Shown: positions 1 to 64,000 of the stretch, one piece after another
Numbering within the stretch: the stretch's first letter is position 1
How the letters are laid out: each line of letters opens with the position of its first letter
Assembly (NCBI GenBank): GCA_013180625.2
Contig: SNVD02013576.1
Coordinates: 19,252 to 83,251, forward strand
Length of the DNA: 64,000 nucleotides
From: Boswellia sacra
Lineage: Eukaryota; Streptophyta; Magnoliopsida; Sapindales; Burseraceae
Reading direction: 5' to 3'
Position numbers and translations under genes: made by a program
The notes under the pieces: generated by a model
What the model saw: only the letters and a program-made list of their open reading frames with translations
Told to the model about the DNA's origin: nothing
Database searches by the model: none

Positions 1-362
1 AAGGTTCTAACATGGACATGACATATTTTGAGTATTTTATGATTTTGAGCAACCGCGTCACATGAAGATAGGTTATTTTCTTCCGGTGATCGTGCTCATC
101 GAGAAGATAGGCTGTGAGCACTGGTTGTATCTTGGAGCCCTTGAGTATTGATATGACCTACACGAGGGGAGGACTCTTTGGCATTAAGACAATGCCTTTG
201 ACATGCCTCCCAAGTACTCAGGCCATATATTTCTTACTCTATCTTTTTACTTGTTCTATTTATTTAATATATGGTTATATTAATCTAATTTATATTTTAT
301 TATTTCTTCAATGCATTGTTATTTGATTATTTTATTTAGATTTATTATAAATATTCCGAACA
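1..362 (+). repeat. 5' LTR (3' portion only)
   Basis: Matches 2966-3328 almost base for base and ends CCGAACA, against CCCAACA in the other copy. The first roughly 220 bp of this LTR lie before the window. Scattered substitutions between the two LTRs indicate an insertion that is not very recent. Confidence 0.8.
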
Positions 363-2745
363 TTCTAAAGCCAAAGAATATCTCATATGATTGGCTAGTT
401 ATTTGGTTAATATTAATTGGTTGCATATATGTATGCTTTTATTTTTTGATTGCTTATGTTGCACAAACTATTTCATAATAGTTGTGCATTCTACTTCTTA
501 TTAGATCCACGGCTATAAGCATCTACATAGCTATTAGCTTCATCTATATTTTATTTATATTTTAATGAATGTGAGAGGATCACAAGTGTGATGGATTTTG
601 CTAATTATTTTATTTGTTTGTTTATCATATAATGCATGTTGTAGATCTTTGCTCTATCATGTTTTATATTTTTGTTCATAATTTGAATATAGCTAGCCTT
701 ACTATGCTATTTATGATTAGTGAATTATTCTAGTTTATATTGTGATATATACTTGCGTGTATAAATTCTTTTATTTTTCATTGCAATAAAGAACTGAAAT
801 GAATGTCTAGTTTGGAGCATGATATGACTTAATTTCATATATTTGAAGCTTCTTTGGATAGTGAATACATGATGATTGCTATTATCTTGTAGATCTAGCC
901 TTATTAGCGTTAGAGAGTTGGTGGCTTCAATGTGTAACTTTCTTTCCAAATAAAGCTTTATTTTACAACACGAGTAAATAAATGTCTTTATTACATTAAA
1001 GACATGAAGGTATGTGACTGGTTATTCAAATTTTTCTTATTTATTTCAAAGAATATAAATGAGTTGTAATGTGTAGTGATTTTATTATCAAGACCTTTTA
1101 ATAGTTTTATTATGGTCTAATAAATATTTCAATGATAAAAATCCTTACCACTAATATCTATTACATATTATTCATGATTTGATTAATTTTATAGGTTATA
1201 ATTAAGAGTGTCATTATTTTAGAGCTAGATAATGATTGATCTTTATTACATATTGTTATAAATTGCTTTAGAATTCAATTTGTATGTTACTTGCATGTAT
1301 TAAATTTTTTATTACAAATTTTCATGTGTTTATTAGAAACTTATATGCAATGTGGTGAGCTATTAATTTATAGTTTCTTGTGGTTATCAGGCATATTAGA
1401 TGATAACATCTACATAATTAATTACTAGAGTATGTTACGAAGACTAATAGATTATTATGATAATTTATGTGGCTGTATTGAATGAAATTGTAGCATAAAT
1501 GGTAATGATTATTATTAAATATATATATGAGTTTTATATTATATTTGTAGTTTTAGATATAAATGTCTTATTAATGTGAGGATTGAAAAAATATTTTTTA
1601 ATGTAGGGGTTTCTAGTTTTTGAGCGGTTTCATATTTTAGTTCTTAATTTTGTACAATTAAGATGACAATGATTTGAGTGTAGTTATTATTTTGATGAGT
1701 TTTAAAATTTAACAAATTAGTGCATTACTATTTTATGGAGTTATTGCTAGTGTATTTAAAATGTTACTTAATGTGGGGTTTTCTTTATTTGATGGTTGTT
1801 AATGTTTTTATGACATTTTAAGAAAAAAATGATATCATACGCTATTAAATGATTATTAATTTTGTGTATGAGTTTGAAAATATTATCATTTATGAGGTGA
1901 TTAAGTGCTCCTTCAATTTTCTTTATTGTGCTTTTGATATTCTTATGCTCTCTAACATTCTTTTGTGAAATATTTAATATTATTTAAGAGAGCTAGTGGA
2001 AGCAATCATCAAAATAATGGGAACAAGTTTTCAAAGATAAAATCAATGAGAGATTTTGTGTAATTATAAAGATTTCAGCATGCTAATTAATTAATTATAT
2101 TGTCGAAGGGGATGTGCTTGAGCCCGAAGGGAGTCACCTAGGGATGTAACCCAACCTCTGTGATTGGAGATCTCATGAAGGAGGTTCAATGGATAGGAAC
2201 AATCCATATTGTGTGACTTGTTAAGAATAAATATTTTGTCATATCTTAAAGGAGATATGATCCTGCTCATCCCTATGGCAGAGTGCTTGTTATATGTGAT
2301 GTTAGGAAGGATATTTATCCTGAATGAGTCCAAAGGCTAGATACTCTTGCGAGGTATATGTCACATATACCTTTTGAAGACTCACCTAAGTGAGAGCGTC
2401 GTGAGGGCCGCAACTGTGAGAATTGAGCTGTTCTCTAAAGCTCTCATGAGAATCAAGATTGAGCGCATGGTCATTAATAGCGCTAACCCGCCAAAACCAT
2501 GTCTTCGTCGATATTATGTGTGTGATAGTTTTAAATTTGGTCAAGAAATCGAGTTCAAGACTTTGTTCACTCAGGTTTCTCAAATGGATACTATAAACAC
2601 TAAGTGTAGGTTCAAACCCGAAAGGTATCTATACCCATTACATAATAGAAGGTTGCTCTTTATATATAGTTTTTATTTTATGAGTATTTTTATCTTAATA
2701 TTTTATTTTATAAAGATTTAAAGTTTTAAACTTTTTGTGGGGAAC

Positions 2746-3328
2746 TGTTGGAGATAAAAGGTTTACAGCAAACATTTCTATCATAAGTTACAAAAAATTT
2801 ATTTTGAGATTAATTTCATACGTTACAAGTATAATAAAAACATGAGTTACGACACTTATTATTTGTAATGTTCATGTTTTTATTAAGAACATTATGGCTT
2901 AGGAGTTACAAGAAAATTAATTTGTAACTTACTTGGCTAAGAGACTACTATATAAAGGAGTCTCAAAGGTTCTAACATGGACATGATATATTTTGAGTAT
3001 TTTATGATTTTGAGCAACCGAGACACATGAAGACAGGTTATTTTCTTTCGGTGATCGTGCTCATCGAGAAGATAGGCTGTGAGCACTAAGTTGTATCTTA
3101 GAGCCCTTGAGTACTGATATGACCTGCACGAGTGGAGGACTCTTTGGCTTTAGGACAATGCCTTTGACATGCCTCTGAAGTGCTCAGGCCATATATTTAT
3201 TACTCTATCTCTTTACTTGTTCTTTTTATTTAATATATTGTTATATTAATCTAATTTATATTTTATTATTTCTTCAATGCATTGTTATTTGATTATTTTA
3301 TTTAGATTTATTGTAAATATTCCCAACA
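2746..3328 (+). repeat. 3' LTR, complete, with TATA box
   Basis: Runs from TGTTGG to CCAACA. A TATATAAA box at 2949-2956 lies just upstream of the stretch shared with the left copy, so transcription would be expected to start near 2980. The right-hand target duplication cannot be tested because the left end is outside the window. Confidence 0.75.
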
Positions 3329-4740
3329 GTTACAAGGTTACTGCGTTGACTTTTCGATGCAATATCAGAGAATGTAACCAAGCCTACTGACTAAGTAGTG
3401 AAGAATATTCTACTGAAGAAAAGTTATGTGACTGGATGCTTGAGAAGACGCAACTACCAAGCGTAAAAATGCCAAGTGATTACCATGCATGATTGCATTT
3501 TGAAATTACAGGGCATGGGATTAATTTTAATTTGCCACATTAAAAGAGTCAACAGAGGAAGCAGCAGGTTCCAAAAATGCTTATGTCAAATGGAAATTAC
3601 TGAGTAAAGTTGGCTACACCGAGATTGCACAAGCTAGTTAGTAATGGGCTGGTGAAGTAGTTCATCAAATGACAAGCAATGCCTATTTGATTATGAAGTG
3701 GATCAATATAAGATGAAATAATTATAAAGGTTGCCCTTTATAAAGCACACTATGCTGAAGAAGCCAAAATTATCGAATCCAGCTTCACAAGTGCGAAGTA
3801 CGGAGCATTGGCATTACCAAGTGTGGCAATTTATTTGAGAAGGTCACCCAATATTAGAAAGGGAGCCATCCGAGAACATGAAGTGTAAGATATGAAAAGC
3901 TGAAATTATCAAGCAAAAAGCATCTAGTTGATAATTTTCGAGTTAGTGCATGATAAAGAAGCCAACATGATGAGCTACAAGTCTTAAACTTCAGCATAGA
4001 AATTATTGAGTTGGGCCCATGTCAAAGATTCAAAGCATATCAAATAAAATTATTTGAAGGAAGCGAGTTTGTATCTTATCAAAGAAGAAACTACAATGCT
4101 CCAAACATTTAGAGTATATAAGAATGGGCTCTGAAGTTTGAAAGATGTTTCGTTATACAAAATTGCCAAGTCTAATAAAGATTACTGACTTGATAATCCA
4201 TCTAAGAAGGCACCAACTCATGTGAAGACCAATCATGTGAGACTTTGTCAGAACCACTAAAACAAAGAAGCCAAATTACATTAAGTGAAGCACCAATCGA
4301 GTTAAGAAATGCTAAGTGTACAAGTTTTGAGTACCAATTTCTAAGTAAAACACAATGATTTAATGGCCAAGAGATCGCATGTGAAAGCTATGTGAAAAGA
4401 ATGTGAGGATTGACATGGTGGTGAGTCACAATCAAAAGAAAGAAGCTGATTCTACTCAATATCCCAAGTTAGTTCATGATTGAGAAGCCAAAATACCAAG
4501 CTAAAAAAGTTCCGAGTTAGTGTTCAAGAAAAGCAAGCAAAAAGTGCCAACTAAAAGCCTTGAAGTTTAAATTTCCGAGTGAATCATATTGCAAAGTGAT
4601 TGAAGGCATGAAAACTATATTCAAAAGACAAATTCCTAGAAGATGAGTTGCAATAATATTACATTCCAAATTTATTTACACAACCAAAAAGTCTAAAAGC
4701 TTTTATATATTTCTTTAAGAAATCTTAAAAGCTGGGAGGC
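3329..4740. other. Anonymous intergenic DNA, no gene recognised
   Basis: No long open frame and no recognisable protein in any frame. The text is rich in loosely repeated words such as gccaag/aagaagcc. It ends in a purine-rich tract (about 4725-4740), so it may be the decayed internal part of another retroelement. Confidence 0.4.
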
Positions 4741-5243
4741 TTATGTAGAGTGTAAATTTGGCATGTACTTTAGAGTGCTATAAAGTTACCGAACATTATT
4801 TTTACAAAGCTACTAAGTGGAAGTTTCCAATAGCTTTAGAGTAATTAAGGCCAAAACAAATCATCCTAAGGAGTCATGTTACCTAGCTACTTTCGAATAC
4901 TCAAGATTACGTAAATTCCAAATGGATAGATTAAATCTTGAAATTGGATGGATGAGAACATGATCAGGGTAAGATTGGAAATTCAAAATTCTCTGGATCA
5001 ACAACATACCCGGCTGGAAATTAAATCCAAAATCAAAGTCTATCCTTCGTTTGAATCCTTATTGAACAAGGATTAAAAATAGCTAAGACACGAGTATAAG
5101 GGATGCTAGGACTCAGGGTAAATTCATTCAGAACACACATTCAATTAAATACATTTCCTTCAGTCATTGACTTGAGTATTAGAGAGTCTTAGCTGGCACC
5201 ACCGCCAACTAATCCTCTTACCATTTTACTCCATTATGTAGAG
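4741..5243. mobile_element. 483-bp insertion flanked by perfect 10-bp direct repeat
   Basis: TTATGTAGAG occurs at 4741-4750 and again at 5234-5243. The enclosed 4751-5233 starts TGTAAATTTGG and ends TTTTACTCCA, that is TG...CA. A 10-bp duplication is too long for a typical LTR element and fits a Mutator-like element, but I see no long terminal inverted repeats. The end of the insert, around gacttgagtattagagagtc, resembles the 3' end of plant Gypsy LTRs. It could be a solo LTR or a non-TIR MULE; class unresolved. Confidence 0.4.
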
Positions 5244-5657
5244 ATTCAACTGCCACATGAATTTGCCACATGTATTAAAAAAAGTAGACAAAATTTTGGC
5301 GTTTATAAAGATAATATAGTAAATGTAATGATGTGTTAATACATCTATTCAAATAAAGTATTTAATTAACTTAAATTTATTGATATTAGCATTCCGCATC
5401 AAATATTTAGCGTAAAACACATGCGCATATGATTCTTTCTATCATAAAGAATGAGAACATGAAATATATGTTGGAAAAAAAGTTATATATTTTTGTTGGC
5501 TTTATTTTTTTGAAACTTAACAATTTCTCCTAATTAACCTCTAAAAGGTCTAAACTTTAGAAGAAGTCATATCGGTTAAAAGTGCTAAATAATTCTATAT
5601 CTTTTCATCTAAAATTGAGGGAAAAAAAGAGATTATAATTCTCTCGATTTATATAAT
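5244..5657. other. AT-rich intergenic DNA
   Basis: No open frame or motif recognised. Contains the left target site ATAAT (5653-5657) of the following retrotransposon. Confidence 0.5.
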
Positions 5658-6700
5658 TGAGAGTTTTGGAAGTATGCAGTTATGAGTAATATAACAGTAA
5701 ACTGTAAAGTAAATCGGCACAGGAGGATTTTTACGTCGTTCAGTTAGAAAATCTATATCCACGGATAGCTATAGAGCTGCAATTCACTAAGTTCTTGTTT
5801 GTACAATCTTTAGGACCTTTTACAATACTGACTCATCCTCACACACTAACCTAATCTTTGTAAAACAAAATCTTCGTAAAGATCTTAAACTCTAGCGACA
5901 CTACTCACTCTCTGTCGCAGATAACTAACAACACAATATTAAGTTATATATAACACACGAAGTCTGTTGTTGAATTACATAAACACTTAACCCGTAAGTT
6001 ATCCCAAGTGTCTACTAACTTACACAGATTCAATCAACAACTTATGTACGATTTTTACCACTCATACATGAATCAAAAGACTCAAAGAATCAAATTAAAG
6101 AAGCATCCCAATTTGTGTTGAAGCTCTTCTATCAATTCATGGAATGCCAAAATCAAGACTCTCTCAAAAACACAACCAAAACAGCTAACTCGCCAATCTG
6201 TCTCTACGTGATCAGCCCTCTAGTTATGTAAATATAACATGGTATATATATAACGAGAGCCTGGACGAAATCTCTTAGAAATCCTATGATAGGAGAAATA
6301 AAATAGGAAGGAATATAATTAAACTCCTAAAGGAATTAGGACAAATAAATATTCTCGTATTCTAATTAGGATACAAGATAATATATCCTAATCTAAAGAG
6401 ATATTTATTATAAATCAAATACTTCCTAAAATATAATTCTAGAAACAGTAAAATAAGAATTAAAATAATATTTCTTGTTTCATCACAAGTTAGACAAAAA
6501 TCAACATGTGCATGGCACATACAAGTTGACACCATTAATCTCATCACCAATATTCTCAGCACAACTATTCGACACTCGACACTCGATACTCGATAATATT
6601 GACAAACAGTCTCGACACTTGACACAATCTCGAAACTCGACAAAATCTCGACATTAGACAAGATCTCGACACGACAACAACTTGACACTAGACACCAACA
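5658..6700 (-). repeat. 3' LTR of Sirevirus-like element
   Basis: Read on minus it starts TGTTGGTGTC and ends CTCTCA. At 1043 bp it is shorter than its partner (1147 bp). It lacks about 35 bp near 6280 and carries fewer copies of the 'ctcgacactagacaagat' minisatellite near its outer end (6600-6690). Confidence 0.9.
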
Positions 6701-6714
6701 ATCTCCCCCTTTTT
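6701..6714 (-). other. Polypurine tract
   Basis: On minus this reads AAAAGGGGGAGAT directly abutting the TGTTGG start of the 3' LTR. It is the usual plus-strand DNA primer site of Copia elements, and the same tract recurs beside the second Sirevirus copy at 28478. Confidence 0.85.
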
Positions 6715-7076
6715 GGCAACTTGTGATAAAAACATAAAACTGTTTCATGCGTAAAAATAACATATGAGCTGTTACAAAAATCATAACAGAACACTGTCAT
6801 AGCTTTGTATATCCTGCAAACAAAATAAAACACAGTAAAAACACATAAAATCAAAATAGATCGAATGCACGCACATAGCATAAGAAATTTAGTTTTTACT
6901 CCCTCTCACTTCTTACTTACACCTTTGAGGAATAAGCAACAAAAAATAAACACAGTTAAAACAGAGATAACAGAAAGAACAACAAAAAGATCAGCACAAA
7001 AAGATCAGTAGCAACTCCCTAAAAGATCAGCAGCACTCCCTTATCTCCCTTTTGATTTCAGCACAAGTGGCCAAAA

Positions 7077-8972
7077 CTAACTAAGTCTGGGAGACTTGCG
7101 AACTGGTGGAGAAGTGGAGCTGCCAGGGTGCTTTTTGGTCCTGCGAGCTACTGTTTTAAACCTGCGTCTGGTAGTGGGGGTAGGCTAGTCAGAGGGTACA
7201 GGTGTTGGTTGTGCGTCAGTAGTACTGGAGGAAGTAGCAGTAACTTTAGTCACAATTCTTCTGATGTCCTTATCACGGAGTTCTGCGCTGGTTTCTGTTG
7301 TCTGTAATGTAACAGCAAGCTATTGTGAAGAAGGAACCAATGGCTTATCTACAGTTGGTGATGGTGGATGTGGAACTACTTCAATTGATTCCTCTGCAGG
7401 AGATGTGATGTGAACTACATGTGGTGGTGATTGAGTAGGTGGTGGAGAGGTATGAGGCTCTGCTGCAGCTGCTTCAGGAAGTGGGAAATCATGAGATTCT
7501 TCCTCAGTAGGTGTTGAAGGCTGTTTCATTCTGGATTCTGCTTGTGTTGGTTCATCTGACACATATTCATCTCTTAAAGCAGGAGCTGATGATGTAATTT
7601 TCTTCTTCTTCTTCTAGTCAGATGGTTTCTTCACCACGTTAACTGTCTTCTTTCCCTTCCTTCTAGTTCCCTTCGCAGGAGACTTGATTGGTTTTACCTT
7701 CTGCTTCTGTTTTGCTATTATGTCTGTCTCAATAGCAGATTGTGCAGCTTGACCTGCTGCAGGCATTTGCTCAGCTTCTTCAGGCAAAGGTTCATCAGCC
7801 TCAGGAATCTCCTTAGTTGGTTTCTCAAGAACCACAGCTTCAGTCTCCATGGGCTGTGGCTCTGTTGTAGTATCAGGATGTCTTGCAATCTTTGCTTCCA
7901 AAGCAGATTGCTTGAGTTTAATTTCCTTCAAATCCTGCACAATTTCTATTAAAGTAGATTTGATCAATACAAGCTGTTCTTCAACATTTTTCATCTGATT
8001 TGTCCTGACTATCTTTAGCTTCAGTTCAAGTGCAGGTAAGTCAGACTTATCATGCAATCTATGAAGAAATCCCTTTGTAATGGATTTAGACAGAATTTCT
8101 GTCTGTTCATTAGAACTTATAGGGATGCTACTCTGTGCAAGAATCCCTTGAATCAAACAGGGAAACACAAGCAAGTAATAATCAGAGTGATAGGAACCAA
8201 TCTGTACAATTGATCTATAGGCTAGCAAACCAAAGTTAATTGGTCAATTGGTGCCTAAACAATATAGAAATTTCACTTTGTCTTCCCAAACTTGATTTTG
8301 ATGGGAAGAAGGAAGCCAATTGAACTGAGCTATTTTATGTATCACTCGATATTTCTTCCTAAGGTATTGCTGGTCTATACCATCTTTCGGTTTCCAAACA
8401 ATGTCTGTTCTACCATTCAATTCCTTTATCACTTCAGCCATATTAAATTCTTCATCTAATACATGTAAATTACCTATGGGAATGTCCAGGAAAGTGTTTA
8501 TAACATTCAAAGAGAACTTAACAAACTTCCCTCTACAATAAACTTTGTGATAATGAAAGCTTTTAGGATCATCAATGGCAGAAGAGATGTTTGCATAAAA
8601 TTCCTGAATTAAAGCTTTCACAGGGGGTAGGAAGTTTGTTACCATACGAGTCCAGTAAATAGACTCAATCATCTCACTCAGGCCATAGGTGTCGAAATCT
8701 TATAGTTTCACTAGCCTTTCCATCTACAGTTTCCTCATTGAAGTGTGTTTCATAAACTTCTGTTTGATAGTTGCTGTAAGGAATTTGTTGTACTTTAGCT
8801 TGACTTTGTCCTTTATCTTCTTTACTGGAACAAGTTCATCTTCGCTTATGGCTGGATTAGTTGCGATCTCTGCATGTTCTTGTTGTGTCAGAGATAACGG
8901 TACACTATTGCTGGAGTCGCTGTGAGAAGATGAAGAACTGGCTGTCTTTGTCGAGTCAGATGAGGTCGCCAT
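7077..8972 (-). pseudogene. Sirevirus additional ORF downstream of pol (plant transposon-protein-like)
   Basis: Starts at ATG 8972 (MATSSDSTKTASSSSSHSDS) and ends at TAG 7077-7079 after VRKSPRLS. It is broken into four or five frame segments: 8972-8724, 8672-8244, 8228-7614, 7562-7320 and a tail to 7077. The centre (LIQEFYANI, YCRGKFVKFSLNVINTFL, then GSYHSDYYLLVFPCLIQGIL) matches my memory of the 'putative plant transposon protein' domain (Transposase_32) seen as an extra ORF in plant LTR elements. The C-terminal part is Pro/Glu/Ser-rich and basic at the end. Role unknown; sometimes called env-like, but I see no signal peptide or membrane anchor. A related tail occurs at 28992-29315. Confidence 0.7.
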
Positions 8973-9806
8973 AGTTAGGGTTACTGGTCTGCAGAAAATT
9001 TTCAGAACAGGAAGAGAGAAGCAAGACGCGGGACGGGGAAGAAACTGTAGTTGGAGTATGGTATGAACAGGAGGAGCCCAAAAACTATTCGTAATATAGT
9101 AGGCCGAATTTAAAACAATTTTGTTTTTAACAAAATTTAATAGTAATTCCATTTCCAAAACTGCTTCATAACTAACATTGATGGGCAAAAATTCAAATTT
9201 GATTCCCATTTGAATAAGGAATTCTAATAGAATTAGGATTCCTGCCACTGAAACTTCTCCCCCTCAATTCAATACTGCTGACATGGCATTTTTGACACAT
9301 GGACACACAAGAAAATCAAATTTTTGGATAGGCACAAAGAGCATCGGGTGTTGAGAAAGATGTAACAGCAAACAGTTAACAATAACATAACAACAGTAGC
9401 TGAATATCATATGAATCATTCTAAGAAGATATATTTCAGAGCTGATTATTTACCTTTATTAATTTTATCACTTAATCCAATTGAGTGATCAACTTGAGCA
9501 TGCTTCTTACACACACAAAAGTTAGTCTCAATGTAAATTTTATAAATAAATACAGTAGCTTTCACACATGTATAAAGGTAGCCCTTTTCCATTTGAGTGG
9601 GTGACCTCACCATATTTCCCAGATATAATGAAGTTACTCTCAATGGATGGCTTTCACACATCATATACTGGTAGCTCTCTCTGTATTTTTCATTGTTAAA
9701 CCAGTATCTTATCATTCACTTAATTTTTATATCACAGCTCACACATGCTTAATTGGAAGGAAACTTATGATATTACAGTTACAAATAACATAACAGCACA
9801 CAGTGT
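8973..9806 (-). other. Spacer between pol and the additional ORF
   Basis: No recognisable domain. Presumably the region from which the downstream ORF would be expressed by splicing or a subgenomic RNA; no specific signal identified. Confidence 0.5.
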
Positions 9807-10565
9807 TCATTCAGATAACTGACAGATGCCTAAGGCTTTTCTTAAATTTTTAAATCTTATTGTATCCAATGCCTTAGTGAACAAGTCAGCCAATTGTCTA
9901 TTAGTGGAGATGTGTTCAACGTGTATCACCTTAGACTCTACTAGTTCCCTTATAAAATAGTATCTTATGTCAATGTGTTTTGTTCTAGAATGCTGAACGT
10001 GATTTTTAGAAATATTTATAGCACTAGTATTATCACAAAACAGAGTTATGGGCTTTTGTTCAATACCATAGTCACTCAACATTTGCTTCATTCATAATAG
10101 TTGTGTTAAAAAACTCCCTGCTGCTATGTATTTGGCTTCAGCAGTAAACAAAGAAATAGAATTCTGCTTTTTGCTGTGCCATGAAACCAAGTTAGTACCA
10201 AGATAAAAACATCCTCCTTAGGTACTTTTTCTGTCATCTGCATTTCCTGCCCAGTCAACATCACTAAACCCTACAAAATAATCATTTGTATCTTTAGAAA
10301 ACCATATTCCATAATCATGTGTTCCATGAACATACCTGATGATTCTCTTAGCTGCTGCAAGATGTGATTCTTTGGGATTTGCTTGAAATCTTGCACACAA
10401 TCCTACACTAAAGCACAAGTATGGTCTACTTGCTGTGAGGTATAGCAAGCTGCCAATAATACTTCTGTACAAACTTGCATCAACATCTTTAGCTGCATTG
10501 TCTTTTGAAAGTTTTAGATTAGTACTGATAAGAGTTTTCAATGGTTTTGCATTTTTCAAGCCCAA
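9807..10565 (-). pseudogene. Copia RNase H domain of pol
   Basis: The segment 10565-10218 carries the RT-RNase H connection (SLYRSIIGSLLYLTASRP, AAKRIIRYVHGT, FSDVDWAGNADDRKST). The segment 10091-9807 carries the RNase H end (LFCDNTSAINISKN, SRTKHIDIRYYFIRE, QLADLFTKAL). About 125 bp between them is out of frame. The family would degrade the RNA strand of the RNA:DNA hybrid during reverse transcription. Confidence 0.9.
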
Positions 10566-11286
10566 ATTTCTTTACAAGATTTTTAGCATATTTTGATTGA
10601 GATATGAATATCCCATCATTCATTTGCTTAACTTGTAATCCAAGAAAGAAATTTAATTCTCCTACTATGCTTATCTCAAACTCTTCTTGCATCAACTTAA
10701 CAAACTCATTAGTTTTGCTTTTGTTAGTTGATCCGAAAACAATGTCATCAACATATATTTGTGCAACAATAAGATAGTTAGATGCATGTCTGATAAATAA
10801 AGTCTTATCATTGTTGCCTCTTTTATAACCTCTGTTGATCAAAAAATTTGTCAACCTTTCATACCAAGCTCTAGGAGCTTGTTTCAAACCATACAAATCT
10901 TTGTGCAATTTGTACACAAAATCAGGATGTTTAGGATCTTCAAATCCTTTAGGGTGTTCAACAAAGACTTCTTCATTGAGATAGCCATTTAAAAATGCTG
11001 TTTTAACATCCATTTGGTACAACTTAAAATCAAGCAAACAAGCAATTGCAAGTAGTAATCTAATTGACTCAAGTCTAGCTACTGGTGCAAAGGTTTCATC
11101 AAAGTCTATGCCTTCTACTTGTGTGTAACCTCGTGCAACTAGCCTAGACTTATTTCTTACTACTTGTCCACTTTCATCAGTTTTATTTTTGAATATCCAT
11201 TTAGTTCCAATGACATTTGCATTTTCTGGCCTAGGAACTAATTCCCATACTTCATTCCTTTTAAACCGATTAAGTTCATCTTGCAT
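10519..11286 (-). pseudogene. Copia reverse transcriptase domain of pol
   Basis: A 255-codon open stretch with the Copia RT landmarks in order: [67 protein letters not shown] and the catalytic YVDD box (YVDDIVFGS). The core is uninterrupted, but a frameshift separates it from the RNase H part near 10520-10565 and from integrase upstream. Confidence 0.95.
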
Positions 11287-11442
11287 AGCTTGAATTCAAA
11301 CATCTTCTTTTAAGGCTTCTTTCACATTTTTTGGTTTAACTAAAGAAACATAGCATGCAAACCTTACCTGATTTCTTACCTTGCTCTGAGTCTTCATCAT
11401 GTCATCTGGTGTTCCAATGATAGAACTTGTTGGATGTGCCTT

Positions 11443-12617
11443 CTAAATCCATGTGGGTGAATCTTTCTTTTCTTCTTCATTCTTGATTGAATTCTTAATC
11501 AAATCTGAGTTGTCAGATGTTACTGTTATGTCAGGTGTAGCAGTAGCTGTTTCCTCTTTCATAACAAAATCTTCTTTATTGTTGCTGTCTGAATCTGTCT
11601 TCTCTGTATCGTTTGTGAAGCTGGCTATGCTTTCCTCTTGTGAGTACTTTGGACAATCATCCAGATCATCAAATACTACATTTGCAGATTCCATGACTGC
11701 CTCAGTTCTCAGATTGTAAAATCGAAATGCTTTGCTATTTTGAGTATATCCCATGAAGACTCTTTCATCACTTCTCGGGTCTAATTTTTCTAACTGTTCT
11801 CTGTCATTTAAGATGTAACACCTACATCCAAAAACATGAAAATATTTCAAATTCGATTTTCTACCTTTCAAAATTTCATAAGGTGTTTGGTTAGTGTCAG
11901 GTCTAAGAAAAACTCTATTTGAAATATAGCATGCAGTGCTTATTGCTTCCGCCCATAGCCTTTTGGTCAATTTCTTGCTATTGAGCATCACTCTAGTCAT
12001 CTCTTGAAGAGTTCTATTCTTCCTTTCCACTATGCCATTCTGTTCAGAGGTTTTGGGAGCTGAAAATTCATGATTAATTCCATGATATTTGAAAAAGTCA
12101 GCATAGCTAACATTTTCAAACTCCTTGCCATGATCACTTCTTATTCTCACAATCCTGCCAATGTTCCTATTTTGCTCATTTTCAAGCTTAACACAAAGAT
12201 TCTTGAAAGCTTCAAAAGTGTCAGATTTCTCTTTAATGAAATCAACCCAAGTATATCTAGAAAAATCATCCACACAAACAAAAATATGTATCTCTTACCT
12301 ATAATGCTTTCAATTTGCATAGGACCCATAAGATCCATGTAAAGCAAATCAAGTATTTTGGATGTGCTAAGATGTGGATTTGATTTGTCTGAACTTCTAA
12401 TTTGTTTTCCCATTTGACATGGTCCATAGATTCCATTAACTTTGTCATCAAGTTTAGGAACTCCTTTTACAGCACCTAACTTAGTTAATTTAACCAAGTC
12501 TTTGTAATTTAAGTGTCCTAATTTTTTATGCCACAATTCTAAATCCGAAATCTTAGCTTTAAATGCAATCTTTACCAAATAACAATTATCCGAAGATCTA
12601 TTACTTCTAGAATGCAT
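11443..12617 (-). pseudogene. Copia integrase, with zinc-binding N-terminus
   Basis: The N-terminal GAG-pre-integrase part (12617-12147) has the HHCC elements: WHKKLGHLNYKDL, then CQMGKQ. The catalytic core (12273-11443) shows MDDFSRYTWVDF, RSDHGKEFEN and EQNGIVERKNRTLQE, supplying Asp and Glu of the DDE triad, and the C-terminal part has YFHVFGCRCYILN and FMGYTQNSKAFR. The two segments lie in different frames and overlap at 12147-12273. Normally inserts the cDNA into the host chromosome. Confidence 0.93.
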
Positions 12618-12901
12618 TTACGAAAATTATCTAAGACCATGCATTTGTTTTGTGTGAAATTAACAATATATTTGTCATCATAAATCTGAATAATACTAAT
12701 AAGATTAGCTTTCAAACCTTCAACCAGCAAGACATTTTGAAAATTGGGTAGGCCTTTGATATTCAAAGTGCCTTTACCAATGATCTTACTCTTTGCTCCA
12801 TCTCCATAGGTGACATTACCATCCCTGCATGCTTTAAAATCTGTTAAAAACTGTTTATTTCCAGTCATTTGTCTGGAACAACCACTGTCAAAATACCACA
12901 A
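12572..12901 (-). pseudogene. Copia aspartic protease domain
   Basis: Contains WYFDSGCSRQMTG (D-S-G catalytic motif), then the flap-like VTYGDGAKSKIIGKG and VLLVEGLKANLISI. It precedes integrase directly, as expected in Copia. The frame breaks against gag upstream. Confidence 0.9.
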
Positions 12902-13023
12902 ATCGTTAGATGATTGGTTAAGAGCAGTAAGAGCAACATGACATACTGTCTTGTCTTTCTTAACCCACTGCTGTTGTGGTTATGATAACAGTTTGAACTG
13001 TTTTGATCTCTTATGCAAAAGAT

Positions 13024-14662
13024 TCAACAGTTTGAAGTATCTAGGCCTCCCTTTTTACCGCAAAAATAACAAGTAGGAATGAATTTTCTTACCTTTTCAA
13101 AACTGGATTTGAAAGAACTCAGAGGAGAAACAAATGTCTTGTTGCTTTTGGAATTAGAACTTGACTTTAAAGAGTTAAGTTCAGAATTCTTACCTGATGT
13201 TGAAGCTTTAACAAAAACAGTTGTTGATGAAGATCCAACATTACCTTTTGTGTACCCCAACCCATGTTTGTTAGAGTTGTCTCTTCCAAGACTCAAGACC
13301 TGATTAAGTTTGGCTACTCCAATTTTGAGTTGATCAACAAACCTCTTGCTTTCAACCAGTTATGTTATGATTTTCTCAATATGTGCTGTTTTGTCTGTCA
13401 AAACAGTCTCCAGCTACGAGATACGATTTTCAGCATAGGATTTTTCACATTCCAGTACCTCAATCTTCTTCTTCAAGATTTTGATTTCTTCCTTCTGATT
13501 CAGCCATTCACCATAGAGTGTGTTGCATGTCTCTTGCAACTCTTCATAGTATTCTGGTCCATCTTTTTCATCAGAATGATCAACACTGGTTCTGTAATTT
13601 TCTATTATGTCAGACATAATAGTTTTTCCTTTATCAGTTACAGATGTAGTAAATGCAACAAAGTTGCTCATGCAATCTTGATCTTCTGACTCTGATTCTG
13701 ATTCATCACTCCAGTTTGCTGTCAGTCCTTTATTCTTCTTCTTGAGATTAGCACATTTAGATTGAATATGCCCATAACCAGAACATTCATAACACTGAAT
13801 CTGCCCTTTCTTTTCAGGTTGTTTTGACTTCTTCTTGTCATTCTCCTTGCTGAACTTTCTAAATTTTTCATCACTTGAGTTTGATGGCTTTCCTTGATTC
13901 TTTTTCCTGAAATTTCTTTTCATGAGCTTGACATAATTTCTTGGTAGAAAAGAAATCTGTTTAGAATCAGTTTCATCAAGCTCATCATTACTTTCATCAT
14001 CAGATTTTTCAGTTTTCACATTGAATGCAATGCTTTTACCTTTTTGCTTCCTAGTACTCTGATTAATTTCAAAGTTTTGGAGAATACCTATCAGTTCATC
14101 AACCCTCATCTCATCAGTATTTTTAACTTCCTCAATGGCTGAAATTTTAGGTTGAAATTTATCTAGAATAGACCTTATTATCTTGCTAACAATTTCTGCA
14201 TCAGTGAAAGTTTTACCAAGCATGTATGCCGAATTTGTAATGTGCATCAGTGAAAGTTTTACCAAGCATGTATGCCGAATTTGTAATGTGACATATCTTA
14301 GAGTAAAACTCAGAAATTGACTCATCCTCATGCATCATCAGATTTTCAAATTGAGAATTTAATCTCATCAATTTAGATCTTTTAACAGCTGTAGTACCTT
14401 CATGTTTTACCTCAAGTATGTCTCATACTTCTTTGGCCACTTTGCACCTTGAAATTTGTCCGAAGTTGTTTAAGTCCACTGCAACAAAGATTGTGTTAAG
14501 AGCCTTTGAATTCCAGTTGGAACGTCGGTATTCTTCATTAGTCCATTCATCCTCTGGTTTGGCTTCGGAATCACCAAAAGCATTCACCTTCGTTGGCGGT
14601 GTCCATCCTTTAAGCACACTAGTCCATGCCCTATCATCAAGAGATTTGATATACATCATCAT
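13024..14662 (-). pseudogene. Sirevirus gag
   Basis: Three frame segments. 14662-14423 has the start-proximal YIKSLDDRAWTSVLKGWTPP and NSKALNTIFVAVD. 14331-13414 has the capsid end (ILDKFQPKISAIEEVKN), a basic stretch, the zinc knuckle CYECSGYGHIQSKC (CX2CX4HX4C) and a charged coiled-coil-like tail. 13296-13024 has a second incomplete knuckle (CYFCGKKG). The capsid frame is destroyed by an exact 46-bp tandem duplication at 14198-14289. Gag would build the cytoplasmic virus-like particle. Confidence 0.88.
14198..14289. repeat. Exact 46-bp tandem duplication inside gag
   Basis: The 46 bases from gcatcagtgaaagttttacc at 14198-14243 are repeated without change at 14244-14289. Since 46 is not a multiple of three, the duplication alone shifts the gag reading frame. 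Perfect identity suggests a recent replication slippage or an assembly stutter. Confidence 0.9.
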
Positions 14663-14792
14663 TCTTACCTTCCAATATGAATAATTACTGTCATCAAGGA
14701 TAGGTTGTTATGTTTCGGATCCTCCATTGCGAATAAACTCCATTCTTCCATATCAGCCTGATTGTTTTCTTCACTTGTCTATTAGTGAATCT

Positions 14793-14804
14793 GCTCTGAT
14801 ACCA
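14793..14804 (-). other. Primer-binding site, initiator Met-tRNA type
   Basis: Minus strand reads TGGTATCAGAGC two bases inside the 5' LTR end (14807). This is the common plant Copia primer site complementary to the 3' end of initiator tRNA-Met. Confidence 0.93.
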
Positions 14805-14806
14805 AT

Positions 14807-15953
14807 TGAGAGTTCTAGAAGTATGTAGTTATGAGTAATATAACAGTAAATTGTAAAGTAAATCGGCATAGGAGGATTTTTACGTGGTTCGATTAGAAAA
14901 CCTACATCCACGGACAGCTATAGAGTTGCAATTCACTAAGTTCTTGTTTGTACAATCTTTAGGATCTTTTATAGTGTTGACTCACCCTCACACACTGACC
15001 TAATCTTTGCAAAACAAAATCTTCGCAAAGATCTTAAACTCTAGTGACACTGCTCACTCTTTGTCGTAGATAACTTAACAACACACTGTTAAGTTATAAA
15101 TAACACATGAAGTCTGACATTGAATTACATAAACACTTAACTCGCAAGTTATCCTAAGTGTCTACTAACTCACATAGACTCAATTAACAACTCATGTACG
15201 ATTTCTACCACTCATACATGAATCAAAAGACTCAAAGAATCAAATTAAAGAAGAATCCCAATTTGCGTTGAAGCTCTTCTATCAATTCATGAAATGCCAA
15301 AATCAAAACTCTCAAAAAAACACAACTAAAATAGCTAACTCGCCAATCTGTCTTCTACGTGATCAGCCCCCCAGTTATGTAAATATAACATGGTATATAT
15401 ATAGCGAGAGCCTGGACGAAATCTCCTAGAAATCCTATAAAAATTCTAATCAAAATCATATTAGGATTAGGAGAGATAAAATAGGAAGGAATATAATTAA
15501 ACTCCTAAAGGAATTAGAACAAATAAATATTCTCCTATTCTAATTAAAATACAAGATACTATATCTTAATCTAAAGAGATATTTATTATAATTCAAATAC
15601 TTCCTAAAATATAATTCTAAAAACAGTAAAACAAGAATTAAAATAATATTTCTTGTTTCATCACAAGTTACACAAAAATCAACATGTGCATGGCACATGC
15701 AAGTTGACACCATCAATCTCATCACCAACATTCTCGACACAAGTATCCGACACTCGACACTCGTCACTCGATACTCGATAATATTGACAAACAGTCTCGA
15801 CACTTGACACAATCTCGAAACTCGACAAGATCTCGACACTAGACAAGATCTCGACACGACAAAAACTCGACACTAGACAAGATCTCGACACGACAACAAC
15901 TCGACACTAGACAAGATCGTGACACGACAACAACTCGACACTAGACACCAACA
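14807..15953 (-). repeat. 5' LTR of Sirevirus-like element
   Basis: 1147 bp, TG...CA on minus. Followed by target duplication ATAAT at 15954-15958. Contains a minisatellite near its promoter-distal end. Confidence 0.92.
15800..15945. repeat. LTR minisatellite, unit about 34 bp
   Basis: Tandem units of the form ctcgacactagacaagat plus ctcgacacgacaacaa, about three full copies here. The other LTR (about 6600-6690) keeps fewer. The LTRs should have been identical at insertion, so copy number changed afterwards. Confidence 0.8.
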
Positions 15954-15958
15954 ATAAT

Positions 15959-17546
15959 TATTTTGTTTTCTTGATAAATAAAATATGCTTGATAACCATA
16001 GGAATCATTAAAAATTATACATATTAAATTCCCTTGCAATAAACTCAAAACTATTACAGGTATACACACCTTCACACTTTTTAACTCAAAAAAAAAAAAA
16101 AAATCAGTGTTGCCCAATTTCAATTTTTTTATTTTATTTTGTTTAAGAAATCCTTGCAATGGGAAATTCCTGTTACTTATACCCATAAATAAGAGAGCTG
16201 CTATAGTTAATTATCCTTCATTGAAATTTTTTAATTAATTGGCAAAAATTTTACTGGTTAATTGCTAAAATTAATATCAATCTTAGAAATGTATTTAGTT
16301 TTAACAAGTCTCTAAAAACCTTTAGATAAAAATAGTTAGATTTAAAATACTAGAACATTCCTTGAACTCTTTGCATAAGTCTATTGTCAAACACCCCACC
16401 GAGTTGTCTATCATAAGTATGAAAAATTTTACAAGAAACACTCAACAGTCGTTTGTGGAACTTAATGAAAACCTTACAGGATATATTTCCTCTAAAAATT
16501 CTGTCACCAAGCAACTTGTGAGATACTTGCATTAATCATATCAATGAGAATTTTTGTCTGGATGATTTGAACTTAATTAGGTAGGTAATGAAAGAAATTT
16601 TTGAAATTTGGTGATTACTCGTTATCACCCTCAAATTTTTATCATTGTAGTTGGCTGGAGCTACCTAAAGACGAGGAGAACCCCTTATGAAAATTTAAAA
16701 ACTTTTGCAATTTTAAAATTTTTACAAAATATCCCTTCTAAATTTTCATTTTTATATTTTTATCCCATTAAATTTGCACCATGAATTTAAGAAGTATAAA
16801 ACCTCTTTAGGAGAACATTGTAATGCTGGAAGGCAACGGATCGATTGAGCCAATTTGTGGTGCTCAGATGCTTACATTCCTTTAGCAAAAAAAGTCCTTT
16901 AGAAAAAAAAAGTTATCCTTTTCAATTACTTAGAGATCAAAATTAAGCATGCATGATTAAATTATAGTTTTAAGAAATTCAATTTTTCTTAAATGTTATT
17001 TCATTTGAAAAAAAGATCATCAACATTACACTTTTTTAAATGATCATGAATTCACTACATTCCTTTTCAAAAGCTCAAGCAAATCTAATCCAATAGTAAA
17101 TTATAGTTGATTCCAAATCCAAATAAATTCATCAGTCATATTCATTTCGAAATTGAGTGGTAAACTCAAAATTTAATCGAACCATTGATCGCAGTGGTTT
17201 TTGGAATGTTGGGATTCTATTCAATTGACCAACCTAATCAAAATAGTATTTCATTATATTAACCTTTCAGTGTTTAGATTGGCACAGTATTGAACCAAAA
17301 CAAGTAGCCGAGTCGTGTAAGCTTAGCCAGGCTTAAATGAGTCAACAAATGGTCTTATTGTTAGCTGAGACTCGTGGTTGTGGACGTAGAAATACAATCC
17401 AATAAATCATCCGATTCAGAACACTTTCAGAGTTTCAATTTCAGTCGAATCTTCTCGAAACTTTTTAGACACGTCCTGGAGTGATCAGAGTGGTCCTTTT
17501 GTTATTAACAGAACACAGAGGGAGAGGATTGAAGATTGTGATCAAA
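15959..17546. other. AT-rich intergenic DNA, no gene recognised
   Basis: No protein signature in any frame. A homopolymer A tract lies at about 16087-16103. The last few hundred bases may be the upstream region of the pseudogene that follows. Confidence 0.5.
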
Positions 17547-17822
17547 ATGGAAGAGGCAAATAAGAAAGTAATGGTGGTAATAGGTGAGAGCGAGTGTAGA
17601 ACTATGCTTTCAAATGGGCTATTCAGAGTCTTGCCGATATCCTCTCCAACTCTCAACTTATCATCTTCACTGAAAAGCTTGATGATTTTGCTTAGGTTTA
17701 TGCTTCAACGTGGTGATGCTCGTATGTTTCTCTCTTTGCTTTCTCTGTGTGTGACTTCATGTTTTATTGTTGTGACTTTTAGGCTATTCGGGAAAGAGTT
17801 CTATTCGAGATCTTAACAAGAT
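17547..17822 (+). pseudogene. Universal stress protein (USP/PHOS34-like) N-terminal fragment
   Basis: ATG 17547 gives MEEANKKVMVVIGESEC, the first beta strand of plant USP-A-like proteins. One frame later the text continues YAFKWAIQSLADILSNSQLIIFT and EKLDDFA, so a frameshift lies near 17595-17610, followed by a stop. A GT donor at 17722 and an AG at 17781-17782 suggest the original first intron. The ATP-binding C-terminal half is absent, cut off before the LTR-like sequence at 17.8 kb. Confidence 0.7.
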
Positions 17823-17824
17823 TA

Positions 17825-18652
17825 TGATAAAACTACGAGCAAAAAAATCAAACAAGAAAATAAACAAGACAATCGACACCAGATTTATAGTAGTTCGGCC
17901 AATTAAGCCTACATCCACTCTGAAGATCTCAGCAACAGCTTTATTCAAATCAACAATATTAAAGAAGAATTACAAGAATATGAACAGTAATTTCAAGGAT
18001 TTCAAACCTTACAGTCTTCCTATGTATATAACCCCAGGATAATCACTAATATATGATATATACTTCTAAGGAAAGACTGACTCAGAAGAACTTCCATGAG
18101 CACTAGATTTCACTCATGGTTAAAGATTCCAAACTGTAGTTTCCAAGATCACGATCTCTCTCATGATTTCACGATCTCTCTCATGATTAAAGCTTCTAAT
18201 CGTAGATTCCAAGATCACCCAAACATTGTCAATTCTTGTAGTCTTTCAAGGTGTCTAAAATGTTTACTTTCCTGTTCTCTTCCACCACTTTCGTAGTAAT
18301 TTGTAGTATATATTTTTTCACTCATATAAACAAAGCTTTATATAGACCTTTGAGTTTCTTTTCTAGTCTAACAATGATTCATAGACTAAAAATATAATCA
18401 AAACTCTTCATATTTTAGTTTCCTTGTCAAACTATGAGTACCCAAGATTATCCTATTAAAACAAATTGCAATCAAACTCAGCTTCCTAGTTTGATATAAA
18501 TTCCAATTTGTTTTAATTCTAATCTAGAAACAAATTTTATATTACCTAATATTCTAATAAGACAAAACCACAAATAACATTTATCAACATTTTCCCATAT
18601 TTGTAGTACACCCGCTATGCTACTCTGCTTTGCTTGTGCGATATATCCAACA
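17825..18652 (-). repeat. Probable solo Copia-type LTR
   Basis: On minus it starts TGTTGGATATATCGC (18652) and could end near 17825. It contains the agtagttcggcc...cctacatccac block seen in the Copia LTRs of this window. No protein domain or primer site is attached, and I could not find a matching target duplication, so the borders are tentative. Confidence 0.4.
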
Positions 18653-19920
18653 CATGATGCATTAGGACATGATAACATTTCATCATTAGTAATAAATTAA
18701 TAAATAACTACCCACTAAGTCCATCTAATTGGCTATAAACCATCCAACAAAAAACAAATTTTTAAAGACACTAACCTAGCTAGAAACCCATTATAATTAT
18801 TGCAGATCAGAATTCTAAAAATTTAGGAAAAAAAAAAAAAAAACAGTAGCATAACTCAATAACCAGTCCATGAGCCCAAAATTGATCCCATGCCCACAAA
18901 ACCACCACCCCCCAAATTGAGGACCACCAAACAAACCCATCAACCCCCCATGAATTGCAACACCATCCACCATATATCTATTAGAATCGCAACAGCCCCA
19001 CCAACCAGGAGTTTGTGGCCCAGCGCGAATCCCATACCAAAACAATATCTCCAACAACAAAAAATTCTATAATCCTAGATCTACAACAATCACAGGTCAA
19101 ATAAAAATAATTTACTGGCTTATTTATTCATTGCCAAAGACTTGGAGAGATTGGAAGCGAAATGCAAAAGGAGGTTGCACTTATTTGAGTACAGTGGCTT
19201 GTCCTAAGAGCCGATCAAGATAACTACAGCTATGACTACTCGGGGCAAAAGGCATTGGTGAATTAATATTTTCGGAGGTATTTTGGAGTTTGAGAGGAAG
19301 GAAAAGAGGGAGGAGAGTGAAGAAAATAAGTGGGATGGTGGACAAAGAAGAAAGAAGGTAAGTGGATGTGGTGTGGAGGAAGAAGAGGCAAATGAATGCA
19401 GTGGTAGTGCAGGTGGTGACAGTCTCTCTTCGCTCTTCACCAAACCCATATAACAGACTTGGTACAAAGTTATTAGATAAGTAGGTTTCATTTTATTTAT
19501 TAAAAATTCTTTAATTTTTTTTTATTTTCACCCACCCAATGAATTTGTAGCACATCAAGTTGTATAGATTTAGTTGTCTGGGTTGATTGTATACTTGGAA
19601 CTACTCTTTAAGTATTTCTTGATTAATATATATAATAGATTAGGATTGAGGAAACACTTATTCAGGATAAGTATACTTCTTAGTTGGTATGCCTAACCAC
19701 TAAGATTGGGATTTAGAGTATCTGCCATCTTGATTTTTTGCTATTAACTATGTCAATTGGTCCTAAAGATCATATAAATATTTTTTCTTAAATCAGCAAT
19801 ATTGAATGTAGGACGACTTTTTAGCTCTTTCTAACATACAAGTTATTGCAGCAAGCTGAAGTTGAATTGTAATCTGTAACAATAGCTAGTCAATAAACCA
19901 TATTTTATAGTAACACAATA
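18653..19920. other. Intergenic DNA, no gene recognised
   Basis: Includes an A tract (18829-18843), a C-rich patch (about 18895-18960) and a GA-rich patch (19270-19400). Small open frames here are compositional and resemble no family. Confidence 0.5.
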
Positions 19921-20774
19921 ATGAAAATGAACAAAAAATTCACATCCAAGGGCACAGCAATGGTGAGCGAAGCTCGAGCTTCCTCCATTATCCTACCCAC
20001 CATAATATTAAAGACCATAATCGTCTCTACTCTTCCAACCCTTTTACTCTCACAAAACGACACATCGTACGATGTTTGCTCTCCGTTCAATTGTGGTAAT
20101 ATCACCTTCCCCTTCCCCTTCTACCCTTCTCAAACCTCGGTGTGGGCTTTTCCAAATCACCTATGAGGCTCCTGCTTTTGTTCCCCTACTTTTGCTCTCC
20201 GATAGACCCTACTGAGTCAAAAACCTCGATATATCTGAACCTAATCCCCTGGTCACTGTGGTTGATGCTTAACTCTTCGAAAAACTGAGAACTAACACAT
20301 GTGACTATCTGTATAATGTTTCCATTCTGAAAACCAATTCTATAGCCTCTCTCACTATACCTCTAAGGAGTGTTAACCCTACCTTATACAAGTACCCAAA
20401 TGGGGGTACCCCTTTCTCGGGAGTTCACTGATAAAGTTGTGAGAAATGTTAGCTGTAACAATGGTTATAAACTTTATCTCTGGAGAAATGGAACTTAGTT
20501 GGATCCACCTTCACTCAATCCTGGACTATTAAGCCCATCTGCGTGTGATTCCATTTAGTTGTTATGCGCCATCAGTTTCCTCTTTTCCAACTCTACTAAT
20601 GCCAATAAGATGACGAAGCTTATTGAAGTATTAGATAATGGGTTTCCATTGGAGTGGCCTAAACGAAGGATTGTGAACGATGTTAGAACAGTAGTGGACG
20701 GTGCAATTATGATTGGAATTTGAAAAAAATTGATTGCTATAACTATAGCGCCTCCAATTAAGTTTCTCTACATA
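19921..20774 (+). pseudogene. LRK10L-type receptor-like kinase, ectodomain exon
   Basis: The frame from 19921 (or ATG 19960) reads a hydrophobic leader, then YDVCSPFNCGNITFPFPFYP, the cysteine pattern of the galacturonan-binding (GUB_WAK_bind) ectodomain of LEAF RUST 10 DISEASE-RESISTANCE LOCUS-like receptor kinases. After a frameshift near 20140 the similarity continues (ITYEAPAFVPLLL, NLDISEPNPLVTVVDA, RSVNPTLYKYPNGGTPF, EVLDNGFPLEW) with several stops. The gene is interrupted at 20779 by a Copia element; its transmembrane exon is at 27416. The kinase domain is not seen. Confidence 0.75.
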
Positions 20775-20779
20775 CTGCT

Positions 20780-21021
20780 TATAGAGAAAAGATATTTACT
20801 ATGTGAAGCTATATCTTTCATTGACTACTACTGCAAATATATACATTCTTGTACAAAGAACAAGATTGGTATCTTGCTAAACAAAGGGAGAAAAGGAATA
20901 GATTACAAATATACAAGGCAAGTGTACAGTAAATGATCACAAAGATTAGGGATGATTACGTTGCATGATTTGTGCCAAAATCATAGTTGGACTTATGAGC
21001 TTGCACAATCGTTTCCTTATA
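20780..21021 (-). repeat. 3' LTR of TATA-ended Copia element
   Basis: 242 bp, starting tatagagaaaag and ending ttccttata on plus. Close to the copy at 25275-25520, with a 4-bp TTCC difference near the end. The pol frame runs into it, its stop falling at about 20946. Confidence 0.9.
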
Positions 21022-22730
21022 TGCCTTCGCAAGATTGGAGTTCCATCATGGACTCCAATCTTGAGTCGTAGTTGTTGAAGTTTCTGATCTGACAATGGCT
21101 TTGTAAATGCATTAGCCAACTGATCAATAGATGACACATGAGCAACTCATAACTGTCCTTCAGCCACCTGACCTCGGACAAAGTGGAAATCTATGGCAAT
21201 ATGCTGCATACGAGAATGAAACACAGGAATCACGCAAAGATATTTTACACTTATATTGTCATAATAGATTGTTGGCTGCTGTGAAAAATATACACCAAAT
21301 TCACCAAGTAATCCCTGAAGCCAATTGACTTGAGCGACATTTGTTGCAATGGCCCGATATTCAACTTCGGTTGATGAACACGCAACAGTTTTTTGTTTGT
21401 GAGAACTCCATGAGACTGGATTGGCATTAAGATAGACTATAAATGCTGATGTGGATGTGCGGCCATCTTTTTTGTCAGCCCAATCGGCATCGGCAAAAGC
21501 ATGAAAATGAAGTGGGGCATTGCGTTGGAGAAAGAGACCATAATGATGAAGAGTACCTTTAAGATAACGAAATACTCATTTAGCTCTGTCCAATGAATTG
21601 TTGAAGGTTTGTGCATAAATTCAGATAATTTATTGACAGTATAATTAATATCCGATCGAGTGAGGGATAAATATTAAAGAACTCCAATCACTTGTCTATA
21701 TGAGGTATCATCAGTAGGTGCAGTACCATCATGAAGCATAAGTGAAGTAGTAGTAGAAAGTGGCGTAGTCATTTCCTTTGCACCTTCCATTTGAGTTTTT
21801 TTTTTTTTTTTTTTTTTAGAGCAAATCTCGGATGTACTGATATTGAGAAAGAAAGAGACCTTGGTTGGTAGATGCCACTTCAACTCCAAGAAAATAATTG
21901 AGTGAGCCGAAATCCTTTAAAGAGAAACGAGTGGCAAGACAAGTAATAAACTGCTCAAGAACTGGTGGCTCATTCCTTGTTATCACTAAATCATCAACAT
22001 AAACCAAAAGATAAATTGTAGTCTGGTTGTGTGAGTAAAACAATAGAGAAGTATCTGACTTGGAATTCACAAATCCAAAAGAAATTAAAAAACTACTCAA
22101 TTCTTGATGCCATACCTGTAGAGCTTAGCGCAAACCATAAATTGCTTTTTTTAGTTTATAAATATGATTGGGAAACTGGAGATCCTTAAACCCAGGTGGC
22201 TGACACATATAGACTTCATCATGGAGAGTTCCTTGAAGGAATGAATTATTAATGTCTAGTTGACGTATAGGCCAACCTTGCGCCACTGCCAAGGACAGAA
22301 AAACTTGGATTGTAGGGGCTTTAACAACCGGGCTAAATGTGTCATGAAAATCAACCCCGGGACGTTGATGAAATCCTTTGGCAACTAGCAGTGCTTTGTA
22401 GTGTGCTACACTGCCATTAGGATTACGTTTGGTGCGAAACACCCATTCGCACCCAACTATGTTATAACATGACTTTGGTGGAATAAGCTCCCAAGTGGAA
22501 TTTTTGAGGAGGGCATTAAATTCGTCACTTATAGTGGTTTGCCAATGTGGATTTTTAAGAGCTTGTGAAACAGAGGCTGGTTCAATAGACTCGAAAAAGG
22601 GATGAGAAGTGGTGATATTAAGTTGTTTAGGCTTAAATATATTATTACGGGACCTTGTGATCATGGGATGGGTAGGGGTAAAGTTTGGTTTGGCAGTAGA
22701 GGGTTGAGTTGGAAGACATACCTGAGACAA
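20946..22730 (-). pseudogene. Copia RT and RNase H (Ale/Retrofit-like)
   Basis: RT pieces at 22730-22125 show TWELIPPKSCYNIVGCEWVF, DFHDTFSPVVK, QLDINNSFLQG and YMCQPPGF. The piece at 22100-21816 has the catalytic YVDD box (LLVYVDDLVITRNE) and KDFGSLNYFLGVEV. RNase H remnants extend to 20946 with SSIDQLANAFTKPLSDQKL. A T tract at about 21798-21818 and several stops disable it. Confidence 0.9.
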
Positions 22731-22748
22731 ATCAGTGGCATCTGTGGT

Positions 22749-24250
22749 TTAAGCTGGAGCTGGAGTTAGACCAGTATCTACTGAAGCTGAATGTTGTGCA
22801 TGAGAAGTGGTGGCTGGAGGACTGAGATCTGGACGAAGTTCAACATTAGTTGAAAAGGAGTTGGAAGGAGATGAAATTATGAAATGGCCAGGGTGGAAGT
22901 TTGTGGTGGAGATGTCAGATTCAGTAAATGGTTTAGAGAAAGAGATTTTGTTGAGAGAAAGGAATTCGTGTTCAAGAAGCACCACATGCCGAGAGATATA
23001 AATTTTGTTTCTAGAAGGATCAAAACACCGATAAGCATTATGAGTGGTAGAGTAGCCAATAAATATACAAGGCTGTGACTGTGGTTCAAGTTTATGGATT
23101 GTATATGGGCGCAACCATGGGTAACAAAGACATCCAAATACCCTAAGCTTGAGATAATTAGGTGGTTTAGAGAATAATTTATGAAAGGGAGATTGAAGAT
23201 TTAGCATAGGTGTGGGTAAGCAAGTGATAAGATAAGAGGCAGCCCGGAAAGCGAAGGACCAAAAAGACAAAGGAAGAGAGTTTGATGTAAAAGGTTAAGT
23301 CCCGTCTCAACGATGTGACGATGATGATGTTCAGCCGTGCTTAAAAGTTGCGGAGTCTAAGTTGGGGTGATAAGGCGTTGAATGCCGTGTTGTATGAGAG
23401 TATTTTTAAGAACTTGGTATTCTCCTCCACCATCTGTATAAACTATGACAATGGCCTTATGGAAGAATTTTTTTACCAAAGATTTGAATTTTTTAAAAAT
23501 AGAAGTCATATCTGATTTTAGTTGCATGGGTTAGAGCCACATATATTTGGTGTGATGGTCCACAAAACAACATAATAACCAAAATCCATCCAGGGAAGTA
23601 ATTGGGGCCGGTCCCCAAAAGTCAGTATAAATCAATTCAAGAGGGAATTTGCTTATAAGAGACGATGCACCAAATAGGAGTTTGTGACTTTTATTGCAGA
23701 AGCAAGAGTTACAATTATTTGTAGTGCTACTAGAGTGGTACAAAGGTATGGATTTGGTGGAGCTAAGATGAGTAAGAATTTTGGTGGATGCATGACCAAG
23801 CCGGCGATGCCAATCATGCTGTGAAATTTTAGTAGCTACCATAGCAAAGAGCTGGTGACTAAAAGAATGCACTTGAGATGGCCACTCATAGACGTTGTTC
23901 TTGCTCCGGCCTTTGACCAAAGAGGGCCCTGTGTTCAGATCCTTCACAACAAAAAAGGGTAGAAAGAACTCAATAGAAGTACGATTTTGTTTATAGAATT
24001 GAGAAATTGAAAGCAAGTTCGTTTTAATTAATGGCGCACATAGCACATTATTTAAAGAAAAAGAAGTAGGAGTAAGAAGTTTAGTTGAACCAGTATGAGA
24101 AATAGGTAAGCCTTTGCCATCACCAAGTTCAATACCATCACCACCATCATACTCAGCATGGAGAGATAGGTTACTGAGATCTTACGTTATGTGATGAGAA
24201 GCTCCTAAGTCCACAAGCCAATTTTGAGAAGATGAGGAATGATGTTGCAT
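22749..24250 (-). pseudogene. Copia protease and integrase (Ale/Retrofit-like)
   Basis: Protease remnant WLVDLGASHHIT at about 24230-24190 (D-L-G in place of the usual D-S/T-G), then LCAPLIKTNLLSISQF. Integrase N-terminus HDWHRRLGHASTKIL and core ELIYTDFWGPAPI at 24046-23531. The C-terminal part (YLKLRVFGCLCYPWLRPY, CIFIGYSTTHNAYRC) lies at 23270-22749. Part of the core between 23531 and 23270 is frame-shifted. Confidence 0.88.
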
Positions 24251-25240
24251 GAAATTAACCTGAGGTGCATTGTGCTGTTGATTACGAGACCAACAAACCT
24301 TGGCTGAGCGCCCCATTTTATCACATATTTGGCAAACAATACGAGAAAAAGAATTATGTTTGAAATTTTCCCGATTGTTGAACTGATGCCCTTGTGATGG
24401 ACCATATGGTTTGTTGAAGTGTGGATTTCCATTTGCTAGTTATTTTTTATTTTGGGAAGAGCCACCCTTGGTAGCCTGAGATTAACGATGAGAGTAATTG
24501 GCTGTAAAAGTGATAGAATCTTTGTGTGTTGCATCTCGGTTCAAGTAATCTTCATGCTCAGTGAGCTAGTCATGAAGCTCCTCAAATGAGATAAGCGATT
24601 CGGGTGCCCGAGCAGCTGCAGTGAGTTCTTTATAGTCTGAGCCATGACCATTCAGAACATGGAGAATCAAGTCATCATTGGCTAATGGAGAGCCTATGAG
24701 CGCAAGATGATCCGCAATACTCTTCAAGGTTTGCATAAACTCGGCCACAGATTTGTTGCTCTTGGTGGTCTGTGAGAGACATTCTTTGAGATGCATTACC
24801 CTAGATCGAGATTTATTGGCATAGAGACGAGCCAATCGAGACCATCCTTCATGTGATGTTCTGGCAGATGCAACAAAGGGAATAACATGTTCAGAGAGAG
24901 AGGCAAGAATAACATGTAAAATAATACTATCTTGACGAGTCCATGTTATGTAGGCAGGATTGGAAACTTCTTTATAATTCCTTGCAAAATTGTGGAAGGT
25001 GGGCAGGAAAAAGTTCCATCAACATAGCCCAGTAGATCATAACCAAACAAAAGAGTGTGAAATTGTGCACGCCAAGAAGGATAGTTTTTAGGCACAAGTT
25101 TGAGTGTTAATTGAGCTGCAGCATTGATAGAAAATAAGCCATTATTTTGGTTGGATAATCCTTCAGAAGGAATTGTTTGAAGAAGATTCGTCAGCCGTTG
25201 TTTGCAACAAAGGGGAAAAAAGAAAAGAAAAGGATCAAGC
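24251..25240 (-). pseudogene. Copia gag, UBN2/Retrotran_gag type
   Basis: 24835-24566 encodes ARLYANKSRSRVMHLKECLS and VAEFMQTLKSIADHLALIG, the gag-polypeptide motif of small Copia elements. Downstream is a zinc-knuckle relic CQICDKMGRSAKVC, whose expected His is replaced by Arg. Upstream sequence to about 25240 looks like the degenerate gag N-terminus. Confidence 0.82.
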
Positions 25241-25262
25241 TTGCTTGTTAAAGTTTATGGAG

Positions 25263-25274
25263 GCTCTGATACCA
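25263..25274 (-). other. Primer-binding site, initiator Met-tRNA type
   Basis: Minus strand TGGTATCAGAGC directly abuts the 5' LTR (25275). This fixes the LTR border and therefore supports the TATA terminus. Confidence 0.93.
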
Positions 25275-25520
25275 TATAGAGAAAAGATATTTAGTATGCG
25301 AAGCCATATCTTTCATTGACTACTACTGCAAATATATACATTCTTGTAAAAAGAACAAGATTGGTATCTTGCTAAACAAAAGGAGAAAAAGAAGAGATTA
25401 CAAATATACAAGGCAAGTGCACAGTAATTGATCTCCAAGATTAAGGATGACTACGTTGCATGATTTGTGCCAAAATCATAGTTGGACTTATAAGCTTGCA
25501 CAATCATTTCCTTCCTTATA
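25275..25520 (-). repeat. 5' LTR of TATA-ended Copia element
   Basis: 246 bp, tatagag...ccttata on plus, followed by target duplication CTGCT. Confidence 0.9.
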
Positions 25521-25525
25521 CTGCT

Positions 25526-26528
25526 AACACTCTGTGTTTTCGGTTTCTCTTTAATGGGTAATTGCATAAACAACCAAAATTAGAGGAGATATCGAAAAAT
25601 CATGTTTTTAAAAAACATCTCATAATCACGTTCCTTTTTTTTATTTTTTTATTTTTACAATCGATCTCTAATGATTTACCTGACTACTCAACAACTCTTT
25701 TTGCTCTTGGAAGTGTTCAGTCTTTTAACACAACATATTAACTTATAGACTTGTAATACAATATAGGCAAAAAAAAAAAAATAAATAAATAAAAATTTGT
25801 CATACTGTAATTATAATGTGAAAATTTTTAAAGTGTGATATTTTTTGAATGATCCTTAGGGAGCGATTTTCTTTTCTTTTATTTTCTTTTTCTTTTTATC
25901 TGAAATCTATATAGATCTTAATTAAATTAAAATTTGAATAGGTCTGAATATAAAAATCTGAATGATATGTTTTTTTTTTTCATTTTAATATATGAATTGA
26001 AATGTCTTAAAACTAATGATTTTACATATATATCTCTATTTATATATATTATTTTCACATGTGATTTTATTTCATATGGTAAAAATATTTGCATACCAAA
26101 ATTTATTATGAATTTAATTTATTTAAATGTGTATAATCGAGTAAAATTTTTTTAAAATTGATATATAAATAAGCTAAATGACCATAAAATAATTTTGAAA
26201 ATATAAAGAAAATCATAATATAAAATTAGAAATAAATAATAATGTTCCAAATTAAAATATTAGGCTATGTACATAAATGAAATTTATAAGGGCATTTATG
26301 AGAATTAGAGAAGTAATAAATGATTTAGACATTTGTATTCAGATAAAAGCTAAAATTTTTAGCTTTTTTCAATTTAGATGAAAATGTCTAGATTAGATTA
26401 AGTAAAAAAACAAACATCATGAAAATATCGGAAGTTTGAGAATAAGTTAAATTTGACTCAAGACCAAAAAGCAATTAGCCCGTTGGTTTTGATATTTTGC
26501 ATAGAAATACTCTTATTACATCTCCATT

Positions 26529-26581
<53 letters not shown>

Positions 26582-27415
26582 ATGTTTATGACTAGAATAA
26601 TACAAAGGCTTTGACCTTTCGTTATGTATAATTAGTCAGGTTGCAGTCATATAATTAGGCAGTAAGCAATATCTCTAACTTGTTCAAAATTGAAGTGATG
26701 TTTGGTTTGATTTAAAATCAAAATATCAATTCCCCGTCAAACCTACCCACCTTAGACGTTTGGTCTTCTGTGAACCAATCAGACTTGATACAACAAAATT
26801 CTAGACTCAACCTAGCTAGGGTAACTTTTCCCAATCTTCTCTATCGGCAAATTAACTAAAAATACATGCATGCAGCTAGAGGTAATTATATAATTGTGAA
26901 AAGCTAGGCTATATCATGCTAGACAGCAAGACATATTATCTATTTCCATTTATACTCAATGGAGAGATATCTTATATATGAGTCGCGCGTGAGCACTTTG
27001 GAAGCAGCAACTTTTGATGTTGAATTTCTTTCTATCTTTAATGTTTGTACATAAGGGTAGTCTGTATATTCCAATCAAAGGCTAATAATTTCACTTTTGC
27101 AACTACTAATTAACTATAATCTTCCCTTTATTGTCTCTTTGCATTGCATATATGTGATTAGTCTTTCACACTTCTATGACTTTTGCAGGCGCAGCCAATG
27201 GAAAAGGCAACTGCTAATTGCAGGTAAGAATTGATGGGAAGAGGACACATGCATGATCAAAGTTATATATAAAAATTAAGAATGGATTGATTCACTTTTA
27301 TATGAGGAAATTGAAATATAATTATAATTGTTGAGTTAGAGTAGTTCATTTTGATCCAACTTCTGTTGTTTATTATTGTTGTTATGGACTATATCACTGA
27401 AGTTCTCATGATCAT
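25526..27415. other. Non-coding remainder of the LRK10L locus, AT-rich
   Basis: No exon recognised until 27416. Contains a (CT)n then (AT)n microsatellite at 26531-26580. Probably former intron or degraded exon sequence of the receptor-kinase gene. Confidence 0.45.
26531..26580. repeat. Compound microsatellite (CT)n(AT)n
   Basis: About 15 CT units followed directly by about 10 AT units. Confidence 0.97.
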
Positions 27416-27606
27416 GTGGCTTCAACTTTGTCTGAAGGCGCTACAATTGGAAGCTGTTCTATTGTGCTCGTAGTTTTACTATTCATTTTCAGAAACAGAA
27501 TTTCACCATTCTTCAAGAAATCCTATTCTAGAAAGAGTCAAAGACCACCAAATCATGGACTAAATGTCAAGCAGTTCATTAAAACCTATAGATCAACTTT
27601 ACTTAC
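27416..27606 (+). pseudogene. LRK10L-type receptor kinase, transmembrane/juxtamembrane exon
   Basis: Reads a transmembrane segment (GSCSIVLVVLLFIF) then a basic stop-transfer and juxtamembrane stretch (FFKKSYSRKS, LNVKQFIKTYRS) resembling the NVE-F-L-NYGSL block before the kinase domain of LRK10L proteins. Interrupted at 27607 by a Sirevirus LTR, so the kinase exon is lost or lies beyond the nest. Same gene as 19921-20774, by order and strand. Confidence 0.6.
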
Positions 27607-28477
27607 TGTAAGTTTTGAAAGTATGCAATTATAAGAAATTTAATAGTAAACTGTAAAATAAATCGGCACAGGAGGATTTTTACGTAGTTCGGTTATAAAA
27701 CCTACATCCACGGACAGTCATAGAGCTGCAATTCACTAAGTTCTTGTTTGTACAATCTTTAGGATCTTTTACAGTACTGACTCACTCTCACACACTGACC
27801 TAATCTTTGTAAAATAAAATCCCGTCAAGATCTTAAACTCTAGTGACACAGCCCACTCTTTGTCACAGATAACTTAACAACACACTGTTAAGTTATTCAT
27901 AACAAACAAAGTCTGACGTTGAATTATATAAACACTTAACCTGCAAGTTATCCTAAGTGTCTACTAACTCACACAGACCTAATCAACAATTCATGTACGA
28001 TTACAACCTCTCATACATGAATCAAAGACTCATCAAATCAAAGAAGCATTCCTATTTGCATTGAAGCTCTCCTCTCTTTAATTCTTGGAATGCCGAAACC
28101 TAAACTCACACAACACACCACATAATCAGCATACTCAGTTATGTAAAAATAACTTTGTATATATAGTGGTATGCCTGGACGAAATCTTCTTAGAATCCTG
28201 TAAAAATTCTAATCAAAATCATATTAGGATAAGGAGAAATATAATAGGAAGATATATAATTAAACTTCTAAAAGAATTAGGACATAAATAAATATTCTCA
28301 TATTTTAATTAGGATACAAGAAACAATATCCTAATCTAAGAAGATATTTATTATAAACCAAATACTTCCTAAAATATACTTCTAAAAACAGTAAAATAGG
28401 AAACAACATAATATTCTAGTTTTATCACAAGTTGGACAAAATATCATGTGCATGGCACATGCACGTTGACACCAACT
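27607..28477 (-). repeat. 3' LTR of second Sirevirus copy
   Basis: 871 bp, clearly related to 5658-6700 (the cggcacaggaggatttttac block and others). It lacks the CGACACTAGA minisatellite altogether, and its outer border reads ACCAACT instead of ACCAACA. Confidence 0.85.
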
Positions 28478-28991
28478 ATCTCCCCCTTTTTAGCAACTTG
28501 TGATGAAAACACGAAACTGTTTCTGATCAAAGAAAATCACACATGATAAGCCAATCATAAAAATAAGCTATCATGAAATAGCAAACAGAAAATATCATGT
28601 GTAAAGAATAAACCAGTGTGCTGTTACAATTCTCATAATAGAACACTGTATGAATATGTATATCCTGCATTTTCAACACAAAGTGAAGTTGTTAAACTGA
28701 TCAAGCAACACGTTAATCAATTCATGATCAGAGCAATCGGATCAACAATGAAATTAGATCATGCAAACCATTCATCAAATCAAGATAACACAAACACACA
28801 AACACAGTAAAAACACAAAGCATCAAAATAGTCTTACTAGTCTTACTCCCCCTTACTCCTTACTAACATAATTCTCATCAGCAGTAACAAAAACATCAAA
28901 CAGACAAAACAAAGTTAACAAAAAAACAATTATATTAGAAAAAATATCAACTCCTTCTCCCCCTTGATTTCAGCACAAGTGCCAAAAGCAC

Positions 28992-29315
28992 TTAACGAAG
29001 TCTTGGAGACTTGTGAACTGGTAGGGAAGAGGAACTGTCAGGATGCTTCTTGAATCTGTTAACCTTCTCTTTATATCTTTTCATGGTTATGGTAGGAGTT
29101 GGCTGCTCAGAAGCCTCAAGAGCAGGTTGTTCTTCAGCTGTCTCAGAGGAAGTGGCAGTTACTTTAGCTACAACTCTGCGAATCTCCTTATCAAGTCTTT
29201 TTGCACTGGTTTCTGTTGTGTGTAACTCAACAGCAGGTTGTTGAGTGGGAACCAGTGATTCTTCAGCAAATATAGATGGTGGAGATATGGCTGGTGTAGT
29301 TACTTTTTCAGCAGG
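28992..29315 (-). pseudogene. C-terminal part of Sirevirus additional ORF
   Basis: Reads Pro/Glu/Ser-rich text ending RFKKHPDSSSSLPVHKSPRL plus Arg and stop (TAA 28992-28994). It parallels the end of the ORF at 7077 and shows that this tail is a conserved family feature. Truncated at 29315 by the Gypsy insertion. Confidence 0.75.
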
Positions 29316-30727
29316 TGATAAGTGTCTATTTATATATCATTTTCATATCAATTCGTCCATGTTTCTTTGCTATATTCCTTGGTATTTTTATGTTTTTGTG
29401 TGGTTTTGATATTTGTAGGAGTTTTGGAGCAACTTGCACAAAAATGGAGTAAAACCCTTCATTTTCACCTCTGCTAGTCAGTGATCTTCTCGGATTTAAT
29501 TGTATTGATATACAATGAACCCGATGACATATTATATACCGTTGGAAAGCTCTCGAAGTCTATTTTCTGGAGAAATTTACGGTTTATAAATCCATTCAGT
29601 GTACCAAAAGTTGTAATCAAAACAGTGTGAGAAGTATAGAAATGTAATTCCACAAATCACTGTAGCATGTATAATACGGGACACTGTAGCAGGTTACTGT
29701 AGCAGAGTATTTAAACACATTTTAGGGTTTTATTTTCATAACTTGAAGAGGGGAGAACGTGGTGGAGGCTGCAGCTCTGGAATTCTTTCATCTCTTGGAG
29801 TTCTTGAAGGAGAAAGGAAGCTTGGAAAGAGGAAGAACTACAATCCAAAGAGAATTACATCAAATTTGCTAAGTTTTTCCCTTCCCTTTCATTTTCTGGA
29901 ATGTCTCCATGTTGTATTGTATTTACCACGTTCTTAAACATGTGTAACTGAATCTGAATTGGTTGAGGGTGATTTCAAAGCCCTTGATATGGTTTTTGTG
30001 AAGTTGATTGTGTAAGAATTGTTATCCAATTCTCTAATTGAAGTTGCTTGTATTTTCCCATATCTAATGCTTATGATTGCTTGCTGGATTGTATTTGGGT
30101 GGCCAACTGAATATAATCTGGTTGTTGTCTATTGCTAGACTAGAAATCTTGATCCGTAATTGTCTTGAATTTCTAATCATTAGTAGCAAAATTGTGATCA
30201 GAGATTGCAATTGGAGAATACAACCTAAGTTAAATAATCCGAGCTTGTGTGTTTATTGCTTAGATCAACCTATCTTTCTTATCGTAATGCATCCATTGAA
30301 TTAAACTCAGAGAGCTTGTTCTAGGTTGTTTAATGGATAGAGATTAAATAAAGAGCTTGTTTTATTTAACAACAAAGTAAGGAAAGATTGGGATAACAGA
30401 GCTTGTTGTTATCTACGGTTGATAATTTCAATGCTGTAATTGGATGACAATTCTATGATTAATTCGCAAATCCATATCTTGTGGCAGAGAAGGATCCCTT
30501 AACCAAGTTTCTCTCATTGATTTTTCACTCAAATTAACTTTCTGTTTTGTTATTCTTCATTTGCATTTTATTTCATTTAGTTAATCAATCAACAAAACCC
30601 CCCCTATTTAGTTTATTGTTGCTGGAAAATAACAAATTCAATTAGAATCAATCCTCGTGGGAACGATATCTTACTCATCACTTTATTACTTGTGCGACTA
30701 GTATACTTGCTAGTTTCGAACGCATCA
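29316..30727 (+). repeat. 5' LTR of Gypsy element
   Basis: 1412 bp, TGATAAGTGTC to CGAACGCATCA. Contains short repeated ctgtagc words (29650-29705) upstream of a TATTTAAA-like box (about 29708). Parts of the same LTR recur at 52345-53536 and 53575-54774. Confidence 0.9.
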
Positions 30728-30733
30728 AGTTTT

Positions 30734-30751
30734 TGGCGCTGTTGCCGGGGA
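30734..30751 (+). other. Primer-binding site, tRNA-Asp type
   Basis: TGGCGCTGTTGCCGGGGA, a few bases after the LTR. It matches the Athila/Ogre-type site (TGGCGCCGTTGCCGGGGA) with one mismatch. Confidence 0.85.
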
Positions 30752-30840
30752 TTGATTTTCTAATCGATTTGTTATTTTGTTTTCATTATTGATTCGTATT
30801 TTGTTTGTTTTTCTTTTCTGATTGTTTGTGTTTAGGTGAC

Positions 30841-32385
30841 ATGGCAGTAAACTTCCATCAATTCAGTGGCGGATTTGAGCCACAACTACCATGGAGAGTA
30901 AATGAGAAATGATATGCATGTGAGGTATATTCTACCATGGAGCATCCAATCGACATGTATCCAACTTTGCAAGGAGATATGGAACAAGCCAATGCCATGG
31001 ATGGATTTCTAGGACAAACAAGGCAATGGTATGATCCCTTCTCTAACACTTACAATGCTGGATGGGAAGATCACCCTAATTTCAGTTACTGGAATCATCA
31101 ACCAATCATCCCAAATGGCATACCAAATTGGCCACAAGGTTTCAATCAACCTAGAGTGCAGCAACCATTTCAAATGCAACCACCACCAATGCCACATCCA
31201 GCACCACAACCAGCTTCACAAAACTCAAGTATGTCTCTCCAGGATATTGTTAATGCACTTGCCACTAACACAATGCAATTCCAGCAGGAAACTGGGGCAA
31301 GTATCCAAAACCTCGCAAATCAAATGGGACAATTGGCTACTAGCATGAGCAAATTCGAGGGCCAATGCTCAGAAAAATTATCTTCTCAAACAGTGATCAA
31401 TCCAGAGAATGCTTGTGCGATAACTTTGCGAAGTGGAGAGCAAATTCGAAGTGGAGAGCAAATGGAAACTGGGGCAAGTATCCAAAATCTGGCAAAGAAA
31501 TCACAAACTGATGAAGGAGATGACACCACATCCACCATGAACAAAACATTGACTTCTCAGGTAAATCCTATAACTCCTATTCCTTCATATGTTACTCCTC
31601 CACCTTTTCCTAGCAGATTGGCAAAATTGAAGAAGGAGGAACAAGAACAAGGAATCCTGGAAACATCTCACAAAATCGAGGTAAATATACCACTTCTGGA
31701 TGCTATCGAGCAAGTACCTCGTTATATAAAATGTCTCAAAGAGTTATGCACTAGCAAGAGAAATTTAAAAGGGAATGAGAAAGTAAGTGTGGGGGAAAAT
31801 GTTTCAGCTGTATTGCAAAGAAAAATTCCTCCGAAATGCAAAGATCTAGTTGCCATTATTGATTCTTTGCCACAACAATGTTTTGAGTTAACTCGCAAGG
31901 ATGGATTGAAAATGGCTATTAGTGAGCACATAGGGACAGAAAATTCCAAAGAACCAAGACGGTTGATACAAGTGTCCAAAGAAATGGAGGAAGCTATGGC
32001 ATGCTTAGATGAGAGTATAGCTATAATCACAAACAGGTATGATGTTTTGTACATTGAATTGCTTTTATCTAATGAGAAACTTCTTCCTTCTTTGATGAAA
32101 GCCAATACCTTGGAGCTTAAGCTACTTCCAGATTATTTGAGACATGTGTTTTTGGGTGAGAATGATTCTTTGCCAGTTATAATATAAATGGGCCTTGCAC
32201 CACTACAAGAAGAGAAACTCATCCAAGTAATTAGAAATTACAAAATACCTATTGGGTGGACGATTGCTAACATCCAAGACCCAACCGTATGCTTGCACCA
32301 TTTCTTGTTGGAAGAAGGATCCAAGCCCACTAGAGAAGCACAGCGGAGATTGGATCCTCCCATGATGGAACCAACGTCGGGCTGA
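30841..32385 (+). pseudogene. Gypsy gag/pol remnant with internal deletions
   Basis: ATG 30841 (MAVNFHQFSGG) meets an in-frame TGA at 30910; the frame continues from 30937 to 32187. It reads a Gln/Pro-rich linker, NALATNTMQFQQETGASIQN, ACAITLRSG, PPPFPSRLAKLKKEEQEQG, NIPLLDAIEQVPRYIK, KGNEKVSVGENVSAVLQRK and KLLPDYLRHVFLGEN, the end of gag through the protease/RT approach in Athila-type elements. After a stop the RT N-terminus follows (LQEEKLIQVIRNYKIPIGWT, KPTREAQRRLDPPMM), then jumps to a 3' non-coding stretch. Gag core, catalytic RT, RNase H and integrase are missing. QFQQETGASIQN-like text is partly duplicated near 31465. Confidence 0.85.
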
Positions 32386-32856
32386 GGACGTTAAACCAAG
32401 CGCTTATTGGGAGGCAACCCAATGTTTTTGCAAAATAAATTAAAAAAAAAGAAAAGAAAAATAAAATAAGGTAATAATGATCGATTTTTTGTGTCTCGAG
32501 AAGATTCCTTTCGTAGGCCATCAAATTGATCAGGTTTTATCTCTCTTTGACATCTGTCTCATTTGTTTTTATTTGTTTTTACTTGTTTTTTTTACTTTTG
32601 TTTGTTATTGTGTTGTTATCTCTTTTATGTGTCTTTAGTTTCGTCTCTACTCTTTTCTTTTCCTTCCTTTGTTTAATTTGATTATTTTGTACTTCGAATT
32701 CATTTGTGCAACAGCTTGAGGAAACATTCAAACGGGAGTTGAAGCCATTGTTCGAAGGTTTTGAAACGTGCATTCTGCGCATTTGAAACGTGCATATCTG
32801 GGAGAAGAACAAACTCAATCGCATTATCGGTAATATCTTTCCTTTTCTCCTCTTCC

Positions 32857-33411
32857 ATGGATGCTGATATCTTTCTGTCGAACCTTCGTAAATATTTCCC
32901 TTCACTTCCTCAAAATGCTGTGTTTCAAATTTATAAAGTACGGATGACTAGACTTTGGGCATTGATGCTCCTAAATGTGCCTGCTGATATCCGATGGCTT
33001 ATCGAAGCCAAGGTGAGATTGTCCGGTGAGCCGGACATTAATCTCGCAAAATACATGCCTGGTCTAGGAAAGAGCTACTACGCCAAGAGGCGAAGAGCGA
33101 AAAGGTTACAAGTATGTTATAAATGTGCTAGATGGAATTGTAACCAGACTTGTCGTTCATTAGGTTTTGCGTCCAGGAATAGAGAAGATAAACTTTCATT
33201 TATTAAGAATGGTTTGAGTAATGAGTCGCTGGATAATGTTTTGTTAACTCTCGAGTCACATTCTTGTGGACTTGTTCAGCGTGAATTGCTTAATCTATGG
33301 ACACAATTTCGTGATGAATTGCAGTGTTATAGTCTAGGGAATCTGACTAAAAACGACCCTGTTTGCCAGTTTATAAGAAAACTGGATGGGAAGCAAATCC
33401 CCGACTCATAG
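32857..33411 (+). CDS. Unknown retroelement ORF with cysteine-rich motif
   Basis: 184 codons from ATG 32857 (MDADIFLSNLRKYFPSLPQ) to TAG 33409-33411. An upstream frame from 32761 exists, but 32857 follows a CT-rich tract and begins the better-composed protein. Seen: a basic segment KSYYAKRRRAKR followed by CYKCARWNCNQTC (CX2CX4CX3C, knuckle-like but without His), then a Leu-rich helical half. I do not recognise the family. It is intact, on the same strand as gag, and placed between the pol remnant and the LOG gene. It may be an element-specific nucleic-acid-binding protein or a captured host ORF. Confidence 0.5.
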   Translation: MDADIFLSNLRKYFPSLPQNAVFQIYKVRMTRLWALMLLNVPADIRWLIEAKVRLSGEPDINLAKYMPGLGKSYYAKRRRAKRLQVCYKCARWNCNQTCRSLGFASRNREDKLSFIKNGLSNESLDNVLLTLESHSCGLVQRELLNLWTQFRDELQCYSLGNLTKNDPVCQFIRKLDGKQIPDS

Positions 33412-33656
33412 AAGGCGTTTCAGCCGTTACTGGACGTAAAACCAGAGGAAGATGTGAGCCACAATCACAACTACTTGTATATTTGAATGTGTGTTTTTGT
33501 TGTCAAATTTCTTTTTTCTTGTTTTGTTTGATCTAATTATCAATGTTGGTTTTGTGTTATTGTTGTTGTTGATTTTGTTTCTTTTAATTTCAAGTTTTCT
33601 TTTTGACAAACCATATGACTACCCCATGACATAAGCACACGTGGGAGACAAGTGTG
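33412..33656 (+). other. Gypsy internal non-coding DNA up to CACTA insertion
   Basis: T-rich stretch. Its last 20-odd bases (cacgtgggagacaagtgtgg) are the end of a unit of the 67-bp repeat that resumes after the CACTA at 49315, proving that both flanks were once contiguous. Confidence 0.7.
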
Positions 33657-33659
33657 GAG

Positions 33660-34620
33660 CACTACAAGAAAAAAGTAAATATTTGACTGTTTTTAGCCGT
33701 CAAATATGATAATATTTGACGGTTTTTGCGTGTCATATATGTCACCGTCAAATATGATAATAGTTAACCGTTGGTCAAACAGTCAAATATTCACTATAGC
33801 ATTATTTGACTCTTACAAAACAGTCAAGTTTGTATACCTTTAGATTTAAATTTTAGGCTTTATTTGACGGTTTATTGAAGAAATATTTGACATTAACCGT
33901 CAAATATGACAAAGTAACGGTCAAAATTTTTAAATTTTTGTTAATAATATTTGACAGTAACCGTCAAATATTATGAACCTAACGGTCGAATTTTTTAAAA
34001 TTTGACTGCTTATAACCGTCAAATATTATGCAGTAACCGTCAAGTTTTACAAAATTTTTTCCATATTTGATTGCTTTTGAGCGTCAAGTATGTGAGCATA
34101 GAATAATATTTGACTCTTTTTGACAGACAAATATTATTACTTTAATACTTGACCCTTTCGATACTGTCAAGTATGACAAATATTTTGGCTAATATTTGAC
34201 TCTTTACGAAACATATTTGATTGCTTTTGACCGTCAAGTATGTGAGCTATTGGACAGTCAAATATTATTACTTACTTGACCGTTTCAACACTGTCAAGTA
34301 TAACAAAAATTAAAATCAAATTTTTCCATATTTGATTCCTTTTGACCGTCAAGTATGTCAGTATTATTATTTGACTTTTTTGACCGACAAATATTTTGAC
34401 TCATATTTGACTCTTCTCATATTTGACTGTTTATTATACTTGTCGGTTTAGACACTGTCATGTATTACAGAACTCATATTTGACTTATTGTGTCAAATAT
34501 TACCCCAATTTTTAGCTCATATTTGACTGTTTATTAATAGATAACCGTCAAATATGACATATTCAACCCATATTTGACGGTTTGTTATTGTCAACTTTTT
34601 GGGAATGACCAAATCATTAA
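33660..34620. repeat. CACTA left subterminal repeat region
   Basis: Dense array of short repeats in both orientations, consensus ATATTTGAC and its complement GTCAAATAT, often as small inverted pairs around 10-25 bp spacers. The same word recurs sparsely at the right end (49180-49300). In En/Spm elements such subterminal repeats bind the TNPA-type protein; the TTGAC core is also a WRKY W-box core. Confidence 0.9.
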
Positions 34621-34642
34621 ACCTGAACTATCAAGTATGTAT

Positions 34643-34693
<51 letters not shown>

Positions 34694-35810
34694 ATATTTT
34701 TCAAAAAAATTATAATCTTTCTACATAATACAAATAGAATTGGCTGATACATTTTAGTTAATAACTACGTACCATGGCTATTATTTGCTTCCTAGCAAGT
34801 CTTCAAGGGTGCAGCTAATTATAATATAAAAGCATTTCATGGCTTAATATAATTAATAAAGAGATCAAAGTCCTTGATCTTAAAGAATTAACCCCAGTAT
34901 GTCAAATGTTGCAGCATAACATCCTTCACAACTATGAGTCCAAAACAGAAAATTAATGGTAGGAAATTATACCAAAACAATAAAGAAGAATAATATAACA
35001 GGACAACAAATGAATGATTACAGAGTAGCGTTCTTGTCCAACTGGCATAACTCTGTGAAGGGTTGACCTACAAGAGAGGACACACGTTAAGATAACAAAA
35101 CTCGCCCTTGCTAAATAAACCACTCAATATTAGCATTAGTTTAATAAAAACATATTCATTTGAGCCTAGAACATGTATATTACTCAATGGAGAAAATGAA
35201 AAGTTGGTTCAGTTAGCAGAGTGATAAATTACCGAAATAAACAATTAGTCCATCTCTCCATCATGTCTACAGTATTTACAATGAATGCCCTGCAGTAGAC
35301 TAAAGTTCTGAATCCAGAATTTCAAAGCAACTTACCATCCAAGATGTTCTGCGACATACCGGATTCTCTCCCTCACTCGAATTAAAATTCAAAAAATAAA
35401 AAGTAACAAAATAGTTGATTTTATTGAGTTGTATTTGTCTATTGAGAACGATGAATGCAGAGTGATGAGTGATGGGAGGGAAAAGCATCGATCAATGAAA
35501 ACTAAGAAGAATGAAAGAGGAAAAGAAAGCGGCTAGGAAATTAAACAGACAAAATGGATTATGGATGTTTAGCATTCTTTTGAACCAGACCAGTGTTCAA
35601 TTAACATTAATATAAAATGTCCAAGCCTTTGAAGCTTTGGTGGTCAATACAGAAGAAACTAAAAGGTGTACAGAAAATTGCAAATAAGTCAATCTTGCTA
35701 GAATCCGTTGGAATCCAAGATTCTGAAACATCAAACTTTAACATATAGCTCACAGACTGATAGAAAAGGAGTAACAAATTAATATTTGTCAAGGGGATGC
35801 CAAGACTAAC
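34621..35810. other. CACTA interior, mostly non-coding
   Basis: (AT)n-rich microsatellite at about 34641-34690. On minus, short exon-like stretches ending in GT donors are visible (RERIRYVAEHLGW before a donor near 35333), but I cannot assign them. Otherwise nothing recognised. Confidence 0.4.
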
Positions 35811-37124
35811 CTATCGAGAAGCATTAATTGCCTCACTTTGAGCTACTGCATACATTCCTCGAAGATGTCTAAGTTCAATTCTCAACTTTTCAAGCTCAAA
35901 GTTATAATTTACCTGCATATACATCAAAAGATTATATAATTCACTGGGGCATATGTCTTCTTGACCTCAAAGATAACACTATATATCATTGAAAACTTGG
36001 CTTTTTGAAGAAGTTGCTTGCTTTTTCCATTAAATTTGTAGTCTTCTGGTCTCAACTGGCTTTGTATTAATGAAGAAATAATTAGCAAACACCATTTTGG
36101 CATCTTTCAAATTTTGGAGTTTTCATATGTCAATTGAATAACACAGCACAGCAAATATTCACAAATACCAAAGGCAATTTTACATACAAAATCTGTTACC
36201 AGAATAAAAGAGAACATGTAAAGTAGAAGTAGTAGCAGTAAACTATTTTGGAAAGAAGCATACAATAAATGCTAGTCACGGAAAGGAAAGAAAATATTCA
36301 CTGATGCCCACCAGAACACTAAGTGCAAAAAAAATGGCAAAACTACCTAGCTTTCAGATGTAGAATAATCTGTCAGAGCACCTGAGGTGGAAGCTTGTTC
36401 AGACAAATCAGGGTTATCAGATAAGAAGCTCCTGTAACTAGAACTTCGACTTACAGGGTCTCCCACTTCTAAACTACTAAGAGAACTCATTCCATCCTTC
36501 CCTTCCTCAGTATCAATAGACTGACATAGTGACTGTGTAGTCTCCATAGAACTTGCTCTTGAATGAAGGAAGGTCTTGTTTATGGCTGAAAGAGCCTGAA
36601 ATCACTACACTAGCAGGGAAGGAGAACGAAAATGGGTGTATGAAGGAACTGAGCCAAGATCTGCATACTCCAAAGAACAGAAGAAAACATGTGTTACAAC
36701 TTGTGTTAGCTTACACCAACTCGTGGAGAAATTTTCTTGTGAAAACTAAGATCCTAACGTTCAACTCACCAGATCTAATCATATTATTTCTGTTAAATAC
36801 AGAAGAACTTGGTGAATGATAAGAAAGTTAATATATGTGTAACCAATATACGATATAAAATTGTTCCTCACAAAATAAGCATGCATCTCACCAAACCAGA
36901 TTTAGTAAACTGAAGTACGATTACCTATTTGTGAGCTGAAAGAGTAACTTGATGAACTTTTGTTGGAGCAACTTGTGTCACTGCTATCATCTTTAATGCT
37001 TCCATTTTTGTCTAACTTAGATGGGTGGATGGATGACCATTTTCCTTTCAAAACAACATAAACTATACAAAAGCCTGGAGTACAAACTGCGATTCTCGAG
37101 GACAGATCATCTTTCTTAAGTTTC
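35811..37124 (-). pseudogene. USP-domain protein kinase (PUB33/35-like), three exons captured
   Basis: Exons on minus with GT-AG borders: 37124-36925 (KLKKDDLSSRIAVCTPGFC, IVYVVLKGKWSSI: end of the USP domain), 36660-36347 (DLGSVPSYTHFRSPSLL, ALSAINKTFLHSRASS, VSRSSSYRSFLS, TSGALTDYSTSES) and 35912-35811 (NFELEKLRIELRHLRGMYAV). These are the USP end, Ser-rich linker and start of the coiled coil of plant USP-kinase/U-box proteins. Kinase and U-box domains are absent. A TAG replaces the expected Gln at the end of exon 2, and exon 2 has a frame disruption near 36600. Confidence 0.78.
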
Positions 37125-38607
37125 CTGCAAAAATTATCTTATTACATTCAAAATATGTGCAGTGGAAATATGAGAATATACAACACATAACAGGTTCCAC
37201 GGATGATATTCCTTATCTATTATCTTAAAATAAGAGGACATGCTCATTGATTACTTTCAACCATCAAAATGTGTACGTGGCAGCCGAAGCGGTAGAGTGA
37301 TCGGCGGTGATGAGATCCATCAATGTGGTGCCGGAAGAGTTCTAAAATGAAATGAAATGGAAAGAGAAATGAAGTGAAAAAGAATTGGATCTGGGAAGGG
37401 AAGAGAATTGAATTCAGTTATTATTTTTAGTTACCGCCAAGATTGCGTTGCGAATGGATGGGTAGTCAGTTGGGTTGGGTTGGGTTGGGTTGGGTTGGTT
37501 GGCTGATTGGATGGTTTAAGAAGAGACAGAGGAATTAGAGGAGGAGAAATTAAATTTATTAGCTTCAGTCAGTCAAGAGTCAGAGAATAAGATTCTCAGC
37601 CCACAATGCTCAAAATGCAGAGAAATCAAAAACCCTTACAAATTGTAGAGGAATCAAATGGAAGTACAGAAATAAAGGCCTAACAAATAATCGTGCTAGC
37701 TGCTCTTGCTATTGCAAACTCTCCTGCAAACAATACACTGTTTGGTCACAAATGGATTATTTGGTTGTAATTGACTGTCACAAAATATTTACAAAGGACA
37801 GAGAGGCAGTTGCAGCAAAAACTAAATGATTTCACATCAAAGAAAGTAGATCAGGATGTGAAACACATATGGTAGTCCAAAGCAATGTTCCTGTTGTATG
37901 TTTTAAAAGAGTGTAAAATCTTCCGGTAATTTCTGAAAAACAAAGCAACTAAATATGAAAACAGTATTGAATAAATAGGCCTACTTTAGGAAAGGACCTT
38001 CGGTGCATCCGCTGCACCGTGTAGCGTGCAAAGCTGGCCCGATGGGTAGCAGCCAGCTCGGTTGCAGCAGCTGAGCTGGCTGCCGCCCATTGGACCAGCT
38101 TGGCATGCTGCACGGTGCATTGAAGACTTAGCCTTATTTTAGAGGTAAAAAGTGTAGCATTCTTCTGAAGTCATTAGACTGCCATATCTTCTTCTGTCCT
38201 AGATGTTTAGACTGCCATATCTTCTTCTGTCCTAGATGTCCAACAAAAAAATCAGATTTGCTACCACATACCCTTCATGTTGTCATAAGAAAGCATCTGG
38301 ATTCTGGAAGCAGAAAACCTATTTGACTTCGCCTGACAATTAGATAGAACATATTTCTACAGGAACTTTTGCAATTATTTACAAACTAGTTCCACATGGA
38401 ACTGCCATTAGGATCATGTTTTCATTAATTTCACTTTTAGATCAATGGAGCTAAAGTTCAATACATTAGAGGTATTACACGTGTATCATTTTTAGCATAT
38501 TTGTACTCCATGAATGCATATGTAACGAAGCACATAAAAGCCTTAACTCAGTTTATGCACTCATTTAGCCATAATCAATTCAAGTTCATGAAAGCAGAGG
38601 CTTATAC
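37125..38607. other. CACTA interior between gene fragments
   Basis: Includes a possible 5' exon on minus near 37314 (MDLITADHSTASAATYTF, unassigned), a (TTGGG)n microsatellite at 37471-37497, an imperfect hairpin (38011-38119) and a 33-bp tandem duplication (agactgccatatcttcttct unit, about 38170-38236). Confidence 0.5.
38011..38119. repeat. GC-rich imperfect hairpin
   Basis: Arms of about 50 bp (38011-38061 and 38071-38119), roughly 80% complementary by eye, around a 9-10-bp loop. The arm starts GCTGCACCGTGTAGCGTGCA. It is strikingly GC-rich against its surroundings. Could be a foldback/MITE fragment or a small-RNA hairpin. Confidence 0.6.
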
Positions 38608-38992
38608 CATCAGGATGAGCCATTTTCTGCATGGCGGTTGGAGCAATCATGATGGGCATTGAAGTCTTGAAGCCCAATACAGTTGTTGTCACATCAATCT
38701 TGCTTACATCAATAAGGATGCAAGGCCGAAACCTATTTTTCACAAAAAGAAAACTTTTCTTCAGATTTGAAGAAGCAATGAAAAGATAGAATATCATCAG
38801 CAAAAAGTCAGATTAACCCAGAACAAAGGTCATTATTAGTTGATTTGAAATATACAAAAGAGCTTACAAGATCCTAGAGAATACATCTCTGTTTTCCTTC
38901 TGAGTCCATTGGTCCTCTGCCCCTGATGCAGAGTAGTCATATATCATCTTTGGCAACTTCTGCTTTGCAATAGCTTCATACTCCATTACATC
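38608..38992 (-). pseudogene. Glycolate oxidase (2-hydroxyacid oxidase) fragment, two exons
   Basis: Exon 38992-38868 reads [40 protein letters not shown]. Exon 38732-38608 reads [20 protein letters not shown] and [19 protein letters not shown], each with correct splice borders. This is the FMN-binding N-terminal quarter of peroxisomal glycolate oxidase (photorespiration: glycolate to glyoxylate). The start codon exon and the catalytic C-terminal barrel are missing. Confidence 0.9.
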
Positions 38993-39178
38993 CTCAAACA
39001 AACATAAGGAGACAACTGAATCAAAATAAAAGTCAAAACCCATTAACATACAAGTAAGCATCAAGAAAAAAGTTTTGATAAATAAAAAGTAAAAGCCTAA
39101 TAACCATTGTTAACTGACATAATGGCTTGATTTTTATCATGCTAAACCTTCAAATGCTAAAAGAGCCACCATTGTTAC

Positions 39179-40341
39179 TCTGGTGGCAGCTGATTGGATA
39201 GAGTCTCCAAAAGAATTCTCCTCTCCACAGCACGGACCTCTTAGCTGCACCACCGTAAGATTGCTTTAACATGACTGGTTGAAAAGGAAGGGGAAAATTT
39301 TTGTGCTTTTTCACAACACCCAGATAAACAAATAAACTAAAAAGTCGACCCCATTCAATACCTTTCATCTTCATCTTTGAATTTGAAGGAGCGCATTTCC
39401 ATTCCATCTTCTGACTTTATTGCCATCCTGCTCAGCTGATCACATGGACAAGTTCAGATAAGGGTAAAAAAGGGTTGCTTATATTGAAAATCAAGCATGT
39501 GCAGTCTCACAACCCAAATATAATACTTGAAGTTTTACCGATATTTGGGCATTTTTAGACAATCCTCTACCTCTTATCAAAATAAGAGTTTCAGTGGAAG
39601 AAGTCTATGCCTTTACACACTTTAAAGTGTAAATTTTTCAAAGGGAAATAAAATATACCCTTGAATTTCAAGGAATTGCCTCCTGAGTTCACTTCCAACA
39701 CCAATTGCATCGAATATCCGCCATCCATTCTTGAAAAGGGTGAGTGAAGTTCCTCCAGTTCGAAGTGAATCTGCCTGCTCAAGCAGCAATGACCAAACAC
39801 TGAGCCTAATGATTCAAAATTCATCAGTTAAGTAGCGGTTATTGTTAGGAAAATGCAGTTAAGCATAAAATATGTCGAGATTCATAACTCTCATCACACA
39901 AGCAAATACAAGAATTTAATATATTGATTCAGTATGACCAGGCTATAGTTAGTATAATTTGACTCAAGAGTATTTGTAGTTATACGAGAAGAAGAAAATG
40001 CCACGCAATCACACTGACTTCACCACACTCGTGAAATATTATATAGGTCAGGAGAAACAAACACCATGAAAAATTAGCTGATCAGATTTGAGGGTTCATT
40101 TAATCTAACCTATGCAGAGATACTGCAGTAGCAAGTCCTGCAATCCCAGTGCCAACAATGACAATATCCTCCTTCCTGGAATACCCTTCAGCTTTACTAA
40201 TTGATAGACAAACGGGTTTGATTCTAGTTCGAGAACACGACCAAGAACAACTCTGTGGACAATGAATCACTCTACTCTGAAAATGAGACAAAGAAGATGG
40301 TAATAAGAAGAGATCAAGTACAGAGGAGATAAAGAGGCCAT
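39179..40341 (-). pseudogene. FAD-dependent monooxygenase fragment, four exons
   Basis: Exons: 40341-40110 (ATG 40341 MASLSPLYLISS, frameshift, then KEDIVIVGTGIAGLATAVSL with the GxGxxG FAD motif), 39805-39659 (LLEQADSLRTGGTSLTLFK, NGWRIFDAIGVGSELRRQFL), 39427-39362 (MAIKSEDGMEMRSFKFKDED) and 39244-39179 (EVRAVERRILLETLSNQLPP). A TAA stands where a Gln codon would be expected at the start of exon 4. It matches plant zeaxanthin-epoxidase-like/MO1 flavoprotein monooxygenases, N-terminal third only. Directly upstream of the glycolate oxidase fragment on the same strand. Confidence 0.87.
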
Positions 40342-41111
40342 AGCCGTCGTGCTCCAGTGATGAACGTGAAAAAATGAAAAACAGAGTCTGTGATGGGACG
40401 CAAGAGAGAGAGGTTGGCTACGAAACAAGTGGTGGAAATAAAACGGTTAATTATTCACCAAATCCATAGTTCTTTTACCCAGGAAAGCAACTTCGAAGTT
40501 TTTGGGCCTGCCTGAAGCGTGAATCTAGCCTGCACAAAAGTGGGCACATAATAGTTAACCTCACGCGTTGATAACTCTACAGCCTATGATTGCTTTGTCA
40601 AACATCTGCAACACAAGTGCGGGAGGACTTAAGAAATTAATCTTGATTCCTGATTTATAGGGAAAAAAACTCAAGAAAATATTATTTCGTAAAATTTCTT
40701 TGGGTAAACAATTACAACCCGAAAACCAGCACATGAGAAAATTCCAAAAAAACAAGAAAAACAAAAAAAATCAAAGGGCTAAAAGAAATGGTAGTCATAT
40801 TTTCTTTTACTTTCTTGATTGTCTTCCAATAGGCTTTAAAAAGAAAGAGCAATGAAGAAGAACTCACAAGATGGCGACAGGTTATAGTGGAGTCAAGCCA
40901 GAGGTCTGTCTTATACATCTTTTCTTCGGGTTCTCCTTTAAAAAGTCGAAGAATTGAGGCACAGAGAACTCATAGGTTTCATTAATCATCAACATCGTCG
41001 TCAATTGAAATTCATGTCTGTCCGCGGTAAGCAAAGATATAAATTAAATGCTTTATAGCTTGTGAAAACAAAGCAGAATCCAAAATAAAAATGTTTTCAC
41101 AAGATGCGTAC
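40342..41111. other. CACTA interior, no exon assigned
   Basis: Intron-like AT-rich sequence between the FAD-monooxygenase and ISWI fragments; no protein recognised. Confidence 0.4.
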
Positions 41112-42015
41112 AATTGGGGCATGCGAGGAATTCGTGGCTCTTTTGGTTTGGCTGGACCACCTTGGCGCATTGTTTGCTTGAAGTACTCGGATTCAGAATA
41201 ACTAATAAATGGACAGAAGACAAAAAATTATTAAATCAACAATGATGAGCAATAAACATGTACAGACTTTAAGTACAAAGATGAGATAACAGTTACTTGC
41301 GCTTCCGCTCTCTTTTTGGTGGTTCAATCCAGTTTTCACTAACAATTTTCTTGAAATCAAACTTGTTCTCGTCCTTTAACAGCAGGAACGCAAGAAATAA
41401 GCAACTAAAGCAATACTAATAATACAAGCCGAAACCAACCGAATTTAAATGACAAAATATGATAGCGATGCCTTACCTTCTCATCATCAAAATCATACAA
41501 TTCAGCAGCTGTAATACAACAAAATAATTCCAATAATTTATGTTTTCATCTTTCAAATAAAATTGAATAAACATCAAACAAGAAACTGAAACTCAAAAGG
41601 GCAAAATTCTTCAGCAACAACTACATACTATCATCCATTTTAAATTTAATAGCATCCTCTGTAAATTTCTTCATTTTCGCATCGAATCCAGCTGTAGCCT
41701 CTTCTCCTTTAGCAATAATTCTGTCAATATCCTCATCTGTAATTGTGCTATCCTTGGAGCTGAAAACCATTTCAGCGCCAAACCTCACCATCTGCAGCAG
41801 TTCAACTTTATTGACAGCTGCATATAAAAAAATAAATAAATAAATAAAAGATGGAACGACATCAAAATCTGTCGCTGAGCAAAAGTTTTCATAAATAATT
41901 AGTAATATAAAAGCCACTTACTCTTCTGCTCAGCTAATCTTCCTTGTTGAATGACCAGAGCATCAAGTGCAAGCTTTTTATAAGCCCTCTCAATAACTTT
42001 TTCCTCAATAGTGTA
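41112..42015 (-). pseudogene. ISWI chromatin-remodelling ATPase (CHR11/CHR17-like) fragment, five exons
   Basis: Minus-strand exons with GT-AG borders: 42015-41922 (YTIEEKVIERAYKKLALDAL, VIQQGRLAEQK), 41817-41629 (VNKVELLQMVRFGAEMVFSS, TITDEDIDRIIAKGEEATAG), 41508-41477 (AELYDFDDEK), 41373-41297 (DENKFDFKKIVSENWIEPPK) and 41201-41112 (YSESEYFKQTMRQGGPAKPK, PRIPRMPQL). This is the stretch from the end of the helicase C-lobe to the start of the HAND domain of plant ISWI. ATPase motifs and the SANT/SLIDE part are absent. The reading is nearly undamaged, suggesting fairly recent capture. Confidence 0.92.
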
Positions 42016-42452
42016 CTGTTCGTATTCAATCAACATTAGAATTAATCTATCTACCACAAACTCATATCATGGCACATAACTGGAAAATAAAAAAACAATG
42101 TTAGAAGAAAAAGTTTCTCATTGATTGAGAAGTTTGCATAGTCATGATTACCATATCCAAATGCTGCAGAAGATTCAAGATATAATGTGCATCAGTCCTC
42201 TTCCAAACACAATTTGTGCAAGACATAACAACAAATTTAGATATGGAGATCATTCAGAATTAGGATGGTGTGCAGAATATCAGAATTTTGGAGCGTATGA
42301 AGGAAATGAATCGCATAATATGAATATCTGATGTAACCAGATTTGAATAGTTCCAGCACTTATTTATTTTTAAGCAAACAATGCATAATAAAATTTAATT
42401 AATTTCCCAAGACCACAAAATTGAAAATAATGTAAAGATAATCAACACCTAC

Positions 42453-43798
42453 CTATTAGCTTCTTTTTTACAAAAACAAGTGCTGCATGTCCCAAACTCT
42501 CAATATTCAAAAACACTTCTTTTGATTCATCGCTCACATAAATACTGCCAATATATATAATTGAGCAAAGCTAAAATAAACTTCTCAGCATAGATTCCAA
42601 ATATGAGTCAAAACAAATAGAATACAAATAGATAGGGACAAAACTTATTACTCTATTGCCTGGATTAGCAAAAGGCTTCATAAATATGATATCACTATCC
42701 TTCAAGAGAAGACTTTATGGGAATTGCACTGTGAAGTTCACTATAAGCAGATGGAAGGACACAGAAAACAAGCTAGCAGCCTTGCTCTTTGTTGAATTAG
42801 CCAATAATCTGAACTGAAAAGCAGAGAACCAGAAGAAAAAAATAGTTCTATGATAAGTTTGGTGTATTAGAACTTGTTTTATCCAGAAAACCAATTCGTA
42901 AAATAACTAGTTACATTGTTCCTCCAAAACTTTTTGCAGAAATAGAATGGTAAGTATAAAGAATTAATTACCTTGTCGTATACCACAAGTAATCACTAGC
43001 ATCTTTTGTTGTTTTAATCTGCTCTAACAGACCTGACTCTGTGAAAGAGTAATTGCTTGAAACACCAACTTCTTCTATAAACCAGCTCCATGCCGATTGT
43101 GCCAATGACAACTCATTAACATTGTTTTTTTGACCAAAGGAATGATCACCAATATTTCTTTGTGAAACAACCTTCAAGTAAAGAAAAATTCAGTTTAATA
43201 GACTGTAGCAAGACATAAACATAACACACAATTAGAATAAAATTTAGATATCGAGTTGCAAATGTTAATGTAATAACTACTGCAGATATAGATTATTAAC
43301 TAAAAAATCAATAAAAGCAATCTAAGTGATACCATTTATATAATCTTGAACGTATACCAATAGCAATATAATTGTACCTTTGCTGTGTTAAAAATGACAT
43401 TCTTACAATCTGGAAGAATGCTTATGGACCAGGCTGGAAGGAAGTATAAATTCCCATTAAACATGACATTTGCATCTGAACTGTTGTCATAATTGGCAAG
43501 GAAAGCTGCACACTCGTTTGTAGGTTTATAATAGACGTGTGCCTGTTGTTGAGAATACAAAGAAAGCATGCTAGAATGAGCAAAAATGAGGATATGGGCA
43601 TCCCACACTGCAACTTTGTTACTAGAGAACAAGCCCATACCAGAATTTTAAATTGAAGTGTCTTATCAAACTTGCATGAACATCCTAACTGCACAAATTT
43701 TACCTCTAGATTAACGCCAAGTTATCGGTGAATCGGGTCTGAGCTGATCAAATACTCCTCGCAGAGCTTTATGGCCTTGTGCAAGTCTCGTAGTTGAA
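42453..43798 (-). pseudogene. Plant beta-galactosidase (GH35) fragment, four exons
   Basis: Exons: 43798-43704 (QLRDLHKAIKLCEEYLISSD, stop within PIHR*LGVNLE), 43542-43378 (AHVYYKPTNECAAFLANYDN, NGNLYFLPAWSISILPDCKN), 43171-42972 (WSWFIEEVGVSSNYSFTESG, LLEQIKTTKDASDYLWYTT) and 42544-42453 (DESKEVFLNIESLGHAALVF). These are the central and C-terminal beta-sandwich regions of cell-wall beta-galactosidases. The catalytic barrel is missing. The first exon carries a TAA. Confidence 0.9.
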
Positions 43799-44513
43799 CT
43801 TAAATATGAATACACACAAGCTTAATAATTCAGCGAATAGTTGAACTTTTAAAAAAAGAAAAAAAATAAACATCTGTACATAGAAAAGGAATAAATTCGA
43901 CGATGACTATTAAGAAGTGTGGAGTGTAGGAAAGGTAAGCCAATGCTTTAAAAAATAAAAAGAAAAGAAAAGAAAAAGAAACACAATAAATATAATGCAT
44001 ATGATGAGCACATAAAAGTGTGATTTTCTATTCTTTGCAACTGTCACTTCATCTATCATCGATGAATCATTTAATTTGTAACAGAGACACCAAAAATTAA
44101 AGCATTAATTTCCTGTGAAAGTGAAACTGATTTATAATTGGACGAAATTTAATGAGATAGAGAGAGATATATCTACTTTGTGCAACTGTCGCTGCAGGCT
44201 TTCGTCGTAACATATATCAACTTGATATACTGTACAAAATTAATAGTATAATTAAAAGAAGTAAAACAACCACTTAAACTCCATCGAAAATAAACAAGAA
44301 AAACGGCACAGCTAGCCTTTAGTTATATTTTTCTTGAATTCATAAAAAAGTATAGAGAGATTTTTGCTCTTTAATGAACATTAACTACACTAAAGAATAG
44401 AGTTGAGCTGATGGGGACACTTAACAGGAGTATAAATTAAACAATATATAGCAGATCAGGAAAGAGAGTGGCAGACGAGAGTATGAAGCGGGGAACAATT
44501 AGGAGAGAAATAC

Positions 44514-44693
44514 CGCTTGTTGAATTCTAGAGAGGTAAATGGCCAGTGAGCACTCAGGTTTTCCAGGACAAAGAGCGGACATAGTAACATCAGTGATGAC
44601 CGGAATCACCATGAAGGTTGGGAAGCTGTATAGAAAGAATGTCAAGAACAGAGGATTTAAAGTTGACAGCTTTTCCATCTTTCTCTCGGACAT
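44514..44693 (-). pseudogene. HIAT1-like major facilitator transporter, first exon
   Basis: ATG 44693 reads MSERKMEKLSTLNPLFLTFF then YSFPTFMVIPVITDVTMSAL and CPGKPECSLAIYLSRIQQA up to a GT donor at 44513. This resembles the first transmembrane segment and loop of plant hippocampus-abundant-transcript-like MFS proteins (tetracycline-transporter-like). Only exon 1 is present. Confidence 0.75.
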
Positions 44694-45508
44694 ACACAAG
44701 CTTTATAGCAAGACAAATGAAAAAGGCAGCTGAAGGGGAAGCGTATGCTACGATATGAGGAGAAATTATGGTCTTGAGAGATGAAGCGTTGGTTAATTAA
44801 TAGAGTTGAAATATTTGCTCGACAAATTAAAGGTGGAGATGTTGTGTGTTTGAGTTAGATGTATATACATTTCCCATATGAATAGATTACTCTCGCAATT
44901 AACGTATGGATCCATTTGATCATATATTCATCCAAGTCAATGTTATCATAAGAATTACAGGGTGACATGACATCACACATCAGCTCTGTGAACTAAATAT
45001 GAAATTAAAAGAAAAGAAAACCAACAATAGTAATCTAATTGTAGCCAAGGAAAGTTAATGTAGAAAAAGATAAACCGAGCCAAAGTCATAGAGGAGTTTG
45101 TTTTTATACCCTGTTATGGCATAGTATATACGGCAATGATACCAAAGCACTTTTGCATATTTAATTCATGGCTCTGAAATAGAGAAAGCAGCAAAGATGC
45201 ATATTTTTTTATAACTCTGAAATTAAGAATGTGCGTAAGAGACTCTTTAAGTCACAAATTAAGACCAGTCACATTAACTACCATAAAAATTTGAATTCTA
45301 TTATTTCAGTTGAAACATCTAATTTGATGATTCTTAATTCTGATGAAAGAAAAAAAGGGGAACTTTCAACAACTCTACTATGTCTGACTATTGCAAATAA
45401 TATAGCAGTCATGCTGAAGATCATACGTTTCAGTTATAAAATGGAAACATTCAAAAGATAAATAATAAAGATAATAATACAATAGAGCTTTCAGATAAAT
45501 TGACGAAC

Positions 45509-45848
45509 CTGCATGATCCAGTTGGAATATTTGATATAGACAATGCATCTATGCTGCTGTAAGTTAATTTAGAATGCTCTAAGGTCCTGTTTGTCCAATT
45601 AACTGGTACCATGACTGTAAATGCAAGGAAGGCAATCGGAACAAAAATTTTAAGCCTGCACTTAAACAAGAAAGGAACAGGCATGAGTGAGTCTAAGACA
45701 AAAATAAATGAATATCAGGAAAAGAGGAACTCTCAGAAGAGCATACCCTATCAAGTAAATCCTCAATTAAATAGCAGAATCCAATCCTGCATGGTCAATT
45801 AGCTCAGGCTCTGGCATTTGCAGTGCTGCTGGCATCCAGCTCAGAAAC
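45509..45848 (-). pseudogene. OSCA/CSC1-like hyperosmolality-gated channel fragment, two exons
   Basis: Exon 45848-45747 reads FLSWMPAALQMPEPELIDHA, GLDSAI, a TAA in place of Tyr, then LRIYLIG. Exon 45655-45509 reads LKIFVPIAFLAFTVMVPVNW, TLEHSKLTYSSIDALSISNI. This is the N-terminal loop and second transmembrane segment of plant CSC1-like/OSCA (DUF221) channels. Splice borders are intact; the TAA is shared by the inverted copy. Confidence 0.88.
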
Positions 45849-46437
45849 CTCACAATAAAAAAACAATTCAGATTACATCCATAATGCATAAACTTCAACA
45901 GCAGTGGTGCTTCTAAAGATATTCTAAGATCAATATTACATTTTTGGCAAAGATATTTTAAGAACCCAACTTTGTAGTCCCATAAGGTTCATAAAGAGAA
46001 TTAGGACATATCCAAAGAAGCCACTTAAAATAATAAATGAATAAATAAAACATCAAGACAATAGCATGGTATTGAGTAGTAAACCTGCTACATTACATAA
46101 GATGACTTCAAGAAAAAACTACAATAATAAATAAACATAGTTAAATCTTAGACGTAGTAGCTTGAGCCTTGTAGCTTGCCTTATACATAAGCTTGTGCAA
46201 CTAAATAACCTGATCTAAAACTTTACACTAAAATGTTCAACCAACTTAGCACTTATCATCAATCTACTGTTATATATTTAGATCAAACCAAAAAACCTAC
46301 TCCCATGTATAATAGGTGTTTATTCCGGTGATGTACAAAACACTACAAGTAACCAGCAATTGGACGCCTACTTATTTCCTATAACAGAGTTTATTCAACC
46401 TATCAAACTAATAAATTAAAGCAGATTCAGCATCTAC

Positions 46438-47035
46438 CTTGGGCAAAGTTGCGTTATCAGCTGATCCTAACGTTTGCTCAAGATTCTGAGATGCATAGTT
46501 AAGTATAGGCATTGATGAAGTTCCAAACCAAACCACTTGGCTTATCAGCATCATGCATATTACTATTGGTCTCACCACCACCACCTGACGTATTTTGAGT
46601 GATTTTATCTTCATTCTGGCCCCAGGAATTCTTCGTGCTGTTATCAGTGATGCTCATCAAACCCAACTCCTGCTCACAAGCAGATTCACCCATGGATTGG
46701 ATGTCCAAAAAAAGTGACCAAATTGAAGAAAGCTCAGCAGCTGAAGGGCAGCCAGAATAGCAATTGATTGGTTGCCGTTTATGTGTGGAATCTGATGTGG
46801 AGGTTCGGTGGCCATTCCAATTACAAGTCTGACAAAGAGAAATCCTCTCTTCCACACATCTTACCGATGCCGGCTGTGAATTACATCTTTCACACAAAAG
46901 GGTCCTCGAATGGCGCTTAGATAAGGCATCGGCTGAATATACGTTTTGATCACACGATAAACATAAACATGCTGCATCAAAGCGGCAATACATAATAGAT
47001 CTTTGATCCCCACAAAAATCACAGATGTATCCCAT
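46438..47035 (-). pseudogene. B-box zinc finger (COL9/COL10-like), first coding exon
   Basis: ATG 47035 [20 protein letters not shown] begins two tandem B-boxes (CX2CX7-8C pattern; second [20 protein letters not shown]), followed by [19 protein letters not shown], typical of CONSTANS-LIKE 9/10. A one-base shift after KPSGLVW breaks the exon; the original frame resumes [20 protein letters not shown] and ends at a GT donor (46437). The CCT domain and later exons are absent. If translated it would give a 178-aa dual B-box protein lacking CCT, the shape of a small dominant-negative microprotein. Confidence 0.9.
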
Positions 47036-48506
47036 TTTCCGAACTCAAGATTTTCTCTTCAAATAACAAATTCCCAAAAAACTACTATAGAACGATCAAG
47101 CTAAAGATAATAACTTCAGAAGTGTATTACAGTTCTCCCAACTGCACTTGCAAACTTCAAAAGAACATACACATATTTAGTAAAAACCCATAGAAAATTT
47201 CATCTGAAACCATATGTAAAGCAGAGTTATATTGATGCATAAACATAAAAAACATAGCTCTGTAGCCATATAACCCAGCTAATATATATGCAACCAAAAT
47301 AAATAAATAAATAAAGCCAGCTAATACAGCAAAGTACCATCAAACAGTTTCAAACTATGAACAAGTATTTCAAAAAAAAAAATAGTCTCACATTAGAAGA
47401 GATTAGAGGAAAGAGAACACTTTCATCAATTCAACACAAGCTGATCCCTGAGATCGATAAACGTAGAAATTTTGGGGAAAAAACAAAAAATAAAAAACAC
47501 TTATTTGCCTAAAGTTAATCTAGAAATGAATTTTTTTTATCACAGAATTATGAGCTTAGCAAACTGTACCACAAAAACTATCGAACAGATAAATCCAACC
47601 CAGAAAAATAACAGGAATTCCAATCACCCAAAAACAGAAATAACAAATAAAAATCTTTTATCAAAGCAAATCCAATAAAAACAAAAATCTAATAAATCAC
47701 AACAGTTTTTATCCAAACCCACCTTGAAAAAGTACTAAAGCGAACACCTCATAGTTTTTTTCCCCTACCAGTAGCTTAATACTAAAGAATCAAAATAATT
47801 AATTATGTCTTGCACCTAAAAAGGTAATTAAGCCAAAAGAGAGAAGAACGTACTGTTGCACCACCATGAAGAATAGTTTGACCAAAATAATGTGTTCTTG
47901 TGCCAAGAGAGAATGTGAAAAAGATAGAACACAGCTGAAATTACATTGTAATGAAACTAACAACAGCCTGCAACCAACATTAATCAAAAGCAAACCAAAT
48001 GACTATTAAGTTGATTGTCAAAAGAATAAAGATCTAAATTAAATTTTGGGTAAAGAGATGCTACACAACAGAAGGTAGAGTACTTAATTTACAGAAAGTC
48101 CATGCATGAAACATCAAAAACCCCCATTTAAATGATAGATAATTTCCATAACCTCAGATGTCTAAAAGAAACAGCAAAAAAAATTTCTACAAAGAAACTG
48201 CTTCATAAAAAAATCAATGAATAAATAAAGAGGAAACACAGTCCATATACCAACTAAACAACAGACACCAAGTCTTAACCAAGCAATTAAACAGCATCTA
48301 AAGAGAAATTTATAAAGCTCTATAAATTTATTCATATATATCACAAAATTCTGGATTAAAAAATTCTTAAAAATATAATATTAAATAACAAAATAAACAA
48401 ATTTATTCATATATATTACAAAATTCTGGATTAAAAAAATTCTTAAAAATCAGAGAAGGAAAGCAACAGTTAAAATTAGAAAAAAAATTTCTGATTTTCT
48501 ACGGAC

Positions 48507-48863
48507 CTATGCTCTTCTGGGCTCCAAGGGACTCCCCTTCTCCTCTCAGTCTCCCTCTCCTTACCCTTAGCAGGCCCACCAAACCCTAAACTCGTCACGC
48601 ACTTGCCGGCCGAGTCTAACTCGTCGCAATATCTCGGCAGTTCGACACGCCTAGAATCAATCTCCCACAAATCACAAACCAACTCCTCGTAACGCTGCCG
48701 CACGTCCAGCGAATTCTTACCGGGGACTTGGCCGACGATCTTCTCCCACCTCTCTGGGGTTTCATCGAAAAATATCACGAGGGCCCCCCTCGAAGAGCTT
48801 GTCCTGCTCGCGAGACCAGGGCGAGGAAAGCGCTGGGGATTCAAGGCTGTTGCTGTGAATCAT
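48507..48863 (-). pseudogene. DIVARICATA-like MYB (SANT) transcription factor, first exon
   Basis: ATG 48863 reads MIHSNSLESPALSSPWSREQ DKLFEG (start of the first SANT repeat). A one-base shift in a G/C run follows; then ALVIFFDETPERWEKIVGQV, LDVRQRYEELVCDLWEIDS, ending RRGVPWSPEEH at the start of the second MYB repeat, and a GT donor (48506). The exon is GC-richer than its surroundings. The second DNA-binding repeat (SHAQKYF) is missing. It lies nearest the right CACTA end with its own leader upstream. Confidence 0.88.
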
Positions 48864-49311
48864 TTCTTGATATTTGCAATCTTTGAGCGAGCTTGAGTTT
48901 GAGTTTGAGTTGAATCGTGGTTAAAGTGAACTGGTAAAAAGGGGCCGGGGCCTGGGCTGGGGCCCCTGTCCAACGACTTCGTTAACTTAAAGAGATTCGA
49001 GTGAGGGAGATAAGCTATTGAACCGCAAAGCAAAGAAGAAAGTGAGAGAACGACGGCAAGAGTGAAGGAGGGAAAGCGATTTGGGCTGAAAGAGTAAGAG
49101 GAAAGCGATTTGGGGCAAAAGAAAAAAGGGGGAATGAAAAGATTATATATATACAATGACAAATTTGTAAATAAAATAAAAATTAATAGTGTCAAATATA
49201 AACAAAAAGCATGTTGACTTTTTTAAGGTAACATCATTCTTTACGGTTTTACAAAAAATGGTCAAATATGTAAAAGCTAATGTGTCAAGTATTTCAAAAT
49301 TTCTTGTAGTG
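48864..49311 (-). promoter_or_regulatory. Captured MYB leader and possible promoter at CACTA right end
   Basis: On minus, from the terminus inward: subterminal ATATTTGAC-like words, a TATATATAAT box (about 49145-49153), then a CT-rich, leader-like stretch down to the MYB ATG. All nine captured fragments lie downstream on the same strand, so a transcript starting here could read through all of them. The promoter call is inference from layout. Confidence 0.4.
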
Positions 49312-49314
49312 GAT

Positions 49315-49571
49315 GTTTTGTCAACCTCCGCCGAAAGTATATCTTTACTTTTCATGCTTCACGTGGGAGACAAGTGTGGAGGTTTTGTCAACCTCCGCCG
49401 AAAGTATATCTTTACTTTTCATGCTTCAGGGGAGACAAGTGTGGATGCTTGTCAAACCCCACCGGAAAGTATATCTTCATTTTTCTGCTTCACGTGGTAG
49501 ACAAGTGTGGAGGTTTTGTCAAACCCCACTGAAAGCATATCTATTTTTTTCAATCCTCGGGACCGGGGGCG
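49315..49571. repeat. 67-bp tandem repeat upstream of LOG (left copy)
   Basis: About four units of 59-68 bp beginning gttttgtcaacctccgccga and ending cacgtgggagacaagtgtgg. Each well-preserved unit contains a CACGTG G-box core. The CACTA element inserted at the end of the preceding unit. Confidence 0.88.
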
Positions 49572-49755
49572 ATAAATTCTGCTCTAGCAACCCCCACCGA
49601 AATTATGTCCCCGTGTGTCAAATTTGAGACTTTTATGTGTGTATATATCCATTCTGTATATTTTCAAAGGTCATTCTATAACCTGTCTTGCACTTGAAAA
49701 ACATATTACCTAACTTGCATCATTGTCTTACACAAAGTTTAGAGCACTTTTAGAA

Positions 49756-50412
49756 ATGGAGAAAACACCAATTTGGCGATTCCAAAATATATGCGTATTT
49801 TGCGGATCGTAATTTGGTAAAGATGGAGAGTTTACAACAAACAGCTCTTGATCTTGGTAGGACATTAGCTGCGAGGGGTATTCATTTGATTTATGGAAGG
49901 GGTAGTCTTGGGATTGATGTGGTGTGTTCGACACTTCTCCGTGGGAGGCAGTAAAGTTCTCGGCATTATCCCTAAACCATTAGCTGTGCGAGATATCGTA
50001 GGCGAAGTACAATCGTGTAAGAGGTTTTCAGGTCTCTAGCATGCATGAGCGTATTGCACATATGGTTGTTAAGAGTCCGATGCATTTATAGCTTTGCCTG
50101 GTGGTTATGGTACATTAAGGAGATATCTTTCAAATCACCTCTGGGCCACAGCTAAACATCCATCGTAAACCCATTGGGTTGGTTAAATTCCATAATTTTT
50201 TTGATGGTTTGTTATCCTTTCTTGATCCAGCTGTAGAAAAAAACTTCATCTCACCGTCAGCGAGGCAAATCCTGGTTACAGCTTCAACTGCAGGGGAGTT
50301 AATTGATAAACTCCAAGACTTCGTCTATTCGCCTGATCCAACAACGGCTCGGATAAATTGGTTTGGAGAAGGCAACAAAAAGCGTCAACTGGATTTAACC
50401 CTCCATCTGTAA
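49756..50412 (+). pseudogene. LOG: LOG (cytokinin riboside 5'-monophosphate phosphoribohydrolase), broken copy
   Basis: ATG 49756 starts MEKTPIWRFQNICVFCGS then an in-frame TAA, and at least five further indels up to about 50170. The last 78 codons (50179-50412) are clean: FHNFFDGLLSFLDPAVEKNF, ISPSARQILVTASTAGELID. It has no introns and lies on the same strand as the host Gypsy element. It is the inverted counterpart of the intact ORF at 56682. The clustering of errors within 400 bp may reflect poor sequence rather than biology. Confidence 0.85.
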
Positions 50413-52344
50413 TCTCTATTTGCTGGTTTGCTTCGTTTTTGTTTGCTTTCTTTTTAGTGTTTTTATTTGAGTTTTTTCATGTCGTTTCTTTTGAGCTTTT
50501 TCAGGTTATTTCTTTCGTCCCAGGTAATATTTTCTAATCTCGGTTTTTAGATTGGTGGCTTAAAAAGTTCAATTCCTCTTGAAACACATTCTGGATCTCT
50601 TCAATCCATAATGGCTGAATAAGGAGGCTAACTTCTAAACTTTTTAGACCCATTCTAACTGACTTGTTTTTGTTTTTATGTAATTTAGAAGTTGTTATGT
50701 GTTTTTGTCTCTATTAGTTTCGATTCAAAAAAAATTGTGGAAAAACCTGAGAATGGCAGAATATGGGGTTTCTTTAACCCTTGAAACGGATTCTCTCTAA
50801 ATAAATCTGTAGTTTATTTATTTCATGTTGTTTGAAGTGTCTTGTTTCTTGTTTTGTTCTTTCATAATAAAGGTATAGAGGCTGGAAACCTTAAGTCTGC
50901 GGGCTACTGGTCCTAAGGATTGTTGAAATATACAATCTTGACTCAGGTGTAACAATGCCACGTACCTCTTTTCTTGCATTTTGTGGGTCAATAATAAGAT
51001 AATGATTGAATTAAGAATAACTCTTAGAAAATGATAAATGATGCATGGATCTGTGTGCTTGAAATGTTTATTGGTTTTCACTGTGCCTTTGATTCCTTGT
51101 GCAACATTAAGCACTGAGCTATTATCACTGAGTTATTTGTTCACTTAGAGAAAGTTTATGTAATTTAAATGTTTCTTCAGATTTCAATGAATTCTAGAAC
51201 TTGTTTGATGGTCACTCGAGGCGAAATCTTAGACTGTGCAACATTGGGAAAATGATTTAGGCCATCTTTGGACCGTTTGAGCCTTAATAGCCAACCTTGA
51301 CTGAAATTGATCCCTAGTTACCCCTTTGAGCCTTTGTAAGCCTTTTCTTTGTTAACTCACTAAAAGATTTCCTAACCTCAAATGAATTTGTTCCAAACAG
51401 TTTATCCCTTACCTATGAGCATGTAGATCATTCACAATTAAATTTTGAGCTATGTTCTGGTTTTGGGAAGTTAGCGGAGGTTGGGATGTGTCATGAGCAA
51501 TGCAAGTGAGTTCTATTGTGTTTGTTAAAAAAAAAAAGAAAAAAGAAAAAAAAGCCAATCTGTACTTATCGTCCACGTACTTACACATTGAGGACAATGT
51601 GTTGTTTAAGTGTGGGGGAGAGGAAGTGTAATAAAAAAAAAGGAAAAAAGGAAAAGAAAAAAAAAGAACAAAAGAAGAAGAATAAGAGATCTATACCCTT
51701 AAGTGTTCTTAAAAAGAATGAAATAACAAAATGTGGGGGTGTAGTTTTCTTTGTTTTCTGCCAAAAAAAAAAAGATTGAGTGTTCTAAATAAGTTTGGGG
51801 GAGTAACCTGGTGAATTGAAATGAAGTTTTGTTATAGGCTTGAGTTCTACATAGTCTTGATGATTTATGTGTTTGTGGGTGATTTGAGCCAAATTATTAT
51901 CCTTTATCATACCTTCACCCAAGCCAAACGTTACAAGCTTAATAAGGTCCTACTTGATCCTTGGTGTTGTGCATGTCTACATTAGTGGAGAGTGACTTGA
52001 AAAGCAGGCCTATGGAGTTCCTTTATACACACATCTTCAATATTAAATATGATTCATTTTTATGCATAAACTCATCCGGGTTACAAGTGATTAGGTGAGA
52101 ATGGCTCTACACACACACACTTGAGGATTGAAGTGAAGCGAAACTAATCCTTGAGATGAAATTCTTGATCAAGTGCATTATTTTGAAGTTTTCCTTGGGT
52201 TATAATTAAGTACAAACTTTGAGGCCTATTTGCAAGATGAAGCATTTATGTGTTTTAATTTTTTGTTGATTCTGTTTCGGTTTGGTTTTATTTCACATTG
52301 TCGTAGTTGCTCGAGGACTAGCAAAGTCTAAGTGTGGGGGAATT
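50413..52344 (+). other. Gypsy 3' non-coding tail and polypurine tract
   Basis: Long stretch without protein signature. Features: A-rich low-complexity tracts (51528-51560, 51632-51690) and several gtgtgggg words (51610, 51730), as in the 3' region of Athila-type elements. It ends with the tract AAGTGTGGGGGAATT at 52330-52344, directly before the TGATAAG start of the LTR. Confidence 0.7.
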
Positions 52345-53536
52345 TGATAAGTGTCTATTTATATATCATTTTCATATCAATTCGTCCATGTTTCTTTGCT
52401 ATATTCCTTGGTATTTTTATGTTTTTGTGTGGTTTTGATATTTGTAGGAGTTTTGGAGCAACTTTGATGCGTTCGAAACTAGCAAGTATACTAGTCGCAC
52501 AAGTAATAAAGTGATAAGTAGATATCGTTCCCACGAGGATTGATTCTAATTGAATTTGTTATTTTCCAGCAATAATAAACTAAATAGGGGGGGTTTTGTT
52601 GATTGATTAACTAAACTTAATACGAAAGCAAATGAAGAATAACGCAAAGCAAAGTTAAATGGAGTGAAACATCAATGAGAGACACTTGGTTAAGAGTTCA
52701 TTCTCTGCCACAAGATATGAATTTGTGAATTAACATAGAATTGTAATCCAATTACAGCATTGAAGTTATCAACCGTAGATAACAACAAGCTCTGTTATCC
52801 CAATCTTTCCTTACTTTGTTGTTAAATAAAACAAGCTCTTTATGTAATCTCTATCCATTAAACAACCTAGAACAAGCTCTCTAAGTTTAATTCAATAGAA
52901 GCATTACGATGAGAAAGATATGTTGATCTAAGCAATAATCACACAAGTTCGGATTATTTAACCTAGGTTGTATTTTCCAATTGCAATCTCTGATCACAAT
53001 TTTGCTACTAAGGATTGGAAATTCATGACCATTACGGATCAAGATTTCTAATCTAGCAATAGACAACAACAGATTATATTCAGTTGGCCATTCCAAATAC
53101 AATCCGTAAGCAATCATAAGCATTAGATATGGGAAAATACAAGCAACTTCAATTAGAGAATTGGATAACAATTTCTTACACAATCAACTCACAAAATCCA
53201 TATCAAGGGCTTTGAAATCACCCTCAACCAATGCAGATTTAGTTACACATATTCAATCAGAATAACAAATACAATACAGAGAAATTCCAGAATTGAAAAG
53301 GAAAGAAAGTACTTAGCAATTTCTTTGAAAATCTTCTTTGTAGATGAATCTTCTTGGAATTGTAGTTCCTCCTCTTTCAAAATCTTCTTCTCCTTCAAGA
53401 ACTCCAAGGGATGAGAGAAATCCAGAAATGCAGCCTCCTCCCACGTTTTCCCCTCTTCAAGTTATCAAAATAAAACCCTAAAATGTGTTTAAATACTCTG
53501 CTACAGTGAATTGCTACAGTTCCCCGTATTATACAT
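52345..53536. repeat. Rearranged Gypsy LTR (left arm)
   Basis: The first 121 bp of the 3' LTR (52345-52465) are followed at once by the reverse complement of the LTR 3' part (about 52466-53536, beginning tgatgcgttcgaaac). The element's 3' LTR is therefore not continuous. The same head-to-head junction exists in mirror image at about 54653. Confidence 0.85.
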
Positions 53537-53574
53537 CTGTCTCTTATACACATCTAGATGTGTATAAGAGACAG
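53537..53574. other. Nextera mate-pair junction adapter (two Tn5 mosaic ends)
   Basis: CTGTCTCTTATACACATCT (53537-53555) followed directly by its reverse complement AGATGTGTATAAGAGACAG (53556-53574). This 38-bp palindrome is identical to the circularisation junction used in Illumina Nextera mate-pair libraries. It lies exactly at the symmetry axis of the inverted duplication. It is library sequence, not plant DNA. Confidence 0.97.
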
Positions 53575-54774
53575 TCACTGTAGCATGTACAATACGGGAC
53601 ACTGTAGCACGTTACTGTAGCAGAGTATTTAAAACACATTTTAGGGTTTTATTTCATAACTTGAAGAGGGGAGAACGTGGTGGAGGCTGCAGCTCTGGAA
53701 TTCTTTCATCTCTTGGAGTTCTTGAAGGAGAAAGGAAGCTTGGAAAGAGGAAGAACTACAATTCCAAGAAGATTCATCTACAAAGAAGATTTTCAAAGAA
53801 TTTGCTAAGTTCTTTCTTTCCTTTTCAATTCTGGAATTTCTCTGTATTGTATTTGTTATTCTGATTAAATATGTGTAACTAAATCTGAATTGGTTGGGGT
53901 GATTTCAAAGCCCTTGATATGGATTTTGTGAGTTGATTGTGTAAGAAATTGTTATCCAATTCTCTAATTGAAGTTGCTTGTATTTTCCCATATCTAATAC
54001 TTATGATTGCTTACTGATTGTATTTGGAATGGCCAACTGAATAAAATCTGTTGTTGTCTATTGCTAGATTAGAAATCTTGATCCGTAATTGTCATGAATT
54101 TCCAATCATTAGAAGCAAAAATGTGATCAGAGATTGCAATTGGAAAATACAACCTAGGTTAAATAATCCGAACCTGTGTGATTATTGCTTATATCAACCT
54201 ATCTTTCTCATCGTAATGCTTCCATTGAATTAAACTTAGAGAGCTTGTTCTAGGTTGTTTAATGGATAGAGATTAAATAGAGAGCTTGTTTTATTTAACA
54301 ACAAAGTAAGGAAAGATTGGGATAACAGAGTTTGTTGTTATCTACGGTTGATAACTTCAATGCTGTAATTGGATTACAATTCTAGGTTAATTCACAAATT
54401 CATATTTTGTGGCAGAGAATGAACTCTTAACCAAGTGTCTCTCATTGATTTTTCACTCCATTTAACTTTGCTTTGTGTTATTCTTTATTTACTTTCGTAT
54501 TAAGTTTAGTTAACAATCAACAAAACCCCCCCTGTTTAGTTTATTATTGCTGGAAAATAACAAATTCAATTAGAATCAATCCTTGTGGGAACGATATCTA
54601 CTTATCACTTTATTACTTGTGCGACTAGTAAACTTGCTAGTTTCGAACGCATCAAAGTTTGCTCAAAACTCCTACAAACATCAAAACCACACAAAAACAT
54701 AAAAATACCAAGGAATATAGCAAAGAAACAGGGACGAATTGATATGAAAATGATATATAAATAGACACTTATCA
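53575..54774. repeat. Rearranged Gypsy LTR (right arm)
   Basis: The 3' part of the LTR runs forward (53575 to about 54652, ending cgaacgcatca), then the first 120 bp of the LTR appear inverted (about 54653-54774, ending ...cttatca). Mirror image of 52345-53536. Differs from the intact LTR (29316-30727) by small indels, for example about 25 extra bases near 53770. Confidence 0.85.
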
Positions 54775-56681
54775 AATTCCCCCACACTTAGACTTTGCTA
54801 GTCCTCGAGCAACTACGACAATCTGAAATAAAACTAAACCGAAACAGAATCAACAAAAAATTAAAACACACAAATGCTTCATCTTGCAAATAGGCCTCAA
54901 AGATTGTACTAAATTATAACCCAAGGAAAACTTCAAAATAATGCACTTGATCAAGAATTTTATCTTAAAGATTAGTTTCGCTTCATTTCAATTCCTCAAG
55001 TGTGTGTGTGTAGAGCCATTCTCACCTAATCACTTTTAACCCGGATGAGTTTATGCATAAAAATGAATCATATTTAATATTGAAGATGTGTGTATAATTA
55101 AACTCCATAGGCCTGCTTTTCAAGTCACTCTCCACTAATGTAGACATGCACAACACCAAGGATCAAGTATGACTTTATTAAGCTTGTAACGTTTGGCTTG
55201 GGTGAAGGTATGATAAAGGATAATAATTTGGCTCAAATCACCCACAAACACATAAATCATTCAAGACTATGTAGAGCTCAAATCTATAACACAACTTCAT
55301 TTCAATTCACCAGGTTACTCCCCCAAACTTATTTAAAACACTCAATTTTTTTTTTTTTTTGCAGAAAACAAAAGAAAACTATACCCACGCATTTTGTTAT
55401 TTCATTCTTTTTAAGAACACTTAAGGGTATAGATCTCTTATTCTTCACTTAAACAACACAATGTCCTCAATGTGTAAGTACGTGGACGATAAGTACAGAT
55501 TGGTTTTTTTTTTCTTTTTTTCTTTTTTTTTCAAACACAACAGAACTCACTTGCATTGCTCATGACACATCCCAACGTCTTCTAACTTCCCAAAACCAGA
55601 ACATAGCTCAAAATTTAATTGTGAATGATCTACATGCTCATAGGTAAGGGATAAACTGTTTGGAACAAATTCATTTGAGGTTAGGAAATCTTTTAGTGTG
55701 TTAACAAAGAAAAAGGCTTACAAAGGCTCAAAGGGGTAACTAGGGATCAATTTCAATCAAGGTTGGCTATTAAGCTCAAACGGTCCAAAGATGGCCTAAA
55801 TCATTTCCCCAATGTTGCACAGTCTAGGATTTCGCCTCGAGTGACCATCAAACAAGTTCTAGAATTCATTGAAATCTGAAGAAACATTTAAATTACAGAC
55901 ACTTTCTCTAAGTGAACAAATAACTCAGTGATAATAGCTCAGTGCTCAATGTTGCGCAAGGAATCAAAAGCAAAGTGAAAACCAATAAACATTTCAAGCA
56001 CACAGAGCCATGCATCATTTATCATTTTCTACGAGTTATTCTAATCATCATTATCTTATCATTGACCCACAAAATGCAAGAAAAGAGTTAACGTAGCGTT
56101 GTTACACCTGAGTCAAGATTGTATATTTCAACAATCCTTAGGACCAGTAGCCCGCAGACTTAAGGTTTCCAGCCTATATACCTTTATTATGAAAGAACAA
56201 AACAAGAACAAGACACTTCAAACAACATGAAATAAACAAACTACAGATTTATTGAGAGAGAATGCGTTTCAAGAGTTAAGAAACCCCATATTCTGCCATT
56301 CTCAGGTTTTTCCACAATTGTTTTTTTTTTCAAATCAAAACTGATAAAGATAAAAACACATAACAACTCTAAATTACGCAAAACTAAACTCACTCATAAA
56401 ATAACAAAGTTCAACAAGTCAGCAAATAAAAACAAGTTAGTTAGAATGGGTCTAAAAGTTTTAGAAGTTAGCCTCCTTATTCAGCCATTATGGATTGAAG
56501 AGATCCAGAATGCGTTTCAAGAGAACTTGAATTTTTTAAGCCACTACTCTAAAAACCGAGATTAGAAAATATTACCTGGGACGAAAGAAATAACCTGAAA
56601 AAGCTCAAAAGAAATGACATAAAAATCTCAAATACACCTAAAAGAAAGTAAACTAAACGATGCAAACCAATAGAATAGAGA

Positions 56682-57332
56682 TTACAGATGGAGCGTTAAC
56701 TCCACATCTATGCCTTTTGTTGCCTTCTCCAAACCAATTATCCGAGCCGTTGTTGGATCAGGCGAATAGACGAATTCTTGGAGTTTATCAATTAACTCCC
56801 CTGCAGTTAAAGCTGTAACCAGGATTTGCCTCGTCGACGGTGAGATGAAGTTTTTTTCTACAGCTTGATCAAGAAAAGACAACAAACCATCAAAAAAATT
56901 ATTGACATTTAACAAACCAATGGGTTTTTTATGGATGTTTAGCTGTGCCCAAGAGGTGATTTGAAATATCTCCTCTAATGTGCCATAACCACCGGGTAAA
57001 GCTATAAATGCATCGGACTTAACAACCATATGTGCAATACGCTCATGCATGCTAGAGACTTGTAACTCTTCCCCGATTGTGTTGCCTACGATATCTCGCA
57101 CAGCTAATGGTTTAGGGATAATGCCGAGAACTTTACTTCCTCCCAAGGATGCAGCTGTCGACACACACCCCATTAACCCAAGACTACCCCCTCCATAAAT
57201 CAAATGAATACCCCTCGCAGCTAATGTCCTACCAAGATCAAGAGCTGCTGTTGTAAACTCTCCATCTTTACCAAATTGCGATCCACAAAATATGCATATA
57301 TTTTGGAATCGCCGAATTGGTGTTTTCTCCAT
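56682..57332 (-). CDS. LOG: LOG-family cytokinin riboside 5'-monophosphate phosphoribohydrolase, intact and intronless
   Basis: 216 codons from ATG 57332 to TAA 56682, the normal family length. LOG releases free-base cytokinin from the nucleotide in one step in the cytosol. Landmarks: RFQNICIFCGSQFGKDG near the start, IHLIYGGGSLGLMG (about 45-58), SMHERIAHMVVKSDAFIALP and the signature PGGYGTLEE with its catalytic Glu, then TSWAQLNIHKKPIGLLNVNN and KNFISPSTRQILV. Plant LOG genes normally have several introns; this one has none. It lies inside an LTR retrotransposon, sense to it, just upstream of the polypurine tract, so it is probably a captured retrocopy. Expression unknown. Confidence 0.9.
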   Translation of the reverse strand: MEKTPIRRFQNICIFCGSQFGKDGEFTTAALDLGRTLAARGIHLIYGGGSLGLMGCVSTAASLGGSKVLGIIPKPLAVRDIVGNTIGEELQVSSMHERIAHMVVKSDAFIALPGGYGTLEEIFQITSWAQLNIHKKPIGLLNVNNFFDGLLSFLDQAVEKNFISPSTRQILVTALTAGELIDKLQEFVYSPDPTTARIIGLEKATKGIDVELTLHL

Positions 57333-57509
57333 TTCTAAAAGTACTCTAAACTTGTGTAAGACAATGATGCACGTTAGGTATTATGCGATTCAAGTGCAAG
57401 ACAGGTTATGAAATGACATTTGAAAATATGCAGAATGGATATATACACACGTAAGACTCTCAAATTTGACACATGGGGTCATAATTTCGGTGGGGGTTGC
57501 TCGATGCAG

Positions 57510-57771
57510 ATTTATCGCCCCGAGATTTGAAAAAAATAGATATGCTTTCAGTGGGGTTTGACAAAACCTCCACACTTGTCTACCACGTGAAGCATGAAAA
57601 ATGAAGATATACTTTCGGTGGGGTTTGACAAAGCCTCCACACTTGTCTCCCACGTGAAGCATGAAAAGTAGAGATATACTTTCGGCGGAGGTTGACAAAA
57701 CCTTCACACTTGTCTCCCACGTGAAGCATGAAAAGTAGAGATATACTTTCGGCGGAGGTTGACAAAACCTC
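57510..57771. repeat. 67-bp tandem repeat upstream of LOG (right copy)
   Basis: About four units matching 49315-49571 in reverse. Units here are more regular (67 bp, CACGTG in each complete one), which suggests the left copy has lost bases. Confidence 0.88.
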
Positions 57772-58221
57772 CACTACAAGAAATTTTGAAATACTTGACA
57801 CATTAGCTTTTAAATATTTGACCATTTTTTGTAAAACCGTAAAGAATGATGTACCTTAAAAAAGTCAACATGCTTTTTGTTTATATTTGACACTATTAAT
57901 TTTTATTTTATTTACAAATTTGCCATTGTATATATATAATCTTTTCATTCCCTCTTTTTTCTTTTGCCCCAAATCGCTTTCCCTCCTTTACTCTTTCAGC
58001 CCAAATCGCTTTCCCTCCTTCACTCTTGCCGTCGTTCTCTCACTTTCTTCTTTGCTTTGCGGTTCAATAGCTTATCTCCCTCACTCGAATCTCTTTAAGT
58101 TAACGAAGTCGTTGGACAGGGGCCCCAGCCCAGGCCCCGGCCCCTTTTTACCAGTTCACTTTAACCACGATTCAACTCAAACTCAAACTCAAGCTCGCTC
58201 AAAGATTGCAAATATCAAGAA

Positions 58222-58578
58222 ATGATTCACAGCAACAGCCTTGAATCCCCAGCGCTTTCCTCGCCCTGGTCTCGCAAGCAGGACAAGCTCTTCGAGGGGG
58301 GCCCTCGTGATATTTTCCGATGAAACCCCAGAGAGGTGGGAGAAGATCGTCGGCCAAGTCCCCGGTAAGAATTCGCTGGACGTGCGGCAGCGTTACGAGG
58401 AGTTGGTTTGTGATTTGTGGGAGATTGATTCTAGGCGTGTCGAACTGCCGAGATATTGCGACGAGTTAGACTCGGCCGGCAAGTGCGTGACGAGTTTAGG
58501 GTTTGGTGGGCCTGCTAAGGGTAAGGAGAGGGAGACTGAGAGGAGAAGGGGAGTCCCTTGGAGCCCAGAAGAGCATAG
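58222..58578 (+). pseudogene. DIVARICATA-like MYB first exon (inverted copy)
   Basis: ATG 58222; SPWSRKQDKLFEG, the same one-base shift in the GGGGGGCCC run, then ALVIFSDETPERWEKIVGQV to the donor after 58578. Differs from the left copy at a few residues (K/E, S/F). The leader and TATATATAAT box (about 57931) lie between it and the CACTA terminus. Confidence 0.88.
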
Positions 58579-60049
58579 GTCCGTAGAAAATCAGAAATTT
58601 TTTTTCTAATTTTAACTGTTGCTTTCCTTCTCTGATTTTTAAGAATTTTTTTAATCCAGAATTTTGTAATATATATGAATAAATTTGTTTATTTTGTTAT
58701 TTAATATTATATTTTTAAGAATTTTTTTAATCCAGAATTTTGTGATATATATGAATAAATTTATAGAGCTTTATAAATTTCTCTTTAGATGCTGTTTAAT
58801 TGCTTGGTTAAGACTTGGTGTCTGTTGTTTAGTTGGTATATGGACTGCGTTTCCTCTTTATTTATTCATTGATTTTTTTATGAAGCAGTTTCTTTGTAGA
58901 AATTTTTTTTGCTGTTTCTTTTAGACATCTGAGGTTATGGAAATTATCTATCATTTAAGTGGGGGTTTTTGATGTTTCATGCATGGACTTTCTGTAAATT
59001 AAGTACTCTACCTTCTGTTGTGTAGCATCTCTTTACCCAAAATTTAATTTAGATCTTTATTCTTTTGACAATCAACTTAATAGTCATTTGGTTTGCTTTT
59101 GATTAATGTTGGCTGCAGGCTGTTGTTAGTTTCATTACAATGTAATTTCAGCTGTGTTCTATCTTTTTCACATTCTCTCTTGGCACAAGAACACATTATT
59201 TTGGTCAAACTATTCTTCATGGTGGTGCAACAGTACGTTCTTCTCTCTTTTGGCTTAATTACCTTTTTAGGTGCAAGACATAATTAATTATTTTGATTCT
59301 TTAGTATTAAGCTACTGGTAGGGGAAAAAAACTATGAGGTGTTCGCTTTAGTACTTTTTCAAGGTGGGTTTGGATAAAAACTGTTGTGATTTATTAGATT
59401 TTTGTTTTTATTGGATTTGCTTTGATAAAAGATTTTTATTTGTTATTTCTGTTTTTGGGTGATTGGAATTCCTGTTATTTTTCTGGGTTGGATTTATCTG
59501 TTCGATAGTTTTTGTGGTACAGTTTGCTAAGCTCATAATTCTGTGATAAAAAAAATTCATTTCTAGATTAACTTTAGGCAAATAAGTGTTTTTTATTTTT
59601 TGTTTTTTCCCCAAAATTTCTACGTTTATCGATCTCAGGGATCAGCTTGTGTTGAATTGATGAAAGTGTTCTCTTTCCTCTAATCTCTTCTAATGTGAGA
59701 CTATTTTTTTTTTGAAATACTTGTTCATAGTTTGAAACTGTTTGATGGTACTTTGCTGTATTAGCTGGCTTTATTTATTTATTTATTTTGGTTGCATATA
59801 TATTAGCTGGGTTATATGGCTACAGAGCTATGTTTTTTATGTTTATGCATCAATATAACTCTGCTTTACATATGGTTTCAGATGAAATTTTCTATGGGTT
59901 TTTACTAAATATGTGTATGTTCTTTTGAAGTTTGCAAGTGCAGTTGGGAGAACTGTAATACACTTCTGAAGTTACTATCTTTAGCTTGATCGTTCTATAG
60001 TAGTTTTTTGGGAATTTGTTATTTGAAGAGAAAATCTTGAGTTCGGAAA
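58579..60049 (+). other. Intron-like DNA between MYB and B-box fragments
   Basis: Long AT-rich stretch without coding signal, starting at the MYB donor. It contains a near-perfect direct repeat of about 75 bp (ttaagaattttt...ataaattt, at 58639-58688 and 58714-58765). Mirror of 47036-48506. Confidence 0.6.
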
Positions 60050-60647
60050 ATGGGATACATCTGTGATTTTTGTGGGGATCAAAGATCTATTGTGTATTGC
60101 CGCTTTGATGCAGCATGTTTATGTTTATCGTGTGATCGAAACGTATATTCAGCCGATGCCTTATCTAAGCGCCATTCGAGGACCCTTTTGTGTGAAAGAT
60201 GTAATTCACAGCCGGCATCGGTAAGATGTGTGGAAGAGAGGATTTCTCTTTGTCAGACTTGTAATTGGAATGGCCACCGAACCTCCACATCAGATTCCAC
60301 ACATAAACGGCAACCAATCAATTGCTATTCTGGCTGCCCTTCAGCTGCTGAGCTTTCTTCAATTTGGTCACTTTTTTTGGACATCCAATCCATGGGTGAA
60401 TCTGCTTGTGAGCAGGAGTTGGGTTTGATGAGCATCACTGATAACAGCACGAAGAATTCCTGGGGCCAGAATGAAGATAAAATCACTCAAAATACGTCAG
60501 GTGGTGGTGGTGAGACCAATAGTAATATGCATGATGCTGATAAGCCAAGTGGTTTGGTTTGGAACTTCATCAATGCCTATACTTAACTATGCATCTCAGA
60601 ATCTTGAGCAAACGTTAGGATCAGCTGATAACGCAACTTTGCCCAAG
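60050..60647 (+). pseudogene. B-box zinc finger (COL9/COL10-like) first exon (inverted copy)
   Basis: ATG 60050, two B-boxes, the same frameshift after GLVW and the same donor after 60647. Two residue changes from the left copy (IVYC for IMYC, CDRN for CDQN); both right-copy residues look like the ancestral B-box sequence. Confidence 0.9.
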
Positions 60648-61236
60648 GTAGATGCTGAATCTGCTTTAATTTATTAGTTTGATAGGTTGAATAAACTCTG
60701 TTATAGGAAATAAGTAGGCGTCCAATTGCTGGTTACTTGTAGTGTTTTGTACATCACCGGAATAAACACCTATTATACATGGGAGTAGGTTTTTTGGTTT
60801 GATCTAAATATATAACAGTAGATTGATGATAAGTGCCAAGTTGGTTGAACATTTTAGTGTAAAGTTTCAGATCAGGTTATTTAGTTGCACAAGCTTATGT
60901 ATAAGGCAAGCTACAAGGCTCAAGCTGCTACGTCTAAGATTTAACTATGTTTATTTATTATTGTAGTTTTTTCTTGAAGTCATCTTATGTAATGTAGCAG
61001 GTTTACTACTCAATACCATGCTATTGTCTTGATGTTTTATTTATTCATTTATTATTTTAAGTGGCTTCTTTGGATATGTCCTAATTCTCTTTATGAACCT
61101 TATGGGACTACAAAGTTGGGTTCTTAAAATATCTTTGCCAAAAATGTAATATTGATCTTAGAATATCTTTAGAAGCACCACTACTGTTGAAGTTTATGCA
61201 TTATGGATGTAATCTGAATTGTTTTTTTATTGTGAG

Positions 61237-61576
61237 GTTTCTGAGCTGGATGCCAGCAGCACTGCAAATGCCAGAGCCTGAGCTAATAGACCATGCAGGA
61301 TTGGATTCTGCTATTTAATTGAGGATTTACTTGATAGGGTATGCTCTTCTGAGAGTTTCTCTTTTCCTGATATTCATTTATTTTTGTCTTAGACTCACTC
61401 TTGCCTGTTCCTTTCCTGTTTAAGTGCAGGCTTAAAATTTTTGTTCCGATTGCCTTCCTTGCATTTACAGTCATGGTACCAGTTAATTGGACAAACAGGA
61501 CCTTAGAGCATTCTAAATTAACTTACAGCAGCATAGATGCATTGTCTATATCAAATATTCCAACTGGATCATGCAG
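61237..61576 (+). pseudogene. OSCA/CSC1-like channel fragment, two exons (inverted copy)
   Basis: Exons 61237-61338 and 61430-61576, splice borders as in the left copy, same TAA in exon 1. Confidence 0.87.
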
Positions 61577-62391
61577 GTTCGTCAATTTATCTGAAAGCTC
61601 TATTGTATTATTATCTTTATTATTTATCTTTTGAATGTTTCCATTTTATAACTGAAACGTATGATCTTCAGCATGACTGCTATATTATTTGCAATAGTCA
61701 GACATAGTAGAGTTGTTGAAAGTTCCCCTTTTTTTCTTTCATCAGAATTAAGAATCATCAAATTAGATGTTTCAACTGAAATAATAGAATTCAAATTTTT
61801 ATGGTAGTTAATGTGACTGGTCTTAATTTGTGACTTAAAGAGTCTCTTACGCACATTCTTAATTTCAGAGTTATAAAAAAATATGCATCTTTGCTGCTTT
61901 CTCTATTTCAGAGCCATGAATTAAATATGCAAAAGTGCTTTGGTATCATTGCCGTATATACTATGCCATAACAAGGTATAAAAACAAACTCCTCTATGAC
62001 TTTGGCTCGGTTTATCTTTTTCTACATTAACTTTTCTTGGCTACAATTAGATTACTATTGTTGGTTTTCTTTTCTTTTAATTTCATATTTAGTTCACAGA
62101 GCTGATGTGTGATGTCATGTCACCCTGTAATTCTTATGATAACATTGACTTGGATGAATATATGATCAAATGGATCCATACGTTAATTGCGAGAGTAATC
62201 TATTCATATGGGAAATGTATATACATCTAACTCAAACACACAACATCTCCACCTTTAATTTGTCGAGCAAATATTTCAACTCTATTAATTAACCAACGCT
62301 TCATCTCTCAAGACCATAATTTCTCCTCATATCGTAGCATACGCTTCCCCTTCAGTTGCCTTTTTCATTTGTCTTGCTATAAAGCTTGTGT

Positions 62392-62571
62392 ATGTCCGAG
62401 AGAAAGATGGAAAGGCTGTCAACTTTAAATCCTCTGTTCTTGACATTCTTTCTATATAGCTTCCCAACCTTCATGGTGATTCCGGTCATCACTGATGTTA
62501 CTATGTCCGCTCTTTGTCCTGGAAAACCTGAGTGCTCACTTGCCATTTACCTCTCTGGAATTTAACAAGCG
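62392..62571 (+). pseudogene. HIAT1-like MFS first exon (inverted copy)
   Basis: ATG 62392 (MSERKMERLSTLNPLFLTFF). The 3' end reads SLAIYLSGI then TAA, where the left copy has RIQQ, so here the exon carries an extra stop before the GT donor at 62572. Confidence 0.75.
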
Positions 62572-63286
62572 GTATTTCTCTCCTAATTGTTCCCCGCTTC
62601 ATACTCTCGTCTGCCACTCTCTTTCCTGATCTGCTATATATTGTTTAATTTATACTCCTGTTAAGTTTCCCCATCAGCTCAACTCTATTCTTTAGTGTAG
62701 TTAATGTTCATTAAAGAGCAAAAATCTCTCTATACTTTTTTATGAATTCAAGAAAAATATAACTAAAGGCTAGCTGTGCCGTTTTTCTTGTTTATTTTCG
62801 ATGGAGTTTAAGTGGTTGTTTTACTTCTTTTAATTATACTATTAATTTTGTACAGTATATCAAGTTGATATATGTTACGATGAAAGCCTGCAGCGACAGT
62901 TGCAGAAAGTAGATATATCTCTCTCTATCTCATTAAATTTCGTCCAAATGTAAATCAGTTTCACTTTCACAGGAAATTAATGCTTTAATTTTTGGTGTCT
63001 CTGTTACAAATTAAAGGATTCATCGACGATAGATGAAGTGACAGTTGCAGAGAACAGAAAATCACACTTTTATGTGCTCATCATATGCATTATATTTATT
63101 GTGTTTCTTTTTCTTTTCTTTTCTTTTTATTTTTTAAAGCATTGGCTTACCTTTCCTACACTCCACACTTCTTAATAGTCATCGTCGAATTTATTCCTTT
63201 TCTATGTACAGATGTTTATTTTTTTTCTTTTTTTAAAAGTTCAACTATTCGCTGAATTATTAAGCTTGTGTGTATTCATATTTAAG

Positions 63287-64000
63287 TTCAACTTCGAGAC
63301 TTGCACAAGGCCATAAAGCTCTGCGAGGAGTATTTGATCAGCTCAGACCCGATTCACCGATAACTTGGCGTTAATCTAGAGGTAAAATTTGTGCAGTTAG
63401 GATGTTCATGCAAGTTTGATAAGACACTTCAATTTAAAATATGGTATGGTCTTGTTCCATACTTTAACAAAGTTGCTAGTGTGGGATGCCTGATCCTTCA
63501 TGTTTTGCTGCATTCATAGCATGCTTTCTTGTATTCTGCAACAACTGGGCACACATCTATATAATACTACAAACGAGTGTGCTCTGCTTTCCTTGGGCGC
63601 TATTATGAGCATACAGTTCAGATGTCATAATGTATGTTTTAATGGGTATATTATAATACTTCCTTCGCAGGCTGGTCCTCATAAGCATTCTTGCGTGTCG
63701 AGATTGTAAGTAATGTCATTTTAAGCAGGCCTCGGGATTAGCAAAGGTATAATTATATTGCTATTGGTATACGTTCAAGATTATATAAATGGTATCACTT
63801 AGATTGCTTTTATTGATTTTTTAGTTAATAATCTATATCTGCAGTAGTTATTACATTAACATTTGCAACTCGATATCTAAATTTTATTCTAATTGTGTGT
63901 TATGTTTATGTCTTGCTACAGTCTATTAAACTGAATTTTTCTTTACTTGAAGGTTGTTTCACAAAGAAATATTGGTGATCATTCCTTTGGTCAAAAAAAC
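63287..64000 (+). pseudogene. Beta-galactosidase fragment (inverted copy, partial)
   Basis: First exon 63287-63381 is as in the left copy. The second exon (about 63570-63745) is full of small insertions relative to 43378-43542 and no longer readable. The third exon starts at 63953 and is cut by the window end. Confidence 0.8.

Follow-up and report, generated by a model that had tools for sequence, protein, structure and literature searches.

How have pieces of several unrelated host genes, all lying in one direction, come to sit together between CACTA ends, and has selection for a single chimeric transcript kept them so? The question is raised by a 64,000-nucleotide stretch of contig SNVD02013576.1 from Boswellia sacra, the whole of which was analysed here and is referred to as the window. 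Positions 33660-49311 of the window are a non-autonomous CACTA transposon of 15,652 bp and of the Pack-CACTA type. Its structural features, and a second copy, are as follows:

33660..49311, no strand: non-autonomous CACTA element (matching 12-bp ends, subterminal repeats, exact empty-site rejoin)
33660..33671, plus strand: left terminal inverted repeat, CACTACAAGAAA (12-bp end match)
49300..49311, minus strand: right terminal inverted repeat, CACTACAAGAAA (12-bp end match)
33657..33659, plus strand: left copy of the target-site duplication, GAG (read from sequence)
49312..49314, plus strand: right copy of the target-site duplication, GAT; GAG in the second copy (read from sequence)
33679..34578, both strands: left subterminal array, 20 exact GTCAAATAT units (exact-unit count)
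49191..49269, plus strand: right subterminal repeats, 2 exact GTCAAATAT units at 49191 and 49261 (exact-unit count)
57772..64000, no strand: second copy of the element, right-hand 6.2 kb, inverted, running off the window (arm alignment)

The terminal inverted repeats begin with CACTA, at 33660 on the plus strand and 49311 on the minus strand, and agree between left and right at 12 of 12 bases, which bears out the terminal repeats reported in the earlier note. Members of the CACTA (En/Spm) superfamily produce a target-site duplication of 3 bp. The duplication claimed before is imperfect at this copy, where GAG on the left faces GAT on the right with one mismatch, but GAG follows the corresponding end in the second, inverted copy and the empty site is restored exactly. 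The right flank sits in a 67-bp tandem array, to one unit of which the left flank corresponds in its final 22 bases. With the element and one GAG taken out, the join is identical to the 67-bp unit at 49360 for 22 bases leftward and 47 bases rightward. The element adjoins a repeat array, outside introns of known genes.

Exact GTCAAATAT units numbered 22 in the element and 24 in the whole window on either strand, against a mean of 1.34 in shuffled sequences, and all 22 lie in both orientations within 950 bp of an element end, which bears out the subterminal repeats noticed before. The shorter TTTGAC/GTCAAA hexamers (42 in the element) are distributed as 31 before position 34661, two after 49159 and nine in the 14.5 kb between. 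We rejected the idea of internal relics of fused elements because the hexamers crowd at the left end, with just these nine in mid-element. One-mismatch terminal repeats were likewise rejected as relics: two independent ones were found (32201 and 46341), near the chance level of 0.77. The one at 46341 is also present in the second copy.

No transposase family was detected by Pfam among 70 ORFs, including all 62 of at least 60 aa inside the element, the longest of which has 181 aa; the absence of a transposase noted previously therefore stands. Scans for tRNA genes and Rfam families found none. The best identities were 73% for a reverse-transcriptase ORF, 69% for LOG and, for COL9, 82% among the matches listed, with 73% of the query covered. 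From right to left, the host-gene pieces are:

48506..48863, minus strand: DIV-type MYB exon 1, ATG to GT donor (RADIALIS, E 2.7e-7; Pfam Myb 0.0011, below its cut-off)
46408..47035, minus strand: COL9-like B-box exon 1, from ATG (Pfam zf-B_box 1.3e-8)
45745..45850, minus strand: OSCA-like channel exon (Pfam RSN1_TM 4.6e-5, below its cut-off)
45508..45657, minus strand: OSCA-like channel, next exon (OSCA structures, E 1.7e-14; Pfam 1.7e-10)
44514..44657, minus strand: presumed HIAT1-like MFS exon (sequence and GT donor)
43375..43548, minus strand: beta-galactosidase exon, GHD domain (Pfam 1.9e-27; 6ik6_A residues 326-399, E 1.9e-18)
42971..43123, minus strand: beta-galactosidase, next exon (6ik6_A residues 415-455, E 0.0082)
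41111..42015, minus strand: ISWI ATPase, five exons and introns (6pwf_K residues 535-561, then 565-636; HAND 0.019, below its cut-off)
40103..40171, minus strand: FAD monooxygenase exon with dinucleotide-binding motif, weak (matches below cut-offs)
39658..39789, minus strand: FAD monooxygenase, next exon, weak (3-hydroxybenzoate 6-monooxygenase model 31-69, E 0.0019)
38867..38995, minus strand: glycolate oxidase exon (1gox_A residues 6-47, E 1e-15)
38606..38731, minus strand: glycolate oxidase, next exon (5zbm_A residues 43-89, E 1.7e-18)
35814..37099, minus strand: presumed USP-domain kinase-like exons (sequence and AG acceptor)

Nine host genes had been proposed as sources. Six are well supported (DIV-type MYB, COL9-like B-box, OSCA, beta-galactosidase, ISWI and glycolate oxidase) and the FAD monooxygenase weakly: its first exon matches the 3-hydroxybenzoate 6-monooxygenase model at 4-26 (E 0.039), both exons score far below the model cut-off, and a structure search with the second gave no match. 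Database searches gave no match for the two remaining pieces, which by their sequence we take to be HIAT1-like and a USP kinase. The DIV label of the MYB piece is presumptive too, and two of the five ISWI exons were placed by frame and by what we take to be the ISWI sequence. The COL9-like piece retrieved 179 homologues; among the best 120 of these the named ones are from plants, several being CONSTANS-LIKE 9 or 10. Successive exons are collinear and point to a single parent each for glycolate oxidase (6-47/43-89), beta-galactosidase (326-399/415-455) and ISWI (535-561/565-636). Introns are retained with GT/AG borders, judged by eye, in agreement with the proposal of capture at the DNA level. 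All identified pieces lie on the minus strand, as reported before, and on the plus strand nothing exceeded curated cut-offs among all 24 ORFs of at least 60 aa contained wholly in the element, the set covered on that strand.

The second copy forms part of a giant inverted copy at the window end (arms 43124-53536 and 53575-64000), centred on one further feature:

53537..53574, no strand: 38-bp Tn5 mosaic-end pair, a mate-pair adapter (exact match at palindrome centre)

Since the centre is exactly this adapter, the palindrome most likely arose when two diverged copies were joined artificially. A biological origin (inverted duplication, alternative transposition or arm-to-arm conversion) was rejected on account of the central adapter, and one molecule read twice was rejected because 213 of 4085 flank sites differ between the arms (119 of the 213 being transitions). 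Neither the inverted copy, from 57772, nor the adapter appeared in the earlier note. What looks like a giant palindrome in an assembled plant genome can therefore have library adapter DNA at its centre, which calls for caution in mining inverted duplications. The main element falls entirely on one side of the join. The second copy is collinear with 43124-49311, with its MYB, COL9, OSCA and HIAT1-like pieces, and has a noisy patch at about 63440-63740 into which its beta-galactosidase exon falls.

The locus is very probably explained by a non-autonomous Pack-CACTA mobilised by a transposase in trans, with several captures and neutral decay of the pieces. A CACTA transposase from another element would bind and cut the ends and subterminal repeats. 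Several captures of intron-bearing host genomic DNA would have built up the interior, probably in the course of post-excision repair or by mobilisation of neighbouring insertions. The captured pieces would then decay neutrally, as suggested by the right-hand 5.7 kb held by both copies, the left 9.5 kb (33660-43123) having no second copy for comparison. Since the retained splice borders all run one way, spliced chimeric RNAs of the kind seen in soybean Tgm-Express1 could arise by minus-strand transcription, starting perhaps in sequence upstream of the captured MYB or outside the element; a long chimeric protein initiated at the captured MYB or COL9 ATG would not be expected.

The earlier note had gone further, to selection on, or a mechanism for, one chimeric read-through transcript. 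That selection for such a transcript, with a function, keeps the pieces in one orientation is very unlikely in our judgement. Nine of nine pieces are on the minus strand (two-sided sign test, 0.0039; 0.016 for the seven database-supported pieces), splice borders are kept and the MYB piece carries sequence upstream of its ATG. However, the MYB piece has a frameshift at the G run near 48784-48790, with the same letters in both copies, the COL9-like piece has a frameshift near 46525 and a His36 to Tyr change by which its B-box has probably lost one zinc ligand, and the OSCA-like exon at 45745..45850 has an in-frame stop at 45767-45769. The frame-breaking changes in the three pieces are identical in both copies. 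Started at the captured ATGs of MYB and COL9, translation ends early, and within the part of the element held by both copies exons diverge like the rest (10/1426 against 29/4224 non-exon sites; Fisher p 1.0). Because of these shared disablements, early stops and equal divergence, selection for one chimeric transcript is not supported by the sequences; the coding constraint expected of a functional chimeric gene was not seen. Moreover, the case was picked post hoc from the whole scan. The one-way orientation is suggestive only. It could follow a rule for CACTA elements that are transcribed and hold several fragments, in which antisense pieces would be purged because their RNA would run against the parent genes and sense pieces would accumulate, an idea that we consider unlikely. 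A grapevine CACTA is described with a captured PPR piece antisense to the transposase, which counts against such a rule (PMC2528002). With the present element, the idea that captured pieces run in a common direction becomes clearly testable.

The element is a large Pack-CACTA like Tgm-Express1, with more fragments. Both belong to the CACTA family and hold intron-containing pieces of unrelated genes with canonical splice borders, and in Tgm-Express1 five unrelated fragments are described as spliced into exons of one transcript (PMC1947982). Tgm-Express1 has 5.7 kb and five fragments and lies within an intron of a known gene (PMC1947982), whereas this element, described here from its DNA, has 15.7 kb and about nine and lies beside a repeat array. 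It takes multi-gene Pack-CACTAs beyond the soybean example in both length and number of fragments. Arabidopsis Pack-CACTA ends (CACTACAA) resemble those found here, and Arabidopsis and maize Pack-CACTAs likewise carry captured coding DNA; in maize this often comes from more than one locus, it is the Pack-CACTAs there that contain the most distinct loci, and wider elements tend to have captured more of them (PMC8903248). Our element is larger than the 15-kb upper limit of that survey (PMC8903248). Grapevine CACTA families are similarly long, at 10-25 kb, and some of them have captured pieces of genes, but they are described as retaining their transposase, unlike this element (PMC2528002).

Maize Helitrons also carry many captured fragments per element, with 0 to 12 in helA (PMC3288121), so a fragment-laden Helitron inside the CACTA ends could explain both fragment number and orientation. 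We regard such cargo as highly improbable: a strict scan for a GC-rich hairpin with CTRRT, which degenerate ends could escape, found no Helitron end in the element; the single site in the whole window lies at 22420, within an ORF for reverse transcriptase. Helitrons are not known to carry terminal inverted repeats or to make a target duplication. Given Tgm-Express1, the multi-locus maize Pack-CACTAs and the helA Helitrons, the former description of the locus as exceptional was too strong. Stitching of the element from unrelated contigs is scarcely credible. The assembly does contain the adapter join and the noisy patch, but both element ends rejoin exactly into one repeat unit, runs of N are absent, the adapter cores searched do not recur as exact copies, and collinearity with the second copy holds over 43124-49311, a comparison outside which the left 9.5 kb lies.

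Returning to the Pack-CACTA with captures and decay, the two copies diverge by 0.69% inside the element and by 5.2% outside it. As a side reading, they may have been homogenised up to about their ends, since such a step would be expected if excision gaps were refilled from the other copy.

The element at 33660-49311 is a real and large Pack-CACTA transposon. The earlier note had regarded it as exceptional, yet its kind is ordinary, although its number of fragments is high. Its two 12-bp ends match exactly and similarity fades beyond 12 bp. The exact motif GTCAAATAT occurs 24 times in the window, against a mean of 1.34 in shuffles of the window; 20 of these sites lie in 33679-34578, two at 49191 and 49261, and two in the second copy, which is the right-hand part of the element, inverted at 57772-64000. 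The right flank is contained in a 67-bp tandem array, one unit of which also matches the 22 left-flank bases adjoining the element. When the element and one GAG were taken out, the resulting join agreed exactly with the unit at 49360, for 22 bases leftward and 47 rightward. The right copy of the target duplication reads GAT beside the element and GAG at the same place beside the second copy. That a single 15,652-bp insertion produced the element locus is well supported.

The cargo was assigned as follows.

Captured gene pieces of the element, from right to left
First exon of MYB, including its ATG and upstream sequence; minus; RADIALIS, E 2.7e-7; Pfam 0.0011, under cut-off
COL9-like exon 1; minus; B-box 1.3e-8; 179 homologues
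OSCA, two exons; minus; 1.7e-14 for one and 4.6e-5, under cut-off, for the other
One exon between the OSCA and beta-galactosidase pieces, putatively HIAT1-like; minus; no match in database searches
Beta-galactosidase, two exons; minus
ISWI, five exons; minus; two with structure matches, one with a weak HAND match, two presumably ISWI, placed by sequence and frame
FAD-monooxygenase, two exons; minus; weak, matches in model order; no match for the second exon in a structure search
Glycolate oxidase, two exons; minus
Last (leftmost) exons, presumably a USP-domain kinase; minus; no match in database searches

Thus, of the nine host genes proposed earlier, six are well supported as sources and one weakly, and the HIAT1-like and USP kinase assignments are putative. 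Because exons from one parent gene keep the parental order and GT/AG introns are still present (borders and phases read by eye), the cargo was captured as genomic DNA, as had been proposed.

All nine pieces do lie on the minus strand, and the 24 plus-strand ORFs of at least 60 aa that the element contains show no resemblance to gene pieces. The two-sided sign test gives 0.0039 for nine pieces in one direction and 0.016 for seven, values that are suggestive only because the finding was picked from the whole scan. The five pieces of the soybean CACTA element Tgm-Express1 appear as exons of one transcript (PMC1947982), so these would share one direction. A general one-direction rule is disfavoured since a grapevine CACTA carries one captured piece antisense to the transposase (PMC2528002). 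No rule on fragment direction was found stated in the accessible parts of the literature on Pack-CACTA, CACTA orientation and sense fragments; purging of antisense pieces from CACTA elements is our conjecture.

The stretch 43124-51612 aligns with 64000-55446 in inverted orientation at 96%, and both arms stop at most 10 bases from one point, the centre at 53537-53574. These 38 bp are perfectly self-complementary, consist of two Tn5 mosaic ends and form the midpoint of an inverted repeat that is otherwise imperfect. In PMC7357533, the identical 38 letters are given for a biotin-labelled ring adapter from a mate-pair type library. We take the inverted structure to be two diverged copies, alleles or paralogues, mistakenly joined, and the sequence to the right of the adapter is probably not truly adjacent to that on its left. 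A roughly 1.2-1.4 kb segment occurs three times (29316-30732, 52345-53536 and 53575-54774; 89-100% by piece), partly inverted with respect to the first copy, and adjoins the adapter on both sides.

With 43124-43659 excluded from the site counts, the copies differ at 39 of 5650 sites (0.69%) within the element and at 213 of 4085 (5.2%) outside it, with 4 indel events inside versus 41 outside. The best single breakpoint is 49098, and the interval within two log units, 49055-49554, contains the element end at 49311. Possible causes of this step are a later insertion accompanied by copying from one locus to the other, excision gaps having been refilled, or the assembler having homogenised the copies. 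When 43385-43645 is compared with about 63440-63740 (approximately 260-300 bp) there are 17 indel events flanked by stretches of 99-100% identity, and the latter region looks like an unpolished raw read.

The earlier note had suggested selection on a chimeric read-through transcript. At the protein level this is not borne out: the MYB piece has an apparent additional base within a G run, the COL9 piece a frameshift next to a repeated TTTGG and the OSCA piece an in-frame stop, with identical letters at these lesions in both copies. Judging from homologues, the COL9 frameshift would be a loss relative to the parent; the MYB and OSCA lesions are presumably losses too. Translation from the MYB ATG ends at stop 48762 and that from the COL9 ATG at stop 46499. 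COL9 also carries Tyr where 8 of 8 aligned homologues have His, a position that fits the B-box zinc spacing. For the part with the MYB, COL9, OSCA and HIAT1-like pieces, the two copies show 10 differences over 1426 exon sites (five in the HIAT1-like piece) versus 29 over 4224 sites in the rest (odds ratio 1.02, p 1.0), although 39 changes in total give little power against weak constraint. This comparison argues against protein-level selection on the captured exons and would be compatible with a role for the RNA; this analysis yielded no evidence of a function for the element.

Other features were observed around the element. A LOG-like ORF at 56682-57380 (minus) and 49753-50412 (plus) (Pfam Lysine_decarbox, 3.5e-38) is uninterrupted in one copy and has stops and frameshifts in the other; among its matches, single genomes such as that of Reevesia pubescens contribute many LOG-like proteins at about 60% identity. 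Directly left of the element, a 221-aa ORF at 32746-33408 (plus) has matches to PF05515, a family of viral nucleic-acid-binding proteins (2.4e-10), and to Carla_C4 (3.9e-5), and is probably an endogenous plant-virus fragment. Direct repeats at 5655-6694 and 14804-15879, 89.6% alike, enclose one ORF for a Copia-type reverse transcriptase and another with a weak match to gag, probably an LTR retrotransposon; a related stretch (80-82% alike) lies at 27611-28482.
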